Source of the DNA: Collinsella ihumii
GTDB taxonomy: Bacteria; Actinomycetota; Coriobacteriia; Coriobacteriales; Coriobacteriaceae
DNA length: 64,000 nt
Assembly (NCBI RefSeq): GCF_900046475.1
Contig: NZ_FCOU01000001.1
Span: 62,001-126,000 of the forward strand
Direction of reading: 5' to 3'
A program made the position numbers and the translations under genes. The notes beneath the pieces were generated by a model. It was not told where the DNA came from. It made no database searches and saw nothing but the letters and a program-made list of their open reading frames with translations. Shown one piece after another: positions 1 to 64,000 of this stretch (position 1 is its first letter; each line of letters opens with the position of its first letter).

Positions 1-89
1 GATCCGGCGACGACCAAAAACGTGGGCGTATGGGTGAGCGCGCGCACGCGCTCGTCCTGCTCACGCTGGATAAGCTCGTTCAGCGCCAT
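1..89 (-). CDS. rnfE: RnfE, electron transport complex subunit E (N-terminal fragment)
   Basis: Only the first 29 codons lie in the window; the gene runs off the left edge. The visible peptide starts MALNELIQREQDER and ends entering a hydrophobic stretch (TPTFLVVAG), as expected for the first membrane segment of RnfE. The assignment rests mainly on position: it starts 1 base after the rnfG stop in a C-D-G order that normally continues E-A-B. RnfE is an integral membrane subunit of the ion-pumping ferredoxin:NAD+ oxidoreductase. Confidence 0.7.
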   Translation of the reverse strand, partial: MALNELIQREQDERVRALTHTPTFLVVAG

Positions 90-90
90 G

Positions 91-678
91 TTAGTTACCC
101 CCCAACTGCGCATAGGCCTCGAACGCGATGTTCAAGCAGCCGATCACCGCGTTGCTCGTGAACGTCGCGCCCGAGACGCCGTCGACGTGCGTCTCGCCGC
201 TGCCGGCCTCCTCGACCGTCAGCGTGCCCGTCGCGGGAAGCTCGGCAAACGTGCCGAAGTAGTCCTCGGTCAGGGCGTTCGTGCCGATACCGTCGGTCTC
301 GTCCTCGGCGACGATCTGGATGCCGGCGACCGTGCCGTCGGTGCCGATGCCGACCATGAGCTCGACGTCGCCGTGGTAGCCCGTAGCCGAGCAGTCGAAG
401 ACCCACGCGCCGTCGTTGGTCTGGTACACGGAGTTCAGGCCCTCGATCGCAGGAGCGCTGACCTGCTCGAACGAGGTCGCATCGGGGAACAGCAGCGCGC
501 GCTGGGCGCCGCCCTTGGACTCGTCGAGGCGCGCGTCGGCCTCGGCGAAGGCGTCGTGGCCGGCGAAGTTGACGCCCGCGGTGATGCCGCCGCAGACGAC
601 AACGACCAGCACGATCGCGACCAGCGAATACCAGGCGCCTTCCTTATGGCGCGCCAGCCAGGAATTAGATGAGGGCAT
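91..678 (-). CDS. rnfG: RnfG, FMN-binding subunit of the Rnf complex
   Basis: A 195-residue protein with one N-terminal membrane anchor (residues about 14-34) and an outer FMN-binding domain. The C-terminal DGVSGATFTSNAV stretch contains the SGAT motif whose threonine carries covalently bound FMN in RnfG/NqrC proteins. I chose the ATG at 678 because GGAGG lies 8 bases upstream; a GTG at 687 would sit on top of that site. The gene overlaps the end of rnfD by 14 bases, so the two are probably translationally coupled. It is part of the rnfCDGE operon. Confidence 0.92.
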   Translation of the reverse strand: MPSSNSWLARHKEGAWYSLVAIVLVVVVCGGITAGVNFAGHDAFAEADARLDESKGGAQRALLFPDATSFEQVSAPAIEGLNSVYQTNDGAWVFDCSATGYHGDVELMVGIGTDGTVAGIQIVAEDETDGIGTNALTEDYFGTFAELPATGTLTVEEAGSGETHVDGVSGATFTSNAVIGCLNIAFEAYAQLGGN

Positions 679-1597
679 TCTTGACACCTCCAGCCGGAAG
701 CGGACGCGTGATGCGGTCGATCAGCGGCACGAACATGTTCATGAACAGGATGGAGAACGCCACGCCCTCGGGAGAGGACGCGAAGAAGCGGATGAGCCCC
801 GTGATGATGCCGCAGCACAGGCCGAATATGATCTTGCCCACCGGGTTCATCGGCGTGGTCGTGTAGTCGGTCGCCATGAAGAAGGCGCCCATGGCAAGAC
901 CGCCGGACAGCAGCTGGTAGACGACATCCTGACCCGCAAAGGCCGAGATGAGCGCCACGGCGCCGATGAACGGCAGCGTCGCCCAGGCGTCGACCACGCG
1001 CACGGCGAGCAGGAAGATGTAGCCGATCAGAAGCGTAATGATGCAGGTCTCGCCCAGTGCGCCGGCATGGTTGCCGAGCAGCAGGTCGAGGTAGCTGTAG
1101 GGCATATCGCCCGCACTCGCCATGGCGAGCGGGGTGGCGCCAGTGATGGCGTCGAGCGGCTTGCCCGCCACGTCGGGATAGGCCGAAAGCGCGCTCGGCA
1201 GCGCGACCATGATGAACACGCGCGCGGCGACCGCCGGGTTGAAGATGTTGCAGCCGATGCCGCCGAACAGCATCTTCACCACGACGATGGCGAACGCGGT
1301 GCCGAGCACGGCGACCCAAAACGGGCAGTTCGCCGGCAGCGTGAAGGCGAACAGCATGGCGGTGACCACGCAGGACATATCGCCCGCCGTGGACTCGCGG
1401 TGCATGGCGATGCAGCACAGGTGCTCGCTCACGAGCGCCGTCGAGATGCAGACGAGCACCAGAAGCGGCGCGGCGAGACCATAGAGCACGGTCGCCGCGA
1501 TGAGCGTGGGCACGAGCGCCAGGCAGACGGCGCCCATGATCTTGGTGGTGGAAGCGTTACCGTGGAAATGCGGAGATGCCTCGTTGATGAGATTCAT
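665..1597 (-). CDS. rnfD: RnfD, membrane subunit of the Rnf complex
   Basis: A 310-residue polytopic protein beginning MNLINEASPHFHG, the usual RnfD/NqrB start. It contains the conserved SGATPLAMAS-like motif (here DAITGATPLA, near residue 150), where FMN is covalently attached to threonine in this family. Longer readings of the frame add non-conserved sequence. It follows rnfC by 11 bases and overlaps rnfG. It acts in the cytoplasmic membrane and couples ferredoxin oxidation to ion translocation. Confidence 0.93.
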   Translation of the reverse strand: MNLINEASPHFHGNASTTKIMGAVCLALVPTLIAATVLYGLAAPLLVLVCISTALVSEHLCCIAMHRESTAGDMSCVVTAMLFAFTLPANCPFWVAVLGTAFAIVVVKMLFGGIGCNIFNPAVAARVFIMVALPSALSAYPDVAGKPLDAITGATPLAMASAGDMPYSYLDLLLGNHAGALGETCIITLLIGYIFLLAVRVVDAWATLPFIGAVALISAFAGQDVVYQLLSGGLAMGAFFMATDYTTTPMNPVGKIIFGLCCGIITGLIRFFASSPEGVAFSILFMNMFVPLIDRITRPLPAGGVKNALI

Positions 1598-1608
1598 GAT
1601 GCTTAAGC

Positions 1609-2946
1609 TCACGCCCCCTTCGCAGGCTGGGTGAGGCGCGCGACCTCGCTCCGATAGAAACCCTTGCCCTCGCGGATCGACGCGGTGATGCGGCGATGGG
1701 CCGGGCAGGTGTAGGCGCAGCTGCCGCACTCCATGCAGTTCATGATGCCGAGCTCATCGAGCGCAACGACATCATGGCTGCGCGAGGCGGAATCGAGCGC
1801 GTACGGCATGAGCCCGAGCGGGCACACGCGCACGCAGCGCCCGCAGCGGATGCACGGCGTCTCGTCGGGCAGGACGGCCTGGTCGTCCAGGCACAGGATG
1901 GCGTTGTTGGCCTTGATGATGGGGCAGTCGATGCTCGTGAGCGTGCGTCCCATCATGGGACCGCCCATGATGATCTTACGCGGCTCCTTGGTAAGCCCGC
2001 CCGTCGCCTCGATGATGTCGCGCACGCTCATGCCGATCGGCACGCGGTAGTTGCCCGGGTTGGCGACGCAATCGCCCGCGAGCGTGAGCGTCTTGGTCAC
2101 GAGCGGCATGCCGTAGCGGAAATACTGCTCGATGCGCGACGCGGTGGTGACGTTGATCACGAGACAGCCGACATCGACCGGCAGGCCGCCTGCGGGCACG
2201 TCGCGGCCGGTCGTGGCGCTGATGAGCACCTTCTCGCCGCCCGCGGGGTACTTGGTGGGAATGGCCATGACGTCGATGAGGTCGCTCCAGCCCTTTGCCG
2301 CCACCGTCTCGGTGAGCCTGGCTATGGCCTCGGGCTTGTTGTCCTCGATGCCGATGACCGCGGCGGGGATCTCGAGCGCGGTCGCGATGCGGTGGACGCC
2401 GTCGACGACGCGCTCGGCGTGCTCCATCATCTGGCGGTAGTCGCTCGTGATGAACGGCTCGCACTCCATGCCGTTGATGATGAGGAACTCGAACTTCTTC
2501 CCCTCGGGCGCGCGCATCTTGAACCACGTGGGAAAGGCGGCTCCGCCCAGGCCCACCGCGCCCGACGCGCGCACGCAATCGAGGAACTCCTCCTTGGTGC
2601 TGTAGCTCGGCTGCGCGAGCGCGGGATCGTTTTCCATCTTGCCGTCGGACTCGATGGCGACGACCGGCGCCGTGGCCCCGGTCGGCAGCTGCTCGGTGTC
2701 GGTGGAGACCACCGTGCCCGAGACGCTCGCGTGGACGGGTGCGTACAGGCCCGACCCGTCACCGATCAGCGTGCCCACATACACATGGTCGCCCGGCTTC
2801 ACGCACGGCGTGCACGGGCCTCCGATATGCATGTTGAGCGGGATGCGCACCCGTTCGGGCGGCGTCACGGACGTGCAGGCGTATTCCCGCACATCCTTGC
2901 ACTGGGGCGGATGGACTCCTCCCCGTGTCTTGTGCAGAGAGAACAT
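1609..2946 (-). CDS. rnfC: RnfC, NADH-binding iron-sulfur subunit of the Rnf complex
   Basis: A 445-residue cytoplasmic subunit and the first gene of the operon. The N-terminal part has the RnfC signature GGVHPPQCK and HIGGPCTPCVKPGDHV. The middle part holds the flavin/NADH site region (GLGGAAFPTWFKM, NGMECEPFITSDYR). The C-terminal part has two 4Fe-4S binding motifs, CIRCGRCVRVCP and CMECGSCAYTCP. A strong ribosome binding site (AAGGGGGAG) precedes the ATG. A 22-base perfect palindrome lies 29 bases upstream and may control the operon. Confidence 0.95.
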   Translation of the reverse strand: MFSLHKTRGGVHPPQCKDVREYACTSVTPPERVRIPLNMHIGGPCTPCVKPGDHVYVGTLIGDGSGLYAPVHASVSGTVVSTDTEQLPTGATAPVVAIESDGKMENDPALAQPSYSTKEEFLDCVRASGAVGLGGAAFPTWFKMRAPEGKKFEFLIINGMECEPFITSDYRQMMEHAERVVDGVHRIATALEIPAAVIGIEDNKPEAIARLTETVAAKGWSDLIDVMAIPTKYPAGGEKVLISATTGRDVPAGGLPVDVGCLVINVTTASRIEQYFRYGMPLVTKTLTLAGDCVANPGNYRVPIGMSVRDIIEATGGLTKEPRKIIMGGPMMGRTLTSIDCPIIKANNAILCLDDQAVLPDETPCIRCGRCVRVCPLGLMPYALDSASRSHDVVALDELGIMNCMECGSCAYTCPAHRRITASIREGKGFYRSEVARLTQPAKGA

Positions 2947-2974
2947 GTTCTCCCCCTTCTGACCTCTCTCCCCC

Positions 2975-2996
2975 TTTATTCTGCAATCAGAATAAA
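2975..2996. promoter_or_regulatory. Perfect palindrome upstream of rnfC, candidate operator
   Basis: TTTATTCTG, four bases, then CAGAATAAA: a perfect inverted repeat in the rnf leader, 29 bases before the rnfC start. It is AT-rich against a GC-rich background and has no adjacent U tract on the rnf strand, so it looks more like a protein-binding site than a terminator. The regulator is unknown. Confidence 0.45.
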
Positions 2997-3080
2997 CACA
3001 TCCTGATTACACGATATCGCCACAAGTTTAGCGATTTGTGTTAGCGAATACCAGAACCGAACTGCTTTTTGCATACGGAC

Positions 3081-3118
3081 AGGGCCCGCCCGACGTGGAG
3101 GTCGTCGGTGCGGGCCCT
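3081..3118 (-). terminator. Strong hairpin after the dCMP deaminase gene
   Basis: AGGGCCCGCCCGACG pairs with CGTCGGTGCGGGCCCT around a 7-base loop. It lies between the deaminase gene and the rnf promoter, where transcription should end. No clear U tract follows, so termination is probable but not certain. Confidence 0.5.
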
Positions 3119-3151
3119 GCCCCATAACTATGCTGAGCTGGGAGAATGGCG

Positions 3152-3622
3152 CTATTCGTCGACCGTTACCTGCCGATAGGTGATGCCGCACCGGTCGAAG
3201 ATGCTGCGCGCGATCAGATTGTCCTCAGTGCCATCGTACTTGTTCGAGAGGTAGACCACCTCTCCGATGCCGGCCTGCACGAGCGTCTTGGCGCACTCGC
3301 GGCACGGGAACAGCGTCACGTAGACGGTGGCGCCGCCCATGTCCTTGAGGGAGCCGCGGTAGTTCAGGATGGCGTTGGCCTCGGCGTGGATCACATAGCT
3401 GTGCTTGTCGAGCAACGGGTCCTCGGCGGTATCCCAAGGAAACTCGTCATCGTTCAGCGTCGACGGCGTTCCGTTGTAGCCGACCGACAGGATGCGATGG
3501 TTGGTGTCGGCGATGCAGGCACCCACCTGCGTGTTCGGATCCTTGCTGCGCATGCTCGCCGCCATGGCGACCCGCATGAAGAATTCGTCCCAGCTGATAA
3601 CATCGGTGCGTTTACCGGGCAT
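3152..3622 (-). CDS. dCMP deaminase family protein (ComEB-like)
   Basis: A 156-residue zinc-dependent deaminase. The zinc site is visible as HAEANAIL (histidine ligand plus catalytic glutamate) and PCRECAK (two cysteine ligands). The N-terminal SKDPNTQVGACI is typical of dCMP deaminases, which turn dCMP into dUMP for dTMP synthesis. Length fits the family. GAGGAG precedes the ATG by 9 bases. It stands as a single-gene unit between hairpins. Confidence 0.9.
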   Translation of the reverse strand: MPGKRTDVISWDEFFMRVAMAASMRSKDPNTQVGACIADTNHRILSVGYNGTPSTLNDDEFPWDTAEDPLLDKHSYVIHAEANAILNYRGSLKDMGGATVYVTLFPCRECAKTLVQAGIGEVVYLSNKYDGTEDNLIARSIFDRCGITYRQVTVDE

Positions 3623-3687
3623 GGGTGCGCTCCTCTCAAACGATCTTATCGCCCCATTCTATCCCGCCGACGGGGACGGGTACAGAC

Positions 3688-3721
3688 GGCGGGAGCCGGG
3701 ACGGCTGCCCCGGCTCCCGCC
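3688..3721. repeat. GC-rich intergenic hairpin
   Basis: GCGGGAGCCGGG and CCCGGCTCCCGC form a 12-base-pair stem between htrA and the deaminase gene. The preceding bases GACGGGGACGGGTAC resemble the core of the dispersed GGGGACGG repeats elsewhere in the window. Confidence 0.5.
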
Positions 3722-3746
3722 GCGTTCGCGCGCCTTTGCGCCGAAT

Positions 3747-3775
3747 CGAGAAAAAGGGCGACCCGAAGGCCGCCC
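3747..3775 (-). terminator. Intrinsic terminator of htrA
   Basis: On the minus strand GGGGCGGCC and GGTCGCCC pair and are followed by TTTTTCTCG. It begins about 15 bases after the htrA stop codon. Confidence 0.75.
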
Positions 3776-3790
3776 CGTCGTTGTCGCCTG

Positions 3791-5215
3791 TTAGCGCCCG
3801 CCCTGGCCGAGCAGCTCGTTCAGCAGCTCGCGCAGCTGCTCCTCGCTCATGGAGTTGGAGCCCTGGCCGTTCTGATCGGTCGAGCTGTCCTGCTGCTCCT
3901 GCAGGGCCTCGTCGGAGCCGAGCGTGACCTCGATATCCATCTGCTCGCTGCCGCGCATGACGGTGAGCGTCACCTTCTCGCCCACGTCGTAGCCGCGCAG
4001 GGCGATGATCAGGCCGTCTGCGGAGGTGATCTCGTCGCCGTTCGCCGCGATCACGATATCGCCCGCCTGCATGCCGGCCTCGGCGGCGGGACCGCCCTCG
4101 GTCACCTCGTTGATGTAGGCGCCGTAGTCGACCGAGAGGTTGTTCTGACGCGCGTTGAGCGCGTTCACGGTGGTCAGCGAGACGCCCAGATACGAATGGA
4201 CCGGCGTCTGACCAGCGATGATCTGGTCGGCGATGTTCTTAGCATAGTTCACCGGGATCGCGAAGCCCACGCCCGAGCTCGAGCCCGAGTAGCTCTCGAT
4301 GATGGAGTTGATGCCCACGAGCTCACCGTTGTCGTTGACGAGCGCGCCGCCGGAGTTACCGGGGTTGATGGCGGCGTCGGTCTGGATCATGTTGGCGTAG
4401 ATGGTCGTGCCGGTCGTCGACTGCATGGCGGTCGAGCGGTACAGCGCGCTCACGATGCCGGTCGACACGGACTGCTCGTTGCCGAACGGGCTGCCGATGG
4501 CCATGACCCACGAGCCGACCGTCAGCTCGTCGGAATCGCCGATCTCGATCGGCGTCAGGGCGTTCGGGTCGGCGTTCACCAGACGGATGACCGCAAGGTC
4601 GCTCGACTCGTCGGAGCCGACGATCTCCGCCTCGTAGCTCGAGCCGTCATTCAGCGTGACCACGATGCTCGTCGCGTTCTGGACCACGTGGTAGTTCGTC
4701 AGGATGTTGCCGTCGGAGTCGAGGACCACGCCCGAACCGATGCTGCCGCTGCTCGACGAGCCGCCGCTCATCATGCTGGAGGTGTCCTGCACCTCGGTCT
4801 CGATGGAGACCACCGAGGGCAGGGCCTTGGCCGACACGGCCTCGGCGAGCGTGGTGTCCTCAGCGTCGATCTGGATCGTCTGGGTGCCGGCGGGCGTGTT
4901 GGCGCTCACGCTGCCGCCGTCGCGGTTGATGTCGAGCGCACCGGTCATGACCAGCGCGATGACCAGCACGGCGCCCACCGCCAGGCCGCCGAGCGCGCTC
5001 AGGAACACGGGAAGCCGCTTGGTGCGGGTCTTCACCACGGTGCGGCTGATCTTCTCGGTCGACGGCTCCTGCGCGGCATGGGCGCCGGCGTTCGGCATCG
5101 CGGTCGTCTGCGACACCTCATCCGGCTTGACCGGGGTCGGCTCCACTTGGACGCGCGGAGCGCCCGTGCTCTCGTTCAACCCATCAGGGCGCTGCGGGGT
5201 GTTCTCACTCATCAT
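3791..5215 (-). CDS. htrA: HtrA/DegP-type serine protease with PDZ domain
   Basis: A 474-residue membrane-anchored protease. A polar cytoplasmic N-terminus of about 65 residues is followed by one membrane segment (LGGLAVGAVLVIALVM), a trypsin-like domain and a C-terminal PDZ domain. The catalytic triad is visible: His in TNYHVV, Asp in SSDLAVIRL, Ser in NPGNSGGAL. The protein should act outside the membrane on misfolded proteins. Two adjacent ATG codons (5215, 5212) follow AAAGGAA; either could be used. The frame continues upstream without family similarity. It sits alone between terminators. Confidence 0.93.
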   Translation of the reverse strand: MMSENTPQRPDGLNESTGAPRVQVEPTPVKPDEVSQTTAMPNAGAHAAQEPSTEKISRTVVKTRTKRLPVFLSALGGLAVGAVLVIALVMTGALDINRDGGSVSANTPAGTQTIQIDAEDTTLAEAVSAKALPSVVSIETEVQDTSSMMSGGSSSSGSIGSGVVLDSDGNILTNYHVVQNATSIVVTLNDGSSYEAEIVGSDESSDLAVIRLVNADPNALTPIEIGDSDELTVGSWVMAIGSPFGNEQSVSTGIVSALYRSTAMQSTTGTTIYANMIQTDAAINPGNSGGALVNDNGELVGINSIIESYSGSSSGVGFAIPVNYAKNIADQIIAGQTPVHSYLGVSLTTVNALNARQNNLSVDYGAYINEVTEGGPAAEAGMQAGDIVIAANGDEITSADGLIIALRGYDVGEKVTLTVMRGSEQMDIEVTLGSDEALQEQQDSSTDQNGQGSNSMSEEQLRELLNELLGQGGR

Positions 5216-5411
5216 GGTTCCTTTCAATTGCCCAGCAAAGGATTTGTTGTCTGAACACGTTGTACCCCATGCGGCGTTCGAGGTACACAGGCTTTTGATC
5301 ACGTTAAGGGATTTGTAAGAGAGATGGGCAGATGATGGTGCGGAAAAGACCGGGGCCCGGCGCGCATGCCCGCCACGTGCGAGACGAGCGCGCCGGAAGC
5401 CCCCATGCGCA

Positions 5412-5447
5412 AGAAAAAGCGGGGCGGGCCGTGCCGCCCCACCCCGC
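5412..5447 (-). terminator. Intrinsic terminator of the GlnR-like regulator gene
   Basis: On the minus strand GCGGGGTGGGGC and GCCCGCCCCGC form a stem followed by TTTTTCTTG, 20 bases after the regulator's stop codon. Confidence 0.75.
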
Positions 5448-5467
5448 AAGCGCATCTTTGATTGACC

Positions 5468-6130
5468 CTACCCCTTGAACAGGTAGCCCACGCCGCGCAC
5501 CGTCGTGATGTGCGCCGCGATCTGCGGGCCGACCTTGGAGCGGATGCGCCTGATGTGCACGTCGACCGTGCGCGTGCCGCCGCAGTACTCGAAGCCCCAC
5601 ACGCGGTGCAGCAGCACCTCGCGGCTGTAGGCGCGGTTGGGGTGCATGGCCAAAAACGACAGCAGCGAGTATTCCATCAGCGTCAGGTCAACCGGCTTGT
5701 CGTCCAGGTACACCTGGTACGTGGCGAGGTTGATGGTCATGTTGTCCACGCGCAACACATCGTCGACGGAGAAGCTCTCCTCCTCCCCCATCAGGCGGCG
5801 CGCACGCACCTCGAGCTCGCCCTCGCTGGCGCCGGAGCAGATGAAGTCGCAGCGCGAGCGGGACGGCAGGTGCAGCCCCGAAAGCCCGTCGTCATCGACC
5901 AGAACGAGCATCGGGATGTTGCCGCGGTCGTCGAGCCACTTGCCGATCTGCTCGATCCGGTCGGCGCGGATGCCGTCGGCGTCAAGGATCAGCAGGTCGA
6001 AATCGCGCGCGGCGGTCGGCGAATCGGGCGTGGCCGCGCTCACGTCAACGCCCAGCGACGTCGTGAGCGTCTGGGCAAACTCGTAATACCGCGTTGTTCG
6101 AGCCATGAACAGGACGTTTTTCTCGGACAT
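5468..6130 (-). CDS. glnR: GlnR-like orphan response regulator (OmpR/PhoB fold)
   Basis: A 220-residue protein with a degenerate receiver domain (about 1-115) and a winged-helix DNA-binding domain (about 120-220). The receiver lacks the usual acidic pair near its N-terminus, so it is unlikely to be controlled by ordinary phosphotransfer. The C-terminal half has WGFEYCGGTRTVDVHIRRIR, very close to actinobacterial GlnR (WGYDYFGGTRTVDVH). No sensor kinase gene is adjacent. The gene lies directly downstream of glnA on the same strand, and a GlnR-type box sits in the glnA promoter. I infer a nitrogen regulator. An unrelated OmpR-type orphan is the alternative. Confidence 0.75.
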   Translation of the reverse strand: MSEKNVLFMARTTRYYEFAQTLTTSLGVDVSAATPDSPTAARDFDLLILDADGIRADRIEQIGKWLDDRGNIPMLVLVDDDGLSGLHLPSRSRCDFICSGASEGELEVRARRLMGEEESFSVDDVLRVDNMTINLATYQVYLDDKPVDLTLMEYSLLSFLAMHPNRAYSREVLLHRVWGFEYCGGTRTVDVHIRRIRSKVGPQIAAHITTVRGVGYLFKG

Positions 6131-6275
6131 ACCACCACCCTCTCGCTGGCGTAATCATACCAAGGGACAGCGCGCAGCGCATGCGGGCCGCAACGCCCGG
6201 ATGCGCCGCACCGTGTGCGAACCCTCGCGCCGCGCCGCGTCCGCGACGATGGCGAGAGCCGCGACGACGCCGTCG

Positions 6276-7538
6276 TCAGGAGCTCGCCAGATACTGCTTG
6301 AGCTCCCACTCGGTAATGCTCGACGCGTACTTCTCCCACTCCTTGCGCTTCTTCTTGAGGAAGAAGCTGTGGATGTGCTCGCCGAGCGCATCCTTCATGA
6401 GCAGGGAGTTCTCGAAGATGTCGAGCGCCTCCTGGAGGTTTCTCGGCAGCGGGGAGCACCCGAGCTCGCGCAGCTCGAGGTCGGACAGCCCGGCATCGGT
6501 GAGCTCGGTCTCGGCCGGCAGCCTCAAGCCGCGCTTGATGCCGTCGAGACCGGCGGCCAGCGTGACGGCGCAGGCGAGATAGGGGTTGGCCATGGGGTCG
6601 GGGCTGCGCAGCTCGATGCGCGTGGAGAGCTGCTTGCCCGGCTTGTAGATGGGGATGCGGATCATCGCGGCGCGGTTGCGCAGACCCCAGGTCGCGTGCG
6701 TGGGCGTGGGCGAGCTGGACTTGCCCGTCGCCAGGCGCTTGTAGGAGTTGACCGTGGGGTTCGTGATCGCCGAGATCTCGCCGGCATGCATGAGGATGCC
6801 CGCCATGTAGCTCTTGGCGATGGGGGACAGGTGGTAGACGGGGTCGTCCTCGCCGTAGAACACGTTGTTGCCGTCGTAGTCGAACAGCGACTGGTGCAAA
6901 AACATCGCCGACGACGCCTCGTTCGCCATGGGCTTGGGCATGAACGACGCGTGGATGCCCGCCTCGTAGGCCTCCAGCCGGATGATGTGCTTGGCCGTCA
7001 TGATGGCGTCGGACATGGTGAGCGCCTCGGCGTGGCGCAGCGAGATGCCGTGCTGCGAGGGGCCGGAGGAATGGAAGGTGTACTCGACCGGCACGCTCAT
7101 CTTCTCGAGCGTGAGCACGGTGCTGCGGCGCACGTCGCGCGCCGAATCGGAGGGCAGAAGGTCGAAATAGCCCACGTTGTCGAGCGGGGCCACCGTGTGC
7201 TCGTCGGGGAAGTAGTAGTACTCGAGCTCCGCGCCCACGTTCATGATGTAGCCGGCCTCTTCGGCCTTGTAGAACATGCGGCGCAGGCAGTTGCGCGGGT
7301 CGCCGTCAAACGGCTTGCGGTCGGGCGTGCACACGTCGCAGAAGATGCGCGCCACGCCGTCGCTCGACGGACGCCAGGGCAAGACCTGAAACGTCGAGGG
7401 ATCGGGAAACGCCAGCATGTCCGCCTCTTCGGGCGCGGTGAAGCCCTCGATGGCCGAGCCGTCGAACCCGATGCCCTCCTCGAAGGCGACCTCGAGGTCC
7501 TCGGGGCTGATCGCGAAGCTCTTGAGGCGACCGAGCAC
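6276..7538 (-). CDS. glnA: Type I glutamine synthetase, short GlnA2-like form (N-terminus uncertain)
   Basis: Catalyses ATP-dependent formation of glutamine from glutamate and ammonia. Motifs include GIGFDGSAIEGF, GAELEYYYF, NPTVNSYKRL, the RNRAAMIRIP stretch and ELRSPDPMANPYL. The tyrosine adenylylation loop of enterobacterial GlnA is not present, as in GlnA2-type enzymes. The coordinates start at a GTG, but conserved sequence continues upstream in frame (FVLRT, then RFVRLWFVDV), to about position 7600. No ATG, GTG or TTG exists there before an in-frame stop at about 7657-7659. An ATG at 7639 with a good context is one frame off. The real protein should be about 445 residues. Confidence 0.88.
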   Translation of the reverse strand: MLGRLKSFAISPEDLEVAFEEGIGFDGSAIEGFTAPEEADMLAFPDPSTFQVLPWRPSSDGVARIFCDVCTPDRKPFDGDPRNCLRRMFYKAEEAGYIMNVGAELEYYYFPDEHTVAPLDNVGYFDLLPSDSARDVRRSTVLTLEKMSVPVEYTFHSSGPSQHGISLRHAEALTMSDAIMTAKHIIRLEAYEAGIHASFMPKPMANEASSAMFLHQSLFDYDGNNVFYGEDDPVYHLSPIAKSYMAGILMHAGEISAITNPTVNSYKRLATGKSSSPTPTHATWGLRNRAAMIRIPIYKPGKQLSTRIELRSPDPMANPYLACAVTLAAGLDGIKRGLRLPAETELTDAGLSDLELRELGCSPLPRNLQEALDIFENSLLMKDALGEHIHSFFLKKKRKEWEKYASSITEWELKQYLASS

Positions 7539-7696
7539 GTCGACGAACCACAGGCGGACAAAACGAATATCGCGCTCTTCGACCGTGCGGAGGACGAAAT
7601 CGATGTTCTGGCTCTTATCCTTAAGGACAACCCTTCCATGACGCGCGGTGGACTATCGAACCGACTGACTATAGGCGCACATTGTGCCATACCTAT

Positions 7697-7712
7697 GTTT
7701 CGGCTGGGTTAC
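7697..7712 (-). promoter_or_regulatory. Candidate GlnR box upstream of glnA
   Basis: On the minus strand the sequence reads GTAAC, six bases (CCAGCC), then GAAAC. This matches the a-site/b-site pair described for actinobacterial GlnR (GTnAC-N6-GAAAC) at every defined base. It lies about 60 bases upstream of the presumed glnA start; a TATAGT at about 7668-7673 is a possible -10 element. Only one a-b pair is present. Confidence 0.55.
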
Positions 7713-7751
7713 CGCCCCCACAGAAGCCCAGACGATCGCGAGCGCCCCGAA

Positions 7752-7835
7752 TGCAAATCGGGGGACGTACCTTCTGCGTGCACTTTTGCAAATCGGGGGA
7801 CGTACCTTCTGCATGCACTTTTGCAAATATGGGGA
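7752..7835. repeat. Dispersed repeat family A, two and a half tandem units
   Basis: The unit GCAAATCGGGGGACGTACC-TTCTGC(G/A)TGCACTTTT occurs twice in a row (from 7753 and 7788), followed by a shortened third copy GCAAATATGGGGACACC. Other copies are at 7983-8037 with 9487-9535, at 13202-13265 and at 54729-54785. It lies in the 7640-8084 intergenic stretch, which otherwise holds only the glnA promoter. Confidence 0.8.
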
Positions 7836-7982
7836 CACCCCTTCGAGCAAAAAGACATACGTCGGGTTGTTTGGAGGACGCTTCAACCCATACTGCCGCA
7901 TCCTCCGGCTCGGCCCGGCTCGGCGCTTTTTCATGAGCCCCTCTCTCGGTCATCTGTATCCATGATGGTCTAGCAGGGATTT

Positions 7983-8037
7983 TGCAAAAGGACGCCCCTT
8001 CCGTGCGCACATTTGCATGCGGAAGGTACGTCCCCGA
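7983..8037. repeat. Left half of a family A repeat split by an IS element
   Basis: TTGCAAAAGGACGCCCC, then ATTTGCATGCGGAAGGTACG and TCCCCGA, ending at the IS border. The right half continues after the IS at 9487. The last three bases (CGA) are repeated on the other side as the target duplication. Confidence 0.7.
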
Positions 8038-9486
8038 GGGGGTGCGGCAGGAATCCTGGAGCGCCGGGGCGGGAAGGAACTGCGATGTTCACACCCGAGG
8101 AGAGGGAGGCGGCGCTCGGGCTCTACGACAGGCTCGGGAGCGTCCCCGCCGCGGTCGCCGAGCTCGGCTACCCCAGCGAGCGCTGCCTCTACGGCTGGAT
8201 CGCCCGCCGGGACGGCGCCTGCACCCGTCCGCGTGCGGTAAGATACCCCGCGCAGGAGAAGGCGGCGGCCGCCAGGCGCGTCCTGTCCGGGGAGAGCTGC
8301 GCCGCCGTCGCCGCCGACGTCGGGGCCTCCGCCTCGGCGGTCCTGCGCTGGCGGGACGCCTATGCAGAGGGAGGGATCGGGGCACTCATGGCCAAGGGGG
8401 ACGTGGTCGCGCCGGGGCCGCGCGCGGACGCGGGCGCGCTGCCCGACGACGCGGGGGAGCTCAAGCGGATGGTCCTCGAGCTCCAGCTCGAGAACGACCT
8501 CATGCGGCAGGTGGTCGAGCTCGTAAAAAAAGACCCCTGCGTCGACCCGACGCGCCTCTCGAACAGGGAGAAGGCCCAGGTGATCGACGCGATGAGGGGG
8601 ACGTATTCTCTGAGCTGTTTGGCCTCTAGGCTCGGCATCGCCGCGTCCAGCTACCACTACGCCCGGGCCGCGGCCGCCGCGCCCGACAAGTGGGCCGAGG
8701 CGCGCGCGGCGGTCGTCGAGGAGTTCGAGGGCGCCGGGCGCTCGCGCGGCTACCGCTACGTCCACCGGCGCCTCGCGGAGCGCGGGATAGCCTGCGGGGA
8801 GCGCAAGGTGCGCGAGCTCATGGCCGAGGAGGGCTGCGTCGTCGTGTACCTGAGGCGGCCGAAGAGGTGGAGCTCCTACGCGGGGGAGGTCTCCGAGGCC
8901 CCGCCCAACCTCGTGGAGAGGTCGTTCCGCGCCGAGGCCCCCAACAGGCTCTGGCTGACCGACATCACCGAGTTCGCGCTGCCGGACGCGGGCGAGCCGA
9001 AGGTGTACCTCTCGCCCGTCGTCGACTGCTTCGACGGGATGCTGGCGTCCTGGTCCATCGGCACCTCCCCGAACGCCGAGCTGGCGAACTCCAGCCTGGA
9101 GCGCGCGTGCGAGGGGCTCGCCGACGGCGAGGCGCCCGTGGTCCACAGCGACCGGGGCGGGCACTACCGGTGGCCCGGCTGGATCTCGATCTGCGAGGAG
9201 CGCGGGCTGACCAGGTCGATGTCGAGGAAGGGCTGCAGCCCGGACAACGCGGCCTGCGAGGGCTTCTTCGGCAGGCTCAAGAACGAGTTCTTCCACGGCC
9301 GTGACTGGCGGGGCGTGGGCGCGGAGGAGTTCATGCGGAGGCTGGACGCGTGGCTGAGGTACTATAACGAGGTCCGCATCAAGGAGTCCCTGGGCTGGAT
9401 GAGCCCGAAGCGGTACCGGGAGTCGCTGGGCCTCGCGGCCTAGCCCGATGTTTGCCCCGGCGCTCCAGGATTCCTGCCGCACCCCC
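8038..9486 (+). mobile_element. IS3-family insertion sequence, complete
   Basis: About 1.45 kb, bounded by 33-base perfect inverted repeats (8038-8070 and 9454-9486) that begin GGGGGTGCGGCAGGAATCC. A three-base direct repeat CGA flanks it (8035-8037 and 9487-9489), within the 3-5 bases usual for IS3 elements. Removing the element and one CGA restores GTCCCC-CGA-TTTGCA, identical to the centre of intact family A repeats, so the insertion target was a repeat. It carries one transposase gene that looks intact. Confidence 0.88.
8085..9443 (+). CDS. IS3-family transposase, OrfAB in a single reading frame
   Basis: A 452-residue transposase. The N-terminal part has two helix-turn-helix-like segments (about 1-110) and a leucine-rich coil (LELQLENDLMRQVVELV), as in OrfA. 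The rest is the OrfB integrase core, with DDE residues in WLTDITEF (about 292), HSDRGGHY (about 354) and EGFFGRLKNE (about 390). I chose the ATG at 8085, preceded by GGAAGGA. At 8525-8532 the run A7G resembles the IS3 slippery site. Here both parts are already in frame, and a -1 slip would instead end translation near 8629. Confidence 0.92.
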   Translation: MFTPEEREAALGLYDRLGSVPAAVAELGYPSERCLYGWIARRDGACTRPRAVRYPAQEKAAAARRVLSGESCAAVAADVGASASAVLRWRDAYAEGGIGALMAKGDVVAPGPRADAGALPDDAGELKRMVLELQLENDLMRQVVELVKKDPCVDPTRLSNREKAQVIDAMRGTYSLSCLASRLGIAASSYHYARAAAAAPDKWAEARAAVVEEFEGAGRSRGYRYVHRRLAERGIACGERKVRELMAEEGCVVVYLRRPKRWSSYAGEVSEAPPNLVERSFRAEAPNRLWLTDITEFALPDAGEPKVYLSPVVDCFDGMLASWSIGTSPNAELANSSLERACEGLADGEAPVVHSDRGGHYRWPGWISICEERGLTRSMSRKGCSPDNAACEGFFGRLKNEFFHGRDWRGVGAEEFMRRLDAWLRYYNEVRIKESLGWMSPKRYRESLGLAA

Positions 9487-9535
9487 CGATTTGCAAAAAT
9501 GCACGCAGAAGGTACGTCCCCACATTTGCACTGGC
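9487..9535. repeat. Right half of the family A repeat split by the IS element
   Basis: CGATTTGCAAAAATGCACGC followed by AGAAGGTACGTCCCCACATT. Together with 7983-8037 it forms one palindromic unit. Confidence 0.7.
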
Positions 9536-9545
9536 GGTTGGGGTG

Positions 9546-9749
9546 TTACTTGACGCCGCGGCTCAGCCGTTCGGCCACGCGGTCGACGCCTTGGCACGCG
9601 GGGCAGCTGTCCGGCGAGGAGCCGCAGTGGCCCGAGCACGTCCCGCCCTGGGCGCAATCCGCGCAGCTCCCCTTGCGCTTGATGCGGACGCACACCGCCA
9701 CGAATGCGACGCCGATCGCGGCCAGGATGATGAAGTCGATGGGAGACAT
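9546..9749 (-). CDS. FeoB-associated cysteine-rich membrane protein
   Basis: A 67-residue protein: an N-terminal membrane segment (IDFIILAAIGVAFVAVCVRI) followed by a cysteine-rich tail (CADCAQGGTCSGHC, CPACQ). This matches the small proteins found after feoB in many anaerobes; their role in ferrous iron uptake is not established. GAGGAACC precedes the ATG. The frame extends upstream but without a comparable start site. It lies 154 bases downstream of feoB, beyond a terminator-like hairpin. Confidence 0.85.
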   Translation of the reverse strand: MSPIDFIILAAIGVAFVAVCVRIKRKGSCADCAQGGTCSGHCGSSPDSCPACQGVDRVAERLSRGVK

Positions 9750-9843
9750 GGTTCCTCCTCGTTGTTTGCCAAATGAAACTTTACCCCATTTCCCCGTCCA
9801 TAACCACGCGGAGCAGGAAATCTGCACGGACGGGAGCGCGCAA

Positions 9844-9875
9844 AAAGGGCCGCCCGCATGTGCAGGCGACCCTTT
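9844..9875 (-). terminator. Intrinsic terminator of feoB
   Basis: On the minus strand AAAGGGTCGCC pairs with GGCGGCCCTTT, followed by TTGCGC. It begins about 27 bases after the feoB stop codon. Some readthrough into the cysteine-rich gene is possible. Confidence 0.65.
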
Positions 9876-9902
9876 GGGGAGGAGCGTGCTAAGTCGCTCA
9901 GG

Positions 9903-12137
9903 TTACGCGGTCACGGCGCCGGCGGGGACGACCTTGTCGTTGTCCTCCCACGCCCACTTGGGCATGGGGCGCACGACCTGGAAGATGATCGCCGCGGCGA
10001 ACGCGACGGCAACGACCGTCCAGATGCTGAAGACGCCGGTGGCTGCCAGATAGAACTGGTTGATCATAAGGCCGACGACCCACGCGAAGGCACACTCGTA
10101 GCCGATGGCGATCGCGGTCCACTTGGCGGAGTTCATCTGGGCGCGGATGGTGCCCATAGCTGCAAAGCACGGGGCGCACAGCAGGTTGAACGCGCCGAAC
10201 GCAGCGATAGCGCCCATGGACGGGAACATGCCGGCAAACGCGGCCCACAGGTTCGGATCGGTCTCGGTGCCGTCGGCGATATGGAGCAGCGAGGAGGCCG
10301 TGGCCACGACGTTCTCCTTGGCCACCAGGCCGGTGATGGACATGGCCGTCGCCTGCCAGGAATCAAAGCCGAGCGGGGCGAAGATGAAAGCGATGGCGCC
10401 GCCGACCATGGCGAGCACGGAGTAGTCCGTGAACTCCTCGGGGATGCCCTCCATCGCGGGCAAGAAGCCGAACGCACCCTCGTACACGCCGAAGTTGGTG
10501 AGGAACCACACGACGATGGTGGAAGCGAAGATGATCGTGAACGCCTTCTTGACGTAGGCGGACACGCGCTCCCAGATGTGCAGCCACCACGAGCGGATGG
10601 ACGGGAAGTGGTAGCTCGGCAGCTCCATGACGAACGGGGTCGGGCGGCCGGCGAACAGCTTGGTCTTCTTCAGCATGATGCCGGACACGATGACCGCGAT
10701 GACGCCGAGGAAGTAGAACAGAGGGGAGATCCAACTCGCCTCGGCGTCACCGACCATAGCGCCCATGAGCAGGGCGATGATGGGAAGCTTGGCTCCGCAG
10801 GGGATGAACGTGGTGGTCATGACCGTCATGCGGCGGTCCTTCTCGTTCTCGATCGTCTTGGTGGCGAGCACGCCGGGGACGCCGCAGCCCGTGGAGACGA
10901 GCATGGGGATGAACGACTTGCCGGACAGGCCGAAACGGCGGAACACGCGGTCCATCACGAAGGCGACGCGGGCCATGTAGCCGCAGTCCTCGAGGAAGGA
11001 GAGCAGCACGAACAGCACGAACATCTGCGGGATGAAGCCGAGCACGGCGCCCACGCCGGCCACGATGCCGTCGAGCACGAGGCTCTGGACCAGATCGCTC
11101 GCGCCGGCGGCGACAAGCCAGCCCTCGATCACGCCGGGGATGGACTGGAACTGCATGCCAAACAGCTCGAAGCCCTCGCCGAACAGGTTGTCGTTCACCC
11201 AGTCGGTACCGGCGGTGCCGAACGCGTCGGCACCCGTCGCGATGGAATAGACAGCCCACATGATGAGGATGAACAGGGGCAGGCCGAGGATGCGGTTCGT
11301 GACGATGCGGTCGATCTTCTCGGAGGTGCTCATGCGCGCAGGCGCCTTCTTGAGGCAGCCGTCGATCATGTGCGCGATGACCGCGTAGCGCTCGCCGGTG
11401 ATGATGGACTCGGCGTCATCGTCGCAGTCCTTCTCGCATGCGGCGATCAGCTCGTCGACCCGGGTGGCGCTGTCTTTGGGGAGGTTGATGAGGCGCAAAG
11501 CGTCCCGATCGCGCTCGAACAGCTTGACCGCAAAGTAGCGACGCTTGGACGCGGGCACGGACGACGGGAGCAGGTCCTCGATCTTGGTGAGCACGTCCTC
11601 GATAGCGGAATCGAACCTGTGCTCGGGCACGCTGCCCTTGGTGGCCGCTGCGCGCTTGGCCTCGGCGAGCAGCTCGTCGACGCCCTTGTTGCGCAGCGCG
11701 GAGATCATCACGACCGGGCATCCGAGGCTCTTTGAGAGGGCGCGGGTGTCGATCTTGTCGCCGTTCTTCTCGACGAGGTCGGCCATGTTGAGCGCCGCTA
11801 CGACCGGCAGGCCGGTCTCGACGACCTGGAGCGCCAAGTACAGGTTGCGCTCGAGGTTCGTGGCATCGATGACCTGGATCACGACGTCGGGCTCGCCGCT
11901 CATGAGGTAGTCGCGTGAGACCTTCTCCTCCGGGCTGTAGGGGGAAAGCGAGTAGATTCCAGGGAGGTCGGTGATCGTGACGCTCTTGTCACTGGTCAGC
12001 TTGGCCTCCTTCTTCTCAACCGTGACGCCGGGCCAGTTGCCCACATAGCCGTTCTGGCCGGTGATCAGGTTGAAAAGCGTGGTCTTGCCGCAGTTGGGGT
12101 TACCCGCCAACGCGACATGAAGCTGTGAAGCCGCCAT
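9903..12137 (-). CDS. feoB: FeoB, ferrous iron transport GTPase/permease
   Basis: A 744-residue protein of normal FeoB length. The N-terminal G domain shows G1 (GNPNCGKTT, about 12-20), G3 (DLPGIYSL) and a G4-like NMAD motif. A helical linker follows, then a membrane part with the repeated Gate motif (MLVSTGCGVPGVLAT and CAPCFAAMGTIRAQM). It imports Fe2+ across the cytoplasmic membrane. It belongs to a feoA-feoA-feoB cluster, with its own 139-base leader holding a palindromic candidate operator. Confidence 0.97.
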   Translation of the reverse strand: MAASQLHVALAGNPNCGKTTLFNLITGQNGYVGNWPGVTVEKKEAKLTSDKSVTITDLPGIYSLSPYSPEEKVSRDYLMSGEPDVVIQVIDATNLERNLYLALQVVETGLPVVAALNMADLVEKNGDKIDTRALSKSLGCPVVMISALRNKGVDELLAEAKRAAATKGSVPEHRFDSAIEDVLTKIEDLLPSSVPASKRRYFAVKLFERDRDALRLINLPKDSATRVDELIAACEKDCDDDAESIITGERYAVIAHMIDGCLKKAPARMSTSEKIDRIVTNRILGLPLFILIMWAVYSIATGADAFGTAGTDWVNDNLFGEGFELFGMQFQSIPGVIEGWLVAAGASDLVQSLVLDGIVAGVGAVLGFIPQMFVLFVLLSFLEDCGYMARVAFVMDRVFRRFGLSGKSFIPMLVSTGCGVPGVLATKTIENEKDRRMTVMTTTFIPCGAKLPIIALLMGAMVGDAEASWISPLFYFLGVIAVIVSGIMLKKTKLFAGRPTPFVMELPSYHFPSIRSWWLHIWERVSAYVKKAFTIIFASTIVVWFLTNFGVYEGAFGFLPAMEGIPEEFTDYSVLAMVGGAIAFIFAPLGFDSWQATAMSITGLVAKENVVATASSLLHIADGTETDPNLWAAFAGMFPSMGAIAAFGAFNLLCAPCFAAMGTIRAQMNSAKWTAIAIGYECAFAWVVGLMINQFYLAATGVFSIWTVVAVAFAAAIIFQVVRPMPKWAWEDNDKVVPAGAVTA

Positions 12138-12228
12138 GCATTTCCTTCTTCCAAAATAGGCTTTGAAACTTCTTCAAGTTACCGAGCTAGCCGTGCGAGA
12201 TCCCTGGCGGGCGCCTTAGGACCCTCAT

Positions 12229-12246
12229 AGTTAGAAATTGCTAACT
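12229..12246. promoter_or_regulatory. Palindromic candidate operator between feoA and feoB
   Basis: AGTTAG, six bases, CTAACT. The half sites resemble those of DtxR/IdeR-type iron regulators (GTTAG/CTAAC), but the spacer is longer than in the classical 19-base box. It lies 92 bases upstream of feoB. Confidence 0.45.
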
Positions 12247-12276
12247 CTACCTGCGCAAACGCCCTCGCGGGTGCCG

Positions 12277-12498
12277 TTACTGCACCTCGACGATGGCCGC
12301 CTCCTCCTTGCGGATGGAGAGCTCGTAGCCGCGGACGGTGATCTGGATCGGGTCGCCCAGCGGCGCGACCTTCACGACCTTGAACTGCGTGCCCTTGATG
12401 AGGCCCAGGTCCATCAGATGACGGCGGAGTGCGCCCTCACCGTGCAGCTTGATGATGGTGGAGCTATCGCCCACCGCAACATCTCCCAGTGTCTTCAT
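12277..12498 (-). CDS. feoA: FeoA domain protein (second in cluster)
   Basis: A 73-residue SH3-like FeoA protein with the conserved HLMDLGLIKGTQFKVVKVAPLG region followed by the GDPI element. FeoA proteins are cytoplasmic and are thought to modulate FeoB. It lies 58 bases downstream of another feoA gene on the same strand and 139 bases upstream of feoB. Confidence 0.92.
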   Translation of the reverse strand: MKTLGDVAVGDSSTIIKLHGEGALRRHLMDLGLIKGTQFKVVKVAPLGDPIQITVRGYELSIRKEEAAIVEVQ

Positions 12499-12556
12499 GT
12501 CCTTCCCCCTTCCTGTTCGCCACGTCCACGGTCGGCGCGCCGTCGCGCGCCCCGTG

Positions 12557-12796
12557 TCAGACCGTCATGACGCGCTGAGCGACCTTGGTGTCCAAGCCAA
12601 AGCGAGCGCCTTTGACCGTCACGATGATGTTGGAGGGACTGGAAGACACCACGTGCACCTCGGAGCCCTCGACAAACCCGATGTTCGCGAGATGGTGCTT
12701 GAGGTCCTCATCGCCACGCACGCGCGTCACCATGATGGTCTCCCCCGCCTTTCGGAAGGAAAGCGGCATCGCGGGAACCTGCGGCCCTTGAGTCAT
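12557..12796 (-). CDS. feoA: FeoA domain protein (first in cluster)
   Basis: A 79-residue FeoA protein (MPLSFRKAGE, then HHLANIGFVEGSEVHVVSSS). I chose the ATG at 12796 because AGGAGA lies upstream at proper distance; the frame is open for 18 more codons without family similarity. It differs clearly from the next feoA, so the pair is not a recent duplication. Its promoter region carries two inverted CAAGTTAGCC half sites. Confidence 0.88.
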   Translation of the reverse strand: MTQGPQVPAMPLSFRKAGETIMVTRVRGDEDLKHHLANIGFVEGSEVHVVSSSPSNIIVTVKGARFGLDTKVAQRVMTV

Positions 12797-12855
12797 ACGG
12801 CATGTCTCCTCATCATCGTCCGATCGAATGGAACGGCATAGGCGAGGCAACGCTT

Positions 12856-12907
12856 CAAGTTAGCCCTGTCTATGTTTCCTACGGTAAACTAACACAAGGC
12901 TAACTTG
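12856..12907. promoter_or_regulatory. Inverted half sites upstream of the feo cluster
   Basis: CAAGTTAGCC (12856-12865) and its exact complement GGCTAACTTG (12898-12907) face each other, 42 bases apart centre to centre, just upstream of the first feoA. They resemble DtxR/IdeR half sites, so iron-responsive repression is a reasonable inference. Confidence 0.45.
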
Positions 12908-13100
12908 TTGTGAAGGGGTTGTGGCCAAGTTGAGCAAAAAAGTTACCGATGGCTTACATATGCTATAAGCTTGGTGACATTTCAACGTGGCGATTTCCCC
13001 GCCTTGCTGTCACGCCTGCTGGGAAACGCCGATGTTTATGCCGACGCACCCCGGTCATCGACATAACCACGGGACTACCCGGCAACGGTACCCAGTAACG

Positions 13101-13158
13101 GTACCCAGAACTGCGAGAGAGGGCCGTTCAAGGGGCCCTCTCTCGCAGTTCTGGGTAC
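13101..13158. repeat. 25-base-pair perfect hairpin
   Basis: GTACCCAGAACTGCGAGAGA plus GGGCC pairs perfectly with 13134-13158 around the loop GTTCAAGG. The end sequence GGTACCCAG also occurs once more just before the stem (13087-13095 region). There is no U tract. It lies in the 12908-13375 gap, which holds no gene. Confidence 0.75.
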
Positions 13159-13201
13159 GGCTACTGGGCCCTGTTAGCGGGTGACCTGGTAGAGGCGGTG
13201 A

Positions 13202-13265
13202 TGCATATCGGGGACGTACCTGCTCCATGCAATAATGCACGCGGAAGGTACGTCCCCGATATGCA
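13202..13265. repeat. Dispersed repeat family A, palindromic pair
   Basis: TGCATATCGGGGACGTACC and, in reverse, GGTACGTCCCCGATATGCA flank a centre of GC(T)CCATGCAATAATGCACGC. The two arms form a long imperfect hairpin, the arrangement seen in bacterial REP/BIME repeats. Confidence 0.75.
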
Positions 13266-13375
13266 GTCCGGGCCCCGTATGCACGCGATGGGCAAACCGC
13301 ACCTCGAAATGCCAGCTATTTCCAAAAGTAAGAGCCCGCGCCTCACACGCCAACGGCAAAACGGGCGCGCTCAGC

Positions 13376-14095
13376 CTAGAGGTCGAGCATATACCTCGAT
13401 CCGATGAAGTACTGACGGCCGATATAGACGGGCTTGTCATCCTGGTCGAGTGCATACGTCGCGATGTACAGCAACGGCTCGCCCTTAGCGACCTGAAGCA
13501 ACCCAGCCTTGGAACTCGAGGCGCCGACAGATTGGATGAGTACGCGCGCGTTCTTGACCGGCCGACGACCATACAGCTCGTTCATAAGCTGATAGATCGA
13601 CTCGCTCTCAAGCTGTACGGTGGCCAGCTCCTGGTTCTGACTGTACGGCAGGTACATATTCTCTTCAAATATGGGAACATCATCCGCCGTGCGCACGCGC
13701 TTGATGTGCAAGACGAGCTCACCCTCCGAAAGACCGAAGAAATCGCTCTCGTCGGGCCTCGGCAACACGATTTCCCGTTTCACCAAACGAGCTCCGGACT
13801 CGCGGCCATTGTGGCGACAGATGTCAGTGAAGCTCTCGGGCAATCCACCCTGTAGAAGCCGACGCCGCATGCGCGGAGCGCAAACGAAGGTGCCGAGTCC
13901 GCGGCGCTTAACGAGATAGCCCTCCGTACTCAAATCCTCAATCGCGCGACGCACGGTGATGCGGCTTACGTTGTACATCTCGGAGAGCTCGGCCTCGGTG
14001 GGAATCTTCTCGTCCGGCTTATAGGTACCGCCTTCAATCGAGGCTTTGATATCATCGAAAATCTGTCGATATAGCGGCATTTCAGTCTGACGCAC
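13376..14095 (-). CDS. GntR/HutC-family transcriptional regulator of the PTS operon
   Basis: A 239-residue regulator. The N-terminal winged helix (about 1-75) has PTEAELSEMYNVSRITVRRA, and the C-terminal UTRA-type ligand domain (about 90-235) binds a small effector in this family. I chose GTG at 14095 because GAGGAG lies 6 bases upstream; the longer frame has no such site. It is the last gene of a long sugar operon but has its own leader. A TATACATCT motif is shared between that leader and the operon promoter, suggesting control of both. Confidence 0.88.
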   Translation of the reverse strand: MRQTEMPLYRQIFDDIKASIEGGTYKPDEKIPTEAELSEMYNVSRITVRRAIEDLSTEGYLVKRRGLGTFVCAPRMRRRLLQGGLPESFTDICRHNGRESGARLVKREIVLPRPDESDFFGLSEGELVLHIKRVRTADDVPIFEENMYLPYSQNQELATVQLESESIYQLMNELYGRRPVKNARVLIQSVGASSSKAGLLQVAKGEPLLYIATYALDQDDKPVYIGRQYFIGSRYMLDL

Positions 14096-14202
14096 GTTTC
14101 GCTCCTCGTTCCGCACACCACGCACCATAAGAAAACCGCTGCTCAAGATGCTCGGCACGGTTTTCGGCGAGCAGACCGCCTGGCGAGCATGGCGAAGGGT
14201 TC

Positions 14203-14220
14203 TATACATCTATAACCTAT
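14203..14220. promoter_or_regulatory. Candidate operator upstream of the gntR gene
   Basis: TATACATCTATAACCTAT. The first nine bases are identical to a motif upstream of the operon's first gene (22086-22104), and AAC/TAC follow at matching positions. Autoregulation is inferred. Confidence 0.4.
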
Positions 14221-14249
14221 TCATAGGGAAAAAGCAAATCATTCTTATG

Positions 14250-14290
14250 TCCCTTAATTTAAAAGAAAGGGGCGCCCTCGACGCCCCTTT
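14250..14290 (-). terminator. Intrinsic terminator of the PTS/aldolase operon
   Basis: On the minus strand AAAGGGGCG and CGCCCCTTT pair, followed by CTTTTAAATT. It follows the aldo/keto reductase gene, so gntR is probably transcribed separately. Confidence 0.8.
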
Positions 14291-14327
14291 CCGCACATGT
14301 TGCGCAACCCGAAGCGGGTCCGACCGT

Positions 14328-15302
14328 CTAGGCCGCTGCCTCGGTGATGCCCAAACGGAGAAGCTCCGCATCGAGCAGATCGATGTCGGCCTGGTCGAGC
14401 TGCCATTCGAACGTGGCGCAGTTCTCCTCCGCCTCATGAACGTTGCGAACGCCCGTGAGCGCCGTGGTGACGAAGCTCTTCTGCGTACTCCAGTTTATGG
14501 CAATCTGGGCGAGCGGCTTCCCGTACTTCTCGGAAACCGTGTCCATCGTCTTCAGGAACTCCTGGATCTTCGAGAACATCGGCTCATGGTAGAACGGGTA
14601 GAAGGTGTTGCGGAAATCGTTCTCCGCGAAGTTCGGCTTCTCGCGAATCGAGCCGGTCAGGATACCCGAGCCCAGCGATCCCCACGTCATGACGTCGATG
14701 TCATGCTCCTCGCACCATTTGAGCTGATCGATAGCAGACTGGTTGACCATAGAGAACGGCAGCTGGACGATATCGATGTCGGCATATTCGGAAGCCTGGG
14801 CAATATAATCGGTGTCGACATTGCACAGGCCGATCATCTTGACCTTGCCCGCCTCCTTGAGGCCCTGGACATAGCTCATCGTATCCTTGATGGGCGTGCC
14901 GAAATCATCGGGCCAGTGCATGAGGTAGATATCGAAGTAATCCGTACCGAGGCGACGAACCGAATCCGCGAACTCGCGCTCGATGGACTCCGGTGTGCTC
15001 TTGTGGACGCCCTTACCGTCCTCGATATACGACCCGAACTTGGTGGCAAGAACGATCTTGTCGCGGTCGAGGCCCTGCATGGCCTTGCCGACAACCTCCT
15101 CGGAATGGCCGGACCCGTAGATAGGGGCCGTATCGATCAGGTTGACGCCGCCCTCGAGCATCGCGCGAATGGCACGAATCGACTCGGCGTCATCGACCTC
15201 TCCATAGCTCGCGCCCAAGGAGTTGGCACCGCCGATGGCCCACGTTCCAACCGTGATGGCGGAAATATCGACCCCGGACTTCTTCATAGTCTTGTAGCGC
15301 AT
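14328..15302 (-). CDS. Aldo/keto reductase
   Basis: A 324-residue NAD(P)H-dependent (beta/alpha)8 reductase. Catalytic residues are recognisable: Asp and Tyr in NLIDTAPIYGSGHSE, Lys in VLATKFG, His in YLMHWPDD. The start at 15302 follows GGAGGAG. It is the last structural gene of the PTS operon, two bases after the zinc dehydrogenase gene. Together with an aldolase and a zinc dehydrogenase it recalls the E. coli ydj cluster (YdjG). The substrate cannot be told from sequence. Confidence 0.9.
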   Translation of the reverse strand: MRYKTMKKSGVDISAITVGTWAIGGANSLGASYGEVDDAESIRAIRAMLEGGVNLIDTAPIYGSGHSEEVVGKAMQGLDRDKIVLATKFGSYIEDGKGVHKSTPESIEREFADSVRRLGTDYFDIYLMHWPDDFGTPIKDTMSYVQGLKEAGKVKMIGLCNVDTDYIAQASEYADIDIVQLPFSMVNQSAIDQLKWCEEHDIDVMTWGSLGSGILTGSIREKPNFAENDFRNTFYPFYHEPMFSKIQEFLKTMDTVSEKYGKPLAQIAINWSTQKSFVTTALTGVRNVHEAEENCATFEWQLDQADIDLLDAELLRLGITEAAA

Positions 15303-15304
15303 GG

Positions 15305-16354
15305 TTACTTCTCCTCCTGACAAATCACACTGATACGGAACATGCCCGGCTCGCAAGCGCGCTCAAAGGCGTGCTGGATCTCGTCGAGCGGAATCTTCTC
15401 CTCGACCAGCTCGGAGAAATTGGCGACACCCATGTTGATGAGGTTGGCCGCCTCTTTGAAATCGACATAATCTGCACCATAGGTGCCGACGATTACCATG
15501 CGGCGGTAGTGGACCGTGTTGGGATCGAGCTCCCATTTGGGCGCCGGATAGCCCGCGGCGAAGATGAGCAGGCGGCCGCGCTTCTCCTTGAGCATGTCGA
15601 TGGCCTGCGCGTATGCGCCGGAAGCGGCAACGGCAACGATAACGCCGTCGGCGCCCTTACCACCCGTGAGCTCCTTGACCTTCTCGACCGGGTCGCACGC
15701 GGAGACATCAATGGCCTCGAGCCCCAGCCTGCGGGCGGCGTCGAGCTTCTTGGGCATCATCTCGGTGATGAGCACGCGGCAACCGTGTGCCTTGGCAACG
15801 AGGGCGTTCAGGATTCCCATGGTGCCCGCGCCGATAACCACGACCGTATCCCCGAAGTCGCAGCCGAAGCGACGGAACCCGGCGCAGCAGGTGCCCAAAG
15901 GCTCGAGAAGGGCGGCGGTAGAGGGGTCGATGCCCTCATCGATCTTGTAGCAGGCGACCTCGTTGACAATCGTGCGCTCAGCGCAGCCCGCATTCCCGAA
16001 ATAGCCGTCGGGATTGGGATGATCGGCCCCCATGAGGTGCGGGCACTCGCTTGTGCGGCCCTCGCGGCTGGGAATGGTATACGGATCGTAGTGATAACCA
16101 CTCGCCACGTAATCGCCCACCTGCACGCTCGAGACCTCGGAGCCCACTTCCTCGACGATGCCGGCCCACTCGTGACCGAACACAAGCGGAAGAGGACGGT
16201 TGGTGCGAGCGCCGTTGAAGACACCGTACTCAGACGTGCAGATGTTATCCGCAAGGATGCGCACGAGGACCTCATGGCTCCCCACCTCGGGAAGCTCTCG
16301 GTCGACGAGCTCCGCTTTGCCTGCCGCACGAAGAACCGCAGTTTTAACTAGCAT
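15305..16354 (-). CDS. Zinc-dependent alcohol/polyol dehydrogenase
   Basis: A 349-residue MDR-superfamily dehydrogenase. The catalytic zinc ligands are visible in ICTSEYGVF (Cys) and GHEWAG (His-Glu). The NAD-binding fold has GAGTMGILNALVAKAHG. The four-cysteine structural zinc loop of classical alcohol dehydrogenases is not present in the usual form. It probably oxidises or reduces a sugar (phosphate) hydroxyl. It follows the mannitol-dehydrogenase-like gene after a 72-base gap holding a hairpin and is almost contiguous with the aldo/keto reductase gene. Confidence 0.88.
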   Translation of the reverse strand: MLVKTAVLRAAGKAELVDRELPEVGSHEVLVRILADNICTSEYGVFNGARTNRPLPLVFGHEWAGIVEEVGSEVSSVQVGDYVASGYHYDPYTIPSREGRTSECPHLMGADHPNPDGYFGNAGCAERTIVNEVACYKIDEGIDPSTAALLEPLGTCCAGFRRFGCDFGDTVVVIGAGTMGILNALVAKAHGCRVLITEMMPKKLDAARRLGLEAIDVSACDPVEKVKELTGGKGADGVIVAVAASGAYAQAIDMLKEKRGRLLIFAAGYPAPKWELDPNTVHYRRMVIVGTYGADYVDFKEAANLINMGVANFSELVEEKIPLDEIQHAFERACEPGMFRISVICQEEK

Positions 16355-16383
16355 GTCTACTCCATTTCTCATTATCTATCGGG

Positions 16384-16420
16384 GCCTGCGTCGCATCGGC
16401 GACGCGCACGCGACGCAGGC
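16384..16420. repeat. Intergenic hairpin inside the PTS operon
   Basis: GCCTGCGTCGC and GCGACGCAGGC form an 11-base-pair stem between two dehydrogenase genes. No U tract; it may shape mRNA stability between the two halves of the operon. Confidence 0.55.
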
Positions 16421-16426
16421 ACGCTG

Positions 16427-17581
16427 TTATCGAACTCGAATATCGCGCACGTGCTTCACCACAAGGTCGAGCACCAGCCAGTCCGAATCCTTGAGGCCGC
16501 ACGTCCTGCACGCGAACGAGTGGACCGCCTCATCGTCCTCGAGGGCCTCGTTCTGCTCTTCCGCCAAGCGGAGCAACCCGTATGCGATACCGCGCGCAAG
16601 GTAGAACGGCACGATGCCATGTTCCACGCACATCAGGGCAGGACCGACGAAACGGTTTTCCCGAGAGAGCTTCTCGGCCGTGCCCGCCATCACGCGATCG
16701 ACGGGATCCTTCACGTCGGCGTCGAGCTTGGCCATGATGAACGCGACCCATTCCGCGTCCTCCTCATCATCGAAGGAGTACTCCTGGAGAATCGCCGCGT
16801 GCGCCTCGTCGAACGCCCCCGTGATGTTTGAGCGGATCCACGGATCCCGGTAGCAGTCGCAGATGTAGCGCAGCCCCTGGTGAACACCCATGAACGCCGA
16901 CATCGCATGAAGCATGTTGCCGCAATAGACCTTGCGATAGATATGGCCTTGGGCCCCATGGACATACGAGACGTGCTCCACCTCGATGCGCGGTCCCACC
17001 CACGCGTCGGCATCGATTTCAAGGCCAGGGTTAGCAGACACCACAACCTGCCAGGGATTTGCCCCCGGCTCGCTCGGCATGCCCGCAGCAAGCACCATGA
17101 CCTGGCACACACCGACCATGCGATCGAAATAGGCGCGCTCGTCAACCGTCAGCTCCGCCTCGATATACCCGCGGACCTTTGCGGGCGCACCCAGCGCGTT
17201 GACGCACAGCAAGATGTTGAGCGGGCGCTCGCAACCGGCCTCGCAGCGGCAGCGGATCGCTCGGGCCATCGCATGGGAGATGCTTTCGAAGGCCCCTTCG
17301 TACACGCAGCAGGCGGCGATATCCACCTTGTCGCTGAGCAGCTCAACGATGTCCTCGTCATCGGCGGCATCCACGATATCGAACGCATCGATACGCGTCG
17401 TCTCATCGATGGCGTGCCCGTCGGTCACACGGGCATCGTAATAACCCTGGGCTTTGAGCTGGCGCATACCCTCGACGTACCTGTCGTACAGATGCAGCTT
17501 CCAGCCCTCGTTTGCAAAAAGGAGTCCCACGACACCGCGGCCGATCTTTCCGGCGCCGAGGATCGCGATTTCCTTACCCAT
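16427..17581 (-). CDS. Mannitol dehydrogenase family protein (polyol-phosphate dehydrogenase)
   Basis: A 384-residue long-chain polyol dehydrogenase. An N-terminal Rossmann fold has GAGKIGRGVVG (about 8-18), and the catalytic K-x4-N-x2-H motif is visible in KVYCGNMLH (about residue 220). In this family mannitol-1-phosphate 5-dehydrogenase and fructuronate or altronate reductases act on substrates of this kind. I chose the ATG at 17581 because GGAGG lies 8 bases upstream. It follows the PTS IID gene by 24 bases, so its substrate is probably the phosphorylated import product or a derivative. Confidence 0.85.
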   Translation of the reverse strand: MGKEIAILGAGKIGRGVVGLLFANEGWKLHLYDRYVEGMRQLKAQGYYDARVTDGHAIDETTRIDAFDIVDAADDEDIVELLSDKVDIAACCVYEGAFESISHAMARAIRCRCEAGCERPLNILLCVNALGAPAKVRGYIEAELTVDERAYFDRMVGVCQVMVLAAGMPSEPGANPWQVVVSANPGLEIDADAWVGPRIEVEHVSYVHGAQGHIYRKVYCGNMLHAMSAFMGVHQGLRYICDCYRDPWIRSNITGAFDEAHAAILQEYSFDDEEDAEWVAFIMAKLDADVKDPVDRVMAGTAEKLSRENRFVGPALMCVEHGIVPFYLARGIAYGLLRLAEEQNEALEDDEAVHSFACRTCGLKDSDWLVLDLVVKHVRDIRVR

Positions 17582-17605
17582 GCTATCGACCTCCACTCCC
17601 ATGGA

Positions 17606-18445
17606 CTAGCCGATGATGCCGAGCAGGGACAGAACCACGCCGATGGCGAGGATGCCGAACAGCATCGGGACCATACCGACCTTCTTGCTGCGCAGCAGCG
17701 CATAGCAGATCAGCACGAGCGCCAGAGGCAGCATCTTGGGCATGACGCCATCCAGCAGGGCCTGAAGCGCCGTGGGATCGGTGTCGCCGGCACCACCGAA
17801 GGTGATCGGGGTGGTGAGGGCGACGTTGGTCGCCGTCATGGCGCCGATGGCCGCCAGACCGATAACGCTTGCGGCATAGGAGATCTTCTCCATGATGCCG
17901 GAGGACGCCGCCTCGTCCAAGAACCTCGTGCCCATGGTGTAGCCCATCTTGAGCGTCCACCAGCGGGCGATAACCTGCGGGATATTGAAGATCAGGAAGA
18001 ACAGCACCGGACCGGCGAAACTGCCCTGCATGCACAGGTCGATTGCAACCGAAACCGCGACAACGCGCAGCGTCGAGTGGAAGATGGTGTCGCCCACCGC
18101 CGAAAGCGGGCCCATGAGCGCCGTCTTCACGCCGGTGATGGTCGAGGTGTCGAAGTCCTCGCTTTGGGCGTTCTGCTCCTCCAGGGCAAGCGTCACGCCC
18201 ATGGGAAGTCCGCTTACATACGGAGTGACGTTGAAGTACTCGTTCATATGGCGCTCGTACGCATCGACGAGTTTCTTATCGTCATCCTTGTAGATCTTCT
18301 TGAGCGCCGGCATCATGGCATAGGTGTATCCGCTGTGCATCTGGCCGGGATAGTCGTTCATGCCGTTCAGATGGATGGCGCGGCGGAACGTGTTGGCAAG
18401 ATCCTTGTTGGAAAGAGCGCCGCCCCGCTTCTCGTTAGAACTCAT
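17606..18445 (-). CDS. PTS mannose/fructose/sorbose family, IID component
   Basis: A 279-residue membrane component. The conserved IID stretch GVKTALMGPLSAVGDTIFHS is present in the middle, with hydrophobic helices at the C-terminus. It overlaps the IIC gene by 11 bases, so translation is probably coupled. It works with IIC as the membrane channel of the sugar transporter. Two start codons lie close together (18451 and 18445); I use the second. Confidence 0.94.
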   Translation of the reverse strand: MSSNEKRGGALSNKDLANTFRRAIHLNGMNDYPGQMHSGYTYAMMPALKKIYKDDDKKLVDAYERHMNEYFNVTPYVSGLPMGVTLALEEQNAQSEDFDTSTITGVKTALMGPLSAVGDTIFHSTLRVVAVSVAIDLCMQGSFAGPVLFFLIFNIPQVIARWWTLKMGYTMGTRFLDEAASSGIMEKISYAASVIGLAAIGAMTATNVALTTPITFGGAGDTDPTALQALLDGVMPKMLPLALVLICYALLRSKKVGMVPMLFGILAIGVVLSLLGIIG

Positions 18446-19208
18446 TGTCATCCTCCATATCTACCGTCGAAAGGTTGGCGTTCTTCTCACCGCGCGCATT
18501 GATAATGAGCAGCACGGCGGCAGTGGCAAGAAGTGTCACCGCGATGGTGGGCATGCCAAGGTAGGCCGTGAAGATGAAGCCCACGAAGAACCACGGGGCG
18601 AGCTGCTTGTCCATCACCATGGTGAGTAGCAAGCCGAAGCCGACCGCGGGAAGGAGGTTGCCGGCCGCGTTGAGCGCGTTGATGACATTGGTGGGAATAG
18701 CCGCCACGGCCGCCTCCATAGCGGTGCTCCCGAAGAAGACGGCAGTGAAACCGATGAGGAAGTACAGGCCGAAGGTACCGATCCAGCTGCCCGCCCAGAA
18801 CAGGGCTCGCGCGGCCCCATCGTTTCCGTGAGAGAGCTGAGACTTCATGGCCTCGGCGAAGATGTTGTTGATGAACTTGCACAGCACGTACGCGAAGCCG
18901 CCGATAAGGGCCAGCGGAACCGCGAACGTCGTGCCGATGCCGGCGCCCGCACCTGTCAGGATGGCGAACGCGGTGGAGATGCCGGCGGCCGTACCGCCAT
19001 CGGGAGAAACAGCCGCGCCGATGGGGAACGAGCCCAGAAAGACGATCTCGAGCGTCGCACCGATGATCGTGCCTGTAGCAACGTCGCCGAGCACCAGGCC
19101 GACCAGCGCTCCCTCGACGATAGGCCTATTGAGCATGCAGTAGCCGAAGAAGTAATCCATCTTGCACAGGCCTACCACCAGGCCAGCAAGCAATGCCGAA
19201 ACAAACAC
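18435..19208 (-). CDS. PTS mannose/fructose/sorbose family, IIC component
   Basis: A 257-residue polytopic protein starting MFVSALLAGLVVG, with the IIC hallmark PIVEGALVGLVLGDVATGTIIGA (shown here in part) and VSPDGGTAAGISTAF. It forms the substrate channel. Its start overlaps the stop of the TIM-barrel gene by one base. Confidence 0.94.
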   Translation of the reverse strand: MFVSALLAGLVVGLCKMDYFFGYCMLNRPIVEGALVGLVLGDVATGTIIGATLEIVFLGSFPIGAAVSPDGGTAAGISTAFAILTGAGAGIGTTFAVPLALIGGFAYVLCKFINNIFAEAMKSQLSHGNDGAARALFWAGSWIGTFGLYFLIGFTAVFFGSTAMEAAVAAIPTNVINALNAAGNLLPAVGFGLLLTMVMDKQLAPWFFVGFIFTAYLGMPTIAVTLLATAAVLLIINARGEKNANLSTVDMEDDNEF

Positions 19209-20041
19209 TAGTATTCACGTCCCTTCAAGGTGGTTAGTGAACTTGTGAGCACCGCGTACGGATGCTCGAAGTACGAAGATTTCGTCATCTCAAGCGCGCA
19301 GTCCCCTGAATAGCCCCCTGCTTTCAGCTGTTTCAGGATCTCTACCGGATTGAGACTACCCGCCTGGTCACCCCATCCCACATGGGCGGGGTCACATGGG
19401 TTGAGGTTGGTGAGGTGGACGTATCCGATATCGGAGCCGAACGCATCAAGCCAAGCCGCCAAGCTCTCACCGTTTCGCACGATAGTCCCGGTATCCAACG
19501 TGACCGTCAGGCTCGTCCTCCCCACCTCGTCCACAATGCCCGCAACGTCTTCGAGACTCGAAACGAGTCGATACGGACGGCGTACGAGGGGCTCGATTGA
19601 AACCGTCATGCCCGCGTCGGCCGCCATATCGCAAATCCGTCGCACAGCCAGCACAAGGGCCTCGCGGGCTTTCTGTCGGTCCGAGTCGAGCGGCGTCCAG
19701 CCGCCGTTGATCGAGATGCGCTTTGTGCCGAGCACCTGACCGAGCTTCACGATATTCCGGTAATAGCCGAGCGTGAGCCTCTGGGTTGCCCTGTCGAGCG
19801 ACGCCAGATTGTATGCCTTGGGATTCGACTGTTCGGGAGTCAGCGTGCGTACCCGCAGACCCGATTCGGAACAGCTCGATGCCACCTCGTCGAGGTTGTA
19901 CACATCCCATGCATCGATGTTGACGTGGTTATTGCAAAGCCAGAGATCGACATCGAGAGCGCCGACGGCCGAGACATCATGACAGAAGGTGGCAAACGAC
20001 CAGTAACGCCAGATCTGATTGGTGGGAAGAAAACGGAGCAT
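19208..20041 (-). CDS. Xylose-isomerase-like TIM-barrel protein (sugar isomerase/epimerase)
   Basis: A 277-residue AP-endonuclease-2/xylose-isomerase-like barrel. Likely metal ligands are Glu in VSIEPLVRR, Asp in VTLDTGT, His in GYVHLTN and Glu in CALEM. Members of this fold isomerise or epimerise sugars and sugar phosphates. The gene sits between the aldolase and the IIC gene in a tight operon, which suggests that it prepares the imported sugar for aldol cleavage. Specificity cannot be inferred. Confidence 0.85.
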   Translation of the reverse strand: MLRFLPTNQIWRYWSFATFCHDVSAVGALDVDLWLCNNHVNIDAWDVYNLDEVASSCSESGLRVRTLTPEQSNPKAYNLASLDRATQRLTLGYYRNIVKLGQVLGTKRISINGGWTPLDSDRQKAREALVLAVRRICDMAADAGMTVSIEPLVRRPYRLVSSLEDVAGIVDEVGRTSLTVTLDTGTIVRNGESLAAWLDAFGSDIGYVHLTNLNPCDPAHVGWGDQAGSLNPVEILKQLKAGGYSGDCALEMTKSSYFEHPYAVLTSSLTTLKGREY

Positions 20042-20067
20042 CGTGAACCCTCAACCAATAGGGGCTG

Positions 20068-20928
20068 CTAAGCCTTGTTCACGCAGCCAAAGACCTCCAT
20101 GTAGTGCATGAGGGCCTTCTTGTAAGCTTCGGCGCCGATCTCGTTATACTGGCACGCGTTGATCTTCTTCTTGTCCGGATCGACATCGGGCGCATAGTCG
20201 GCGTCCATGGCATCCTTGATGGCCAGGTTCGAAGCCTGGGAAAGGTCGGTCCAAAGATTGACCTTCTGGATGCCGCACTCGATGGCGTGCGCAATCAGAT
20301 CGTCACCCGTACCGGACCCGCCGTGGAGCACGAGCGGGACGTCCACACTCGAAGCGATGGTCTGCAACAGCTCGTACTCAAGATGAGGCGTGCCCTTATA
20401 GGCACCGTGGGAGGTACCCACGGCCACCGCCAGACAGTCGACACCCGTCTCCTCCACGAACGACGCAGCCTCGTCGGGATGCGTCAGACCGGCGTCGCGC
20501 GTCTCCTCGTACTCGTTGCCCTGACCGACGTGACCCAGCTCGGCCTCGACCGAAACGCCCACCGCATGGGCGATCTTCACGATCTCCTTCGACTCGGCCA
20601 CGTTTTGCTCATACGGCAGTGTGGAACGGTCGACCATCACGGAGCTGAAGCCAGCGCGGATGGCACGAATCAGATGCTCGAACGGACCGCCGTGATCCAG
20701 ATTGAGCGCAAAGGGCACGCTCGGATAGCGGCGCTCGTAAAAGCGAGCAAGCTCACCCATCTCCTCGATACCGAAAACACCCGGGCAGCCGAGAATAACC
20801 GGGGCGTTCATCTCGTCGGCCGCCTGCAGGCACGCCTCCATGGTGAACCGGCTGAATACGTTCGGAGCCGGAATGCCGTAATGGCCCTTCTTAGCCTCCT
20901 GCAAGAGCACATGCATCGGTTCCAACAT
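20068..20928 (-). CDS. Class II aldolase, fructose/tagatose-bisphosphate aldolase family
   Basis: A 286-residue zinc-dependent aldolase (MLEPMHVLLQEAKKGHYGIP). The zinc region reads NLDHGGPFEH, EAELGHVGQG is present, and the phosphate loop is HGGSGTGDD. It differs from the housekeeping fba at 56593-57444: the usual DGSH is DRST here, so the substrate is probably not fructose 1,6-bisphosphate. GGGAGG precedes the ATG. GatY, KbaY and YdjI are candidate relatives. It lies within the PTS operon between IIB and the TIM-barrel gene. Confidence 0.88.
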   Translation of the reverse strand: MLEPMHVLLQEAKKGHYGIPAPNVFSRFTMEACLQAADEMNAPVILGCPGVFGIEEMGELARFYERRYPSVPFALNLDHGGPFEHLIRAIRAGFSSVMVDRSTLPYEQNVAESKEIVKIAHAVGVSVEAELGHVGQGNEYEETRDAGLTHPDEAASFVEETGVDCLAVAVGTSHGAYKGTPHLEYELLQTIASSVDVPLVLHGGSGTGDDLIAHAIECGIQKVNLWTDLSQASNLAIKDAMDADYAPDVDPDKKKINACQYNEIGAEAYKKALMHYMEVFGCVNKA

Positions 20929-21038
20929 TGCTTTGCCTCCCTTTCTCTGAAAGCATTTCATCGGCTTCTTGAAGGGAAAAGAGATAGAACTACCCATCGC
21001 CACGCGCTTTTGTTTTCACACGCGGTTTGCCTTCAAGA

Positions 21039-21059
21039 GTCCGCGAGCCGCTCGCGGAC
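21039..21059. repeat. Hairpin between PTS IIB and aldolase genes
   Basis: GTCCGCGAG, CCG, CTCGCGGAC: a 9-base-pair stem just after the IIB stop codon. With no U tract it may be an mRNA stabiliser or partial attenuator. Confidence 0.5.
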
Positions 21060-21078
21060 GCCGTTGTTGCATATCTAC

Positions 21079-21540
21079 TTACTTGTAGATGGTCTTTTTC
21101 TCTGTGGGCACCTGCTGGATCCCCAGCTCAATACCGCGATCGGCGAGCTCGTGCAGTATCTCTTCCTCCTCGGGGAGCAGGAAGATCGCTTGATCGACCT
21201 GACGCGTACCCGGACGGTTCTTGATGCCGCCCAGATTGACGCTATTGATCTCAGGGATCGCATCGCAGATCTTCTTCGCATCCGCCACGCTGCCGGTCAC
21301 GATGAACAGGTTGTACTTGTCCGTAACACCGCTCTTGATCGCCTTGATGCTGTCCTCGATGCTCTTGATCACGAGCTTGATGCCCTGCGGCTTGGCGAGC
21401 CGCAACGTCGACATCTTGAGCTTATCTGTAGCCGCCTCGTCATCAGCAACCAAAATGCAATCGGCGCCGATGCTCCGCGTCCACGAGAACGCGACCTGGC
21501 CGTGCAGAAGCCTGTGGTCGATACGGAATAGCTTAATCAT
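21079..21540 (-). CDS. PTS mannose/fructose/sorbose family, IIB component
   Basis: A 153-residue cytoplasmic phosphotransfer protein. The phosphorylated histidine is in IDHRLLHGQVAF near the N-terminus, the family hallmark. It follows the IIA gene by 21 bases and is separate from it rather than fused. Confidence 0.95.
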   Translation of the reverse strand: MIKLFRIDHRLLHGQVAFSWTRSIGADCILVADDEAATDKLKMSTLRLAKPQGIKLVIKSIEDSIKAIKSGVTDKYNLFIVTGSVADAKKICDAIPEINSVNLGGIKNRPGTRQVDQAIFLLPEEEEILHELADRGIELGIQQVPTEKKTIYK

Positions 21541-21561
21541 GTCGCTCCCTCTCCCTACGTT

Positions 21562-21990
21562 CTAGAAGCTGTTGCCCTCGTCCTCTTCGTCGCCTCTGTC
21601 TAGCAACGTATCACATAGCACGATGTGCTCACGAGCCGCAGACACAATCCTGGGAAGAGATTCGACCAGCTCTTCAACTGGACACATGCTCATCTCGAGA
21701 AGCAATGCAAAGTTGATACCCGTTATCAAGTGAAACGGATACTCGGCGAGCAGCTGCATAAACTCGTTATTGACCGAGCCTCCAAGAACATCGGTGAGCA
21801 CAAACAGCTCGGCTTTGGAGTAATCATGCTCGGATACGATGCGTCTGAACTCAACCTGGTAATCAACGTCCTTGTCAACGTACGCCGTGATGCACTCGAT
21901 AGGACCGATATCGCCAGCAACCATATGCAGCGAGGACAAGATACCTTCGGAGAACCCGCCGTGCGTCGCAACAATAATTCGCTTATCCAT
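21562..21990 (-). CDS. PTS mannose/fructose/sorbose family, IIA component
   Basis: A 142-residue IIA domain protein and the first gene of the operon. The phosphohistidine lies in VATHGGFSEG (about residue 10), and TDVLGGSVNNE is conserved. The ATG at 21990 follows GGGAGG (AAGGGAGGTGCAGAGGA). Phosphate flows HPr to IIA to IIB to sugar. A candidate GntR operator lies about 100 bases upstream. Confidence 0.95.
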   Translation of the reverse strand: MDKRIIVATHGGFSEGILSSLHMVAGDIGPIECITAYVDKDVDYQVEFRRIVSEHDYSKAELFVLTDVLGGSVNNEFMQLLAEYPFHLITGINFALLLEMSMCPVEELVESLPRIVSAAREHIVLCDTLLDRGDEEDEGNSF

Positions 21991-22085
21991 TCCTCTGCAC
22001 CTCCCTTCATGCGTTGCCTTTTGATTCCACGATGCCAACCAGCCGACGAGGCACGCGTCCGCCTTTCTTGGTCGTCAATAGGTAA

Positions 22086-22104
22086 TATACATCTGGTACG
22101 TTAT
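22086..22104. promoter_or_regulatory. Candidate operator of the PTS/aldolase operon
   Basis: TATACATCTGGTACGTTAT in an AT-rich promoter region; it shares TATACATCT and downstream AC with the site before the operon's gntR gene (14203-14220). Confidence 0.4.
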
Positions 22105-22198
22105 ATATGTCTGTGATAACTGCCAATGGTCGTATTTCGCGAGTGAACGGCAAAATCCCAGCATGCGGACGGAACGAAAAGGCACATGTCGTCGTTGC

Positions 22199-22543
22199 GC
22201 GAAAATGTCACCCCTCGTTGGGCGAAAATGTCACCCCTCCGGAGGCCCGCCTGGTCTCCCGCCTCCGGAACGCCCTCGCGAGCTCGGCCTCGGACGGGGC
22301 GGGGCCGAACCGGTCGGCGGGGCCCCTCGGCGCGAACGCGAACTTCGCGTTGATGTAGGGGGCGTAGTAGCCGTTGAACCGCTCGTTCAGCCGGTCGTAG
22401 TCGGATATGCCGAACCTCAGGCAGTCGGTGGGCAGCCTGAGCTTGATCGTCCGGTGGGCCCGCTCCACGCGCCCCTTCGCCTGCGGGGTCGAGGCGAGCA
22501 CCATGCGCACCCCCAGGTCCCCCGTCATCTCCGCGAACTGCAC
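22199..22543 (-). pseudogene. Truncated transposase (ISNCY-like) with tandem end repeats
   Basis: About 111 residues match only the C-terminal part of a DDE transposase: ASTPQAKGRVERAHRTIK carries the last catalytic Glu region, and the N-terminal helix-turn-helix and the aspartates are missing. The reading starts inside the domain. Downstream on the same strand are two copies of GCGAAAATGTCACCCCTC (22199-22216 and 22222-22239), probably the element's end. No matching left end was found, so it is a dead fragment. Confidence 0.75.
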
Positions 22544-22758
22544 CTCGAAACCCCAGGAAAGAGGGGGTTAATATTTCTTCAAAATGAATTTGTTATCAAA
22601 TCGGGAAGTATAAGTGGAAAACGGCCATGTCTAACAAGCCTGTGACCTGCGGTTTCTTTGTTCGTCCGATCCCGAAAATCCCGGAAGGGGCCCTCGATCC
22701 GCCCCTATGCGGCCCTTATTGCCCAAGACTTGATACCAAATTCAAAACGAAGGGCCAG

Positions 22759-22790
22759 CGCACCTTGGTAAAAGGTTTTACCAAGGTGCG
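22759..22790. repeat. 32-base perfect palindrome
   Basis: CGCACCTTGGTAAAA, GG, TTTTACCAAGGTGCG, about 100 bases downstream of the thiZ-like gene. The surrounding stretch 22544-22890 contains no gene that I can support. There is no U tract after the stem, but the stem itself is AT-rich at its tip. Confidence 0.7.
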
Positions 22791-22890
22791 GTTTCACACG
22801 CGGGCGGATACAGCGACCCCTCGCACGCCCCGGGGACCCGTGCACCCGCCGCGGACCCGACCGCCGCAAAGACCATCAACCAGTGTCTCC

Positions 22891-23643
22891 CTAGCCGAGG
22901 AGGGCCAGCACCTGGCGCTTGTGCTCCAGGAACTCCTCGGTCAGGGCGAAGGAGGCGCGCTCTGCGCGCGGGCACGGTATGCGCTCGGTGCCCACGATGC
23001 GCGTCGGGCGCCCCGCCTGGGGAGCGCCGCGCATGACGAAGATCTCGTCGGCGAGCTCAAGCGCCTCGTCGACGTCATGGGTCACGACGAGCGCCGTCGT
23101 GCCGAAGCGCTCGGCGACGTCAAGAAACCATGCGTGCATGTCGGCCTTGGTGAACGCGTCGAGCGCGGAGAAGGGCTCGTCGAGCAGCATGAAATCCTGG
23201 CTGAACAGATAGCTGCGAAGCAGGGCGGCGCGCTGCCGCATGCCGCCGGAAAGCTCCGAGGGCCAGCGGTCGGTCGTGCCCGCGAGCCCGAACGTGTCGA
23301 ACAGCGCGAGCGCCTGCTCCCGTGCCTGGGCACGGGGCACCCCGCGCAACACGAGCGGCAGGGACACGTTGTCGACGATCGTCTTCTCGGGCAGCAGCAA
23401 GTCCTTCTGCAGCATGTACGCCAGCTGCCCCGGCGCGCCCGTGATGTCGCGCCCGTCGAGCTCGACGCTGCCGGAATCGGGCAGTGAGAGCCCGGCGACC
23501 ACATGGAACAGGGTCGTCTTGCCGCAGCCCGAGGGGCCGAGCAGGCAGGCGATATGCCCGGCAGGTACCGTCAGGCTGATGTCGTCGAGTACCTGGACCC
23601 CATCGAACGCCACGCACACGTGCCCGACTTCAAGCTGTGCCAC
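22891..23643 (-). CDS. thiZ: ABC transporter ATPase for a thiamine precursor (ThiZ-like)
   Basis: A 250-residue ATPase of the nitrate/sulfonate/taurine class. Walker A GPSGCGKTT, signature LSGGMRQRAALLRS, Walker B FMLLDEPFSALD and the H-loop VVTHDVDEA are all present. I chose GTG at 23643 because GGGAGG lies upstream; the longer frame lacks family similarity. It is the last gene of a unit headed by a TPP riboswitch, which points to import of a thiamine precursor such as hydroxymethylpyrimidine. Confidence 0.88.
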   Translation of the reverse strand: MAQLEVGHVCVAFDGVQVLDDISLTVPAGHIACLLGPSGCGKTTLFHVVAGLSLPDSGSVELDGRDITGAPGQLAYMLQKDLLLPEKTIVDNVSLPLVLRGVPRAQAREQALALFDTFGLAGTTDRWPSELSGGMRQRAALLRSYLFSQDFMLLDEPFSALDAFTKADMHAWFLDVAERFGTTALVVTHDVDEALELADEIFVMRGAPQAGRPTRIVGTERIPCPRAERASFALTEEFLEHKRQVLALLG

Positions 23644-23701
23644 GTTTGCCTCCCCCTGGGAGCAGCGAGCCGCCGCCGCTGCCCCGTGCCCTAAGCTTCT
23701 G

Positions 23702-24784
23702 TTAGATAAACTGCAGGTCAAGACCGGCACCGGGCTCGATCTCAGGCGCAAAGCCCTGATCGCCAACCCAGCCGAAGAACGCGTCCCAGCGGCCCTGGTC
23801 GATCACGCCCCACGCGTCGGCGTCGGCCTGGTACTGGTCGGCCAGGTACTCCTGGCTCGCGCGCACGAGCTCCTCATCGAGCTCCGGCGACGCCTCGAGC
23901 AGCACGTCGGCGGCTGCGTCCGGGTCCGCGATGCAGTCCTCGTAGCCGCGGCGCGTCGCATCCAGAAACGCCTGCACGGTGTCGGGGTCGTCGGCGATCA
24001 GGTCGTCGTTGGCGATGATCACCGGTGTGTAGAAGTCGAAGACCGAGTCGATGTCGGCGAACGCGAAGTAATTCGTGTCGAGGCCCGCAAGCTGGCACTT
24101 CACGCCGGCCCACGCCCAGTAGATCCAGATGGTGTCCACCTGGTCGGTCTGCAGAGCGGTCACCTCGTCGGTCACCGTGGAGGGGATCATCTGCACGCGG
24201 CTGAAGTCTCCCCCGTCGGCCTCGACGCAATGCTTGATCACGCCCTGCTCGATGGGACCCTCCCAGGTGGCGTACGTGTGGTCCATCATAGCCGCGGGAT
24301 GCGTGATGCCCTTCTCGGCGCGGCTAATGATGCCCGAGGTGTTGTGCTGGATGATGGCGGCGATGGCGCTCACGGGAAGACGGCTGTCCTCGCTCGAGAC
24401 GTAGCTCGCCATGGTGTCCTGGAAGCTCACGCCGAACTGGGCCTCGCCGGTGGCGACCAGGGCGTCGGCGCCGTTTTCGGGCGCCTGCACGATCTCGACC
24501 TCGAGACCGGCCTCCTCGTAGTACCCGCGGGCCGCGGCGACGTACACGCCCGTGTGGTTGGTGTTGGGCGTCCAGTCGAGCGCGAACGTGATCTTTTTGA
24601 GCTCAGAGGCGCCTGTTGCCGCGGAGCCGCCGGAAGATGCGGTGCTCGACGAGGTGCCGTCGGAGCATCCGGCGAGCGCAGAGGCACCGAGGACGCCGGC
24701 GCCCGCAAGGCCGCACCGCACAAGCCCGCGGCGGGAAACCGGACGGTGGGCAAAAAGCTGATCGATGGTTGAGATGCGAGACAT
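23702..24784 (-). CDS. thiY: Thiamine-precursor-binding lipoprotein (NMT1/THI5-like, ThiY)
   Basis: A 360-residue secreted binding protein. The N-terminus has a twin-arginine-like SRRGLVRCG, a hydrophobic stretch and the lipobox LAGC, so it is probably a lipid-anchored Tat substrate. The mature part starts with FALDWTPNTNHTGVYVA, the hallmark of ThiY/THI5-like proteins. Co-transcription with the permease and ATPase under a TPP riboswitch supports a pyrimidine precursor as ligand. Confidence 0.9.
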   Translation of the reverse strand: MSRISTIDQLFAHRPVSRRGLVRCGLAGAGVLGASALAGCSDGTSSSTASSGGSAATGASELKKITFALDWTPNTNHTGVYVAAARGYYEEAGLEVEIVQAPENGADALVATGEAQFGVSFQDTMASYVSSEDSRLPVSAIAAIIQHNTSGIISRAEKGITHPAAMMDHTYATWEGPIEQGVIKHCVEADGGDFSRVQMIPSTVTDEVTALQTDQVDTIWIYWAWAGVKCQLAGLDTNYFAFADIDSVFDFYTPVIIANDDLIADDPDTVQAFLDATRRGYEDCIADPDAAADVLLEASPELDEELVRASQEYLADQYQADADAWGVIDQGRWDAFFGWVGDQGFAPEIEPGAGLDLQFI

Positions 24785-24836
24785 ATGACTCTCCAATATG
24801 CGAAATCTGATCGATGCGCCTTGTCGGCACCTTTTC

Positions 24837-25646
24837 CTACCCCTCGGAGCGCTCCCAGGGCATGAGCTTGCGGCGCAGCGCGCCGACCGCCCACATGAGC
24901 ACCAGCGACAGGGCGGAGATGAGGATGATCACGGCGAACATCTTGTCGAACGCGTAAGCGCTGCGCACGCGGGTCATGTAGACGCCCAGGCCCGAGAAGC
25001 CGCCGAGCCACTCGGCGATGACCGCGCCCACGATGGCGTAGGTCGCGGAGATCTTCAGGCCCGAGAATAGGTGCCCGAGCGACGCGGGCAGCTTCGCGTG
25101 GCGCATGATCTGCGCGCGGCTCGCGCCCATGGACCGCATGAGGTCGATGACGTCGGGGTCGACGGAGCGGAACCCGTCGAGCAGCCCCACCGTGATCGGG
25201 AAAAAGGTCGTGATGACGATAAGCACGACCTTGGGCAGCATGCCGTAGCCGAACCACAGCACAAGCAGCGGCGCGATGGCGACCGTCGGGATGGTCTGCG
25301 TGAGCACGACGAGCGGATAGAACGCACGGTAGACGAGCTCGAAGCGGTCCATGAGGACCGCCGCGGCGAAACCGAGCGCGATGCCGCAGGCGAGCCCCGC
25401 CGCCGCCTCGGCGAGCGACGTCACGGCATGGCCGGCCAGCAGCTGCCAGTCGCCGACGAGCGCCTGGATGACCGCCACGGGGCTCGGCAGCAGAAACGAC
25501 GGGACGAGCCCCACCGAGCACACGAGCTGCCAGATGGCGACCAGGGCCAGCACGGTCACCGGGGCGGCCAGCTTGCCGACAAGCGGGCTCACCCCCGCCG
25601 TGCGCGCAAGCGCCGGCGCACCCGAGCCCTTACGCTTCGGACTCAT
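24837..25646 (-). CDS. thiX: ABC transporter permease for a thiamine precursor (ThiX-like)
   Basis: A 269-residue permease with about six membrane helices and the EAA-type loop MRSMGASRAQIMRHAKLPAS that contacts the ATPase. It overlaps the upstream thiamine-binding gene by 17 bases. Order from the promoter is riboswitch, thiamine-binding protein, permease, binding protein, ATPase. Confidence 0.9.
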   Translation of the reverse strand: MSPKRKGSGAPALARTAGVSPLVGKLAAPVTVLALVAIWQLVCSVGLVPSFLLPSPVAVIQALVGDWQLLAGHAVTSLAEAAAGLACGIALGFAAAVLMDRFELVYRAFYPLVVLTQTIPTVAIAPLLVLWFGYGMLPKVVLIVITTFFPITVGLLDGFRSVDPDVIDLMRSMGASRAQIMRHAKLPASLGHLFSGLKISATYAIVGAVIAEWLGGFSGLGVYMTRVRSAYAFDKMFAVIILISALSLVLMWAVGALRRKLMPWERSEG

Positions 25647-25938
25647 GGTACTTTCCGACCTTCTGCTCCGTCGTCAGCAGGCCGCGCTCGGGCGCATAGA
25701 AGATCTTGGCATAGGTGGCCACCTTGTCGGCGCCGGCCTTGATGACGATACGGTTCACCTCGGCGAGCACCTCCATGCACAGGTCGTAATCGCCCTCGAT
25801 CGCGGTCTCGAACGGACCGACGTACGCATCGGGGAACTTGGACATGATGTAGGCGATGGCCTCGTCGACGATGCGGCAGGTCTCCTCGTCGCTCTCCGTG
25901 TTCTGCGGCAGCACCTGAATCGCTACGCTTGCCTCCAT
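25630..25938 (-). CDS. Thiamine-binding YkoF/MTH1187-like protein
   Basis: A 102-residue protein starting MEASVAIQVLPQNTES, with a second conserved block YVGPFETAIEGDYD. It corresponds to a single domain of the YkoF/DUF77 thiamine-binding family. GGAAGGGAAG precedes the ATG. It is the first gene after the TPP riboswitch and overlaps the permease gene, fitting a role in thiamine salvage; its exact function in such operons is not settled. Confidence 0.85.
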   Translation of the reverse strand: MEASVAIQVLPQNTESDEETCRIVDEAIAYIMSKFPDAYVGPFETAIEGDYDLCMEVLAEVNRIVIKAGADKVATYAKIFYAPERGLLTTEQKVGKYHESEA

Positions 25939-25960
25939 GGTCTTCCCTTCCGGGGCATGG

Positions 25961-25992
25961 AAAAAGCCCCTCGAACATCGTAGGGGCTTTTG
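25961..25992 (-). terminator. Terminator stem of the TPP riboswitch expression platform
   Basis: On the minus strand AAAAGCCCCTACGATG-TTCGAGGGGCTTTTT forms a stem with U tract between the aptamer and the first gene. It suggests that ligand binding stops transcription. Confidence 0.8.
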
Positions 25993-26004
25993 TATCAAAG
26001 CGTT

Positions 26005-26112
26005 GGTCCCTACGCCGGCATTACCCGGATCAGGTTCAGGGTCGAAGCGGTGCGGGCGATGCTGCCCATCGAGCTTCCTCTCAGCCGGCATCCGCCAGCT
26101 CCCCTCTTGCGT
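26005..26112 (-). ncRNA. TPP riboswitch (THI element)
   Basis: On the minus strand the conserved blocks appear in order: GGGGAGC, GGCTGAGAGG, then GACCCTGAACCTGATCC and GGGTAATGCCGGCGTAGGGA. These are the pyrophosphate- and pyrimidine-sensing parts of the TPP aptamer, with an extra variable stem between. It precedes the thiamine-precursor transport operon and is followed by an intrinsic terminator. Confidence 0.96.
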
Positions 26113-26183
26113 GTCCAGTATATCCCAACTCGCGCAACCGCTCGCGCGTTCTTGCGACATCGGACGGCGCGGGACTCCATACG

Positions 26184-28319
26184 CTATCGAGATGCGGCCG
26201 ACGGCAGCGCGCGACGGCCGGGCTCCGCGCCGTACGCGCGCGCATTGCGCGCCGCGAGCAGCACCGTGCTGCCGTTGTGCACCAGCGAGCTCGCCTGCGG
26301 GGTGACGATCCCCGTGACGCCGCCCGCCAAAAGCAGCGAATTCAAACCGATGACCTCGGCGAACGACGCGTCCATGCGAGCCGCGAGGCCCATGGAGAGC
26401 CTGCGCAGGCGCACGAGCGCATCCAGGTCGCCATCGGTGAGCGTGATATCGGCGACCTCTTTGGCGATCGCGGTCCCCGACCCCATGGCGACGCCGACAT
26501 GGGCAGCGGAGAGCGCCGGCGAGTCGTTCACGCCGTCGCCCACCATCACCACGCGGCGACCCTCCAGGCGCAGCTGCTCGACGATGCCGTGCTTGTCTTC
26601 CGGCAGCAGGTCGCTTCGCCACTCGTCGATACCCGCCTCCGCGGCGATGCGCGACGCGGCGCGGGCGTTGTCGCCGGTGAGCATCACGATGCGCGTGAAG
26701 CCGAGCTCGCGCAGCTCGCGTATCGCGCGCGCCGTGCCGGGCTTGCACGGATCCTGGATGCCCACGACGCCCTTGAGCTCGCCGTCGACCGCGAGATAGA
26801 GCACGGACAGGCCGCCGAGCTCGGCGGCGATCTTCCCGCGCGCCTCGTCGGGGATGCGGACGCCCTCGTCCTCCACCACGAAATGCTCCGAGCCGATCAC
26901 CGCGCGCTTGCCGTCGAGCGAGCTCGCGATGCCGTGCGCGACCAGGTACTCGACCGCCGCATGGCGCTCGCGATGCTCAAGCCCCTCCGCCGCCGCGGCG
27001 CGTACCACGGCGCGCGCCACCGGATGCGGAAAGTGCTCCTCCAGGCACGCCGCGAAGCGGAGCACCTGCGTCCTCGTCCATCCGTCAAGCGGAATGACGG
27101 CGCACACCCGGGGCGCCGCCTCGGTCAGCGTGCCGGTCTTGTCGAACACGATGGTGTCCGCCTCCGCCATGGCCTCGAAGTGCCTGGAGCCCTTGACCGT
27201 GAAGCCCTCGCGCGCCGCCTGGCTCATGGCCGAAAGGACCGCGATGGCGCCGGTGAGCTTCAAGGCGCACGAGTAGTCGACCATGAGCGCCGCGCTCGTG
27301 CGGGTGAGGTTGCGCGTCGTCAGGGCGACGATGCCCGCAAGCAGGAAGTTCCACGGCACGATTCGATCGGCGAGCCGCTCGCGGCGCGCCAGGCCCTCCG
27401 CCTTGTAGGCCTCCGCCTGCTCGACCAGGTTCACGATCGAGCGCAGCTTGGTGTCGCTCGCACCGGCCTTGACGCGCACGTACGCCTCGCCGTCCTCCAC
27501 GGCGGTGCCGGCGAACACGTCGTCGCCCACGGTGCGCTCCACCGCGAGCGGCTCGCCGGTCAGCGACGACTGGTTCACCATGGCGGTCCCCTGCTCGACC
27601 GTGCCGTCGACCGGAACGGGCATGCCGGTGCGCACGACGATGAGATCGCCGGCGACAAGCGAGTCCGCAGGGACGCGGCGCTCCTCCGCTCCGCGCAGGG
27701 CCGGATCTCCGCAGGGCACGAGCTGCGCGTAATCGGGCACGTCGAGCAACGTGTAGATCAGCTGGTTTTGCGACGTGGCGCGCGTGTAGTCCTCGAGCAG
27801 CTCGCCCAAGTTGAGCAGCAGCATGGTGCTGGCGGCCGTCTTGAAATCGCGTTGCAGAAGCGAGATGCCGATGGCGGCCGCGTCGAGCACCGGCACGTCC
27901 AGGCGCGCACGGGCCAGCGAGCGCGCCGCGGCGCGGGCAAACCCCCGAAAGCCCCACAGGGTGCACAGGGCGCGCACCGGCGCGGGGAGGAACCAGCGTC
28001 GGGCGACATGGCCGCCCACGAGCGTCGCCACGTCCATCAGCAGGCCGTGGGTTTTCGGTGCCAGCGCGATCTCGCACGACCCCCGCGCCGCGTCGATCGC
28101 CTCGGCATCGACCGCGCGCAGCGCCGCCAGGGCTCCCTCGCGCTCGCCAGCGGCATAGCGCACGGCCACCGACCCGATGCGCGGGTAGATCGACACCGCG
28201 GCGATAGCGGGAGCGGAGAGCAGCACGCGCCTCAGCGCGTCCAGATCCGCGTCGGGCACCCTTCCGGCAAGCTTCACGCGCATGCGCCCGGGAACTTCAT
28301 GCTCGATCGTTATCTGCAT
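26184..28319 (-). CDS. Heavy-metal-translocating P-type ATPase (P1B-like)
   Basis: A 711-residue ATPase. The N-terminus (about 1-80) has a ferredoxin-like domain without the CxxC of classical HMA domains. Other motifs are the actuator TGEP, the phosphorylation site DKTGTLTE, the GDGVNDSPAL hinge and the nucleotide-binding HPVA. The membrane metal motif is DYSCALKLTG, not the CPC or SPC of copper and zinc pumps. Metal specificity is therefore unknown. It lies downstream of a DUF6110-like small gene, with a palindromic operator candidate further upstream. Confidence 0.9.
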   Translation of the reverse strand: MQITIEHEVPGRMRVKLAGRVPDADLDALRRVLLSAPAIAAVSIYPRIGSVAVRYAAGEREGALAALRAVDAEAIDAARGSCEIALAPKTHGLLMDVATLVGGHVARRWFLPAPVRALCTLWGFRGFARAAARSLARARLDVPVLDAAAIGISLLQRDFKTAASTMLLLNLGELLEDYTRATSQNQLIYTLLDVPDYAQLVPCGDPALRGAEERRVPADSLVAGDLIVVRTGMPVPVDGTVEQGTAMVNQSSLTGEPLAVERTVGDDVFAGTAVEDGEAYVRVKAGASDTKLRSIVNLVEQAEAYKAEGLARRERLADRIVPWNFLLAGIVALTTRNLTRTSAALMVDYSCALKLTGAIAVLSAMSQAAREGFTVKGSRHFEAMAEADTIVFDKTGTLTEAAPRVCAVIPLDGWTRTQVLRFAACLEEHFPHPVARAVVRAAAAEGLEHRERHAAVEYLVAHGIASSLDGKRAVIGSEHFVVEDEGVRIPDEARGKIAAELGGLSVLYLAVDGELKGVVGIQDPCKPGTARAIRELRELGFTRIVMLTGDNARAASRIAAEAGIDEWRSDLLPEDKHGIVEQLRLEGRRVVMVGDGVNDSPALSAAHVGVAMGSGTAIAKEVADITLTDGDLDALVRLRRLSMGLAARMDASFAEVIGLNSLLLAGGVTGIVTPQASSLVHNGSTVLLAARNARAYGAEPGRRALPSAASR

Positions 28320-28405
28320 GATTGCACGTCTCCCCTTCATGAACGGCGGCTGCGGTGGGGACGGGTCCCTCCGCAGCCGCCTTCCAGCTGTCCGGATTCG
28401 AGGCG

Positions 28406-28717
28406 CTACTCGGCCTTCTGCTCGACGGGCTTATCCGCCACGGCCTGCTCGTCGGCGTAGCACCCGCAGCAGCAGGCATCGTCCGCAGCCATCTCGGAGT
28501 TGAGGTACTCGGCCTCCGCCACGATGTCATCGACCTCGGCCTTGGCCTGCTCGACGATGTCCTCGTAGCCCGCCTTGACGCGCATGCCCGCGGCGACGCC
28601 CTGAACGGCGAGGCGCTTGGCGGCGTCACTCGTGACGGCCTTGATGCCCACGGCGCCCAGCAGAGCGCCGATGCCGACGAGTGCCGCATGCGTTTTGGAA
28701 ATGCTGAAGATAGACAT
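28406..28717 (-). CDS. Small membrane-associated protein beside the metal ATPase (DUF6110-like)
   Basis: A 103-residue protein (MSIFSISKTHAALVG). A glycine-rich hydrophobic N-terminus (about 8-25) is followed by a predicted helical region rich in Ala and Glu, and a tail with CCCGCY. GGAAGGG precedes the ATG. Proteins of this kind often sit beside HMA-type ATPases; I infer a link to metal handling from the context and the cysteine cluster. The larger open frame upstream has no support. Confidence 0.7.
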   Translation of the reverse strand: MSIFSISKTHAALVGIGALLGAVGIKAVTSDAAKRLAVQGVAAGMRVKAGYEDIVEQAKAEVDDIVAEAEYLNSEMAADDACCCGCYADEQAVADKPVEQKAE

Positions 28718-28820
28718 GAGATGACCCTTCCGTGTCGCGAATGATGCCGATAGTCGTTTTTTCAACATAGTTCGCGTGCACGGTATGCCAAAGGAAACTT
28801 TTTGCCACAACACGATAGAC

Positions 28821-28842
28821 ATAGTTTCCCTTGTGAAACTAT
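28821..28842. promoter_or_regulatory. Palindromic candidate operator between divergent metal genes
   Basis: ATAGTTTC, CCTTGT, GAAACTAT: perfect 8-base arms. It lies between the minus-strand ATPase unit and the plus-strand 26-residue gene, so one regulator could control both. Confidence 0.5.
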
Positions 28843-28912
28843 TGAGAATCTGAGGGGAGGGCCCAGGCTGCCTACAATCCTTTTGAAGGGAAACCCGCAC
28901 GAAAGGATCGCC

Positions 28913-28993
28913 ATGAAACAGCATCGGTTTTGGGCGTACGCGATGATCGTGTGCGCGCTCATGTGCGTCTACACGGGCAAGAAGCACATATAG
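28913..28993 (+). CDS. 26-residue single-helix membrane microprotein
   Basis: MKQHRFWAYAMIVCALMCVY plus a short basic tail: one hydrophobic helix flanked by positive residues. An ideal ribosome site AAAGGA lies 5 bases before the ATG. It is divergent from the metal ATPase unit, across a palindromic operator candidate. No function can be assigned from sequence; a role as a small partner of the pump is only a suggestion. Confidence 0.6.
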   Translation: MKQHRFWAYAMIVCALMCVYTGKKHI

Positions 28994-29092
28994 GGAAGGC
29001 CGGAGCCCCTCCTGAAAAGGCAGCGCACGCCAACGGGTTGATCGGCAGCTGGCCGGAGGTGATGACCAGCCCGTTCTCGGTCACGGCGCCCT

Positions 29093-29157
29093 GGTTTTTC
29101 AGGGACAGTCCCCCGAATTTCACTCAGTGAAATTCGGGGGACTGTCCCTGAAAAACC
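29093..29157. repeat. 65-base perfect palindrome (repeat family C)
   Basis: Two 32-base arms pair perfectly around one unpaired base. The arm contains TTTTTCAGGGACAGTCCCCC and GAATTTCACT. It lies between convergent genes. The GGGAC/GTCCC core is shared with families A and B. U tracts at the stem's outer ends are inside the stem, so it is not a classical terminator. Confidence 0.9.
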
Positions 29158-29172
29158 GCTAAAAGACCGCTT

Positions 29173-30873
29173 CTATGACAGGAACACGGCCGCCTCGTAG
29201 GGGCGCAGCTCGAGCGCGCCGTCGGCACCCGGCACGGGCGCATCGTCGTAGCTGCCGAGCAGGTACCGCGCACCGTCGACATCAAGTCCCGTCGCGCGCG
29301 ACGGCTCGGAATCGAACGAGCACACCGTCACCAGGCGCGCGTCGCCAAGCGTGCGCTCGAAGGCGATGACCTTGGGCGCCTGGGTGCCGGCATCCAGGAA
29401 GCGAACGGCGCCCTCGGCAAGCACGGGCAGCTCGTGGCGCAGCCGCACGAGCTCGCGGTAGAACTCGAACAGGGAGCCGGCGACGCCGACCTCGGCCTCG
29501 GCGTTGACGAACACGTGGTTTTCCGGCACCGCGAGCCAGGGGGTTCCCGTCGTGAAGCCCGCGTGCGGCCCCGAGGTCCACTGCATGGGCGTGCGGCCGT
29601 TGTCGCGCGAGCGCTCGTTCACGACGTGCAACGCCTCCTCGGCCGTGGCGCCGCCCTCCATCAGGATGCGGTAGTTGTTCGTGCTCTCCACGTCCGCGAA
29701 GCAGTCGATCGAAGGATACCCCGCGTTGGTCATGCCCAGCTCGTCGCCCTGGAAGATATAGGGCGTCCCCTGCAGGGTGAACGAGCAGGTCGCGAGCATG
29801 CGGCCGACGCGCTCCCAGCTGCCGCCGCGCTCGCCGGCACCCTCGCGGCCACCGAAGCGCGTGATCGCGCGCGGCTGGTCGTGGTTGTCCCAGAACAGCG
29901 CGTTCCAGCCGCCGCCCGCCTGCATGCCCTCCTGCCACGAGCGCAGGATCTCGCGCAGCCGCGCGATGTCGGGCTCCATGAGCTTCCACTTGTCGCCGTC
30001 GGCGTAGTCCACCTTCAGATGATGGAAGCTGAACGTCTGGGTGAGCTCGTGGCGCTCGGGCGTGGTGTAGAGGATACAGTTCTCGAGCGTGGTCGCGGCC
30101 ATCTCGCCCACCGTGAGCATGCCGTCGATACCGGACGCGGCCACGAGTTCACGCAGGTACTCGTGGACGTGCGGGCCGTCGGCCACGAGGCTGCGGCACG
30201 AACCGTCCGGCGTGTCCTCAAAGACCTCGGGCTTGGAGATGAGGCTCACCACGTCGAAGCGGAACCCGTCCACCCCGCGCTCGCGCCAGAAGCGCACCAC
30301 GTCGGCGCATGCGGCGCGCACCTCGGGGTTCGTCCAGTCGAGGTCCGGCTGGCTCACGTCGTGCATATGCAGGTACCACTTCCCCAGGCGCGGCTCCCAC
30401 TCCCATGCGCTGCCGCCGAAAGCGCACTGCCAGTTGGTCGGTGGCTCGCCCGGATCTCCCGCGCCGGTGCTGCCGCGCCCGTCGCGCAGGATGTAGTAGC
30501 GCCGGTAGCGCTCATCGCCCGCGAGCGCGCGCTGGAACCAGGCGTGCTTGCTCGAGGTGTGGCAGAGCACCATGTCGAGCATGACGCCGAGGTCGCGCGC
30601 ATGCGCCTCGCGCACGAGCTCGTCGAAGTCGTCCATCGTGCCGTACACCGGATCGATTGCGCAGTAGTCCGAGATGTCGTAGCCGCCGTCAGCCTGGGGT
30701 GACGGGAAGAACGGCGTAATCCACAGGTAGTCGACGCCCAGATGCGCCAGGTAGTCGAGCTTGGAGGTGATGCCCGGCAGGTCGCCGATGCCGTCGCCGT
30801 CGCTGTCGCAGAAGCTCTTGATATAGATCTGGTAGACGACGCTTCGCTTGAAATCCTTCTCGATTGCAGCCAT
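29173..30873 (-). CDS. treC: Trehalose-6-phosphate hydrolase (GH13)
   Basis: A 566-residue GH13 enzyme splitting trehalose 6-phosphate into glucose and glucose 6-phosphate. Motifs: calcium/region-I-like DMVLCHTS, nucleophile Asp in GFRFDVV, acid Glu in VGEMAATT, and FWDNHDQPR. Region I has Cys where most relatives have Asn (VxNH). The start at 30873 follows AAAGGGG. It is downstream of the trehalose PTS gene, with treR divergent beyond that. Oligo-1,6-glucosidase activity is the alternative, made unlikely by the context. Confidence 0.88.
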   Translation of the reverse strand: MAAIEKDFKRSVVYQIYIKSFCDSDGDGIGDLPGITSKLDYLAHLGVDYLWITPFFPSPQADGGYDISDYCAIDPVYGTMDDFDELVREAHARDLGVMLDMVLCHTSSKHAWFQRALAGDERYRRYYILRDGRGSTGAGDPGEPPTNWQCAFGGSAWEWEPRLGKWYLHMHDVSQPDLDWTNPEVRAACADVVRFWRERGVDGFRFDVVSLISKPEVFEDTPDGSCRSLVADGPHVHEYLRELVAASGIDGMLTVGEMAATTLENCILYTTPERHELTQTFSFHHLKVDYADGDKWKLMEPDIARLREILRSWQEGMQAGGGWNALFWDNHDQPRAITRFGGREGAGERGGSWERVGRMLATCSFTLQGTPYIFQGDELGMTNAGYPSIDCFADVESTNNYRILMEGGATAEEALHVVNERSRDNGRTPMQWTSGPHAGFTTGTPWLAVPENHVFVNAEAEVGVAGSLFEFYRELVRLRHELPVLAEGAVRFLDAGTQAPKVIAFERTLGDARLVTVCSFDSEPSRATGLDVDGARYLLGSYDDAPVPGADGALELRPYEAAVFLS

Positions 30874-30997
30874 GCTGCAAGCCCCTTTCCGATGGTTTCG
30901 ATGGTCTTGCCGAATGTGCCGCAGCACCACTCGGCGCCCCTTGTGACCTCCGGGTCCGCCGAGCAATCGCCCGGTGGACCCGAAGCATGCGCTGCAA

Positions 30998-32998
30998 TCA
31001 GCCGCGATACGTGATGACAGGAGTCTGTCCCTCCGCAGCGTCCATGCCGCTCGCGAACTCGAAATCGGTCGCGTCGGCCGTGGAGGCCACGATGAAGGCC
31101 GTGGTCGCCGGGTGGCCCGCCGCGGCGATCTTTTCGGTGTCGAACGTGAGCAGCTTGGTGCCGGCCTTGACCTTGTCGCCCTGGTTCACAAAGCACGCGA
31201 AGCCGTCGCCGCCCATGTCCACGGTGTCGATGCCCACGTGGATGAGCAGCTCGACGCCGTTGTCCAGCGTGAGGCCCACGGCGTGGTTGGATGCGGGCAT
31301 GGTCACGGTCACGGTGCAGTCGGCGGGAGCCACCACGGTGTCGCCGGAGGGCTCGATGCACACGCCGTCGCCCATGACCTTGCTGGCGAACATCGGGTCG
31401 GGCATCTCGGTGATGGGCATGACGCGGCCGGCAAGCGGGGCGAGCAGGGCCTGCTCGCAAGGCTCAGCGCTGGCTGCAGGGGCCGAAGCGGAAGCGGGCT
31501 CGGCGTCGGTTGCGGACTCGGCGGCGGCCTCGATCTTGGCGATGCCGCGGTCGGCGCCGGACAGCTGGCGCTTGCCCACGATCAGGGTGAGCACGAAGGG
31601 CACCACGATGGCGATAAGCATGCACAGCGCGAAGATGCCCCAGTAGTTGAACATGATGGACAGGATGCCCGGAAGACCGCCCACGCCGATGGAGAGGGCC
31701 TTCACTCCGAAGCCCGTGCAGACCATGGCGGCGCAGGCCGAACCGATCATTCCGCAGACGAGCGGGAACTTGTACTTGAGGTTCACGCCGAACAGCGCGG
31801 GCTCGGTGACGCCCAGGTAGCAGGAGATGCACGCGGGGATGTTCACCTGCTGGGCGCGCTCGTTGCGCTTCTGGAGCACGATCATGGCGAGCACGGCGGA
31901 ACCCTGGGCGATGTTGGACAGCGCGATCATGGGCCACAGCGTGGTGTACTCGTAGATGCTCACCATCTGGGAGTCGATGGCGTTGGTCATGTGGTGCAGG
32001 CCCGTCATAACGAGCGGAGCGTAGAGCAGGCCGAACAGGGCAGCGAACAGCACGCGCACGTCGGAGGCGAGACCCCAGCTCACGGCGTTGGCGATGGCAT
32101 CGCCGATAGCCCAGCCGATGGGGCCCACGACCAGATGGGCGATGAACACCGCAGGCACGAGCGACATGAAGGGAACCACGATCATGCGCACCACGTCGGG
32201 CGTGACCTTGGTGAAGAACTTCTCGAGCCCCACCAGCACGAAGGCGGCCATGAGCGAGGCGATGACCTGGCCCTGGTAGCCGGTGCCCACAAAGGAATAG
32301 AACCCGAAGTCATAGGTGTGGGCGGCGATATCCTCCGCCGACGCGCCCGCCACCGAGAAGCCGTTCAGCAGCTGCGGCGAGACGAGCGTCAGGCCCAAGA
32401 TGATGCCCAGAATGGGCGTGGTGCCCATCTTGCGCGTGACCGACCAGCAGATACCGACCGGCAGCATGTGGAACACGGCCTCGCCGATGACCCACAGGAA
32501 GCTGTACATGCCGTTCCAGAAGACCCACATGTCGGCGATGGACTTCGTGCCGTGCTCCAGATCGAAGGCGCCGGCGTCGTTGAAGAAGTTGACCTCGCCG
32601 ATGATGTTGCGGAAGCCCAGAATCAGACCGCCACAGATGAGCGCGGGGATGAGCGGGGCGAAGATCTCTCCGAGCACGCCCATGGCGCGCTGAAGCGGAT
32701 TCTGGTTCGCTCCCGCCGCGGCCTTGGCGGCCTCCTTCGACACGCCCTCGATGCCGGAGACCTTCGTGAACTCCTGATAGAAGTCTGCCACGTCGTTGCC
32801 GATGATGACCTGGAACTGTCCGGCCTGCGTGAACGTGCCCTTGGCGGCGGGCAGCTCCTCGATTGCCGCCACGTCCGCCTTGCCCTCGTCGACCAGCACG
32901 AAGCGCATGCGCGTCATGCAGTGGGTGACGGCAGAGATGTTCTCCTTCCCGCCCACGAGGTCGAGGAGCTTTGCGGCATCCTCTGTGTACTTTGCCAT
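30998..32998 (-). CDS. treP: Trehalose-type PTS transporter, EIIBCA fusion
   Basis: A 666-residue fusion. EIIB (about 1-90) has the phosphocysteine in AVTHCMTRMRF. EIIC (about 100-470) is polytopic. EIIA (about 510-666, after an Ala/Glu-rich linker) has the phosphohistidine in LLIHVGIDTV. E. coli TreB lacks the EIIA part, so this form is self-sufficient. The downstream hydrolase and divergent GntR regulator support trehalose, although sucrose-type EII proteins look alike. Two perfect operators lie in its promoter region. Confidence 0.9.
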   Translation of the reverse strand: MAKYTEDAAKLLDLVGGKENISAVTHCMTRMRFVLVDEGKADVAAIEELPAAKGTFTQAGQFQVIIGNDVADFYQEFTKVSGIEGVSKEAAKAAAGANQNPLQRAMGVLGEIFAPLIPALICGGLILGFRNIIGEVNFFNDAGAFDLEHGTKSIADMWVFWNGMYSFLWVIGEAVFHMLPVGICWSVTRKMGTTPILGIILGLTLVSPQLLNGFSVAGASAEDIAAHTYDFGFYSFVGTGYQGQVIASLMAAFVLVGLEKFFTKVTPDVVRMIVVPFMSLVPAVFIAHLVVGPIGWAIGDAIANAVSWGLASDVRVLFAALFGLLYAPLVMTGLHHMTNAIDSQMVSIYEYTTLWPMIALSNIAQGSAVLAMIVLQKRNERAQQVNIPACISCYLGVTEPALFGVNLKYKFPLVCGMIGSACAAMVCTGFGVKALSIGVGGLPGILSIMFNYWGIFALCMLIAIVVPFVLTLIVGKRQLSGADRGIAKIEAAAESATDAEPASASAPAASAEPCEQALLAPLAGRVMPITEMPDPMFASKVMGDGVCIEPSGDTVVAPADCTVTVTMPASNHAVGLTLDNGVELLIHVGIDTVDMGGDGFACFVNQGDKVKAGTKLLTFDTEKIAAAGHPATTAFIVASTADATDFEFASGMDAAEGQTPVITYRG

Positions 32999-33019
32999 GC
33001 GGTAACCCCTTTCGCAGAT

Positions 33020-33085
33020 AACTTATTTGAATAAGTTGCTGACGCAAGTGTACGCCCCTCGGATCAAAACTTATTTGAATAAGTT
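33020..33085. promoter_or_regulatory. Two perfect TreR-type operators
   Basis: AACTTATTTGAATAAGTT occurs at 33020-33037 and again at 33068-33085, 48 bases apart, immediately upstream of the trehalose PTS gene. Both are perfect 18-base palindromes, the expected shape for a dimeric GntR-family repressor. Confidence 0.8.
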
Positions 33086-33195
33086 TGGCTTGCCATAAAC
33101 GGTCGGTTTTTACCCGCAAACGGTTCATTGAGCAGCGAAGATGTGGCCGATTAGGCCGCTTTGGACGCCTCGGTGCCTTCCGCTTGCGCGCGCTC

Positions 33196-33213
33196 ACTTA
33201 TCTGAATAAGCTG
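33196..33213. promoter_or_regulatory. Third, imperfect TreR-type operator before treR
   Basis: ACTTATCTGAATAAGCT resembles the two perfect sites and lies about 45 bases before the treR start, suggesting autoregulation. Confidence 0.55.
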
Positions 33214-33258
33214 TGGGTATCCGACAACCGACGATGCGATTCTCTTGGCGGTGGATCT

Positions 33259-33981
33259 GTGAAAGCCCGATACGACGCTATCTTTCGCGACCTGCGCGAC
33301 ACCATCGAGGACGGGACCTACCCGTTCCAGTCCTTCCTCCCCTCGGAGGCGGAGCTGACCCGGTACTACACCTGCTCGCACAACACGCTTCGGCGCGCGC
33401 TCGGGCTCTTGCGCGAACAGGGCTACGTGCAGCCGGTGCACGGCAAGGGCGTGCGCGTGGTCTTCCAGAAAACGGAGCGCGAGACCTTCTCCGTCGGGCA
33501 GATCGAGTCGTTCCGCGAGGCGGGCCGGCGCTCGCATTTTCGAGCCGAGACCCGCGTGGTGGATATCCACCATCTCACCGCCACCGAGCAGATCGCCACC
33601 GCCTACGGCTTCGAGGAGGGGGTCGACCTGACCTACGTCGAGCGCGTGCGCGTCATACACGACGAGGCCCTCATCCGCGACTGCAGCCTGTTTCTCACCG
33701 AAGTCGTCCCCGACATCACCGAGGACATCGCGCGTTCGTCTATATATGAGTACATGGAGCACACGCTGGGCATCACGATCGCCATGAGCAAGCGCACCAT
33801 CACCGGCGAGCGCGCCAACGAGCGTGACCGCGCGCTGCTCGACCTCGACGGCGTCGACTACCTGGCCGTCGTGGACAACCGCACCTTCGACGCGCAGGGC
33901 ATCCTCATCGAGTGCACGCAGTCGCGCCACCGTCTGGACCATTTCCGCTTCCGCGATACAGCCGTGCGCCAGAAGGTGTGA
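33259..33981 (+). CDS. treR: GntR-family regulator of trehalose use (TreR)
   Basis: A 240-residue regulator divergent from the trehalose PTS gene. The N-terminal winged helix (about 1-70) has LPSEAELTRYYTCSHNTLRRAL, and the C-terminal UTRA domain (about 85-235) binds the inducer, trehalose 6-phosphate in known TreR proteins. I chose GTG at 33259, where AARYDAIF-type family similarity starts and GGTGGA lies upstream; the longer frame reads through operator DNA. Confidence 0.87.
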   Translation: MKARYDAIFRDLRDTIEDGTYPFQSFLPSEAELTRYYTCSHNTLRRALGLLREQGYVQPVHGKGVRVVFQKTERETFSVGQIESFREAGRRSHFRAETRVVDIHHLTATEQIATAYGFEEGVDLTYVERVRVIHDEALIRDCSLFLTEVVPDITEDIARSSIYEYMEHTLGITIAMSKRTITGERANERDRALLDLDGVDYLAVVDNRTFDAQGILIECTQSRHRLDHFRFRDTAVRQKV

Positions 33982-33991
33982 TGAGACGGGG

Positions 33992-34026
33992 GCCGCTTGC
34001 CCCCGGCAGCCGAGGGGGCAAGCGGC
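33992..34026. terminator. Hairpin between convergent treR and ABC genes
   Basis: GCCGCTTGCCCCC and GGGGGCAAGCGGC form a 13-base-pair stem about 10 bases after the treR stop codon. It probably serves as an end point for both transcripts, although no U tract follows the stem. Confidence 0.5.
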
Positions 34027-34051
34027 ACCGCCCAAAAAATCCAATTGTGCG

Positions 34052-35785
34052 CTACAGCATCCAGTCGGCGCTTTCGCGCTGCAGGCGGACCATGCGCGCG
34101 AACAGGCCGTCGGCCGCAAGCAACTCGTCGGGGCTCCCCTGCTCCACGACGCGCCCCTCGTCGAGCACCACGATCTTGTTCGCCGAGAGCACCGTGCGCA
34201 TGCGGTGGGCGATCACGATGACGGTCCGGTCCGCCAGCAGCCGCGACAGCGCCGTCTGCACCGCCGTCTCGTTCTCGACGTCAAGACTCGCCGTCGCCTC
34301 GTCGAGCAGCACGACCGGTGCGTCCTTGAGCAGGGCGCGGGCGATCGAGATGCGCTGGCGCTCGCCGCCGGAAAGCTTGGAGCCGTTCTCGCCGATCATC
34401 GTGTCGTAGCCCTGCGGCATGCGGGAGACGAAGTCGTCGCAGTTGGCAGCCCGCGCCGCCGCGAGCACCTCCTCGTCGGTGGCATCGCGCCGGCCCAGGC
34501 GGATATTGCCCATCACCGTGTCGTCGAACAGCAAGACGTCTTGGAACACCACGGAGAAGTCGCGCAGCAGCGACTCGTGGTCCACGGCCGAGACGTCCAC
34601 GCCGCCCACGCTCACCCGGCCATCCGACGCGTCCCAGAAGCGGGCCGCCAGGCGGGCGCACGTGGACTTGCCGGATCCGGAGGGGCCCACGAGCGCGGTG
34701 ACCTCCCCCTCGCGCGCCGTGAAGCTCACATGCGAGAGCACCTGCTCCGCGCCGCCGTACGAGAAGCTCACGTCGTCGAACACCACATCATGGCCGACCG
34801 GCTCGAACGCGCCGTCTCCCGTGGCGAGCGGCTCCTCGTAAAACGAGCGCATGCGGGCGGACGCCGTGCGCGCGGAGAACAGCTCGGCGATCAGCATGAG
34901 GCACTGGTCGAACGGCGCGTAGATGCGGCTCACCACGACGAGGAAGGCGAACAGCGTCATGAACGTGCAGGTGCCGTCCATGATGAAGGCCGCGCCGGCG
35001 AGCACCGTGGTCGCAAAGCCCAGGCGCAGGATGATCTGGCCGCCGTTCACGCACACGCCGCACGCGATCTCGCTTTTGAACGCCTGGCGCTCGGCCTCGT
35101 CGACGTCGCGGCGAATGTGCTCGAGATAGCGCTCCTCCTGGTTGGTGGCGCGCACCTCGCGCACGCACTCGAGCGCTTCCTGGATATCCTCGGAGATCGC
35201 AAGCCCCCGCATGCGGGTGGCGTGCATCATCGGCTGCAGGGCCGAGCGCGCGCCGAACAGCACCGCCAGGCCGACCGGGCAGCTCCACAGGGAGGCGAGG
35301 GCGAGGCGCCAGTCGAACGCGAAGAGCCCCACCGCCGCCACGCCAAGCGTGATGTAGGCGCCGTAGAGCTCCGGCAGCACATGGCTGTAGGCGTGCTCGG
35401 TCGTCTTGACGTCGGTCATGAGCGTCTCGGTGAGATCCGCGAGGTCGCGGCGGCCGAAAAACGACAGCGGCAGCTTGCGCAGGCGCTCGGCGAGGTTGAT
35501 GCGCTGGCGGCCGCTCTCCTTGTAGATCACGCCGTACTGATAGTAGTAGGCGTAGTACTCCGCCACGAACAGTGCGATGATGAACACGGCCAGGCCCGCC
35601 AGATACGGAAGCGGGTCGGGCAGGGCGGCGCCGTCTGTGAGGTGCGCCATGAACGCATCCATCAGCATATAGATGATGCCGACGCCGGCGAACACGGCGA
35701 TGTTGGCCGCCGCGGTCCACGCGGCACCGAGCTTGACGTTGCGCACGCCCTCGTCGGTGAGCGCGTACTTCTCCTTGATGCTCAT
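34052..35785 (-). CDS. ABC transporter, fused membrane/ATPase protein (IrtB/YbtQ-like)
   Basis: A 577-residue half transporter: six-helix membrane domain (about 1-320) and ATPase domain (about 340-577) with Walker [10 protein letters not shown], signature LSGGERQR and Walker B VVLLDEATASLDVENE. The ENE after the D-loop is typical of the YbtPQ/IrtAB group, which imports iron-siderophore complexes despite an exporter fold. The ATG at 35785 overlaps the stop of the partner gene by four bases. The substrate is inferred only. Confidence 0.82.
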   Translation of the reverse strand: MSIKEKYALTDEGVRNVKLGAAWTAAANIAVFAGVGIIYMLMDAFMAHLTDGAALPDPLPYLAGLAVFIIALFVAEYYAYYYQYGVIYKESGRQRINLAERLRKLPLSFFGRRDLADLTETLMTDVKTTEHAYSHVLPELYGAYITLGVAAVGLFAFDWRLALASLWSCPVGLAVLFGARSALQPMMHATRMRGLAISEDIQEALECVREVRATNQEERYLEHIRRDVDEAERQAFKSEIACGVCVNGGQIILRLGFATTVLAGAAFIMDGTCTFMTLFAFLVVVSRIYAPFDQCLMLIAELFSARTASARMRSFYEEPLATGDGAFEPVGHDVVFDDVSFSYGGAEQVLSHVSFTAREGEVTALVGPSGSGKSTCARLAARFWDASDGRVSVGGVDVSAVDHESLLRDFSVVFQDVLLFDDTVMGNIRLGRRDATDEEVLAAARAANCDDFVSRMPQGYDTMIGENGSKLSGGERQRISIARALLKDAPVVLLDEATASLDVENETAVQTALSRLLADRTVIVIAHRMRTVLSANKIVVLDEGRVVEQGSPDELLAADGLFARMVRLQRESADWML

Positions 35786-37632
35786 CGGGCATCGCCCCTC
35801 TCCGTTGACGCCGCGTCGCTCGAGATGCGCCAGCTCACGGCCTGCTCGTAATCGGCCCACATGCGCGCGTAGATGCCGCCTGCGGCAAGCAGCTGCCCAT
35901 GCGAACCCTGCTCGGCCACGCGTCCTCGGTCGAGCACCACGATGTTGTCCGCGCCGCGCACCGTCGAGAGTCGATGGGCAATCATGATCACCGTGCGCGG
36001 GGCGCCGTCGCGGCTGCGCGCGAGGCGCTTGAAGGCCTTTTGAATCTTGACCTCGTTTTCCGGGTCGGCGAACGCCGTCGCCTCGTCGAGCACGACCACG
36101 GGCGCGTCCTTCAGGATCGCACGGGCGATCATGAGGCGCTGAACCTCGCCGCCGGACAGATACGTGCCGCCCGTCCCCACCAGCGTGTCGACTCCTTGTG
36201 GCAGCTTCTCCAGGATGTCGTCGCACTGGGCCGCGGAAAGAGCCGCCAGGATCTCCTCGCGCGACGCTTCGGGGCGCGAGGCGCGCACGTTCTCGAGCAC
36301 GGTCTGCCTGAACAGCCGGTTCGCCTGGAACACGAAGGCCACGCGGTCCATGAGGTCGTGCGGGTCGAGATCGCGCACGTCGACGCCCCCGAGCGACACG
36401 CGTCCGGAATCGACGTCCCAAAAGCGCGGGACGAGGCTCGCCGCCGTCGTCTTGCCGCCGCCCGACGGGCCCACGAGGGCCACCGTCGCGCCCGCCGGAA
36501 CCTCGAAGCTCACATGGTCGAGCGCCGGCTCCTCGGCACCCTCGTACGTAAAGGTCACGTCCTCGAAGCGCACGTCGTTGCCCGCAGGGGCCTGCACCCG
36601 TCTCGGAGCCCGGATCACGGGCGCCGCCAGCACCTCGTTCACGCGCGAGACGGCGTCGGCAGCCGATTGGAACGCCTCGGACATGAACATCACGCGGGTC
36701 ATGGCCGTCGGAATCACCGCGGCGAAGATCGTATAGAACGCCACGTTCGCCACGAAGGAGGCGAAATCCGTCTCGCCCGGGGCGAGCAGTAGCGCGACCG
36801 GCACCAAGAACACCACGACGCCGTTGATGATCGTAAGCGACAGCGACTGCGGAACCTGGCACCATGTGACCGCGTAGTCCTGCGCCAGACGCGTGAACTC
36901 CTCGATCGCATCGTGGAACGCGCGGAACGAGTAGACGGTCTGCTGGAACACCTTCACCACGGGGATGCCGCGCACATATTCCGTGCCCGTCTTGTTCATC
37001 TTGACGAGCGACTCCATGTAGCGCGTCATGAAATCCATGCCCCGGCCGCCCATCATGTAGAACAGGCAGGCGAGCGAGATGGCGACCGCCGCCAGGCACG
37101 CGAGGCCGAGCCGCCAGTCGAACACGAAGAACAGCACGAGCATGCCGACGATCATGGCGATGCTGCCGGCCGTGTCGGGCAGCTTGTGCGCAAGCAGGCC
37201 CTCGGTCTCGGCGGCGCAGCCGTCCACCACGCGGCGCAGCGCGCCGCTCGCATGGGTGTCGAAATAGCCGAGACTCGTGTGCATGAGATGCTCGGTGGCG
37301 CGCTTGCGCATGTTGGAAGCGCAGCGGAAGGCGGCCGCGTGTGTGCACATGAGCCCCGCGAAATACAGCAGGATCGAACCCACGGCAAAGACCAGCGCCC
37401 ACCATCCGTAGACGCCGATGCCCGTCGCCGCGCTCCAATCGGGTGCCACCGCGATGAGGTCGCGGGCGACGAGCCAGATGCATATATAGGGACCGAAGCT
37501 GATAAGCATCGATGCCGCCGAGAGCAAGCAGCCCACATAGGTGAGCACGCGGCGTTCTTCTGCAAAATCGAGCAGCTGGGATATGGCGCCGCGCCCCTTG
37601 CCCTGGGCGGCGGACTCACCGTTTTGTCCCAT
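35782..37632 (-). CDS. ABC transporter, fused membrane/ATPase protein (IrtA/YbtP-like)
   Basis: A 616-residue half transporter and partner of the next gene. The ATPase domain has Walker A GPSGGGKTT, signature YLSGGEVQR and Walker B VVVLDEATAFADPENE. The DEATAFADPENE form is, to my knowledge, typical of siderophore-linked ABC transporters of the YbtP/IrtA type, not of drug exporters. The pair probably forms a heterodimer. A divergent AraC-type regulator (as in the ybt locus) and an iron-box-like promoter element support an iron link. Confidence 0.82.
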   Translation of the reverse strand: MGQNGESAAQGKGRGAISQLLDFAEERRVLTYVGCLLSAASMLISFGPYICIWLVARDLIAVAPDWSAATGIGVYGWWALVFAVGSILLYFAGLMCTHAAAFRCASNMRKRATEHLMHTSLGYFDTHASGALRRVVDGCAAETEGLLAHKLPDTAGSIAMIVGMLVLFFVFDWRLGLACLAAVAISLACLFYMMGGRGMDFMTRYMESLVKMNKTGTEYVRGIPVVKVFQQTVYSFRAFHDAIEEFTRLAQDYAVTWCQVPQSLSLTIINGVVVFLVPVALLLAPGETDFASFVANVAFYTIFAAVIPTAMTRVMFMSEAFQSAADAVSRVNEVLAAPVIRAPRRVQAPAGNDVRFEDVTFTYEGAEEPALDHVSFEVPAGATVALVGPSGGGKTTAASLVPRFWDVDSGRVSLGGVDVRDLDPHDLMDRVAFVFQANRLFRQTVLENVRASRPEASREEILAALSAAQCDDILEKLPQGVDTLVGTGGTYLSGGEVQRLMIARAILKDAPVVVLDEATAFADPENEVKIQKAFKRLARSRDGAPRTVIMIAHRLSTVRGADNIVVLDRGRVAEQGSHGQLLAAGGIYARMWADYEQAVSWRISSDAASTERGDAR

Positions 37633-37660
37633 GGGATACCCCCTTCTCTCTTGTTTTGTT

Positions 37661-37702
37661 GAGCTAGTCTAACTTATCATTCGAGTGAACGTTGGCTAAC
37701 TC
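37661..37702. promoter_or_regulatory. DtxR-like half sites between the ABC genes and araC gene
   Basis: Read on the minus strand, 37661-37676 is TAAGTTAGACTAGCTC, about 10 of 14 matches to the DtxR/IdeR core AGGTTAGCCTAACC. A second GGCTAACTC lies at 37694-37702. The same half site occurs in front of feoA. Confidence 0.4.
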
Positions 37703-38758
37703 ATGGAGGCCAGATTGGGACGAATTCGAAACGATGCGGCATCCTGCGCGGCACCGCGGGCACGCGCCCGCGCGCACGACCGCCTCTCGATGCTCTACGA
37801 GCCGCAGGTCGAGCAGTTCGGCATCGCGCTCGAACCGTGCGGCGAGGCCCTCGCGGGCCGTGCGTCCACCGACGATGCCGATGCCGCCGTCTTCGTGTAC
37901 CGCATCGACGGCTGCTGCGTCGTCACCTCGCACCGCGTGCTCGTGAAGCGCGACATGCCGTTTTTCGAGCAATCCGTGCCGGGCCTGTGCGTCTGCACCC
38001 TTTCGCGCGACAGCCTCGCCCTGTGCCCGGTCGCGCCCCCGCGGCGCAGCCGTCCGCACGGCAACGTCGCCATCTTTGGCGACGGGGCTATGAAAAGCGA
38101 CCGGTCGATCCTGCGCGCCGGAACGCGGCAGGACGCGACGTCGATCATGCTTTTGCCCCGATGGTTCGACCGGCTGGACGGTCGCGCGCGCCATGCGGCG
38201 CGCGCCCTCATGGAGGAACCGGGCGACACGTGCATCGGGGATACCGCGGCAGCGCTCGACCGCACGATGCGCGCCCTGACGCCGCTGTTCGGCGGAAGAC
38301 TCGCCGATCTGGCGATGCTGCATGCGCATACGGGGCGTGCGGCGCTGACCGCGCTCGGGTGGTACCTCGAGCGGACGCGCGCCGAGGCCGCAGCGGGCAC
38401 GCGGGAGCAACGGCAGCTGGTTCGCAGCGCGCAATGCCACGTCGGAATCAATCTGGATAAACCGCTCTCGCTCGATCAGGTCGCCCGCGACCTGCTAACC
38501 AGCCGCACGCGCCTGTGTGCCGCATTCAAGCAGGAGACGGGCGAGAGCCTGGGCGCCTACATCCGCCGAACGCGCATGGAGCGCGCCGCGGAGCTGCTGG
38601 ACAACCCCCGTCTCGACATCGCCGCCATCGCGTGCGCCGTGGGCTATCCGCGCACGTCGAGCTTCACCGTCGCTTTCGAGCACGCCTTCGGTTGCTCCCC
38701 TACCGCCTTTCGCGCGCGGTGCGGTGGCGCTCTCGGACGGGATCGTTTTTGCCCATGA
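37703..38758 (+). CDS. AraC-family transcriptional regulator
   Basis: A 351-residue regulator. The C-terminal 100 residues form the two helix-turn-helix motifs (SLDQVARDLLTSRTRLCAAF and IAAIACAVGYPRTSSFTVAF), with the second ending in GCSPTAFR. The N-terminal 240 residues resemble nothing that I recognise and probably sense a ligand. It is divergent from the ABC pair, as YbtA is from ybtPQ. No ribosome site precedes the ATG at 37703, so the start is uncertain; the mRNA may be leaderless. Confidence 0.82.
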   Translation: MEARLGRIRNDAASCAAPRARARAHDRLSMLYEPQVEQFGIALEPCGEALAGRASTDDADAAVFVYRIDGCCVVTSHRVLVKRDMPFFEQSVPGLCVCTLSRDSLALCPVAPPRRSRPHGNVAIFGDGAMKSDRSILRAGTRQDATSIMLLPRWFDRLDGRARHAARALMEEPGDTCIGDTAAALDRTMRALTPLFGGRLADLAMLHAHTGRAALTALGWYLERTRAEAAAGTREQRQLVRSAQCHVGINLDKPLSLDQVARDLLTSRTRLCAAFKQETGESLGAYIRRTRMERAAELLDNPRLDIAAIACAVGYPRTSSFTVAFEHAFGCSPTAFRARCGGALGRDRFCP

Positions 38759-38787
38759 CGGTGCGCTGTGCCATCATGGGCAAAAAC
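38745..38787. terminator. Inverted repeat overlapping the araC stop codon
   Basis: GTTTTTGCCCATGA and TCATGGGCAAAAAC are exact complements separated by 15 bases. The stop codon TGA is inside the left arm. It may end the araC transcript or act in both directions. Confidence 0.5.
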
Positions 38788-38827
38788 AACACCGTTCCAA
38801 ACAGTGCCGCCGCCGGGAGGGCATCTC

Positions 38828-40030
38828 ATGCGTATAGGAGAAACCTATAGGACCATCGCGATACTCGCCCTCATCGGTATACCCATCGGCATCGCGGTCG
38901 GCGCCATCGATGCACTGTTCGGCCGCGTGCTGCTCGTCATCACCAGTTTCCGCGATGCGCATCCCTGGCAGCTCGTCCCGTTTCTTGCCCTTGCAGGCGT
39001 GGCGATCGCATGGGCGTATCGCCGCTCCGGCAAGAACACCGGACGGGGCATGGGCCTCGTGTTCGACGTCGGCCACGGCACGGAACCCGAAATTCCCCTG
39101 CGCCTCGTCCCCCTCATCATGGGGGGCACGTGGATCACGCACCTGTTCGGCGGTAGCGCCGGCCGAGAGGGCGTGGCGGTTCAGATCGGCGCCACCCTCG
39201 CGCACGGGGTCGGAAGAAAGCTCCCTCTGCGCGATGTGGGCAACACCTTTTTGGTCTGCGGCATGGCCGCCGGCTTCGCGGGCCTGTTCCGCACGCCGCT
39301 TGCCGCCTGCATCTTCGCCCTCGAGGTCCTGGTGGCGGGCAGGCTCGAGTACCGTGCGCTGTCCTGCGCGCTCACCGCGTCGTTTGCCGCCAGCATGACC
39401 TCGGGCGCCCTGGGGCTCGAGAAATTCGAGGTCCCGCTTGCCGAGGCCCTCGCCATCACGCCCGCCTCGCTCGTGCAGCTCTGCCTGGCGGGCATCGTCT
39501 TCGGGCTGGTCGGCGGTGCCTTCGCCTGGTGCCTCGCCGCAGCCAAACGGCAGGCCGCGCGCATCGGCAACCCGCTCGTGCGCATCGCCGTCATCGGCGT
39601 CGCGCTGTCGGTCGCGCTGCTCGCGCTGTGGCAGGGCCGCTATGCCGGCCTGGGCACCAACCTCATCTCCGCGAGCTTTTCTGGCGAGGGCGCTGGCGGC
39701 ATCTTCGTCTGGGACTGGGCGCTCAAATTCGCCCTCACGGTTACCACGCTTGCCGCCGGCTACCAGGGCGGCGAGGTGACCCCGCTGTTCTCCATCGGCG
39801 CGAGCCTGGGCGTCGTGCTTGCAGGCGCGCTCGGGCTTCCCCTCGAGCTGACGGCGGCGCTTGGCTACGCGGCCGTCTTCGGAGGCGCCACCAACACGAT
39901 GCTCGCGCCCATCCTCATCGGCGGCGAGGTCTTTGGCTTTGAGAACCTGCCCGCGTTCTTCGTCGTATGCGCGGTGGGCTACCTCGTGAACGGCAACCGC
40001 TCGATCTACACGGGCCAGACGCGCATCTGA
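38828..40030 (+). CDS. CLC-family channel/antiporter, fluoride (CLC-F)-like
   Basis: A 400-residue polytopic protein. GGSAGREGVAVQIGATL carries the gating glutamate (GREG), and YQGGEVTPLFSIGASLG matches the CLC-F subgroup (GGEVTPLF), which exports fluoride. The chloride-type GSGIP motif is not seen. The start at 38828 follows GGGAGG. I could not find a fluoride riboswitch in the 70-base leader. Acting on fluoride is therefore an inference from the motif type. Confidence 0.82.
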   Translation: MRIGETYRTIAILALIGIPIGIAVGAIDALFGRVLLVITSFRDAHPWQLVPFLALAGVAIAWAYRRSGKNTGRGMGLVFDVGHGTEPEIPLRLVPLIMGGTWITHLFGGSAGREGVAVQIGATLAHGVGRKLPLRDVGNTFLVCGMAAGFAGLFRTPLAACIFALEVLVAGRLEYRALSCALTASFAASMTSGALGLEKFEVPLAEALAITPASLVQLCLAGIVFGLVGGAFAWCLAAAKRQAARIGNPLVRIAVIGVALSVALLALWQGRYAGLGTNLISASFSGEGAGGIFVWDWALKFALTVTTLAAGYQGGEVTPLFSIGASLGVVLAGALGLPLELTAALGYAAVFGGATNTMLAPILIGGEVFGFENLPAFFVVCAVGYLVNGNRSIYTGQTRI

Positions 40031-40064
40031 TGGGTTGGAACGAACCCGTCCCCAACGAACCCAT
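40031..40064. repeat. Dispersed repeat family B
   Basis: TGGGTTGGAACGAACCCGTC followed by CCCAACGAACCCA. TGGGTT and AACCCA close the palindrome. It begins directly after the stop codon of the CLC gene and ends in the promoter of the next gene. Confidence 0.75.
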
Positions 40065-40103
40065 GGTATACTTGTTCGAACATGTTAGCCATAAGGAGCT
40101 CCT

Positions 40104-40487
40104 ATGCGCATCGAACACGTCGCGCTGTATGTCAACGACCTGGATGCCGCCAAGCAGTTCTTCACGCGCTATTTCGACGCCCGGTCCAACGAGCTGTACC
40201 ACAACGCCACGACAGGATTTCGCTCCTATTTCCTCTCGTTCGATGACGGCGCGCGCCTCGAGATCATGACGCGCCCCGACATGGACGACCTGGAGAAGCC
40301 GCTTGCAAGGACCGGCTTTGCGCATCCTGCCTTCAGCGTCGGAAGCCCCGAGGCCGTCGACCGCCTGACCGCGCAGCTCGCCGCCGACGGGTACCGGGTC
40401 GCAAGCGGCCCGCGCACCACGGGCGACGGATACTACGAGAGCTGCATCGTGGCGCTTGAGGGCAACCAGATCGAGATCACCGTGTAA
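40104..40487 (+). CDS. VOC-family (glyoxalase-like) protein
   Basis: A 127-residue protein of the vicinal oxygen chelate fold. Two beta-alpha-beta repeats start at MRIEHVALYVNDLDAAKQFF and FAHPAFSVGSPEAVDRL. Metal ligands are probably His5, Glu near LEIM, His in FAHPAFS and Glu in IEITV. AAGGAG lies before the ATG. Members include lactoylglutathione lyase and resistance proteins; no specific reaction can be given. Confidence 0.85.
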   Translation: MRIEHVALYVNDLDAAKQFFTRYFDARSNELYHNATTGFRSYFLSFDDGARLEIMTRPDMDDLEKPLARTGFAHPAFSVGSPEAVDRLTAQLAADGYRVASGPRTTGDGYYESCIVALEGNQIEITV

Positions 40488-40590
40488 TCGACTGCCGCGC
40501 CCCTGCTTAGGAATCGCTTAACTCTGCCATACGGTGCCGTACGCGCGCAGCGCTCCCCTACAATTGAAATCGATCTCGAAGGAGGCCTGC

Positions 40591-41241
40591 ATGCTGCGCA
40601 CCCACATCACCCGTCTTGTCGTCTCCGCGCTTTCGCTGGCGCTCGTGGCGCCCCTTTCCGGCTGCCTGGTCGCCGACAACACCGGATCGCGCATCGACAA
40701 GCTGAGCGACCCGTCCATCCAAGACGCCCTCGACCAGACTTCCGATGCGCTCGGTGACGTGGCCGATGCCCTCGATCAGGTGCAGAGCGACATAGCGGGC
40801 GCCATCAACGACGTGACCGGCACCCTCGAGGACCTCTCCGATCTGCCGAGCGTGCTTACCGACCTGCTCGGGAAAGACGGCGTGCTCTCCAAGGCGCAGA
40901 CCGTGACGGTCGAGGACGCGCAAACGGGAGAGGTGCTCGCCACCTACGACGACGCCTCGGATATCTCACAGCTCACCGACACCCTCAGCGGCATGGATTA
41001 CGCTGCATGGAGGCTCGCCGCATCGCGTCCCGACAGTCCCGAAGAGTTCATCATCCGCGTGAGCCAGACCGAGACCCTGAAGCTCGGCCAGGATCCCGAC
41101 ACGCTTGCGACCAACGAGCTGTTCACCATCACCACGTTCGCCGATTCGCCCGTCATCGAGCTCGACATCGCATCGCTCTCGTTCACGCCGGCACTCGAGC
41201 TCCCCGAAGCCGATATCGCCTGCATCCGCGGCCTCGTCTAA
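40591..41241 (+). CDS. Secreted lipoprotein of unknown function
   Basis: A 216-residue lipoprotein. A signal peptide with lipobox LSGC (Cys at about 25) is followed by a helical segment rich in Asp, Leu and Ala with a heptad look (DALDQTSDALGDVADALDQV) and a C-terminal beta-rich part. I do not recognise a family. AAGGAGG precedes the ATG at good distance. The next gene remnant and terminators follow, so it is a single-gene unit. Confidence 0.72.
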   Translation: MLRTHITRLVVSALSLALVAPLSGCLVADNTGSRIDKLSDPSIQDALDQTSDALGDVADALDQVQSDIAGAINDVTGTLEDLSDLPSVLTDLLGKDGVLSKAQTVTVEDAQTGEVLATYDDASDISQLTDTLSGMDYAAWRLAASRPDSPEEFIIRVSQTETLKLGQDPDTLATNELFTITTFADSPVIELDIASLSFTPALELPEADIACIRGLV

Positions 41242-41267
41242 GCTGCCAAGCAAACACAAGCAACGGC

Positions 41268-41402
41268 GTGAAGAAGCGCTACGGCTTCATCTATGTCGAT
41301 CGCACCGATGACGACCCGCGCGAGTGCCGTCGGTACCGCAAGGATTCGTTTGCCTGGTACCACGACGTGATCGCGAGAAATGGCGCCGGGCTCACGCTGT
41401 AG
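41268..41402 (+). pseudogene. C-terminal remnant of a GH1 (phospho-)beta-glucosidase
   Basis: VKKRYGFIYVDRTDDD followed by RRYRKDSFAWYHDVIARNG is the typical last 45 residues of family GH1 glucosidases (RYGFIYVD, KKSFxWYKxVI). Nothing upstream matches the rest of the 450-residue enzyme. The frame has a proper stop. A GTG begins it, but no ribosome site is seen. Confidence 0.7.
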
Positions 41403-41430
41403 GAGCGCATCACAGACCATTCGCCTGCAA

Positions 41431-41464
41431 AGCCCTCCGGATCCCCGTTGGGATCCGGAGGGCT
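41431..41464 (+). terminator. Intrinsic terminator
   Basis: AGCCCTCCGGATCC and GGATCCGGAGGGCT form a 14-base-pair stem followed by TTCACC, after the GH1 remnant. Confidence 0.65.
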
Positions 41465-41530
41465 TTCACCATGCGGGATGGGCGCTCGACCAAACATGCC
41501 GTGTCGCAGGGCCCATGCCGTAAACCCAGC

Positions 41531-41567
41531 AAAAAGCAGCCCTTGCGCACCGAGCGCAAGGGCTGCT
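41531..41567 (-). terminator. Intrinsic terminator of aspS
   Basis: On the minus strand GCAGCCCTTGCGC, five bases, GCGCAAGGGCTGC, then TTTTTGC. It lies about 60 bases after the aspS stop codon. Confidence 0.85.
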
Positions 41568-41627
41568 TCAGCATGGAGGCGCGGCGCGTTCTGACCGCGT
41601 CTCAATAGTTCCAGACGTGCCGGGGGC

Positions 41628-43424
41628 CTACATGAGGCGCAGCCCGACCTCCTTCAGCTGGGCCATGGAGACCTCGCTCGGCGCGGCCGACATGAGGTCG
41701 GAGCCGGAGCTCGTCTTGGGGAACGCCATGACGTCGCGGATGGAGTCGCTGCCGGCGAGCAGCATGCACACGCGGTCGAGACCGAGCGCGAAGCCGCCCA
41801 TGGGAGGCGCACCGAAGGTGAGGGCCTCCATGAGGAAGCCGAACTGCTCGCGGGCGCGCTCCTCGGAAAAGCCCATGAACTCGAGCATCTTGAGCTGCAG
41901 CTCGGAGTCGTGGATACGCATGCCGCCGCCACCGGCCTCGAAGCCGTCCATGACGAAGTCGTAGGTGCACGACCCCATGGCAAGCGGATCGGTCTCGAGC
42001 AGGTCGAGCTCGTCGACATGCGGCAGCGTGAACGGCTGGTGCTCGGCCTCGTAGCGCTTGGCCTCGTCGTCCCAGTGGAACAGCGGGAAGTCGACGACCC
42101 ACAGGAAGTCGTGACCCGTGCGCTCGATGCCCAGCGCATCGGCCATGTGGGAGCGCATGCCGCCCAGGATCTCGTTGGAGGCGAGGCGCGGGCCGGCGGC
42201 GAACATCACCAGGTCGCCGGGCTCGACGTCGCAGCGACGGCGCAGCTCAGCCATCTCCTCGTCGGAGAAGAACTTCACGATGGGGCTGTTGATGGAGCCG
42301 TCCTCGCGGAACGCGATCCATGCCAGGCCCTTGGCGCCAAAGGTCTCGGCCACCTTGGCGAGCTTGTCGATCTGCGCGCGCGGCCAGGCGCCGGCGCCCT
42401 TGGCGTTGATGGCCTTGACGACCTGGCCCTCCGTGTTGGCGGCGCCTGCGAACACCTTGAACTTGGAGCTCTTGAACACGTCGGTGAGGTCGACGAGCGT
42501 CATGCCGAAGCGGGTGTCGGGCTTGTCGGAGCCGTAGGTGTCCATGGCGTCCCAATAGGAAAGACGGCGCAGCGGCGTGGGCATGTCGACGCCCATGTGC
42601 GCGAATGCGTCGTGCAGCACGTCCTCGAGCGCGCCCATGACGTCGTCCTGGTCGACGAAGCTCATCTCGATATCGACCTGGGTGAACTCGGGCTGGCGGT
42701 CGGCGCGCAGGTCCTCGTCGCGGAAGCACTTGGCGACCTGGTAGTAGCGCTCGACGCCGCCGACCATGAGCAGCTGCTTGAGCAGCTGCGGGGACTGCGG
42801 CAGGGCGTAGAAGCTGCCCGGCTGCAGGCGGGACGGGACGATGAAGTCGCGCGCGCCCTCGGGCGTGGACTTGAACAGACTCGGGGTCTCGACCTCCATG
42901 AACGCGCGGTCGTGCAGCGCGCTGCGGATGGCGAAGGTGAAGTCGCTGCGCAGCTTGAGGTTGGCCATCATCTCGGGACGGCGCAGGTCCAGATAGCGGT
43001 AGCGCAGACGGGTGTCCTCGGAGGTCTCGATGCCGTCCTCGATCTGGAACGGCGGGGTCTTGGAGCGGTTGAGCACCTCGACGCGGTCGGCCAGGACCTC
43101 GATCTCGCCGGTGGGGAGCTTGGGGTTCACCGTGTCCTCGTCGCGCGCGATGACGGTGCCGTGCACGAGGATGGGCCACTCGGGACGCATGGTCTCGGCG
43201 GTGTGGAACGCCTCGCCCGCAGCGTGCTCGGGATCGAACGTGCACTGCGTGATGCCCTCGCGGTCGCGCAGGTCGCAGAAGATGAGGCCGCCGTGATCGC
43301 GGCGACGGCTCACCCAGCCGGTGAGCTTGACCTCCTCGCCGATGTTCTCGGCGCGCAACTCGCCGCAGGTGCGGGTGTGCATGGAATGGATGTCGACGGG
43401 GTTTGCGATGTGGTCGGTAGCCAC
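41628..43424 (-). CDS. aspS: Aspartyl-tRNA synthetase
   Basis: A 598-residue class II synthetase. The N-terminal OB-fold binds the anticodon (TGWVSRRRDHGGLIFCDLRD). Motif 2 is FRDEDLRADRQPEFTQVD, the bacterial GAD insertion follows, and motif 3 is GGFALGLDRVCMLL. I chose GTG at 43424: AAGGAGG lies 6 bases upstream and the frame gives VATDHIANPV before MHTRTCGEL. A later ATG (MHTRTCG) would also include the conserved part but lacks a good ribosome site. Confidence 0.96.
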   Translation of the reverse strand: MATDHIANPVDIHSMHTRTCGELRAENIGEEVKLTGWVSRRRDHGGLIFCDLRDREGITQCTFDPEHAAGEAFHTAETMRPEWPILVHGTVIARDEDTVNPKLPTGEIEVLADRVEVLNRSKTPPFQIEDGIETSEDTRLRYRYLDLRRPEMMANLKLRSDFTFAIRSALHDRAFMEVETPSLFKSTPEGARDFIVPSRLQPGSFYALPQSPQLLKQLLMVGGVERYYQVAKCFRDEDLRADRQPEFTQVDIEMSFVDQDDVMGALEDVLHDAFAHMGVDMPTPLRRLSYWDAMDTYGSDKPDTRFGMTLVDLTDVFKSSKFKVFAGAANTEGQVVKAINAKGAGAWPRAQIDKLAKVAETFGAKGLAWIAFREDGSINSPIVKFFSDEEMAELRRRCDVEPGDLVMFAAGPRLASNEILGGMRSHMADALGIERTGHDFLWVVDFPLFHWDDEAKRYEAEHQPFTLPHVDELDLLETDPLAMGSCTYDFVMDGFEAGGGGMRIHDSELQLKMLEFMGFSEERAREQFGFLMEALTFGAPPMGGFALGLDRVCMLLAGSDSIRDVMAFPKTSSGSDLMSAAPSEVSMAQLKEVGLRLM

Positions 43425-43625
43425 AGGGGTCCTCCTTATGAGATCTGTGCCGCCCCGTGCCGGTACGGGCGGCTTGCCTACAGATTGCCGAACCTGCGTA
43501 GACGGCGCAGGCTGGGCAGTTGCACTAGCATAGCGAAAAACTCCCCTCTCCGCGCATACTTTACAAAGTGGAAGCAAACGGGACGCGGCAGCCTGCCCGT
43601 GGCGGCTCCCGCCGCCCCTGGGCAA

Positions 43626-43690
43626 GATGGGTTGAAACGAACCCGTCCCCACATAACCCAGCAACGAACCCGTCCCCACATGACCCATGC
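43626..43690. repeat. Dispersed repeat family B, tandem pair
   Basis: TGGGTTGAAACGAACCCGTC-CCCACATAACCCA followed by a second unit AACGAACCCGTCCCCACATG-ACCCA. It lies in the 43425-43900 intergenic stretch. Confidence 0.75.
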
Positions 43691-43850
43691 ATGTCAAGAC
43701 ATTGATTTGCACGGACTGTGCATTATTCGGCACCCTTATGCATAACTCGTGCACATTGTCGCAAAATGACCCAGTAAAAATGAATATTGATAGGTGTTTC
43801 CATACTGTTGCATGCATATTTTTTCTTGCCCATGCATAGTTATAAGAATT
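43688..43850. promoter_or_regulatory. Cluster of TGCA/ATGCAT motifs upstream of an amino-acid ABC operon
   Basis: At least eight TGCA motifs lie in about 150 bases, several as ATGCAT or TGCAT, in an AT-rich region just before the operon. The pattern resembles ArgR-type ARG boxes of actinobacteria (TGCAT half sites). It could bind an amino-acid-responsive regulator. Confidence 0.35.
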
Positions 43851-43900
43851 AGCATAGGGTCCACTCATGAATTCAACGGGGTTTTGGAAGGAGAACTCTC

Positions 43901-44752
43901 ATGAACATCACCCGTAGGCAGTTTGTCCCCCTGGCGGCCGCTTCCGCCATGGCCGCTTTTGGTGTCGCCGGCTGCAGCAACGACACCGCATCCACCGCCA
44001 CCGGCAGCACGCCCGCCGCTGACGCCGGGTCCGCCGACACCTCCTCCGACGGCGAGCTCACCCTGTTCGAGTCCGGCAAGCTGACGTTTGCCACCTCGCC
44101 CGACTATCCGCCGTTCGAGAACCTCGAGGACGGCGAGTACGTCGGCCTCGATATGGACCTCGGCCGCGCCATCGCCGACTACCTGGGCCTCGAGTGCGTC
44201 TACACCAACATCGACTTCGACGGCATCATCCCGGCGATCGTCGCCGGCGGCCAGGCCGACGCGGGCCTCTCCGGCATCTCCATCACGCCCGAGCGCGAGG
44301 AGCAGGTCCTGTTCACCGACCCGTACTACATCGACAACCAGGCCGTCGCGGTCATGAGCGACAACACCGAGATCACCGAGGACAACGCCGCCGAGGCGCT
44401 CAACAACGAGGCCGTCACCATCGCGGTCCAGAGCGGTTCGACCGGCGCCGACTTCGCCGCCGAGAACTTCCCCAACGCCGAGCAGCTGCCGTTCCCCAAC
44501 TTCACCGATGCCTTCGCCGCCGTCCAGGCCGGCCAGGCCGACGCGGTCTGCGGCAACAAGGCCGTCGTCGACCAGATGCTCGCCGGCGCGTACTCCGACG
44601 AGCACACCGTGCTGACCTCCGCCACCGGCGAGGAGTACGCCATCGCCGTCTCCCAGGACAACCCCGACCTGGTCGACGCCATGAACGAGGCCATCGCCGC
44701 GCTGACCGAGGACGGCACGCTCGACGAGATCATCGCCAACAACATGGGTTAA
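43901..44752 (+). CDS. Amino-acid ABC transporter substrate-binding lipoprotein
   Basis: A 283-residue family 3 solute-binding protein. The N-terminus has TRRQF, a hydrophobic core and lipobox VAGC, so it is probably a Tat-exported lipoprotein. The mature protein begins LTFATSPDYPPFENLEDGEYVGLDMDLG, shown here only as a family landmark in parts (PDYPPFE, GLDMDL). GGAAGGAG precedes the ATG. It heads a three-gene operon with a permease and an ATPase. A polar amino acid is the likely ligand. Confidence 0.92.
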   Translation: MNITRRQFVPLAAASAMAAFGVAGCSNDTASTATGSTPAADAGSADTSSDGELTLFESGKLTFATSPDYPPFENLEDGEYVGLDMDLGRAIADYLGLECVYTNIDFDGIIPAIVAGGQADAGLSGISITPEREEQVLFTDPYYIDNQAVAVMSDNTEITEDNAAEALNNEAVTIAVQSGSTGADFAAENFPNAEQLPFPNFTDAFAAVQAGQADAVCGNKAVVDQMLAGAYSDEHTVLTSATGEEYAIAVSQDNPDLVDAMNEAIAALTEDGTLDEIIANNMG

Positions 44753-44792
44753 TCCCCCATCACACGGCAACAGCTTACGCAACCGTTTGCTC

Positions 44793-44823
44793 GCGGCCCC
44801 TCTCCGGTGCGGAAGGGGGCCGC
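44793..44823 (+). terminator. Partial terminator between binding-protein and permease genes
   Basis: GCGGCCCCT and AGGGGGCCGC form a stem followed by ATTTCCC. Such attenuators often give an excess of binding protein over permease. Confidence 0.55.
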
Positions 44824-44858
44824 ATTTCCCATATGTAGAAGCTAGAAACGAGGCTCCC

Positions 44859-46172
44859 GTGAGTAGTAGTTCCACACGTCGTCATCTTGCACCGGCCCTG
44901 AGCGCCATCATCGTGGCGCTGTGCGCGTGCCTTCTGTTTGCCTCCACGCCCGCGCGCGCCATGGAGATCGTCAAGTGCACCGGGCGACCTAACTCCGAAG
45001 ACGACCCCACCGCCATCATGGGCAACACCCAGTCGCGCATCACCTTCGAGGCCACCGTCGACGAGGGGGAGAACATCTCCCAGCTCGTCCTGCACATTCC
45101 CGACGGCACGTCGTTCAACACCGACGACCTGGCGCTGACGCTGCTCACCGGCGACGACCTCATGACGCGCAACGAGGTCGACTACACCGAGACCGTCGAC
45201 GGGCAGGACCTCGTCCTCGACTTCAACACGCCGCTGTCCCAGGCGGGCCACCTGAACATCATCGTCTACGACGTCTACTTCCCCACCGAGGGCGGCGATA
45301 TGCAGGTCGAGGCGAGCTACTCAACCGCCGACGGCGCGGTCGATAACGCCTCCATCGAGGGCATCCCCGTCATCTCCGTGCAGGGCATCTCCGCCACCGA
45401 GGCGCTGTCCCAGTGGCTCGAGGAGCAGGACTGGGTGAAGGCGTGGAACTCCAACCGCTTCCTGCGCCTGTTCGCGGACCCGACGATCTTCGTGACGAGC
45501 TTCCCGGTCGTGCTGACGGGCTTCTTCATGTCCATCGCCATCGTCGCCGTCGCCTTCCCGCTCGCGATTCCGCTGGGCCTCGTGCTCGCGCTCATGCGCC
45601 TGTCCAAGTTCCGCCTGTGGCGCGGCATCGCCACCACCTACGTTAACATCGTGCGCGGCACACCGCTGTTCCTGCAGATCTACATCGCGTTCTTCGGCCT
45701 GCCGCTGGCGGGCATCAACATCCCCAACTTCCCGCTCGGCGTCGTCGTCATGATGCTCAATTCGGGCGCGTACATGTGCGAGATCTTCCGCGCCGGCATC
45801 CTCTCCATCAGCAAGGGGCAGACCGAGGCGGCGCGCTCGCTGGGCATGAACCGCCTGCAGACCACGCTCTACGTCATCCTTCCGCAGATGTTCCGCCTGG
45901 TGATCCCCAACCTCACGAGCGAGTTCATCACACTGTACAAGGACACCTCGCTGCTCGCCGCCGTCGGCATCATGGAGCTCGTCATGTACGCGCGCACCAT
46001 CGTGGCGTCGACCGGCTCCATCACGCCCTATATCGTGGCGGCCCTGTTCTACCTGGTCATCACCCTGCCGCTGTCCAAGGTCACGCGCCATCTTGAGGAG
46101 CGCACCCGCGCCGGGCGCAAGCGCAAGCGCAAAGGCGTCCCCGCGGCGTCCGCAACGACGAAGGAGGCTTAA
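44859..46172 (+). CDS. Amino-acid ABC permease with an N-terminal outer domain
   Basis: A 437-residue protein of unusual build. A signal peptide (about 1-32, ending STPARA) leads a beta-rich domain outside the membrane of about 150 residues (to about 190). Then comes a normal HisM/GlnP-type permease with about five helices and the EAA loop AARSLGMNRLQTTLYVILPQ. Ordinary permeases of this class have about 220 residues. The GTG start at 44859 follows GAGG. The outer domain has no family that I recognise; it might hold the binding protein or ligand near the channel. Confidence 0.88.
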   Translation: MSSSSTRRHLAPALSAIIVALCACLLFASTPARAMEIVKCTGRPNSEDDPTAIMGNTQSRITFEATVDEGENISQLVLHIPDGTSFNTDDLALTLLTGDDLMTRNEVDYTETVDGQDLVLDFNTPLSQAGHLNIIVYDVYFPTEGGDMQVEASYSTADGAVDNASIEGIPVISVQGISATEALSQWLEEQDWVKAWNSNRFLRLFADPTIFVTSFPVVLTGFFMSIAIVAVAFPLAIPLGLVLALMRLSKFRLWRGIATTYVNIVRGTPLFLQIYIAFFGLPLAGINIPNFPLGVVVMMLNSGAYMCEIFRAGILSISKGQTEAARSLGMNRLQTTLYVILPQMFRLVIPNLTSEFITLYKDTSLLAAVGIMELVMYARTIVASTGSITPYIVAALFYLVITLPLSKVTRHLEERTRAGRKRKRKGVPAASATTKEA

Positions 46173-46178
46173 CCGATC

Positions 46179-46955
<777 letters not shown>

Positions 46956-46959
46956 TCGA

Positions 46960-47003
46960 ATCGCCCGCCCCGTGCGCAAAGGTTTGCACGGGGCGGGCGA
47001 TCT
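46960..47003 (+). terminator. Intrinsic terminator of the amino-acid ABC operon
   Basis: ATCGCCCGCCCCGTGC and GCACGGGGCGGGCGAT form a 16-base-pair stem followed by CTTTTCC. Confidence 0.88.
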
Positions 47004-47059
47004 TTTCCGGAATGCTCCGTAGGCTGGGCAGATGCACCATGTGCGAGCTCGCCTGCAGC

Positions 47060-48439
47060 TCAAGCGCTCCCCAAGAGCATCCATTTCCACGCGGGAACGA
47101 TGTCGATATGGCCTTCCGGCATCTCGGCGCTTCCCTCCTCCCGCAGCGTGATCACGGTTCCCCCATCGACACGGGTCGCCTTCATCGCAGCAGACAACGA
47201 CCCGATTTCGCGAGCCCTTGTCTTCTCGGCGCTCATATCAACCGTAACCTGGTAGAGGGCATATGGCTCGGATGCCAAAGAGTCCCCTACCAGAAAATCT
47301 ATCTTCTCCCGCCGCGAAGAGGGAACGGTAAACGAGGTGATCGTCTCTATGCGGCGTCCCGAAGTCCTTCTCAAAAGCTCGATGAACACCGCCGTTTCCA
47401 GCCGTTTGCCGACATCCTGCTGATTGGCACGCGAGACCGCATAGGCCAAGCCGGCATCCGCTGCGTACACCTTCGGCGCTGCCGTGCTATCGGGCGCGAG
47501 CGATACCGAAAACTCAGGCAGCAGCTTGATGAGGTGCGCCCGCTCGAAAAGGCGAACCGTCTCGTTGATCGTTTCCCATGACGTCCTGTATCCCGCTGCA
47601 CGCAAGCCGTCGACCAGACGGTTGACCGACAGGTCGCACCCGGTATTGCGCAAGCAGAACAGGGCGACCTGTGTTGCGAGCGAAATGCCCACACGTGGGT
47701 ACCTGTCGACAACATCCCGAGCAACCACATCGCGCATATACGACTGCAACATCGAAATACGTGCACCCGGGGAAAGTCTTTGAACTCCCGGGAAGCCGCC
47801 CTCGAGAAGAAATCGGTCGAAGAGGGCCTCAAGCTGAGTTCTGAGCTGAGGAGACACGGCTCCATGTTCCCGCAGCTCCTCTGAAGTGGGAATATCAACG
47901 TCCTGGAATCCGCAAAACTCACGAAACGACAAGGGGAACATGCGGCACTCCAGAGAGCGCCCGCGAAACGTCGATGCGATCTCGTCTGCAGACATCTTGG
48001 AGGTCGACCCCGTGATCACGAGCGTAACGCGTTCGTGCTCAGCAATGCGCTGGCAGAACCCCTGCCAGCCATCGGCCTCCTGCACCTCATCAAGAAACAG
48101 ATATGAACCTTCGGACCGTGCCGTGGGAACTTGGCGCCAGTATTCTTCGACCACATCGTTCAGCAACGTCGAGGGAGCGGGGGCCAGCCGCTCGTCTGCA
48201 AAATTGAAATAGAAAACTCGGTCGCGCGCGACGCCCGCCTTCAGCAACTCGTGAATCATCTGAAACACGTAGAACGTTTTCCCGCTGCGGCGCATGCCCG
48301 TAATGATGTGCACGAGATTGAAGAGATTCGGCTTAGGAAGCTCATCGGTTATCTTCGTGCGCGCAACTACCGGCGGAAAGGAAAACTCAAGCGCTTCACG
48401 GACAAGCGCTGCATATTCTTGGGGAGCCGGAGACACCAT
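47060..48439 (-). CDS. AAA ATPase with DUF4143 nuclease-like domain
   Basis: A protein of about 459 residues. The N-terminal AAA_14 domain has Walker A TGMRRSGKT and Walker B SYLFLDEVQ. The C-terminal DUF4143 part (about 220-440) has KIDFLVG, similar to the core of PD-(D/E)XK proteins. Such genes are common in gut bacteria and mobile among them; function is unknown. Codon use is less GC-rich than in its neighbours, suggesting later gain. The start is unclear: ATG 48439 lies only 2 bases after AGGAGG, the next codon GTG would be better spaced, and a TTG is possible at 48481. Confidence 0.82.
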   Translation of the reverse strand: MVSPAPQEYAALVREALEFSFPPVVARTKITDELPKPNLFNLVHIITGMRRSGKTFYVFQMIHELLKAGVARDRVFYFNFADERLAPAPSTLLNDVVEEYWRQVPTARSEGSYLFLDEVQEADGWQGFCQRIAEHERVTLVITGSTSKMSADEIASTFRGRSLECRMFPLSFREFCGFQDVDIPTSEELREHGAVSPQLRTQLEALFDRFLLEGGFPGVQRLSPGARISMLQSYMRDVVARDVVDRYPRVGISLATQVALFCLRNTGCDLSVNRLVDGLRAAGYRTSWETINETVRLFERAHLIKLLPEFSVSLAPDSTAAPKVYAADAGLAYAVSRANQQDVGKRLETAVFIELLRRTSGRRIETITSFTVPSSRREKIDFLVGDSLASEPYALYQVTVDMSAEKTRAREIGSLSAAMKATRVDGGTVITLREEGSAEMPEGHIDIVPAWKWMLLGSA

Positions 48440-48545
48440 TTCCTCCTGTTCCTTGTCAGAATTCTCAAAGTCAGTGTACAACTTCTCGCCATCAAAGAGA
48501 AGTTGCGACGATATCTTCTCTCCGATGGCAAGAAGTTCAATAAGA

Positions 48546-48580
48546 ATGCCGCTATCTCATATACAGCGAGATAGCGGCAT
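48546..48580 (-). terminator. Intrinsic terminator of ppc
   Basis: ATGCCGCTATCTC and GAGATAGCGGCAT pair across 9 bases; on the minus strand TTCTTATT follows. It lies about 50 bases after the ppc stop codon. Confidence 0.75.
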
Positions 48581-48628
48581 CCGTTAAGCCGTTTAGAAAT
48601 GAAACGTGCCTCCGAAAGGTATGCGGTA

Positions 48629-51418
48629 TCACCCCGTGTTCTGGAGGCCCGCGGAGACGCCGGTCACGGTCGCAAGGATAAGGCTCAGGTACTTCGCCTT
48701 GGCCTCCTCGGAAAGGTCGCGGCCCTCGTCGCGCACGATGCGCAGGGCGCGCACCTGCGCGAGGGACAGCACGTCGACGTACGGGTCGCGCACGCGGACC
48801 GCGCGCCCCAGCACACGGCGATGCTCGAGCGGCCACTCGTCGCCCACGATCGCCAGCACCCAGCGACGCGTGAGCTGCATCTCGTCATACACCGCATGGG
48901 CCAGATCGGCGCGATCGCCCAGCGCCAGGTACATCTTGGCGAGACGGCCGTCCGTCTTGGCGATGGACATCTCCACGTTGTCGATGAACGTCGAGAACAG
49001 CGGCCACTCCCGATACGCCCGCCTGAGCGTCTCGAGGTCGCCGAACGCCTCGCAGGCGCTGCCCAGGCCGTACCACGCCGCCAGGTTGATGCGCGCCTGG
49101 CTCCAGCTGAACACCCACGGGATCGTGCGCAGGTCGTCCAGCGACTTGGCGCCCAGGCCGCGCTTGGCGGGGCGCGAGCCGATGGGCAGCAGGCCGACTT
49201 CGGTCAGCGGGGTCACCGTCGAGAACCACGGCGTGAAGTCGGGCATATGCAGCAGGTCGAGATACCGTTCGTGCGAGACGCGGTCGAGCTCGTCTGCCAT
49301 GGCGAGGTACTTCTCGGTCATCTCAGTGTTCGCGCGCTCCACCGACGGGGCGGAGTTGAGCAGCGTCGCCGCCGCGACCCCCTCGACGTGGCGCTGCGCC
49401 AGCACCGGGTTGCCGTAACGCGCGAAGATGACCTCGCCCTGCTCGGTTACCTTGAAGAAGCATCTCACCGAGCCGGCGGGCTGCGCCAGCACCGCGCGGT
49501 TGGCCGGACCGCCGCCGCGGCCGACCGCTCCGCCGCGGCCGTGCATGAGCACCAAGTCGATATCGTGCTCGTCGGCCCAGGCGGCGATGCGCTTCTGGGC
49601 GTAATGCAGCGCGAGCGTGGCGGTCGTGGGGCCGGCATCCTTCGCGGAGTCCGAGTAGCCGAGCATGACCTCCATCTTGCGTCCCGTCTGCGCGAGACGG
49701 GCCTGGACCGCCGGCAGCTCGAGCATGTCGTTCAGCACGTCGACGCAGTGCTCCAGATCCTCCAGCTGCTCGAACAGCGGGATGACGTCGAGCTGCGGCA
49801 CGTCCGAAGCGTGCGCGAACGCCAGGTTCGCCAGCTCGTAGACGTCGGCCACGTGCTGCGCCGACTTGGTGAACGAGATGATGTAGCGGTGCGCCATCTT
49901 GACCGCGTAGCGCTTCTGGATGGAGCCGATCGCGCGAAACGTGTCGAGCACCTCGCGCGTCATGGGTTGCAGGTCTCCGTGGATGCCGTGCTCGCGGATG
50001 TCCTCGAGCGCCCGCGTGTGCACGAGCGAATGCTGGCGGAACTCCATCTCCACCATGTGGAACCCGAACGACTCCGTCTGCCAGATGAGCGTCTGGACCG
50101 GACCGTAGGCGGCGCGCTCGGCACCTGCCGCGGCAAGCGAGCGCTGGACCACGCGCAGATCGGCCAGGAAGTCCTCCGCCGAGGCGTACATCACGTCGGC
50201 GTCGCGCGCCACCGTTCCGTCCAGGCGGTCGGCCATGACCAGCATGACGGCGCGATGCGGCTCGGATGCGGAGATGTCGCGCGCCCGGCTCGTGATGATC
50301 TCGCTCATCTCGACCTGATGGTTCCACAGGTTGAGCAGCTCGTCGGACGGAGCCGCGTATCCCGCCTCGAGGGTGAGGTTGCGGCCCACGCGGCGGCACT
50401 TGTCGGCGAGCGTCGCCACCATGTGCTTGTAGAACTTCGCCGCGACCTCGCGGCTCACCTTCGCGGTGACATTGGGGTTGCCGTCGCGGTCCGACCCGAT
50501 CCAGCTGCCCGGATGGAAAAACGCGGGGCAGACGGGCGGCACGATGCCGGCGCCTTCGCCGAGCACCCAGTCGTCGAAGCGCCGGTAGATGCGCGGAACG
50601 ATGTCGAACAACGTGTGGTCGAAGATGTCGATGACGGTGTCCGCCTCCTCGACCGGCGTCGGCTTCTTGATGGCGACCGGCGAGGTGCGCACGAGCGCAT
50701 CGATCTCCTGCAGCATGTGGCGCTCGTTTTCCGCAAGGTCCAGGCCGCCCAGATGGGGGCGCTCGGAAAGAAGCTTGCCGATACGCCTGATCTTGCCCTC
50801 AACGGCGCGGCGGCGCGCCTCCGTGGGATGCGCCGTGAACACCGGGTGGAACTCGAGCTTGTTCAGCAGATCCGTCGCCTCGTCCACGCCGACCTCGTCG
50901 ATCAGCTGCTTGAACGCAATCGTGAGCTCGTTGGACGGATCGACGTCCGCCTCGATGGACACCAGGCGCTCGCGATCGTGCAGCGTCTCGACGCGGTAGT
51001 TCTCCTCGCACAGGTTCGCGAGGTGGAAAAACGAGGTGAAGGCGCGCACCAGGGTCTCGAGCGTCTGCAGCGGCAGCTCGTCGACGAGCTCGACGGCAGC
51101 GCGAAACGCGCTGTTGCTGTCAGTGGTCGCCAGCGGCACGCCCTGCTCGTCGGTCTCCTCCGACGCGGCCGCGGCGCCGGGGTTGCCCTCGTTCGCATGG
51201 ATCGCGTGACGCAGCAGCACGTCGAACAGCTCGCAAATCTGGGGATCGTACTCCTTGAGCACGCGGCGCTCGAGCCGCTGGAACAGCGCCAGGTTGTCAC
51301 GCAGGCTGTCGGGAATCTCGATCTCCGACAGCGGTCCGCACGTCAGCGCACCGACCGTCTCCTTCAGCTCCGATAGCAGCTGCGCGCGCTCTTCCGGCTG
51401 TCCAATCTCTTCCGCCAT
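48629..51418 (-). CDS. ppc: Phosphoenolpyruvate carboxylase
   Basis: A 929-residue enzyme that makes oxaloacetate from PEP and bicarbonate. Catalytic motifs: FTAHPTEARRR, GSWIGSDRDGNP, GYSDSAKDAG, VLMHGRGGAVGRGGGP and the C-terminal QNTG. I chose the ATG at 51418, which follows GAAGGAGG; the longer frame lacks similarity. In a fermenter it feeds the reductive branch to succinate or aspartate. It is a single-gene unit. Confidence 0.97.
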   Translation of the reverse strand: MAEEIGQPEERAQLLSELKETVGALTCGPLSEIEIPDSLRDNLALFQRLERRVLKEYDPQICELFDVLLRHAIHANEGNPGAAAASEETDEQGVPLATTDSNSAFRAAVELVDELPLQTLETLVRAFTSFFHLANLCEENYRVETLHDRERLVSIEADVDPSNELTIAFKQLIDEVGVDEATDLLNKLEFHPVFTAHPTEARRRAVEGKIRRIGKLLSERPHLGGLDLAENERHMLQEIDALVRTSPVAIKKPTPVEEADTVIDIFDHTLFDIVPRIYRRFDDWVLGEGAGIVPPVCPAFFHPGSWIGSDRDGNPNVTAKVSREVAAKFYKHMVATLADKCRRVGRNLTLEAGYAAPSDELLNLWNHQVEMSEIITSRARDISASEPHRAVMLVMADRLDGTVARDADVMYASAEDFLADLRVVQRSLAAAGAERAAYGPVQTLIWQTESFGFHMVEMEFRQHSLVHTRALEDIREHGIHGDLQPMTREVLDTFRAIGSIQKRYAVKMAHRYIISFTKSAQHVADVYELANLAFAHASDVPQLDVIPLFEQLEDLEHCVDVLNDMLELPAVQARLAQTGRKMEVMLGYSDSAKDAGPTTATLALHYAQKRIAAWADEHDIDLVLMHGRGGAVGRGGGPANRAVLAQPAGSVRCFFKVTEQGEVIFARYGNPVLAQRHVEGVAAATLLNSAPSVERANTEMTEKYLAMADELDRVSHERYLDLLHMPDFTPWFSTVTPLTEVGLLPIGSRPAKRGLGAKSLDDLRTIPWVFSWSQARINLAAWYGLGSACEAFGDLETLRRAYREWPLFSTFIDNVEMSIAKTDGRLAKMYLALGDRADLAHAVYDEMQLTRRWVLAIVGDEWPLEHRRVLGRAVRVRDPYVDVLSLAQVRALRIVRDEGRDLSEEAKAKYLSLILATVTGVSAGLQNTG

Positions 51419-51702
51419 TCGCACACCCTCCTTCCGATGCAAGCGGGAAACCACCCACCGAGTAGTTGCTGCCGCCTGAAGAAAGAACACGTTAAGAACA
51501 ATCGCAAAGTATACGTGAGTCCCCCGCGTGCACAACAGGCTTCACAGAGTTCACGCTTTAGCAAACTAAATCAACCAATCAGCTGCCCCGCGCACACCGC
51601 GGCGCGTAGCGAGCGTGAGGGCAGAGGCTGCGCCAACGCAACGTGGGCCCACAGGCCGGACACGGAATGGATTGACCGGCATCTCCCCTGCGCCTCGGAG
51701 GT

Positions 51703-52007
51703 GGTCAATGAACGCACTCCCATTGCAAATACTCGTGCAGAATCAGCAGCATGGTCAATGAGTGCGTTCCCATTGCAAACAGTAATACCGAACCAGATTT
51801 GGTTTATCATATTATGATATGCGCTGAGATTCGGAGCGCCCTTTGGGGCCTCGCAAGTCCGAAAAAGCTCCTATACCCAACCTCATACAGAGTCATGAGC
51901 CGCTGTTGGCGCCTTTCCGCCACTTCGATTTGCAATGGGAGTGAGGTGATTGACCACAACTCAATCCTTCTATGAGAAATTGCAATGGGAATTCACTCAT
52001 TGACCAT
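51703..52007. repeat. Two-plus-two inverted set of a 28-30-base repeat
   Basis: GGTCAATGANYGCNYTCCCA followed by TTGCAAA occurs forward at 51703-51730 and 51753-51780, and reversed at 51928-51957 and 51978-52007. Both pairs have the same 50-base period, while the 22-base spacers differ. The centre (51781-51927) holds short AT-rich palindromes. The whole intergenic stretch 51419-52127 has no gene that I can support. Confidence 0.85.
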
Positions 52008-52060
52008 CTTCCGGGCGGCATTGGCCGCCCGCCCCCAATGACAGGGCCCGCAAAACGCAG

Positions 52061-52103
52061 CATGCCCGCCTGCCTGCCGCGACGCGGCAGGCAGGCGGGC
52101 ATG
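52061..52103 (-). terminator. 20-base-pair perfect hairpin after hisS
   Basis: CATGCCCGCCTGCCTGCCGC pairs perfectly with 52084-52103 across GAC. On the minus strand CTGCGTTTTGC follows, a weak U tract. Confidence 0.75.
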
Positions 52104-52127
52104 AGAAACCGAATCCCTCGCGCGGTC

Positions 52128-53444
52128 CTACGAGAGCAGGCGCGCAACAGCCTCGACGACGGCGCCGCGGTCCACCAGCTCCTCGTCGTGGGTCACCATG
52201 TTGCGGACCTTCACCTTGCCGGCGGCGAGCTCGTCGCCGCCGATGACCAGGATCAGGCGAGCATCGAGCTTGTCGGCCTGCTTGAACTGGCTCTTGAGCG
52301 AACGCCCCTGGTAGTCCGCCTCGGTGCGAATGCCAGCAGCACGCAGCTCGTGCGTCAACGCAAAGACCTCACCGCGCAGTTCGGCACCAGCGTTCGCCAC
52401 ATAGACGCACGGCTCGATCCCGGTCGCCATATCGGCACCGAACGCCTCGAGCGCGAGCATGGCGCGCTCGAATCCCACGGCAAAACCGACGCCCGGCGTG
52501 GGCTTGCCGCCCTCCAGCTCGACCAGGCCGTCATAGCGGCCGCCGCCGCCGATGGAGCCGACCCCAGCACCGGGCGCCTCGACCTCGAACACGGTGCGGG
52601 TATAGTAGTCCAGACCGCGCACGAGCGTGGGGTCCTCGACATACTCGATACCCGCGGAATCGAGATACCGCTTGACCTGCTCGTAATGGCTGCGGCAGTC
52701 GTCGCACAGGTTGTCGCGCATGAGCGGCGCCGCCTTCATGACCTCACGGCAGTGGTCGTTTTTGCAGTCGAAGGCGCGCAGCGGGTTGAGCTCGGCGCGC
52801 TCGCGGCACTCGTCGCACATCTCGTCGGCGTGGTCAAGGATGAAATCGCGCACCGCGTCGCGGTAGGCCGGACGGCACGCGGGATCGCCCATCGAGTTGA
52901 TCAGCAGGCGAAGCTTGCTCAGGTCAAAACCCAACCGCTTGTAGAACTCCATGAGCATGATGATGCACTCGGCGTCGGCAGCGGGGTCGGGAGCGCCCAG
53001 CCACTCGATGCCGACCTGATGGAACTGGCGCAGGCGCCCCTTCTGCGGGCGCTCGCCGCGAAACATCGCCTCGGCGTAGTAGGCCTTGAAGGGCGTGGCG
53101 CCCTGCGGAACCAGGTTGTTCTCCACCACGGCGCGCACGACGCCGGCCGTGCCCTCGGGACGCAGGGCCAGGCGCTGCTTGGCCTTGAGCTTGGCGTCGG
53201 TCCCCTCTTCGAGCACGCGCGCGAAGTTGGCTCCCGAGAACACGCGGAACATCTCCTTGCGCACCACGTCGGTCGACTGGCCGATACCGTGGACGAACAC
53301 GTCGAGCTGCTCGATAGCGGGCGTCTCGATCATGTCGAACCCGTAGGGCTCGAACACCTCGGCCGCCACCTCCTGCATATGACGCCAGGCGCGCATATCG
53401 CGCCCGATCAGATCCTTGGTGCCCTCAGCCCTCTGTGCCTGCAT
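52128..53444 (-). CDS. hisS: Histidyl-tRNA synthetase
   Basis: A 438-residue class II synthetase. MQAQRAEGTKDLIG starts the catalytic domain, motif 2 is YAEAMFRGERPQKGRLRQFHQ, the His-specific LVRGLDYYTRTVFEV follows, and motif 3 is GVGFAVGFERAML. A zinc-like cysteine set (CDECRERAELNPLRAFDC in part, CDDC) lies in the insertion, as in several bacterial HisRS. It starts close to its promoter and is divergent from the threonine aldolase gene. Confidence 0.97.
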   Translation of the reverse strand: MQAQRAEGTKDLIGRDMRAWRHMQEVAAEVFEPYGFDMIETPAIEQLDVFVHGIGQSTDVVRKEMFRVFSGANFARVLEEGTDAKLKAKQRLALRPEGTAGVVRAVVENNLVPQGATPFKAYYAEAMFRGERPQKGRLRQFHQVGIEWLGAPDPAADAECIIMLMEFYKRLGFDLSKLRLLINSMGDPACRPAYRDAVRDFILDHADEMCDECRERAELNPLRAFDCKNDHCREVMKAAPLMRDNLCDDCRSHYEQVKRYLDSAGIEYVEDPTLVRGLDYYTRTVFEVEAPGAGVGSIGGGGRYDGLVELEGGKPTPGVGFAVGFERAMLALEAFGADMATGIEPCVYVANAGAELRGEVFALTHELRAAGIRTEADYQGRSLKSQFKQADKLDARLILVIGGDELAAGKVKVRNMVTHDEELVDRGAVVEAVARLLS

Positions 53445-53575
53445 ATGTTCCCCTTATGTCGTGTCTGCCCGTGTGGCGGCGATTCAATTCGGTCACTCAT
53501 TATATGATGAGACAATACGACAACGAACCCAGTCACCAGATTCTTACCAGACATACGACGCAAAGGACGCAGCAG

Positions 53576-54655
53576 ATGCACCGATTCACCAACGATTACT
53601 CCGAAGGGGCGGCGCCCGAGATCCTCGAAGCGCTCATCCGCACGAACGACGAGCAGACGCCCGGATACGGCGACGACGCCCACTGCGCGCACGCCGCCGA
53701 CCTGATCCGCGCGGCGATCAAGCAGCCGGATGCCTACGTGCGCTTCGTGCCGGGCGGCACCGTTGCCAACATGCTCGCCATCAGCGCGCTCACCGAGGAT
53801 TTCGAGGGCCCCATCTGCGCCGCCGACGCGCACCCCACCATCCACGAGACGGGCGCCATCGAGGCGTGCGGTCGGCGCCTGCTGGCAACGGACGATCCCT
53901 TCGGCATCCTCACGCCTGGGGCGGCGGAACTCACCTACCAGCACATGACGGCGACCGGCTGCCACACCACACGCCCCGCCATGATCTACTTCTCGAACAC
54001 GACCGAGTACGGGCACGTCTACACGCGCGCCGAGTTCGACGCGCTGTGCGACTGGGCCGCCTCGCACGAGCTGGCCGTCTACGTCGACGGCGCCCGCATG
54101 GCGAGCGCGATGACCGCCGCGGGCGGCGACCTCGACATCGAGCACATCGCCGCGCGCGCCGACGCGTTCACGCTGGGCGGCACCAAAAACGGCATGCTCT
54201 TCGGCGAGGCGCTCGTGGTGAGCCCGCGCTCCGCCCGCGGCATGCGCGCCATCGACAGGATCCCCTACCTCACGAAACGCGCCGGCGCGATGACCGCCAA
54301 GGGCCGTCTCATGGGCGTCATGTACGAGGCGGCCTTCGATCCCGCGAAGGTGAACGAGGCGGGCGACGTCCCCTACTGGGCATACGCGCGCCGAGCGAAC
54401 GCCTGCGCGGTACGTCTGGCCGAGGGGCTTGCCCGCGCCGGCTTCGAGCCCTATATCAGCACGAACGGCAACCAGCAGTTCTTCTGGGCGACGCCCGCGC
54501 AGGCCGAAGCCCTCGTCGACACCCTGGGCTGCGAGACCATGATCGCCGAAGACCCCACGGGCGCCGGCCGCGTCGTCGTGCGCTTCGTCACGAGCTGGGC
54601 CACGACCGAGGGGCACGTCGACGAAGCGGTCGCATACGCCCAGACGCTCGTGTAG
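53576..54655 (+). CDS. ltaE: Low-specificity threonine aldolase (PLP-dependent)
   Basis: A 359-residue beta-eliminating lyase-fold enzyme that splits threonine or allo-threonine into glycine and acetaldehyde. Landmarks are FTNDYSEGAAPEI at the start, FVPGGTVANMLAIS, VYVDGARMASA (PLP-binding Asp) and FTLGGTKNGML, with the PLP lysine. AAAGGA lies before the ATG at 53576. It is a single gene divergent from hisS. Confidence 0.9.
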   Translation: MHRFTNDYSEGAAPEILEALIRTNDEQTPGYGDDAHCAHAADLIRAAIKQPDAYVRFVPGGTVANMLAISALTEDFEGPICAADAHPTIHETGAIEACGRRLLATDDPFGILTPGAAELTYQHMTATGCHTTRPAMIYFSNTTEYGHVYTRAEFDALCDWAASHELAVYVDGARMASAMTAAGGDLDIEHIAARADAFTLGGTKNGMLFGEALVVSPRSARGMRAIDRIPYLTKRAGAMTAKGRLMGVMYEAAFDPAKVNEAGDVPYWAYARRANACAVRLAEGLARAGFEPYISTNGNQQFFWATPAQAEALVDTLGCETMIAEDPTGAGRVVVRFVTSWATTEGHVDEAVAYAQTLV

Positions 54656-54671
54656 CGCTGGCCCCTGCCGA

Positions 54672-54704
54672 TGGGTCGGTTGGGGACGGGCTCGTTTCAA
54701 CCCA
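54672..54704. repeat. Dispersed repeat family B
   Basis: TGGGTCGGTTGGGGACGGGC followed by TCGTTTCAACCCA, just after the threonine aldolase gene. Confidence 0.75.
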
Positions 54705-54728
54705 TGCCTCCGGGCCGCTCCGGACCGA

Positions 54729-54785
54729 AGGGGTGTCCCCGATTTGCAAAAATGCACGCGCAAGGTACGTCCCCCGATTTGCACG
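54729..54785. repeat. Dispersed repeat family A
   Basis: GGGGTGTCCCCGATTTGCAA, then AAATGCACGCGCAAGGTACG and TCCCCCGATTTGCACG. It lies 25 bases after a family B copy. Confidence 0.75.
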
Positions 54786-54787
54786 TT

Positions 54788-54822
54788 AAAAGGCGGGGGC
54801 GCCGCGTACGACGCCCCCGCCT
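54788..54822 (-). terminator. Intrinsic terminator of pyk
   Basis: On the minus strand AGGCGGGGGCG and CGCCCCCGCCT pair, followed by TTAACG; about 22 bases after the pyk stop codon. Confidence 0.8.
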
Positions 54823-54843
54823 GCACAATCTTCTGAACGACCG

Positions 54844-56301
54844 TTAACGCACCTGCGCCACGTGCACGACGTTTGTCGACGTCACGCCGTCGGAGAAGGT
54901 GATGGAGGTGTCCGGGTCGCCCACCGTAAGCACGGCCACGTCGCCCACGCGAACGTATCCGCGCTGCTTGGCGCAGTTGATCGCCGTCTTGACGATATAG
55001 CGCTTATCCCCGATCTCGCCCTCGGTCACCGGGTCGACGCCCCAGTAGATGGTCATCTTGCGCGTGGCGGCGTCATGCGGCGTCACGGCAAGGATCGGCA
55101 GCATCGGTCGGAAGTTGGACACCAGACGCGCCGAACGGCCGGATTCGGTCGGGATGATGATGGCGCGCGCCTTCACGTTGAACGCCGTGCTCACCGCGGC
55201 CAGACCGATCGCGCTGTTGATCGCGCGGATACCCGTCTCGTCCGTGTGGATGTCCAGGCGGTTGTGCTCGGGCATCGTGGCCTCGGCGATCAGCGCGATG
55301 TTGGCCATCATCTTCAAGGCCTCGAGCGGGTACTTGCCCGCGGCCGTCTCGCCGGAAAGCATGGTCGCATCGGTGCCGTCGTTGATGGCGTTGGCCACGT
55401 CGGTCACCTCGGCGCGCGTCGGGCGCGGGTTGCGGATCATCGAGTCGAGCATCTGGGTCGCGGTGATGACGGGCTTATAGGCCTTGTTGCACTTCTGGAT
55501 GATCTCCTTCTGGATGGTGGGGCACACCTCGGGCGCCACCTCGACGCCCAGGTCGCCGCGGGCGACCATGATGCCGTCGGCCTCCTTCAGGATGTCATCG
55601 AAGTGGTAGACGGCCATGGCGCATTCGATCTTCGGTAAGATGTCTACGTTCTTGCCGCCGTTCTCATCGCACAGCTTGCGGATCTCGCGCACGCCGGCCG
55701 CGTCGCGGATGAAGGACGCCGCGATGAAATCGATGCCCTCTTCCAGGCCGAACAGGATGTCCTTGCGGTCCTGCTCGGTGATGGTGGGCAGCGACAGCTT
55801 GGCGTTCGGGACGTTCACACCCTTCTTCTCGCCCAGCTCGCCGCCGTTCTCGACATAGCAGGTCATATCCTGGCCCGAGATGCCCTTGACCGTGAGCCTG
55901 ATCAAGCCATCGTCGATCAGGATCGTGCTTCCCACGTGGACCTCGCGCGGAAGCTCGAGGTGATCCAGATAGAAATGCTCGGCGTTGCCCTGCAGGTCCT
56001 CAGAGGTCTCGGCCGCAGTCACCGTGACGGTCGAGCCGGGCTCGAGCGCCACCTTGGCATGGCCCTCCAGAAAGCCCGTGCGGATCTCGGGCCCCTTGGT
56101 GTCGAGCAGGATGCCCACCGGGATGCCGAGCTCGCCGGAGATGCGCTTGACGCGCTCCATGCGCGCACGCTGCTCCTCGTGGCTGCCGTGCGAGAAATTG
56201 AAACGGGCGACGTTCATGCCCGCCTTGATCATCTCGCGGAGGATATCGTCGTCATCACAAGCCGGTCCCATGGTGCAAACGATCTTTGTACGCTTAATCA
56301 T
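54844..56301 (-). CDS. pyk: Pyruvate kinase
   Basis: A 485-residue glycolytic enzyme (PEP + ADP to pyruvate + ATP). Landmarks are KIVCTMGPA, ARFNFSHGSH, LLDTKGPEIRTG, the catalytic-lysine region ILPKIECA, and VMVARGDLGVEV with MLDSMIRNPRPTRAEVTDVANA (in parts MLDSM, RPTRAE). The ATG at 56301 follows GGAGCGGAGC. It lies next to fba but has its own leader. Confidence 0.96.
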   Translation of the reverse strand: MIKRTKIVCTMGPACDDDDILREMIKAGMNVARFNFSHGSHEEQRARMERVKRISGELGIPVGILLDTKGPEIRTGFLEGHAKVALEPGSTVTVTAAETSEDLQGNAEHFYLDHLELPREVHVGSTILIDDGLIRLTVKGISGQDMTCYVENGGELGEKKGVNVPNAKLSLPTITEQDRKDILFGLEEGIDFIAASFIRDAAGVREIRKLCDENGGKNVDILPKIECAMAVYHFDDILKEADGIMVARGDLGVEVAPEVCPTIQKEIIQKCNKAYKPVITATQMLDSMIRNPRPTRAEVTDVANAINDGTDATMLSGETAAGKYPLEALKMMANIALIAEATMPEHNRLDIHTDETGIRAINSAIGLAAVSTAFNVKARAIIIPTESGRSARLVSNFRPMLPILAVTPHDAATRKMTIYWGVDPVTEGEIGDKRYIVKTAINCAKQRGYVRVGDVAVLTVGDPDTSITFSDGVTSTNVVHVAQVR

Positions 56302-56537
56302 GCTCCGCTCCACCTTTCTTGAATACGCTCCCGCGCATGCCGACAAAATCCCCTGCGATGCTATAAGCGTAACGGCCCGCGCAAGAGGTTCGCGCGGCCG
56401 GTCTTCAAACGGTCGAATTGTCTGGTGAGCGTTGCGCGATCATCCGCGCAGGTAGCACAAGGCAATGTTCATATGACGGTGATGCGTTGTCTGGCGGCGG
56501 GAGCCCACAGGGGCCGTCCGCGACGCTTCACGTCCAC

Positions 56538-56570
56538 AAAAAAGCCCGCCGGGAATCTCCGGCGGGCTTT
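56538..56570 (-). terminator. Intrinsic terminator of fba
   Basis: On the minus strand AAGCCCGCCGG and CCGGCGGGCTT pair, followed by TTTTGTGG. Confidence 0.88.
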
Positions 56571-56592
56571 GCAGCGCATCGATTCGTTGCCG

Positions 56593-57444
56593 TTATGCGC
56601 GGCCGATGGAACCGAGGTTCTCCATGCGGATCTTCACGATCTTGGTGATCTCGGCCATACCCGCCTTGCCCGGCTTCTTGGGATCGAAGGCATCCGGGTT
56701 CTCGGCCATGAAGCCCTGATAGCCGCGGGTGTACGCCTGGCGCAGCTCGGTGGCGTAGTTGACCTTGCAGATGCCGTTCTTCACGGCCTCGGCGACCTGC
56801 TCATCGGGCACACCGGAGGTGCCGTGCAGCACCAGCGGCACGTCCACGGCGGCGCGGATGGCGCGCACGACGTCCTGCTCGATATGCGGGGTCTCGGTAT
56901 ACACGCCGTGAGCGGTGCCCACGCCGATGGCGAGGCTGGTGCAGCCGGTGCGCTCGACGAACTCGCGCGCCTCGTCCGGATCGGTGTAGGGGTTCTCGCC
57001 CTCGACCGCCGGACCGTCGTCCTCCTTGCCGCCGACCTTGCCGAGCTCGGCCTCCACCGGCACGCCCATGGCGGCGCCGGCGCGCGCCACGCTCGCGGTG
57101 AGCGCGATGTTGTCCTCGAAGCTCTCATGCGAGCCGTCGATCATGACGGAGGTGTAGCCGGTGCGGAGCGCCTGCATGCAGCGATCGTAGCCGTCACCGT
57201 GGTCGAGGTGCAGGGCGACCGGCACGCTCGCGCGCTCGGCAGCGGCTTTCACCATGCCGTAGAAGTAATCGAGACCGGCGAACTTCACCGTACCGGGCGT
57301 GGTCTGCATAATCACCGGGGACTTGGTCTCCTCGGCGGCAGCCAGCACGGCCATGACGAACTCGAGGTTCTCGATGTTGAAGGCACCGACCGCGTAGTGG
57401 TTCTTCTGGGCATCGAGCAGCATGTCCTTGGTGGTAACGAGCAT
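56593..57444 (-). CDS. fba: Class II fructose-1,6-bisphosphate aldolase
   Basis: A 283-residue zinc aldolase. HLDHGDGYD carries the zinc and catalytic region, MIDGSHESFEDN is canonical (unlike the PTS-operon paralogue, which has DRST), and the phosphate loop HGTSGVPDE is present. The ATG at 57444 follows GGAGGG. It is probably the housekeeping glycolytic aldolase. Tagatose-bisphosphate aldolase is the alternative, given the PfkB and DeoR genes near it. Confidence 0.92.
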   Translation of the reverse strand: MLVTTKDMLLDAQKNHYAVGAFNIENLEFVMAVLAAAEETKSPVIMQTTPGTVKFAGLDYFYGMVKAAAERASVPVALHLDHGDGYDRCMQALRTGYTSVMIDGSHESFEDNIALTASVARAGAAMGVPVEAELGKVGGKEDDGPAVEGENPYTDPDEAREFVERTGCTSLAIGVGTAHGVYTETPHIEQDVVRAIRAAVDVPLVLHGTSGVPDEQVAEAVKNGICKVNYATELRQAYTRGYQGFMAENPDAFDPKKPGKAGMAEITKIVKIRMENLGSIGRA

Positions 57445-57646
57445 CGGTTTCGCTCCCTCCTGCCGCGCTCCTCTCGGGGCGGCCACGCGGCGCCGCATCC
57501 CTCTGACCGGCGCATCCGTTGCCTGTATTGTACGAAATGGCGGATTTCTGCGTAACCAGCGCTGTCGCGGCTACGCCGGACGGTCGGAAAGCAAAAGCAA
57601 GCGCTCCTGAGGATGCTGCGAAGCATATCGTCGCTCCGGTCCATTA

Positions 57647-57697
57647 GCTTACGAAAAGAAAAGAATTATAAGTCGATTGCTTATGAAAAAAGAAAAG
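57647..57697. promoter_or_regulatory. Direct repeats upstream of the deoR gene
   Basis: GCTTACGAAAAGAAAAG (57647-57663) and GCTTATGAAAAAAGAAAAG (57679-57697), 32 bases apart, lie in the shared fba/deoR intergenic region (57445-57783). They could bind the DeoR protein. Confidence 0.45.
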
Positions 57698-57783
57698 AAA
57701 GAAAGACTGTAATTCACAATTGCTCCACGACCGTGCAATAATTGCAGCGCGCTTACCTAACCAGCTGCTGCAGAGAGGCGTGT

Positions 57784-58584
57784 ATGAGTACCACTTCCCC
57801 TCATTCCTTTGCCGAAGAGCGGCGCGCCGCCATCATGTCGATGCTCGACCGCACGGCCTCGGTGCAGGTGGCGGAGCTGGCCCGGACATTCGGGGTATCT
57901 GCGGTCACCATCCGCGCCGACCTCGATGCCCTCGAGGCGGACGGCAAGCTACGCCGCACCCACGGCGGCGCGGTCTCGCTGCACAAGACGCTGACCGTCT
58001 CCATCCAGGACAAGCGCGTGAACGTCAACGTCGCGGCCAAGCAGGCGATCGCGCGCGCCGCCATCGAGCTGGTCGAGGACGGGGACGCCCTGCTCGTCGA
58101 CTCGGGCACGACGGCGCTCGAGTTCGTCCGCATGCTCAGCCAGCGCTCCGGCATCACCGTCATCACCGCCGACGTGACCATCGCCGACTTCATCGACGAG
58201 AGCCTGCCCGCGGTCGACGCGATCCTGCTCGGCGGCGCGCTGCGCAAGGGCCATCGCTACACGTACGGCCCCCTCACCATGCGTTCGCTGGAGATCCTCC
58301 ATGCCGACAAGGCGATCATCTGCCCGACCGCCATCGTAAGCGGCTGTGGCCTCATGACGAACTACGCTCAGATGGCCGAGGTCAAAAGCGGCATGATGGA
58401 AGCCTCGCGGGAGCGCATCGTGCTGGCGGATGCCAGCAAGCTCGACGGTCAGGGGCTGTTCCGGTTCGCCTCGATCGCCGACGTGGACACCATCGTGGTG
58501 GACGCGGACGCCGACGGCATCCTTTCAAACGAAATCGCCTCGCTGACCGAGGGCTCGCCGCATCCGACCCTTATCGTCGCATAA
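57784..58584 (+). CDS. DeoR-family transcriptional regulator
   Basis: A 266-residue regulator. The N-terminal winged helix (about 10-70) has VAELARTFGVSAVTIRADLDAL, and the C-terminal sugar-phosphate sensor has LVDSGTTALEF and TADVTIAD. The ATG at 57784 follows GAGAGG. It lies between fba and the PfkB gene, both on the other strand, so it may control sugar-phosphate metabolism there. Its effector is unknown. Confidence 0.9.
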   Translation: MSTTSPHSFAEERRAAIMSMLDRTASVQVAELARTFGVSAVTIRADLDALEADGKLRRTHGGAVSLHKTLTVSIQDKRVNVNVAAKQAIARAAIELVEDGDALLVDSGTTALEFVRMLSQRSGITVITADVTIADFIDESLPAVDAILLGGALRKGHRYTYGPLTMRSLEILHADKAIICPTAIVSGCGLMTNYAQMAEVKSGMMEASRERIVLADASKLDGQGLFRFASIADVDTIVVDADADGILSNEIASLTEGSPHPTLIVA

Positions 58585-58651
58585 GCGCTCATAACCCGTA
58601 AACACGAGACCTGGCCTCCCGCAGGCGCACTACAGAGATGAAACGCGCCGT

Positions 58652-58852
58652 CAGCGGAGGTTCCCGGCCGAACTTTTGCTGAAAAATTGACGTTTTGAGT
58701 GAGTCGATCTGGAAGGCACGGGAAAGCGTACCTACCGCGCGCGTGCGACCTGCGGAAACGTCGGCGCTGAAGATGCCATTTCGGGCGGGTCCAGGTTCTA
58801 GTCACTCATAACGTCAATTTTTCAGCAAATGTTCAGCCCGGAACCTCCTCTG
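58652..58852. repeat. MITE-like element with about 50-base terminal inverted repeats
   Basis: The left arm (58652-58702) and the reversed right arm (58802-58852) match at about 43 of 50 bases, both containing TTGCTGAAAAATTGACGTT. The 99-base centre has no gene. The element fills most of the 58585-58952 gap. No clear target duplication was seen, so mobility is inferred. Confidence 0.75.
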
Positions 58853-58885
58853 GCGAGTTCGCGCGCAACAGCGGGGCAATACACA

Positions 58886-58925
58886 AAGGTGCCTCCGACC
58901 GGAACAACCTGGTCGGAGGCACCTT
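58886..58925 (-). terminator. Hairpin after the PfkB gene
   Basis: AAGGTGCCTCCGACC and GGTCGGAGGCACCTT form a 15-base-pair stem about 27 bases after the PfkB stop codon. The U tract on the minus strand is weak. Confidence 0.65.
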
Positions 58926-58952
58926 CGTGTGAGAAGCTATGCGCGCTGGTGG

Positions 58953-59888
58953 CTACAGCTCGGAGATCTCCACGCCCTGGTAGATCTCGTCCCACTTGTC
59001 CATGACCAGATGGCCGGTCTGCGGGTCCATGGCGTTCAGCGTGCCGCAGGTGTTGCCGCAGCGCAGGACCTCCTCGGCGTCCGAGCCCGCAGCGATGGCA
59101 TGGGCGAACCCGGCGATCGTGGAGTCTCCCGAGCCGGTCGCGTTGACCGCCTCGATGCGCGGCGCGCGAGCGCGCAGCGTGCGCCCGTCATGGAACGCGA
59201 CCGAACCGGCGGCGCCCATGCTGACCACGACCCACGGGATGCCGGCAAAGCGCGCGTCCGCGGCCAGGGTCTGACGCAGATCCGACAGGTCGTCGGAGGT
59301 GAAGCTCGTGCCCAGCAGGCCGTTGATCTCGGTGAGGTTGGGCTTGACGAGCGTCGGCTTGACATCCGCCTCGAGCGCGGCGTCGAGCGCGGCACCCGAC
59401 GTGTCCAGCAGCACCGGGACGCCCGCCTCGGCCGCGATGGCGACCAGACGCGCGTAGGTGTCGGCGGGAACCCCCTTGGGCAGCGAGCCGGAAAGCGTCA
59501 CGCACGACGCCTTGGAAACCAGATCGGCATAGTTGCCCACGAACGCCTCGAGCTCCTCGGCGCTCACGGTCGGGCCGCTCTCCAGAAATTCGGTCTGGTT
59601 GCCGTCGTGCAGCAGCGCGATGCAGGTGCGGGACTCGCCCGCGATCGGCGTGAAGCGATGGGTGATGCCGTCGGCGTCCATCAGCTCGCCCAGATATGCG
59701 CCGGAATGGCCTCCGAGCAGGCCGGTCGCCACCACGTCATCCCCCAGCTGCACGAGCACGCGGCTCACGTTCAGGCCCTTGCCGCCCGCCGTCTTGGCCG
59801 GCGTCACGCGGTTGACGTCGTCGATGACCAGGTGGTCGACGGAATAGCGCGTATCGATCGAGGGGTTCATGGTAACGGTGAGGATCAT
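58953..59888 (-). CDS. PfkB-family kinase (1-phosphofructokinase/tagatose-6-phosphate kinase type)
   Basis: A 311-residue sugar-phosphate kinase. MILTVTMNPSIDTRY and GGKGLNVSRVL start the substrate site, SGSLPKGVP follows, and NATGSGDSTIAGF carries the catalytic Asp. The NPSID start is typical of FruK and LacC. GGAGGAAGGA precedes the ATG. No fructose PTS gene adjoins it in this window, so tagatose-6-phosphate and fructose-1-phosphate remain equally possible. The product would be a substrate for the nearby fba. Confidence 0.9.
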   Translation of the reverse strand: MILTVTMNPSIDTRYSVDHLVIDDVNRVTPAKTAGGKGLNVSRVLVQLGDDVVATGLLGGHSGAYLGELMDADGITHRFTPIAGESRTCIALLHDGNQTEFLESGPTVSAEELEAFVGNYADLVSKASCVTLSGSLPKGVPADTYARLVAIAAEAGVPVLLDTSGAALDAALEADVKPTLVKPNLTEINGLLGTSFTSDDLSDLRQTLAADARFAGIPWVVVSMGAAGSVAFHDGRTLRARAPRIEAVNATGSGDSTIAGFAHAIAAGSDAEEVLRCGNTCGTLNAMDPQTGHLVMDKWDEIYQGVEISEL

Positions 59889-60157
59889 GTTCGTTCCTTC
59901 CTCCGGACAGCCTGCGGCCCTAACTGAACGCCATTGTACCGTGCGCGCCATCCGCCTCGGCTCGCGCGCTCGCCAACGGTCGGATCCAACCGCAACCAAA
60001 CGAAAGCGACGGGCGGGCAAAACCGGGCAAGCGCCGAGCGGGCGCGCTCGGCGTACAAATGCGCGTTGTAGGTCACGCATGCCCGCGGGAGTGGGAATAA
60101 TCTGTCTGTTGAAAGACACGCGCGGCAGCACCGCGCGCAGGCAGAAAGGGCATCTCC

Positions 60158-61255
60158 ATGGGTAGATCGGGTTCACCCGGCGGCGGGCGCTCGGGCGGAG
60201 GCTTCGGCTCCGGCGGCGGACGCCGCTCGGGCGGGTTTTCCGGAGGCCGCGGAGGATTCGGGAGAAGCGGCGGCAGAAGCGCCCGACGCCCCGGGTCGTT
60301 CGGCGGATTCGGCGGCGCGCCCATGGGAGGCATGGGGGGACCGCCCCCGCGCGCCTCGGGCGGGGGCTTTCTGGGCGGCTTTCTCATGGGGAGCCTCATG
60401 AACAGGCGCCCCACTGTCGTCGTCACGGACGGCGGGGGCAGGGGCCCGGTGCACGGAGGCGGAAGCGGAGGACGGGGCGGATGCGCGGACGCGATTGTCG
60501 CCCTCGTGGTACTCGCCCTGCTCGGCGCACTCGTCGCGGCCTTCATGCCCTCCTGCTCGTCCGACTACACCGAGCAAAACGCATCGACCGTCATCCGCGA
60601 GGAGCTGGCACCCGGCTCGATCACCGAGACCGCCTACTACACCGACCAGGACGGCAACTGGATCCACAATCCATCAGCCCTCGAGTCGGGCATGCACGCG
60701 TTTTACGAGAAGACCGGCGTGCAGCCCTACGTGTACATCCTGCCCAACGGGACCACCACGTCGATGTCGCAGCTCACCGATCTCGCCGAGGAGCTCTACG
60801 ACCAGCTCTTCAGCGACGAGGGACACTTCCTGCTCGTCTTCTGCGACGACGGGAACGGCTCGTACACCTGCGGCTACGCGATCGGGTCTTTGGCCGCCGA
60901 CGTGATGGACAGCGAGGCGTGCAGCATCCTCGCCACGCAGATCGAGCGCGCCTACAACGACTACTCGCTGTCCGAGGAGGAGATATTCTCCGAGGCGTTC
61001 GCGAACACCGCCGAGCTCATCATGGGGGCAGCTGAGCGCAAGCAGGCATCCGATACGATGGGCACCGTCGCCGTGGCGGTCGTCGGCATCGCCGTGGTCG
61101 GCGGCATCGCGGTCTTCATCGTCAAGAAGAAGAGGACGGCCGACCGCGAGCGTCGCGAGCAGGCGGAGAAGATCCTCAACACCCCGCTCGAGACGTTCGG
61201 CGACTCGGACATCGAGGACCTGGCGGATAAATACGAAGATGACGCCTCAAGCTGA
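60158..61255 (+). CDS. TPM-domain membrane protein with Gly/Arg-rich N-terminus
   Basis: A 365-residue protein. Residues 1-75 are low-complexity Gly/Arg/Ser (RSGGGFGSGGGRRSGG), a first membrane segment lies at about 107-127, a TPM (YgcG-like) domain at about 130-280 with YVYILPNGTT and FLLVFCDDG, and a second membrane segment at about 288-306 ends in KKKR. It precedes a PspA-like gene by 81 bases on the same strand. Known genomic links between TPM and PspA proteins suggest envelope stress or membrane repair. Function is not established. Confidence 0.82.
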   Translation: MGRSGSPGGGRSGGGFGSGGGRRSGGFSGGRGGFGRSGGRSARRPGSFGGFGGAPMGGMGGPPPRASGGGFLGGFLMGSLMNRRPTVVVTDGGGRGPVHGGGSGGRGGCADAIVALVVLALLGALVAAFMPSCSSDYTEQNASTVIREELAPGSITETAYYTDQDGNWIHNPSALESGMHAFYEKTGVQPYVYILPNGTTTSMSQLTDLAEELYDQLFSDEGHFLLVFCDDGNGSYTCGYAIGSLAADVMDSEACSILATQIERAYNDYSLSEEEIFSEAFANTAELIMGAAERKQASDTMGTVAVAVVGIAVVGGIAVFIVKKKRTADRERREQAEKILNTPLETFGDSDIEDLADKYEDDASS

Positions 61256-61336
61256 TCGGCGCGTCGATAGGCCGCCTTGCCCGCAAGGCGGCGACATGGA
61301 AGAAGAGGCACCTGCCTCCCTGCAGAAAGGAATGCC

Positions 61337-62017
61337 ATGGGAATCTTAGAGCGCTTCACCACGATCGTGAAAGCCAACATCAACGAGCTGCTCGACCACG
61401 CCGAGGATCCGGCGAAGATGATCGACCAGTACCTCGTCGACCTCACCGAGTCGCTCGCCGAGGTCAAGCAGGAGACCGCCGGCGTCATCGCCGAGGAGAA
61501 GCGCTGCCGCCGCATGGTCAACGACAACGCCGCCGAGATCGCGCGCATGGAGGACCTCGCGAAGAAGGCCCTCGCTGCGGGCAACGAAGGCGACGCGCGC
61601 ACGTTTTTGGGCAAAAAGCAGCAGCTCGCGACCGCTGGCGCCGAGCTGGAGAAGGCATACGACGCCGCGCACGCCAACGCCGACAAGATGCGCCAGATGC
61701 ACGACAAGCTCGTGCGCGACATCGAGAACCTCAAGAGCCGCCGCGAGACCATCAAGGCCAAGGTCGCCGTCGCCAAGACGCAGGAGAAGGTCGCCGGCTT
61801 CATCTCCGGCTCCGACCGCGCCGAGAGCGCCATCGAGGCGTTCGACCGCATGGAGGCCAAGGCGGATCGCATGCTCGACACCGCCGACGCCATGGCCGAG
61901 CTGAACGAGGAGCCAAAAGACGCGGTCGCCGACCTCGAGAAGAAGTACGCCTCCGCCGTCAACGACGCCGCCGTCGACGACGACCTCGCGCGCCTCAAGG
62001 CGGAGATGGGCCTGTAG
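61337..62017 (+). CDS. PspA/IM30-family protein
   Basis: A 226-residue protein, nearly all helical and coiled-coil. MGILERFTTIVKANINELLDHAEDP begins the family's amphipathic start region (landmarks GILERF and EDPAKMI). PspA-type proteins coat and stabilise the inner face of the membrane under stress. AGAAAGGAATGCC precedes the ATG at 61337. It is the second gene of a probable two-gene unit with the TPM protein. Confidence 0.92.
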   Translation: MGILERFTTIVKANINELLDHAEDPAKMIDQYLVDLTESLAEVKQETAGVIAEEKRCRRMVNDNAAEIARMEDLAKKALAAGNEGDARTFLGKKQQLATAGAELEKAYDAAHANADKMRQMHDKLVRDIENLKSRRETIKAKVAVAKTQEKVAGFISGSDRAESAIEAFDRMEAKADRMLDTADAMAELNEEPKDAVADLEKKYASAVNDAAVDDDLARLKAEMGL

Positions 62018-62110
62018 GCACCCGCCCCGGCTCCGTCCGGCAAGGGCAATCGGCCGTCGTTTCCCTATAATGAGGGCAGCGATTTCACGCGCCGCGAACA
62101 AGGAGGAACC

Positions 62111-63169
62111 ATGATCAGCGCAACACCTTTTGGAACGACACCGGATGGCGCACAGGTCACCTGCTATGCCATCGACAACGGCAGCATCACCGTCCGTGTC
62201 ATGGACTTCGGCGCCACCATCATCGGGATCGACGCCCCCGATGAGAACGGCGAGTGCGCCGACATCGTCTTGGGCTACGGATCGATCGACGGCTACACCG
62301 CGGCCAACCCCTCCTGCTACGGCGCGACCATCGCCCCTTCCGCCAACCGCATCGGCGGCGCCGAGCTCACCATCGACGGCGAGACGTGGCACCTCGTGAA
62401 GAACGAGGGGGAGAACAACCTCCACACCGACCTCGATCACGGCCTGCACAAGCGCGTGTGGAACGCCGAGGTCGATGATGCCGAGAACACCGTCCGCTTC
62501 ACCACCGCCCTCGCCCACGGCGAGCTCGGCCTTCCCGGCGAGCGCGCGTTCACGGCGGAGTACACGCTCACGCCCGCCGGCGTCCTGCGCCTGCGCTACG
62601 CGGCGACCTCCGATCGCCGCACGTTCGTGAACATGACCAACCATTCCTACTTCAACCTGGCCGGCCATGATTCCGGAAGCATCTTGGGACAGGTCGTCTC
62701 CGTCAACGCGTCGCAGGTGCTCGTCGTCGACGAGCACTCGGTTCCCACCGGGGAGCTGCGCGACGTCGAGGGCACCGCGTTCGATTTCCGCTCACCCAAG
62801 CCGCTCGGCCGCGATATCGAGGCCGACGACGAGCAGCTCCGCATCGCCCACGGCTTCGACCACTGCTTCTGCGTCGACGGGTTCCGCGCGACCGGCACGC
62901 ACCTGCGTCCCGCCCTCCACGCTGAAGACCCCGAGAGCGGCCGCGTGCTCGACATCTCCATCACGACCCCCGGCGCCCATCTGTACACGGGTAACTTCGT
63001 GGGCGACGAGCACGCCAAGGACGACGCGACCTACCGGGCCAACGACGGCTTTGCCTTTGAGCCCGAGTACTACCCGAATACGCCCAACATCCCGAGCTTC
63101 CCGCAGTGCTTCTGCGGACCCGAGCATCCGTACGAGAGCGTCATCGAGTACCGCTTCTCCACCATCTAA
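62111..63169 (+). CDS. galM: Aldose 1-epimerase (mutarotase)
   Basis: A 352-residue GalM-type enzyme interconverting alpha and beta anomers of galactose or glucose. Landmarks are GATIIGIDAPDENGE, YGATIAPSANRIGG, the catalytic His in NHSYFNLAGHD and the catalytic Glu in FEPEYYPNTPN. AAGGAGG precedes the ATG. It is a single gene ended by a bidirectional terminator. Confidence 0.95.
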   Translation: MISATPFGTTPDGAQVTCYAIDNGSITVRVMDFGATIIGIDAPDENGECADIVLGYGSIDGYTAANPSCYGATIAPSANRIGGAELTIDGETWHLVKNEGENNLHTDLDHGLHKRVWNAEVDDAENTVRFTTALAHGELGLPGERAFTAEYTLTPAGVLRLRYAATSDRRTFVNMTNHSYFNLAGHDSGSILGQVVSVNASQVLVVDEHSVPTGELRDVEGTAFDFRSPKPLGRDIEADDEQLRIAHGFDHCFCVDGFRATGTHLRPALHAEDPESGRVLDISITTPGAHLYTGNFVGDEHAKDDATYRANDGFAFEPEYYPNTPNIPSFPQCFCGPEHPYESVIEYRFSTI

Positions 63170-63176
63170 AACAGGC

Positions 63177-63270
63177 GGCCCCCTGCCAACGGGGACGGGC
63201 GCACATGAAAAAGACGGCCGGGGGCGACCCCGACCGTCTTTTTCATGTGCACATCCCCCGGCAGGGGGCC
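63177..63270. terminator. Nested bidirectional terminator between galM and nagA
   Basis: An inner stem (GCACATGAAAAAGACGG with CCGTCTTTTTCATGTGC, 63201-63250) has U tracts in both directions. An outer stem (GGCCCCCTGCC with GGCAGGGGGCC) encloses it. ACGGGGACGGG in the arm echoes the dispersed repeat core. Confidence 0.8.
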
Positions 63271-63281
63271 GAGCAGAAGCT

Positions 63282-64000
63282 TTACGCCTTATACACCGAC
63301 GCGCCGCCCAGATAGGTCTCGACGAGCGTCATATCGGGCTCGAGCACCACGAAGTCGGCCGCGCGGCCGGGACGGATCGAGCCGCACACATCGTCGATCT
63401 CGTTGGCCTCGGCGGGCGCCTGGGTGGCCATGTAGACCGCCTGCTGCGGCGTGGCAATACCCCAGTCGACCACGTTCTTGACCGCCTGGTTCATGCGCAG
63501 GATGGAACCGGCGAGCGAGCCGCCGTCCTTCAGGCGCGCCGTGCCGTCCTTCACGATCACCGGCAGCTCGCCCAGGAAGTAATCGCCATCCGGCATGCCG
63601 CCCGCGCACATGCAGTCGGTGATGAGGCAGGTGTGCTCGCGGCCCTTGGCGTTCATGACGATGGCGGCCGCGAACGGATTCACATGATGGCCGTCGCAGA
63701 TGAGCTCGGAGAACGACTTATCGCCCGAATACAGCGCAGCGCCGACCATGCCGGGCTCGCGATGATGCAGCGGGCTCATGCCGTTGTACGTGTGGACGAA
63801 CACCGTCGCGCCGGCGTCCAGGCAGGCCAGGGCCTCCAGGATGCCCGCATCGGAGTGGCCGAGCGCCACGACGACGCCCATCTTTCGCGCCTCGCGAATG
63901 AAGTCCGGGCTCTCCGGGTACTCGGCGGCGATGGCGATCTTCTTCACGAGGCCGTGCGCGGCATCCTGCCACACGCGCAGCTTCTCGATCTGCGGGGCCG
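63282..64000 (-). CDS. nagA: N-acetylglucosamine-6-phosphate deacetylase (C-terminal part)
   Basis: The gene runs off the right edge; 239 codons are visible. Landmarks of NagA are ALGHSDAG (metal His), HTYNGMSPLHHREPG, LICDGHHV and the catalytic Asp in LITDCMCAGGMPDG, followed by GSIRPGRAADFVV near the end. It removes acetate from GlcNAc-6-phosphate on the way to fructose 6-phosphate. The 5' part and operon context are outside the window. Confidence 0.93.
   Translation of the reverse strand, partial: APQIEKLRVWQDAAHGLVKKIAIAAEYPESPDFIREARKMGVVVALGHSDAGILEALACLDAGATVFVHTYNGMSPLHHREPGMVGAALYSGDKSFSELICDGHHVNPFAAAIVMNAKGREHTCLITDCMCAGGMPDGDYFLGELPVIVKDGTARLKDGGSLAGSILRMNQAVKNVVDWGIATPQQAVYMATQAPAEANEIDDVCGSIRPGRAADFVVLEPDMTLVETYLGGASVYKA

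Follow-up and report, generated by a model that had tools for sequence, protein, structure and literature searches.

A ten-gene operon of Coriobacteriia joins a Gfr-related mannose-family PTS to a class II aldolase of a separate clade

Introduction

What kind of compound could be served by an operon that combines a mannose-family PTS with a class II aldolase, an epimerase and three oxidoreductases? The question is raised by a gene block in the window, the 64,000-nucleotide stretch of Collinsella ihumii DNA analysed here. A first-pass annotation had proposed a pathway of the Escherichia coli ydj kind, in which the kinase is replaced by PTS phosphorylation. Here we examine the operon, its relatives and its distribution, and propose a pathway.

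Results

Gene content and regulation of the operon

The block holds nine intact genes on the minus strand, from 21990 to 14328 in the window, in the order IIA, IIB, aldolase, epimerase, IIC, IID, MtlD-like enzyme, Zn-dehydrogenase and aldo/keto reductase (AKR) (Table 1). None contains an internal stop, and the Pfam matches and intact reading frames uphold all nine gene calls of the first-pass annotation. The tenth gene, encoding a GntR/UTRA regulator, lies 3' of the AKR gene on the same strand. Profile matches revealed no kinase gene in the operon, nor in any of five copies; a YdjH-type kinase and a YdjE-type transporter are absent from the operon, and neither the window operon nor any of its four copies has a SIS-domain deglycase gene.

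Table 1. Features of the operon and its surroundings (window coordinates)
Feature	Position	Strand	Remarks
IS3-like element	8085..9443
GntR/UTRA (HutC-type) regulator, start uncertain	13376..14128	-	PF00392 + PF07702; kept in all copies
Putative operator 5' of gntR	14199..14216	-	palindrome GTTATAGATGTATAGAAC
Intrinsic terminator between AKR gene and gntR	14264..14292	-	13-pair stem, then T run
Aldo/keto reductase (AKR)	14328..15302	-	PF00248, E 2e-66
Zn-dependent (MDR) dehydrogenase	15305..16354	-	PF08240 + PF00107
Mannitol-1-phosphate 5-dehydrogenase-like enzyme	16427..17584	-	PF01232, 3e-13; PF08125, 7e-11
PTS IID	17606..18445	-	PF03613, 3e-88
PTS IIC	18435..19208	-	PF03609, 4e-60
TIM-barrel ketose 3-epimerase-like protein	19208..20041	-	PF01261, 6e-26
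Class II aldolase, DRST clade	20068..20931 (start 20931 or 20916)	-	PF01116, 1e-82
PTS IIB, Gfr-type	21079..21540	-	PF03830, 8e-48
PTS IIA, mannose family	21562..21990	-	PF03610, 7e-13; 30-32% to Gfr-cluster IIA
Putative operator 5' of IIA, overlaps -10-like box	22082..22099	-	palindrome GTACCAGATGTATATTAC
Transposase-like remnant	22208..22543

The operator palindrome has two exact matches in the window (none in shuffled sequence), and the only exact matches genome-wide are these two, 5' of IIA and of gntR. In other operon copies, the IIA-upstream operator is conserved as GTWATAGACGTATAKTAC. Both palindromes are putative GntR-associated operators, and the operon is, on this prediction, co-regulated. 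The regulator, the terminator, the two operators and, as described below, the Gfr kinship of the PTS and the loss of distal-phosphate residues in the aldolase did not figure in the first-pass annotation.

Distribution of the operon

Beyond the window's own genome, at least four genomes of Coriobacteriia carry these ten genes in unchanged order, namely G025, G031, Collinsella/Enorma massiliensis and Jeddahella massiliensis OL-1. Gene content, order and tight spacing are kept across the five genomes, and the identical order in the other four rules out a chance neighbourhood. The operon-type aldolase was found in 5 of the 398 genomes of the class sample, with the paralogue alone in one more, and in the phylum sample it was present only in the window's own genome. 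Outside Actinomycetota, plasmids were searched and yielded no close relatives of the aldolase, the MtlD-like enzyme or the epimerase. Protein identities point to a horizontal spread of the operon among Coriobacteriia. An IS3-like element and a transposase-like remnant lie near the operon; the two share no sequence, so a composite transposon was rejected.

The PTS is related to Gfr-type systems

In trees built on a small PTS reference set, from which sorbose, levan and glucosaminate systems were left out, IIB and IID both fell in the Gfr-type clade (support 95/99 and 95/96, respectively). IIB is 57-64% identical to the IIB of enteric, enterococcal and Cetobacterium Gfr-type loci (59-64% for the plasmid loci of Klebsiella and Enterococcus), 48% to that of a C. 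aerofaciens Gfr-type locus and 28-29% to AgaV/AgaB. IIC, which is likely the specificity subunit, is 33-35% identical to Gfr-cluster IIC and has no firm place in the tree, where it falls weakly outside the Gfr clade. The loci around the near PTS relatives encode SIS-domain proteins or a Gfr-type sigma-54 regulator.

In Salmonella, GfrABCD carries out transport and phosphorylation, and GfrE and GfrF split the resulting 6-phosphates (PMC12675984). The Salmonella system and the operon have in common a mannose-family PTS with related IIB and IID, and the epimerase also has a counterpart, as some Gfr-type loci, including one in C. aerofaciens, adjoin FrlC-like epimerases. However, where Gfr loci have SIS deglycases, the operon has an aldolase, three oxidoreductases and an epimerase, and the sigma-54 activator of several Gfr-type loci gives way to a GntR/UTRA regulator. 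Judged by sequence, the Gfr-type fructoselysine/glucoselysine PTS loci are a better comparison than ydj.

The aldolase forms a clade of its own

The phylogeny that the first-pass annotation had suggested as a check placed the aldolase and its paralogue in their own clade (100/100), apart from GatY/KbaY, FBA and YdjI; in this tree, the lone G134 aldolase row stands on a long branch. The GatY/KbaY/Kp clade (100/100) excludes the operon aldolase, and true YdjI pairs with a G208 protein (100/100). The annotation had also drawn attention to DRST in place of the canonical DGSH, and the motif is indeed present (SVMVDRST). Departures from DGSH are nevertheless common (DASA in YdjI, DASH in GatY and DGST, DGSM or DGSL in several other class II aldolases), and within the motif the Arg of DRS- alone is peculiar to the clade.

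The features of class II DHAP aldolases are kept, namely the PF01116 fold, the catalytic Asp, the three Zn His and the DHAP-phosphate site. Ser61 and Arg331 of FbaA are the distal-phosphate residues of bisphosphate aldolases. Their equivalents are lost in the operon aldolase, the Arg331 column (where the alignment is uncertain) holding Cys or Trp. An equivalent Arg is present in all eight rows identified as FBA/TBP-type, and is missing in YdjI too. A conserved KKK stretch lies close to the Arg331 position and might yet serve to bind a distal anion. Structure models were built on three sequences, and that of the aldolase, being modest (pLDDT 68), was used for fold only. A literature search on ketose-1-phosphate class II aldolases and on Arg331/Ser61 turned up nothing useful. 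We reject a tagatose- or fructose-bisphosphate aldolase identity on the basis of the tree and the missing Ser61/Arg331 equivalents; the aldolase falls outside the tagatose-bisphosphate group, so the grouping with tagatose-bisphosphate aldolases that the first-pass annotation had named as counting against its own reading is not seen.

At the paralogous locus the pairing of aldolase and Zn-dehydrogenase recurs, there with an Fe-ADH, and the two Zn-dehydrogenases are 48% identical. Other aldolases of the wider clade sit in kinase-less fructose-type PTS loci.

The epimerase and the oxidoreductases

The TIM-barrel protein has fructoselysine 3-epimerase as its best NCBIfam match (4.5e-13, with a score far under the curated cut-off). 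Its structure model matches D-psicose/tagatose 3-epimerases and UlaE, and its metal site (Glu150, Asp183, His209 and Glu251) is invariant in the operon copies and in register with relatives. By PF01261, the Glu/Asp/His/Glu site and the modelled fold, it fits the ketose 3-epimerase (DTE/FrlC/UlaE) family and is a predicted member of it. The best NCBIfam match of the MtlD-like enzyme is to mannitol-1-phosphate 5-dehydrogenases (E 4e-46), at 158 bits against a cut-off of 356, and the K-x4-N-x2-H motif lines up with MtlD; it is a predicted relative, rather than a member, of that family. In the Zn-dehydrogenase the catalytic-zinc Cys, GHE and Glu align with YdjJ/GatD, and the structural-zinc Cys are absent. 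The AKR is best matched by the NCBIfam YdjG model (1e-59, 202 bits vs the 550 needed).

Comparison with ydj, gat, aga, iol and sor systems

The operon shares with E. coli ydjEFGHIJ(KL) a class II aldolase devoid of the distal-phosphate Arg, a Zn-dehydrogenase and an AKR. However, ydj has an MFS transporter and a PfkB kinase and no PTS, MtlD-like enzyme or epimerase; identities are low (39% to YdjI, 23% to YdjJ and 32% to YdjG), the aldolases belong to separate clades, and a full ydj operon stands separately in another Coriobacteriaceae genome (YdjI 75%, YdjJ 68%, YdjH 60%, YdjG 66% and YdjL 82%). On these grounds we reject orthology. Of the earlier ydj-with-PTS reading, a kinase-less operon of PTS, aldolase and oxidoreductases is real, but the kinship with ydj is not supported.

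The gat and aga/kba systems also combine a PTS with a class II aldolase, and gat has a Zn-dehydrogenase, but their aldolase belongs to another clade that carries the DPR Arg, they lack an epimerase and an AKR, and the galactitol PTS is of another family. In myo-inositol catabolism, IolJ converts a 5-keto-6-phosphate to DHAP and an unphosphorylated aldehyde, with IolC as the kinase and no PTS; this is the chemistry proposed below for the operon aldolase, a likeness of reaction. The L-sorbose operon has a mannose-family PTS and a Zn-dependent sugar-phosphate reductase and lacks an aldolase and an epimerase; its likeness to the operon is one of PTS family and type of Zn enzyme.

Discussion

As a general scheme, a PTS acting in place of a kinase and feeding a ketose-1-phosphate-type aldolase is plausible. 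The specific reading that we favour, tentatively and at a little short of an even chance, is a Gfr-derived PTS followed by an oxidation and aldolase route for a hexose- or hexitol-like compound modified at C1/C2. The PTS would import this compound and phosphorylate its free end (C6), and the MtlD-like enzyme and the 3-epimerase would set the oxidation state and the C3 configuration. The Zn-dehydrogenase, the conserved partner of the aldolase, would then oxidise the carbon adjoining the phosphate, giving a 5-keto-6-phosphate, which read from the phosphate end would be a ketose-1-phosphate. The aldolase would cleave it to DHAP, destined for glycolysis, and a three-carbon aldehyde bearing the modification and no phosphate, which the AKR would reduce, re-oxidising NAD(P)H. 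GntR would repress at the palindromes of both promoters until freed by an inducer, probably a phosphorylated intermediate. We infer the order of the redox steps, which is a proposal only. A narrower version, quite unlikely in our estimate, is that a glycation-type compound, either Amadori-like or reduced Amadori-like, is degraded in gut Coriobacteriia without a deglycase: Gfr-type uptake and 6-phosphorylation, oxidation and retro-aldol cleavage would yield DHAP and an amino-acid-bearing C3 aldehyde, the C-N bond being left unbroken.

Among the alternatives, the missing kinase and distal-phosphate residues would also suit a PTS that places a phosphate on C1 of a ketose (for example of the L-sorbose or D-fructose type), followed by epimerisation at C3 and direct cleavage of the ketose-1-phosphate, with the MtlD-like enzyme and the Zn-dehydrogenase making ketoses from polyol phosphates, like SorE/SorD in sorbose operons. 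The predicted ketohexose 3-epimerase fold and the kinase-less fructose-type PTS loci beside wider-clade aldolases are in line with such a route; we consider it rather unlikely, since IIB and IID are Gfr-type and known Gfr substrates receive their phosphate at C6, and since fewer than three oxidoreductases would be needed. A pathway of the ydj kind, acting on an acidic higher sugar and with the PTS in place of the kinase, would account for the combination of aldolase, Zn-dehydrogenase and AKR and for the distal-phosphate Arg missing in YdjI as well, and the KKK stretch could in that case bind a carboxylate; it seems improbable given the lack of orthology, the separate true ydj operon in a related genome, and the MtlD-like enzyme and epimerase, which would be extra. 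Very unlikely, finally, is a hexitol or hexose route in the galactitol/tagatose manner, with a ketose 1,6-bisphosphate as intermediate: the MtlD-like enzyme resembles hexitol-phosphate dehydrogenases, class II aldolases of that fold usually use bisphosphates, lysines are conserved near the Arg331 position and a kinase encoded elsewhere in the genome could add the second phosphate in trans, but the aldolase clade lies apart from GatY/KbaY, the Arg331 and Ser61 equivalents are missing and none of the five operon copies has a kinase.

If the favoured Gfr-derived route is correct, Coriobacteriia, which are common gut bacteria, would possess a second route for compounds that a Gfr-type PTS brings in, and annotation of such a PTS would not by itself be proof of fructoselysine degradation. 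The route would also define a class II aldolase clade of new, testable specificity, and would add to what is known of how microbes process dietary glycation products or related hexitol derivatives.

IIB and IID of the operon's PTS group with Gfr systems

All nine genes reported by the first-pass annotation (IIA, IIB, class II aldolase, TIM-barrel epimerase, IIC, IID, MtlD-like enzyme, Zn-dehydrogenase and AKR) were found in place, intact and on a common strand, and neighbouring genes are spaced by -8 to +75 nt, apart from a wider gap of 165 nt separating the aldolase from IIB. A tenth operon gene, left out of that list, encodes a GntR/UTRA regulator. The IIB shares 57-64% identity with its counterparts at loci of E. 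raffinosus, E. faecium, Klebsiella and Cetobacterium, 48% with that of a C. aerofaciens locus and 28-29% with AgaV/AgaB; trees placed IIB and IID with Gfr-type loci, IIC having no resolved position. Ten plasmid neighbourhoods of near relatives were inspected: SIS-domain proteins were encoded in nine, and the tenth (Pantoea) carried the sigma-54 regulator, IIA and IIB adjoining IS elements. The Salmonella gfr operon is arranged in the same way. In Salmonella, the gfr PTS phosphorylates fructoselysine and glucoselysine, and GfrE/F then deglycate the 6-phosphates (PMC12675984), whereas no deglycase was found among the window operon genes. The epimerase best matches the NCBIfam fructoselysine 3-epimerase model, its structure model resembles ketose 3-epimerases, and the C. 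aerofaciens Gfr-type locus also has a TIM-barrel epimerase (27% identity). A Coriobacteriaceae genome (L023) and an Enterococcus avium plasmid (L033) carry another type of mannose-family PTS cluster that includes a distant MtlD-like enzyme; at L033 one further protein weakly matches mannose-6-phosphate isomerase.

The aldolase is distinct from YdjI and GatY/KbaY

In a maximum-likelihood tree, operon aldolases and a 58% paralogue formed a single clade (100/100) apart from GatY/KbaY (own clade, 100/100), FBAs and YdjI. The proposed ydj kinship is thus not borne out for the aldolase: YdjI's true partner is a protein of another Coriobacteriaceae genome (G208), where a complete ydjE/F/G/H/I/J/L-type operon (L095) is 43-82% identical to E. 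coli. The window aldolase retains the catalytic Asp, three Zn histidines and DHAP-phosphate residues. Its DRST motif was called non-canonical for DGSH, yet many related aldolases also differ at the final residue, and only the Arg is special to this clade. FbaA Ser61 and Arg331 bind the distal phosphate. These columns hold Ser or Thr and Arg, respectively, in 8/8 rows identified as FBA/TBP-type (FbaA, GatY, KbaY, Klebsiella TBP, Bacillus, Staphylococcus and Allomeiothermus FBAs, and L002 of the same genome); the operon aldolases have Pro and Cys/Trp at these columns, and a shorter loop. Because the operon lacks a kinase and the aldolase these residues, the simplest reading of the sequences is a substrate carrying one phosphate, with the caveat of a conserved KKK close to the Arg331 column. 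The window's second class II aldolase groups with a Subdoligranulum protein, not GatY. Another genome (G302 C1:438000-456000, L092) has three class II aldolase genes in 6 kb, beside fructose-type and galactitol-type PTS genes; two of the three are adjacent, and no kinase linked to these two was seen.

In an alignment with E. coli MtlD, the K-x4-N-x2-H motif is conserved in the MtlD-like enzyme. The Zn-dehydrogenase has retained the catalytic-zinc residues but not YdjJ's structural-zinc cysteines. A Zn-dehydrogenase paralogue (48%) adjoins the paralogous DRST aldolase elsewhere in the genome (L018, C12, beside tyrS), with an Fe-ADH, HAD phosphatase and DeoR regulator and no transporter gene at that locus. 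As this locus repeats the pair, aldolase and Zn-dehydrogenase probably form a conserved core, and AKR and Fe-ADH would be interchangeable candidates for aldehyde reduction.

Regulation and probable horizontal spread

The ten genes keep their order in two same-genus genomes (G025, G031), Collinsella/Enorma massiliensis (CAPI01000033) and Jeddahella massiliensis OL-1 (LM994627), and a near-identical MAG contig holds part of it. All copies have an 18-bp palindrome 5' of IIA (GTAATAGACGTATATTAC or a close variant). Neither window palindrome occurred in 100 shuffles of the window, and both sites were the only exact matches genome-wide; we infer that the linked GntR binds both.

Features of the window
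Feature	Position	Strand	Remarks
Ten-gene operon	13376-21990	-	
gntR	14128-13376	-	GntR/UTRA
Strong intrinsic terminator	14292-14264		between AKR gene and gntR
Putative operator, upstream of IIA	22082-22099		GTACCAGATGTATATTAC; overlaps -10-like box
Putative operator, before gntR	14199-14216		GTTATAGATGTATAGAAC
IS-transposase-end-like remnant	22208-22543		directly upstream of operon promoter; no Pfam match; GAGGGGTGACATTTTCGC direct repeats at its end
ABC transporter	22891-25938		ATPase, NMT1-like binding protein, permease; small YqgV/MTH1187-like (thiamine-binding) protein
IS3-like transposase	8085-9443		intact; inverted repeats on both flanks
Recurring repeats (47-59 nt)	near 13208-13273 and 54726-54784		related to the inverted repeats flanking the 8085-9443 transposase
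Second class II aldolase	56593-57444		normal DGSH

The operon-type aldolase was present in 5/398 class genomes, and the MtlD-like protein matched in 4/45 genus genomes (the window's own counted), one a distant homologue only. For the aldolase, Zn-dehydrogenase and AKR of the window, identity is 90-91% with copies from another genus and another family vs 76-87% with the two same-genus copies (housekeeping class II aldolase baseline, ~69-76%); IID is likewise nearer to other-genera copies. The window copy is flanked by feoAB and the IS-like remnant, whereas the G025 copy lies at the prfA/prmC region; the C. massiliensis copy, too, has a prmC-like gene next to it. Since cross-genus and cross-family identities exceed same-genus ones and flanks differ, these comparisons fit horizontal spread. 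GntR alone is nearer same-genus copies (69-73% vs 61-62%); the operon in the window may therefore be a mosaic. Epimerase and IIA are fast-evolving (52-63% identity). The neighbouring ABC system is perhaps a thiamine-precursor transporter.

A proposed pathway

By analogy with Gfr phosphorylation and IolJ chemistry, we propose that the substrate would be phosphorylated at C6, oxidized at C5 and cleaved by the aldolase to release DHAP. The aldolase substrate may instead be a ketose-1-phosphate, in place of this 5-keto-6-phosphate route. Altogether, the nine genes of the first-pass annotation stand and its interpretation was partly right. The operon is a variant of PTS-linked sugar catabolism, unusual in that a Gfr-type PTS is combined with an aldolase-redox module.
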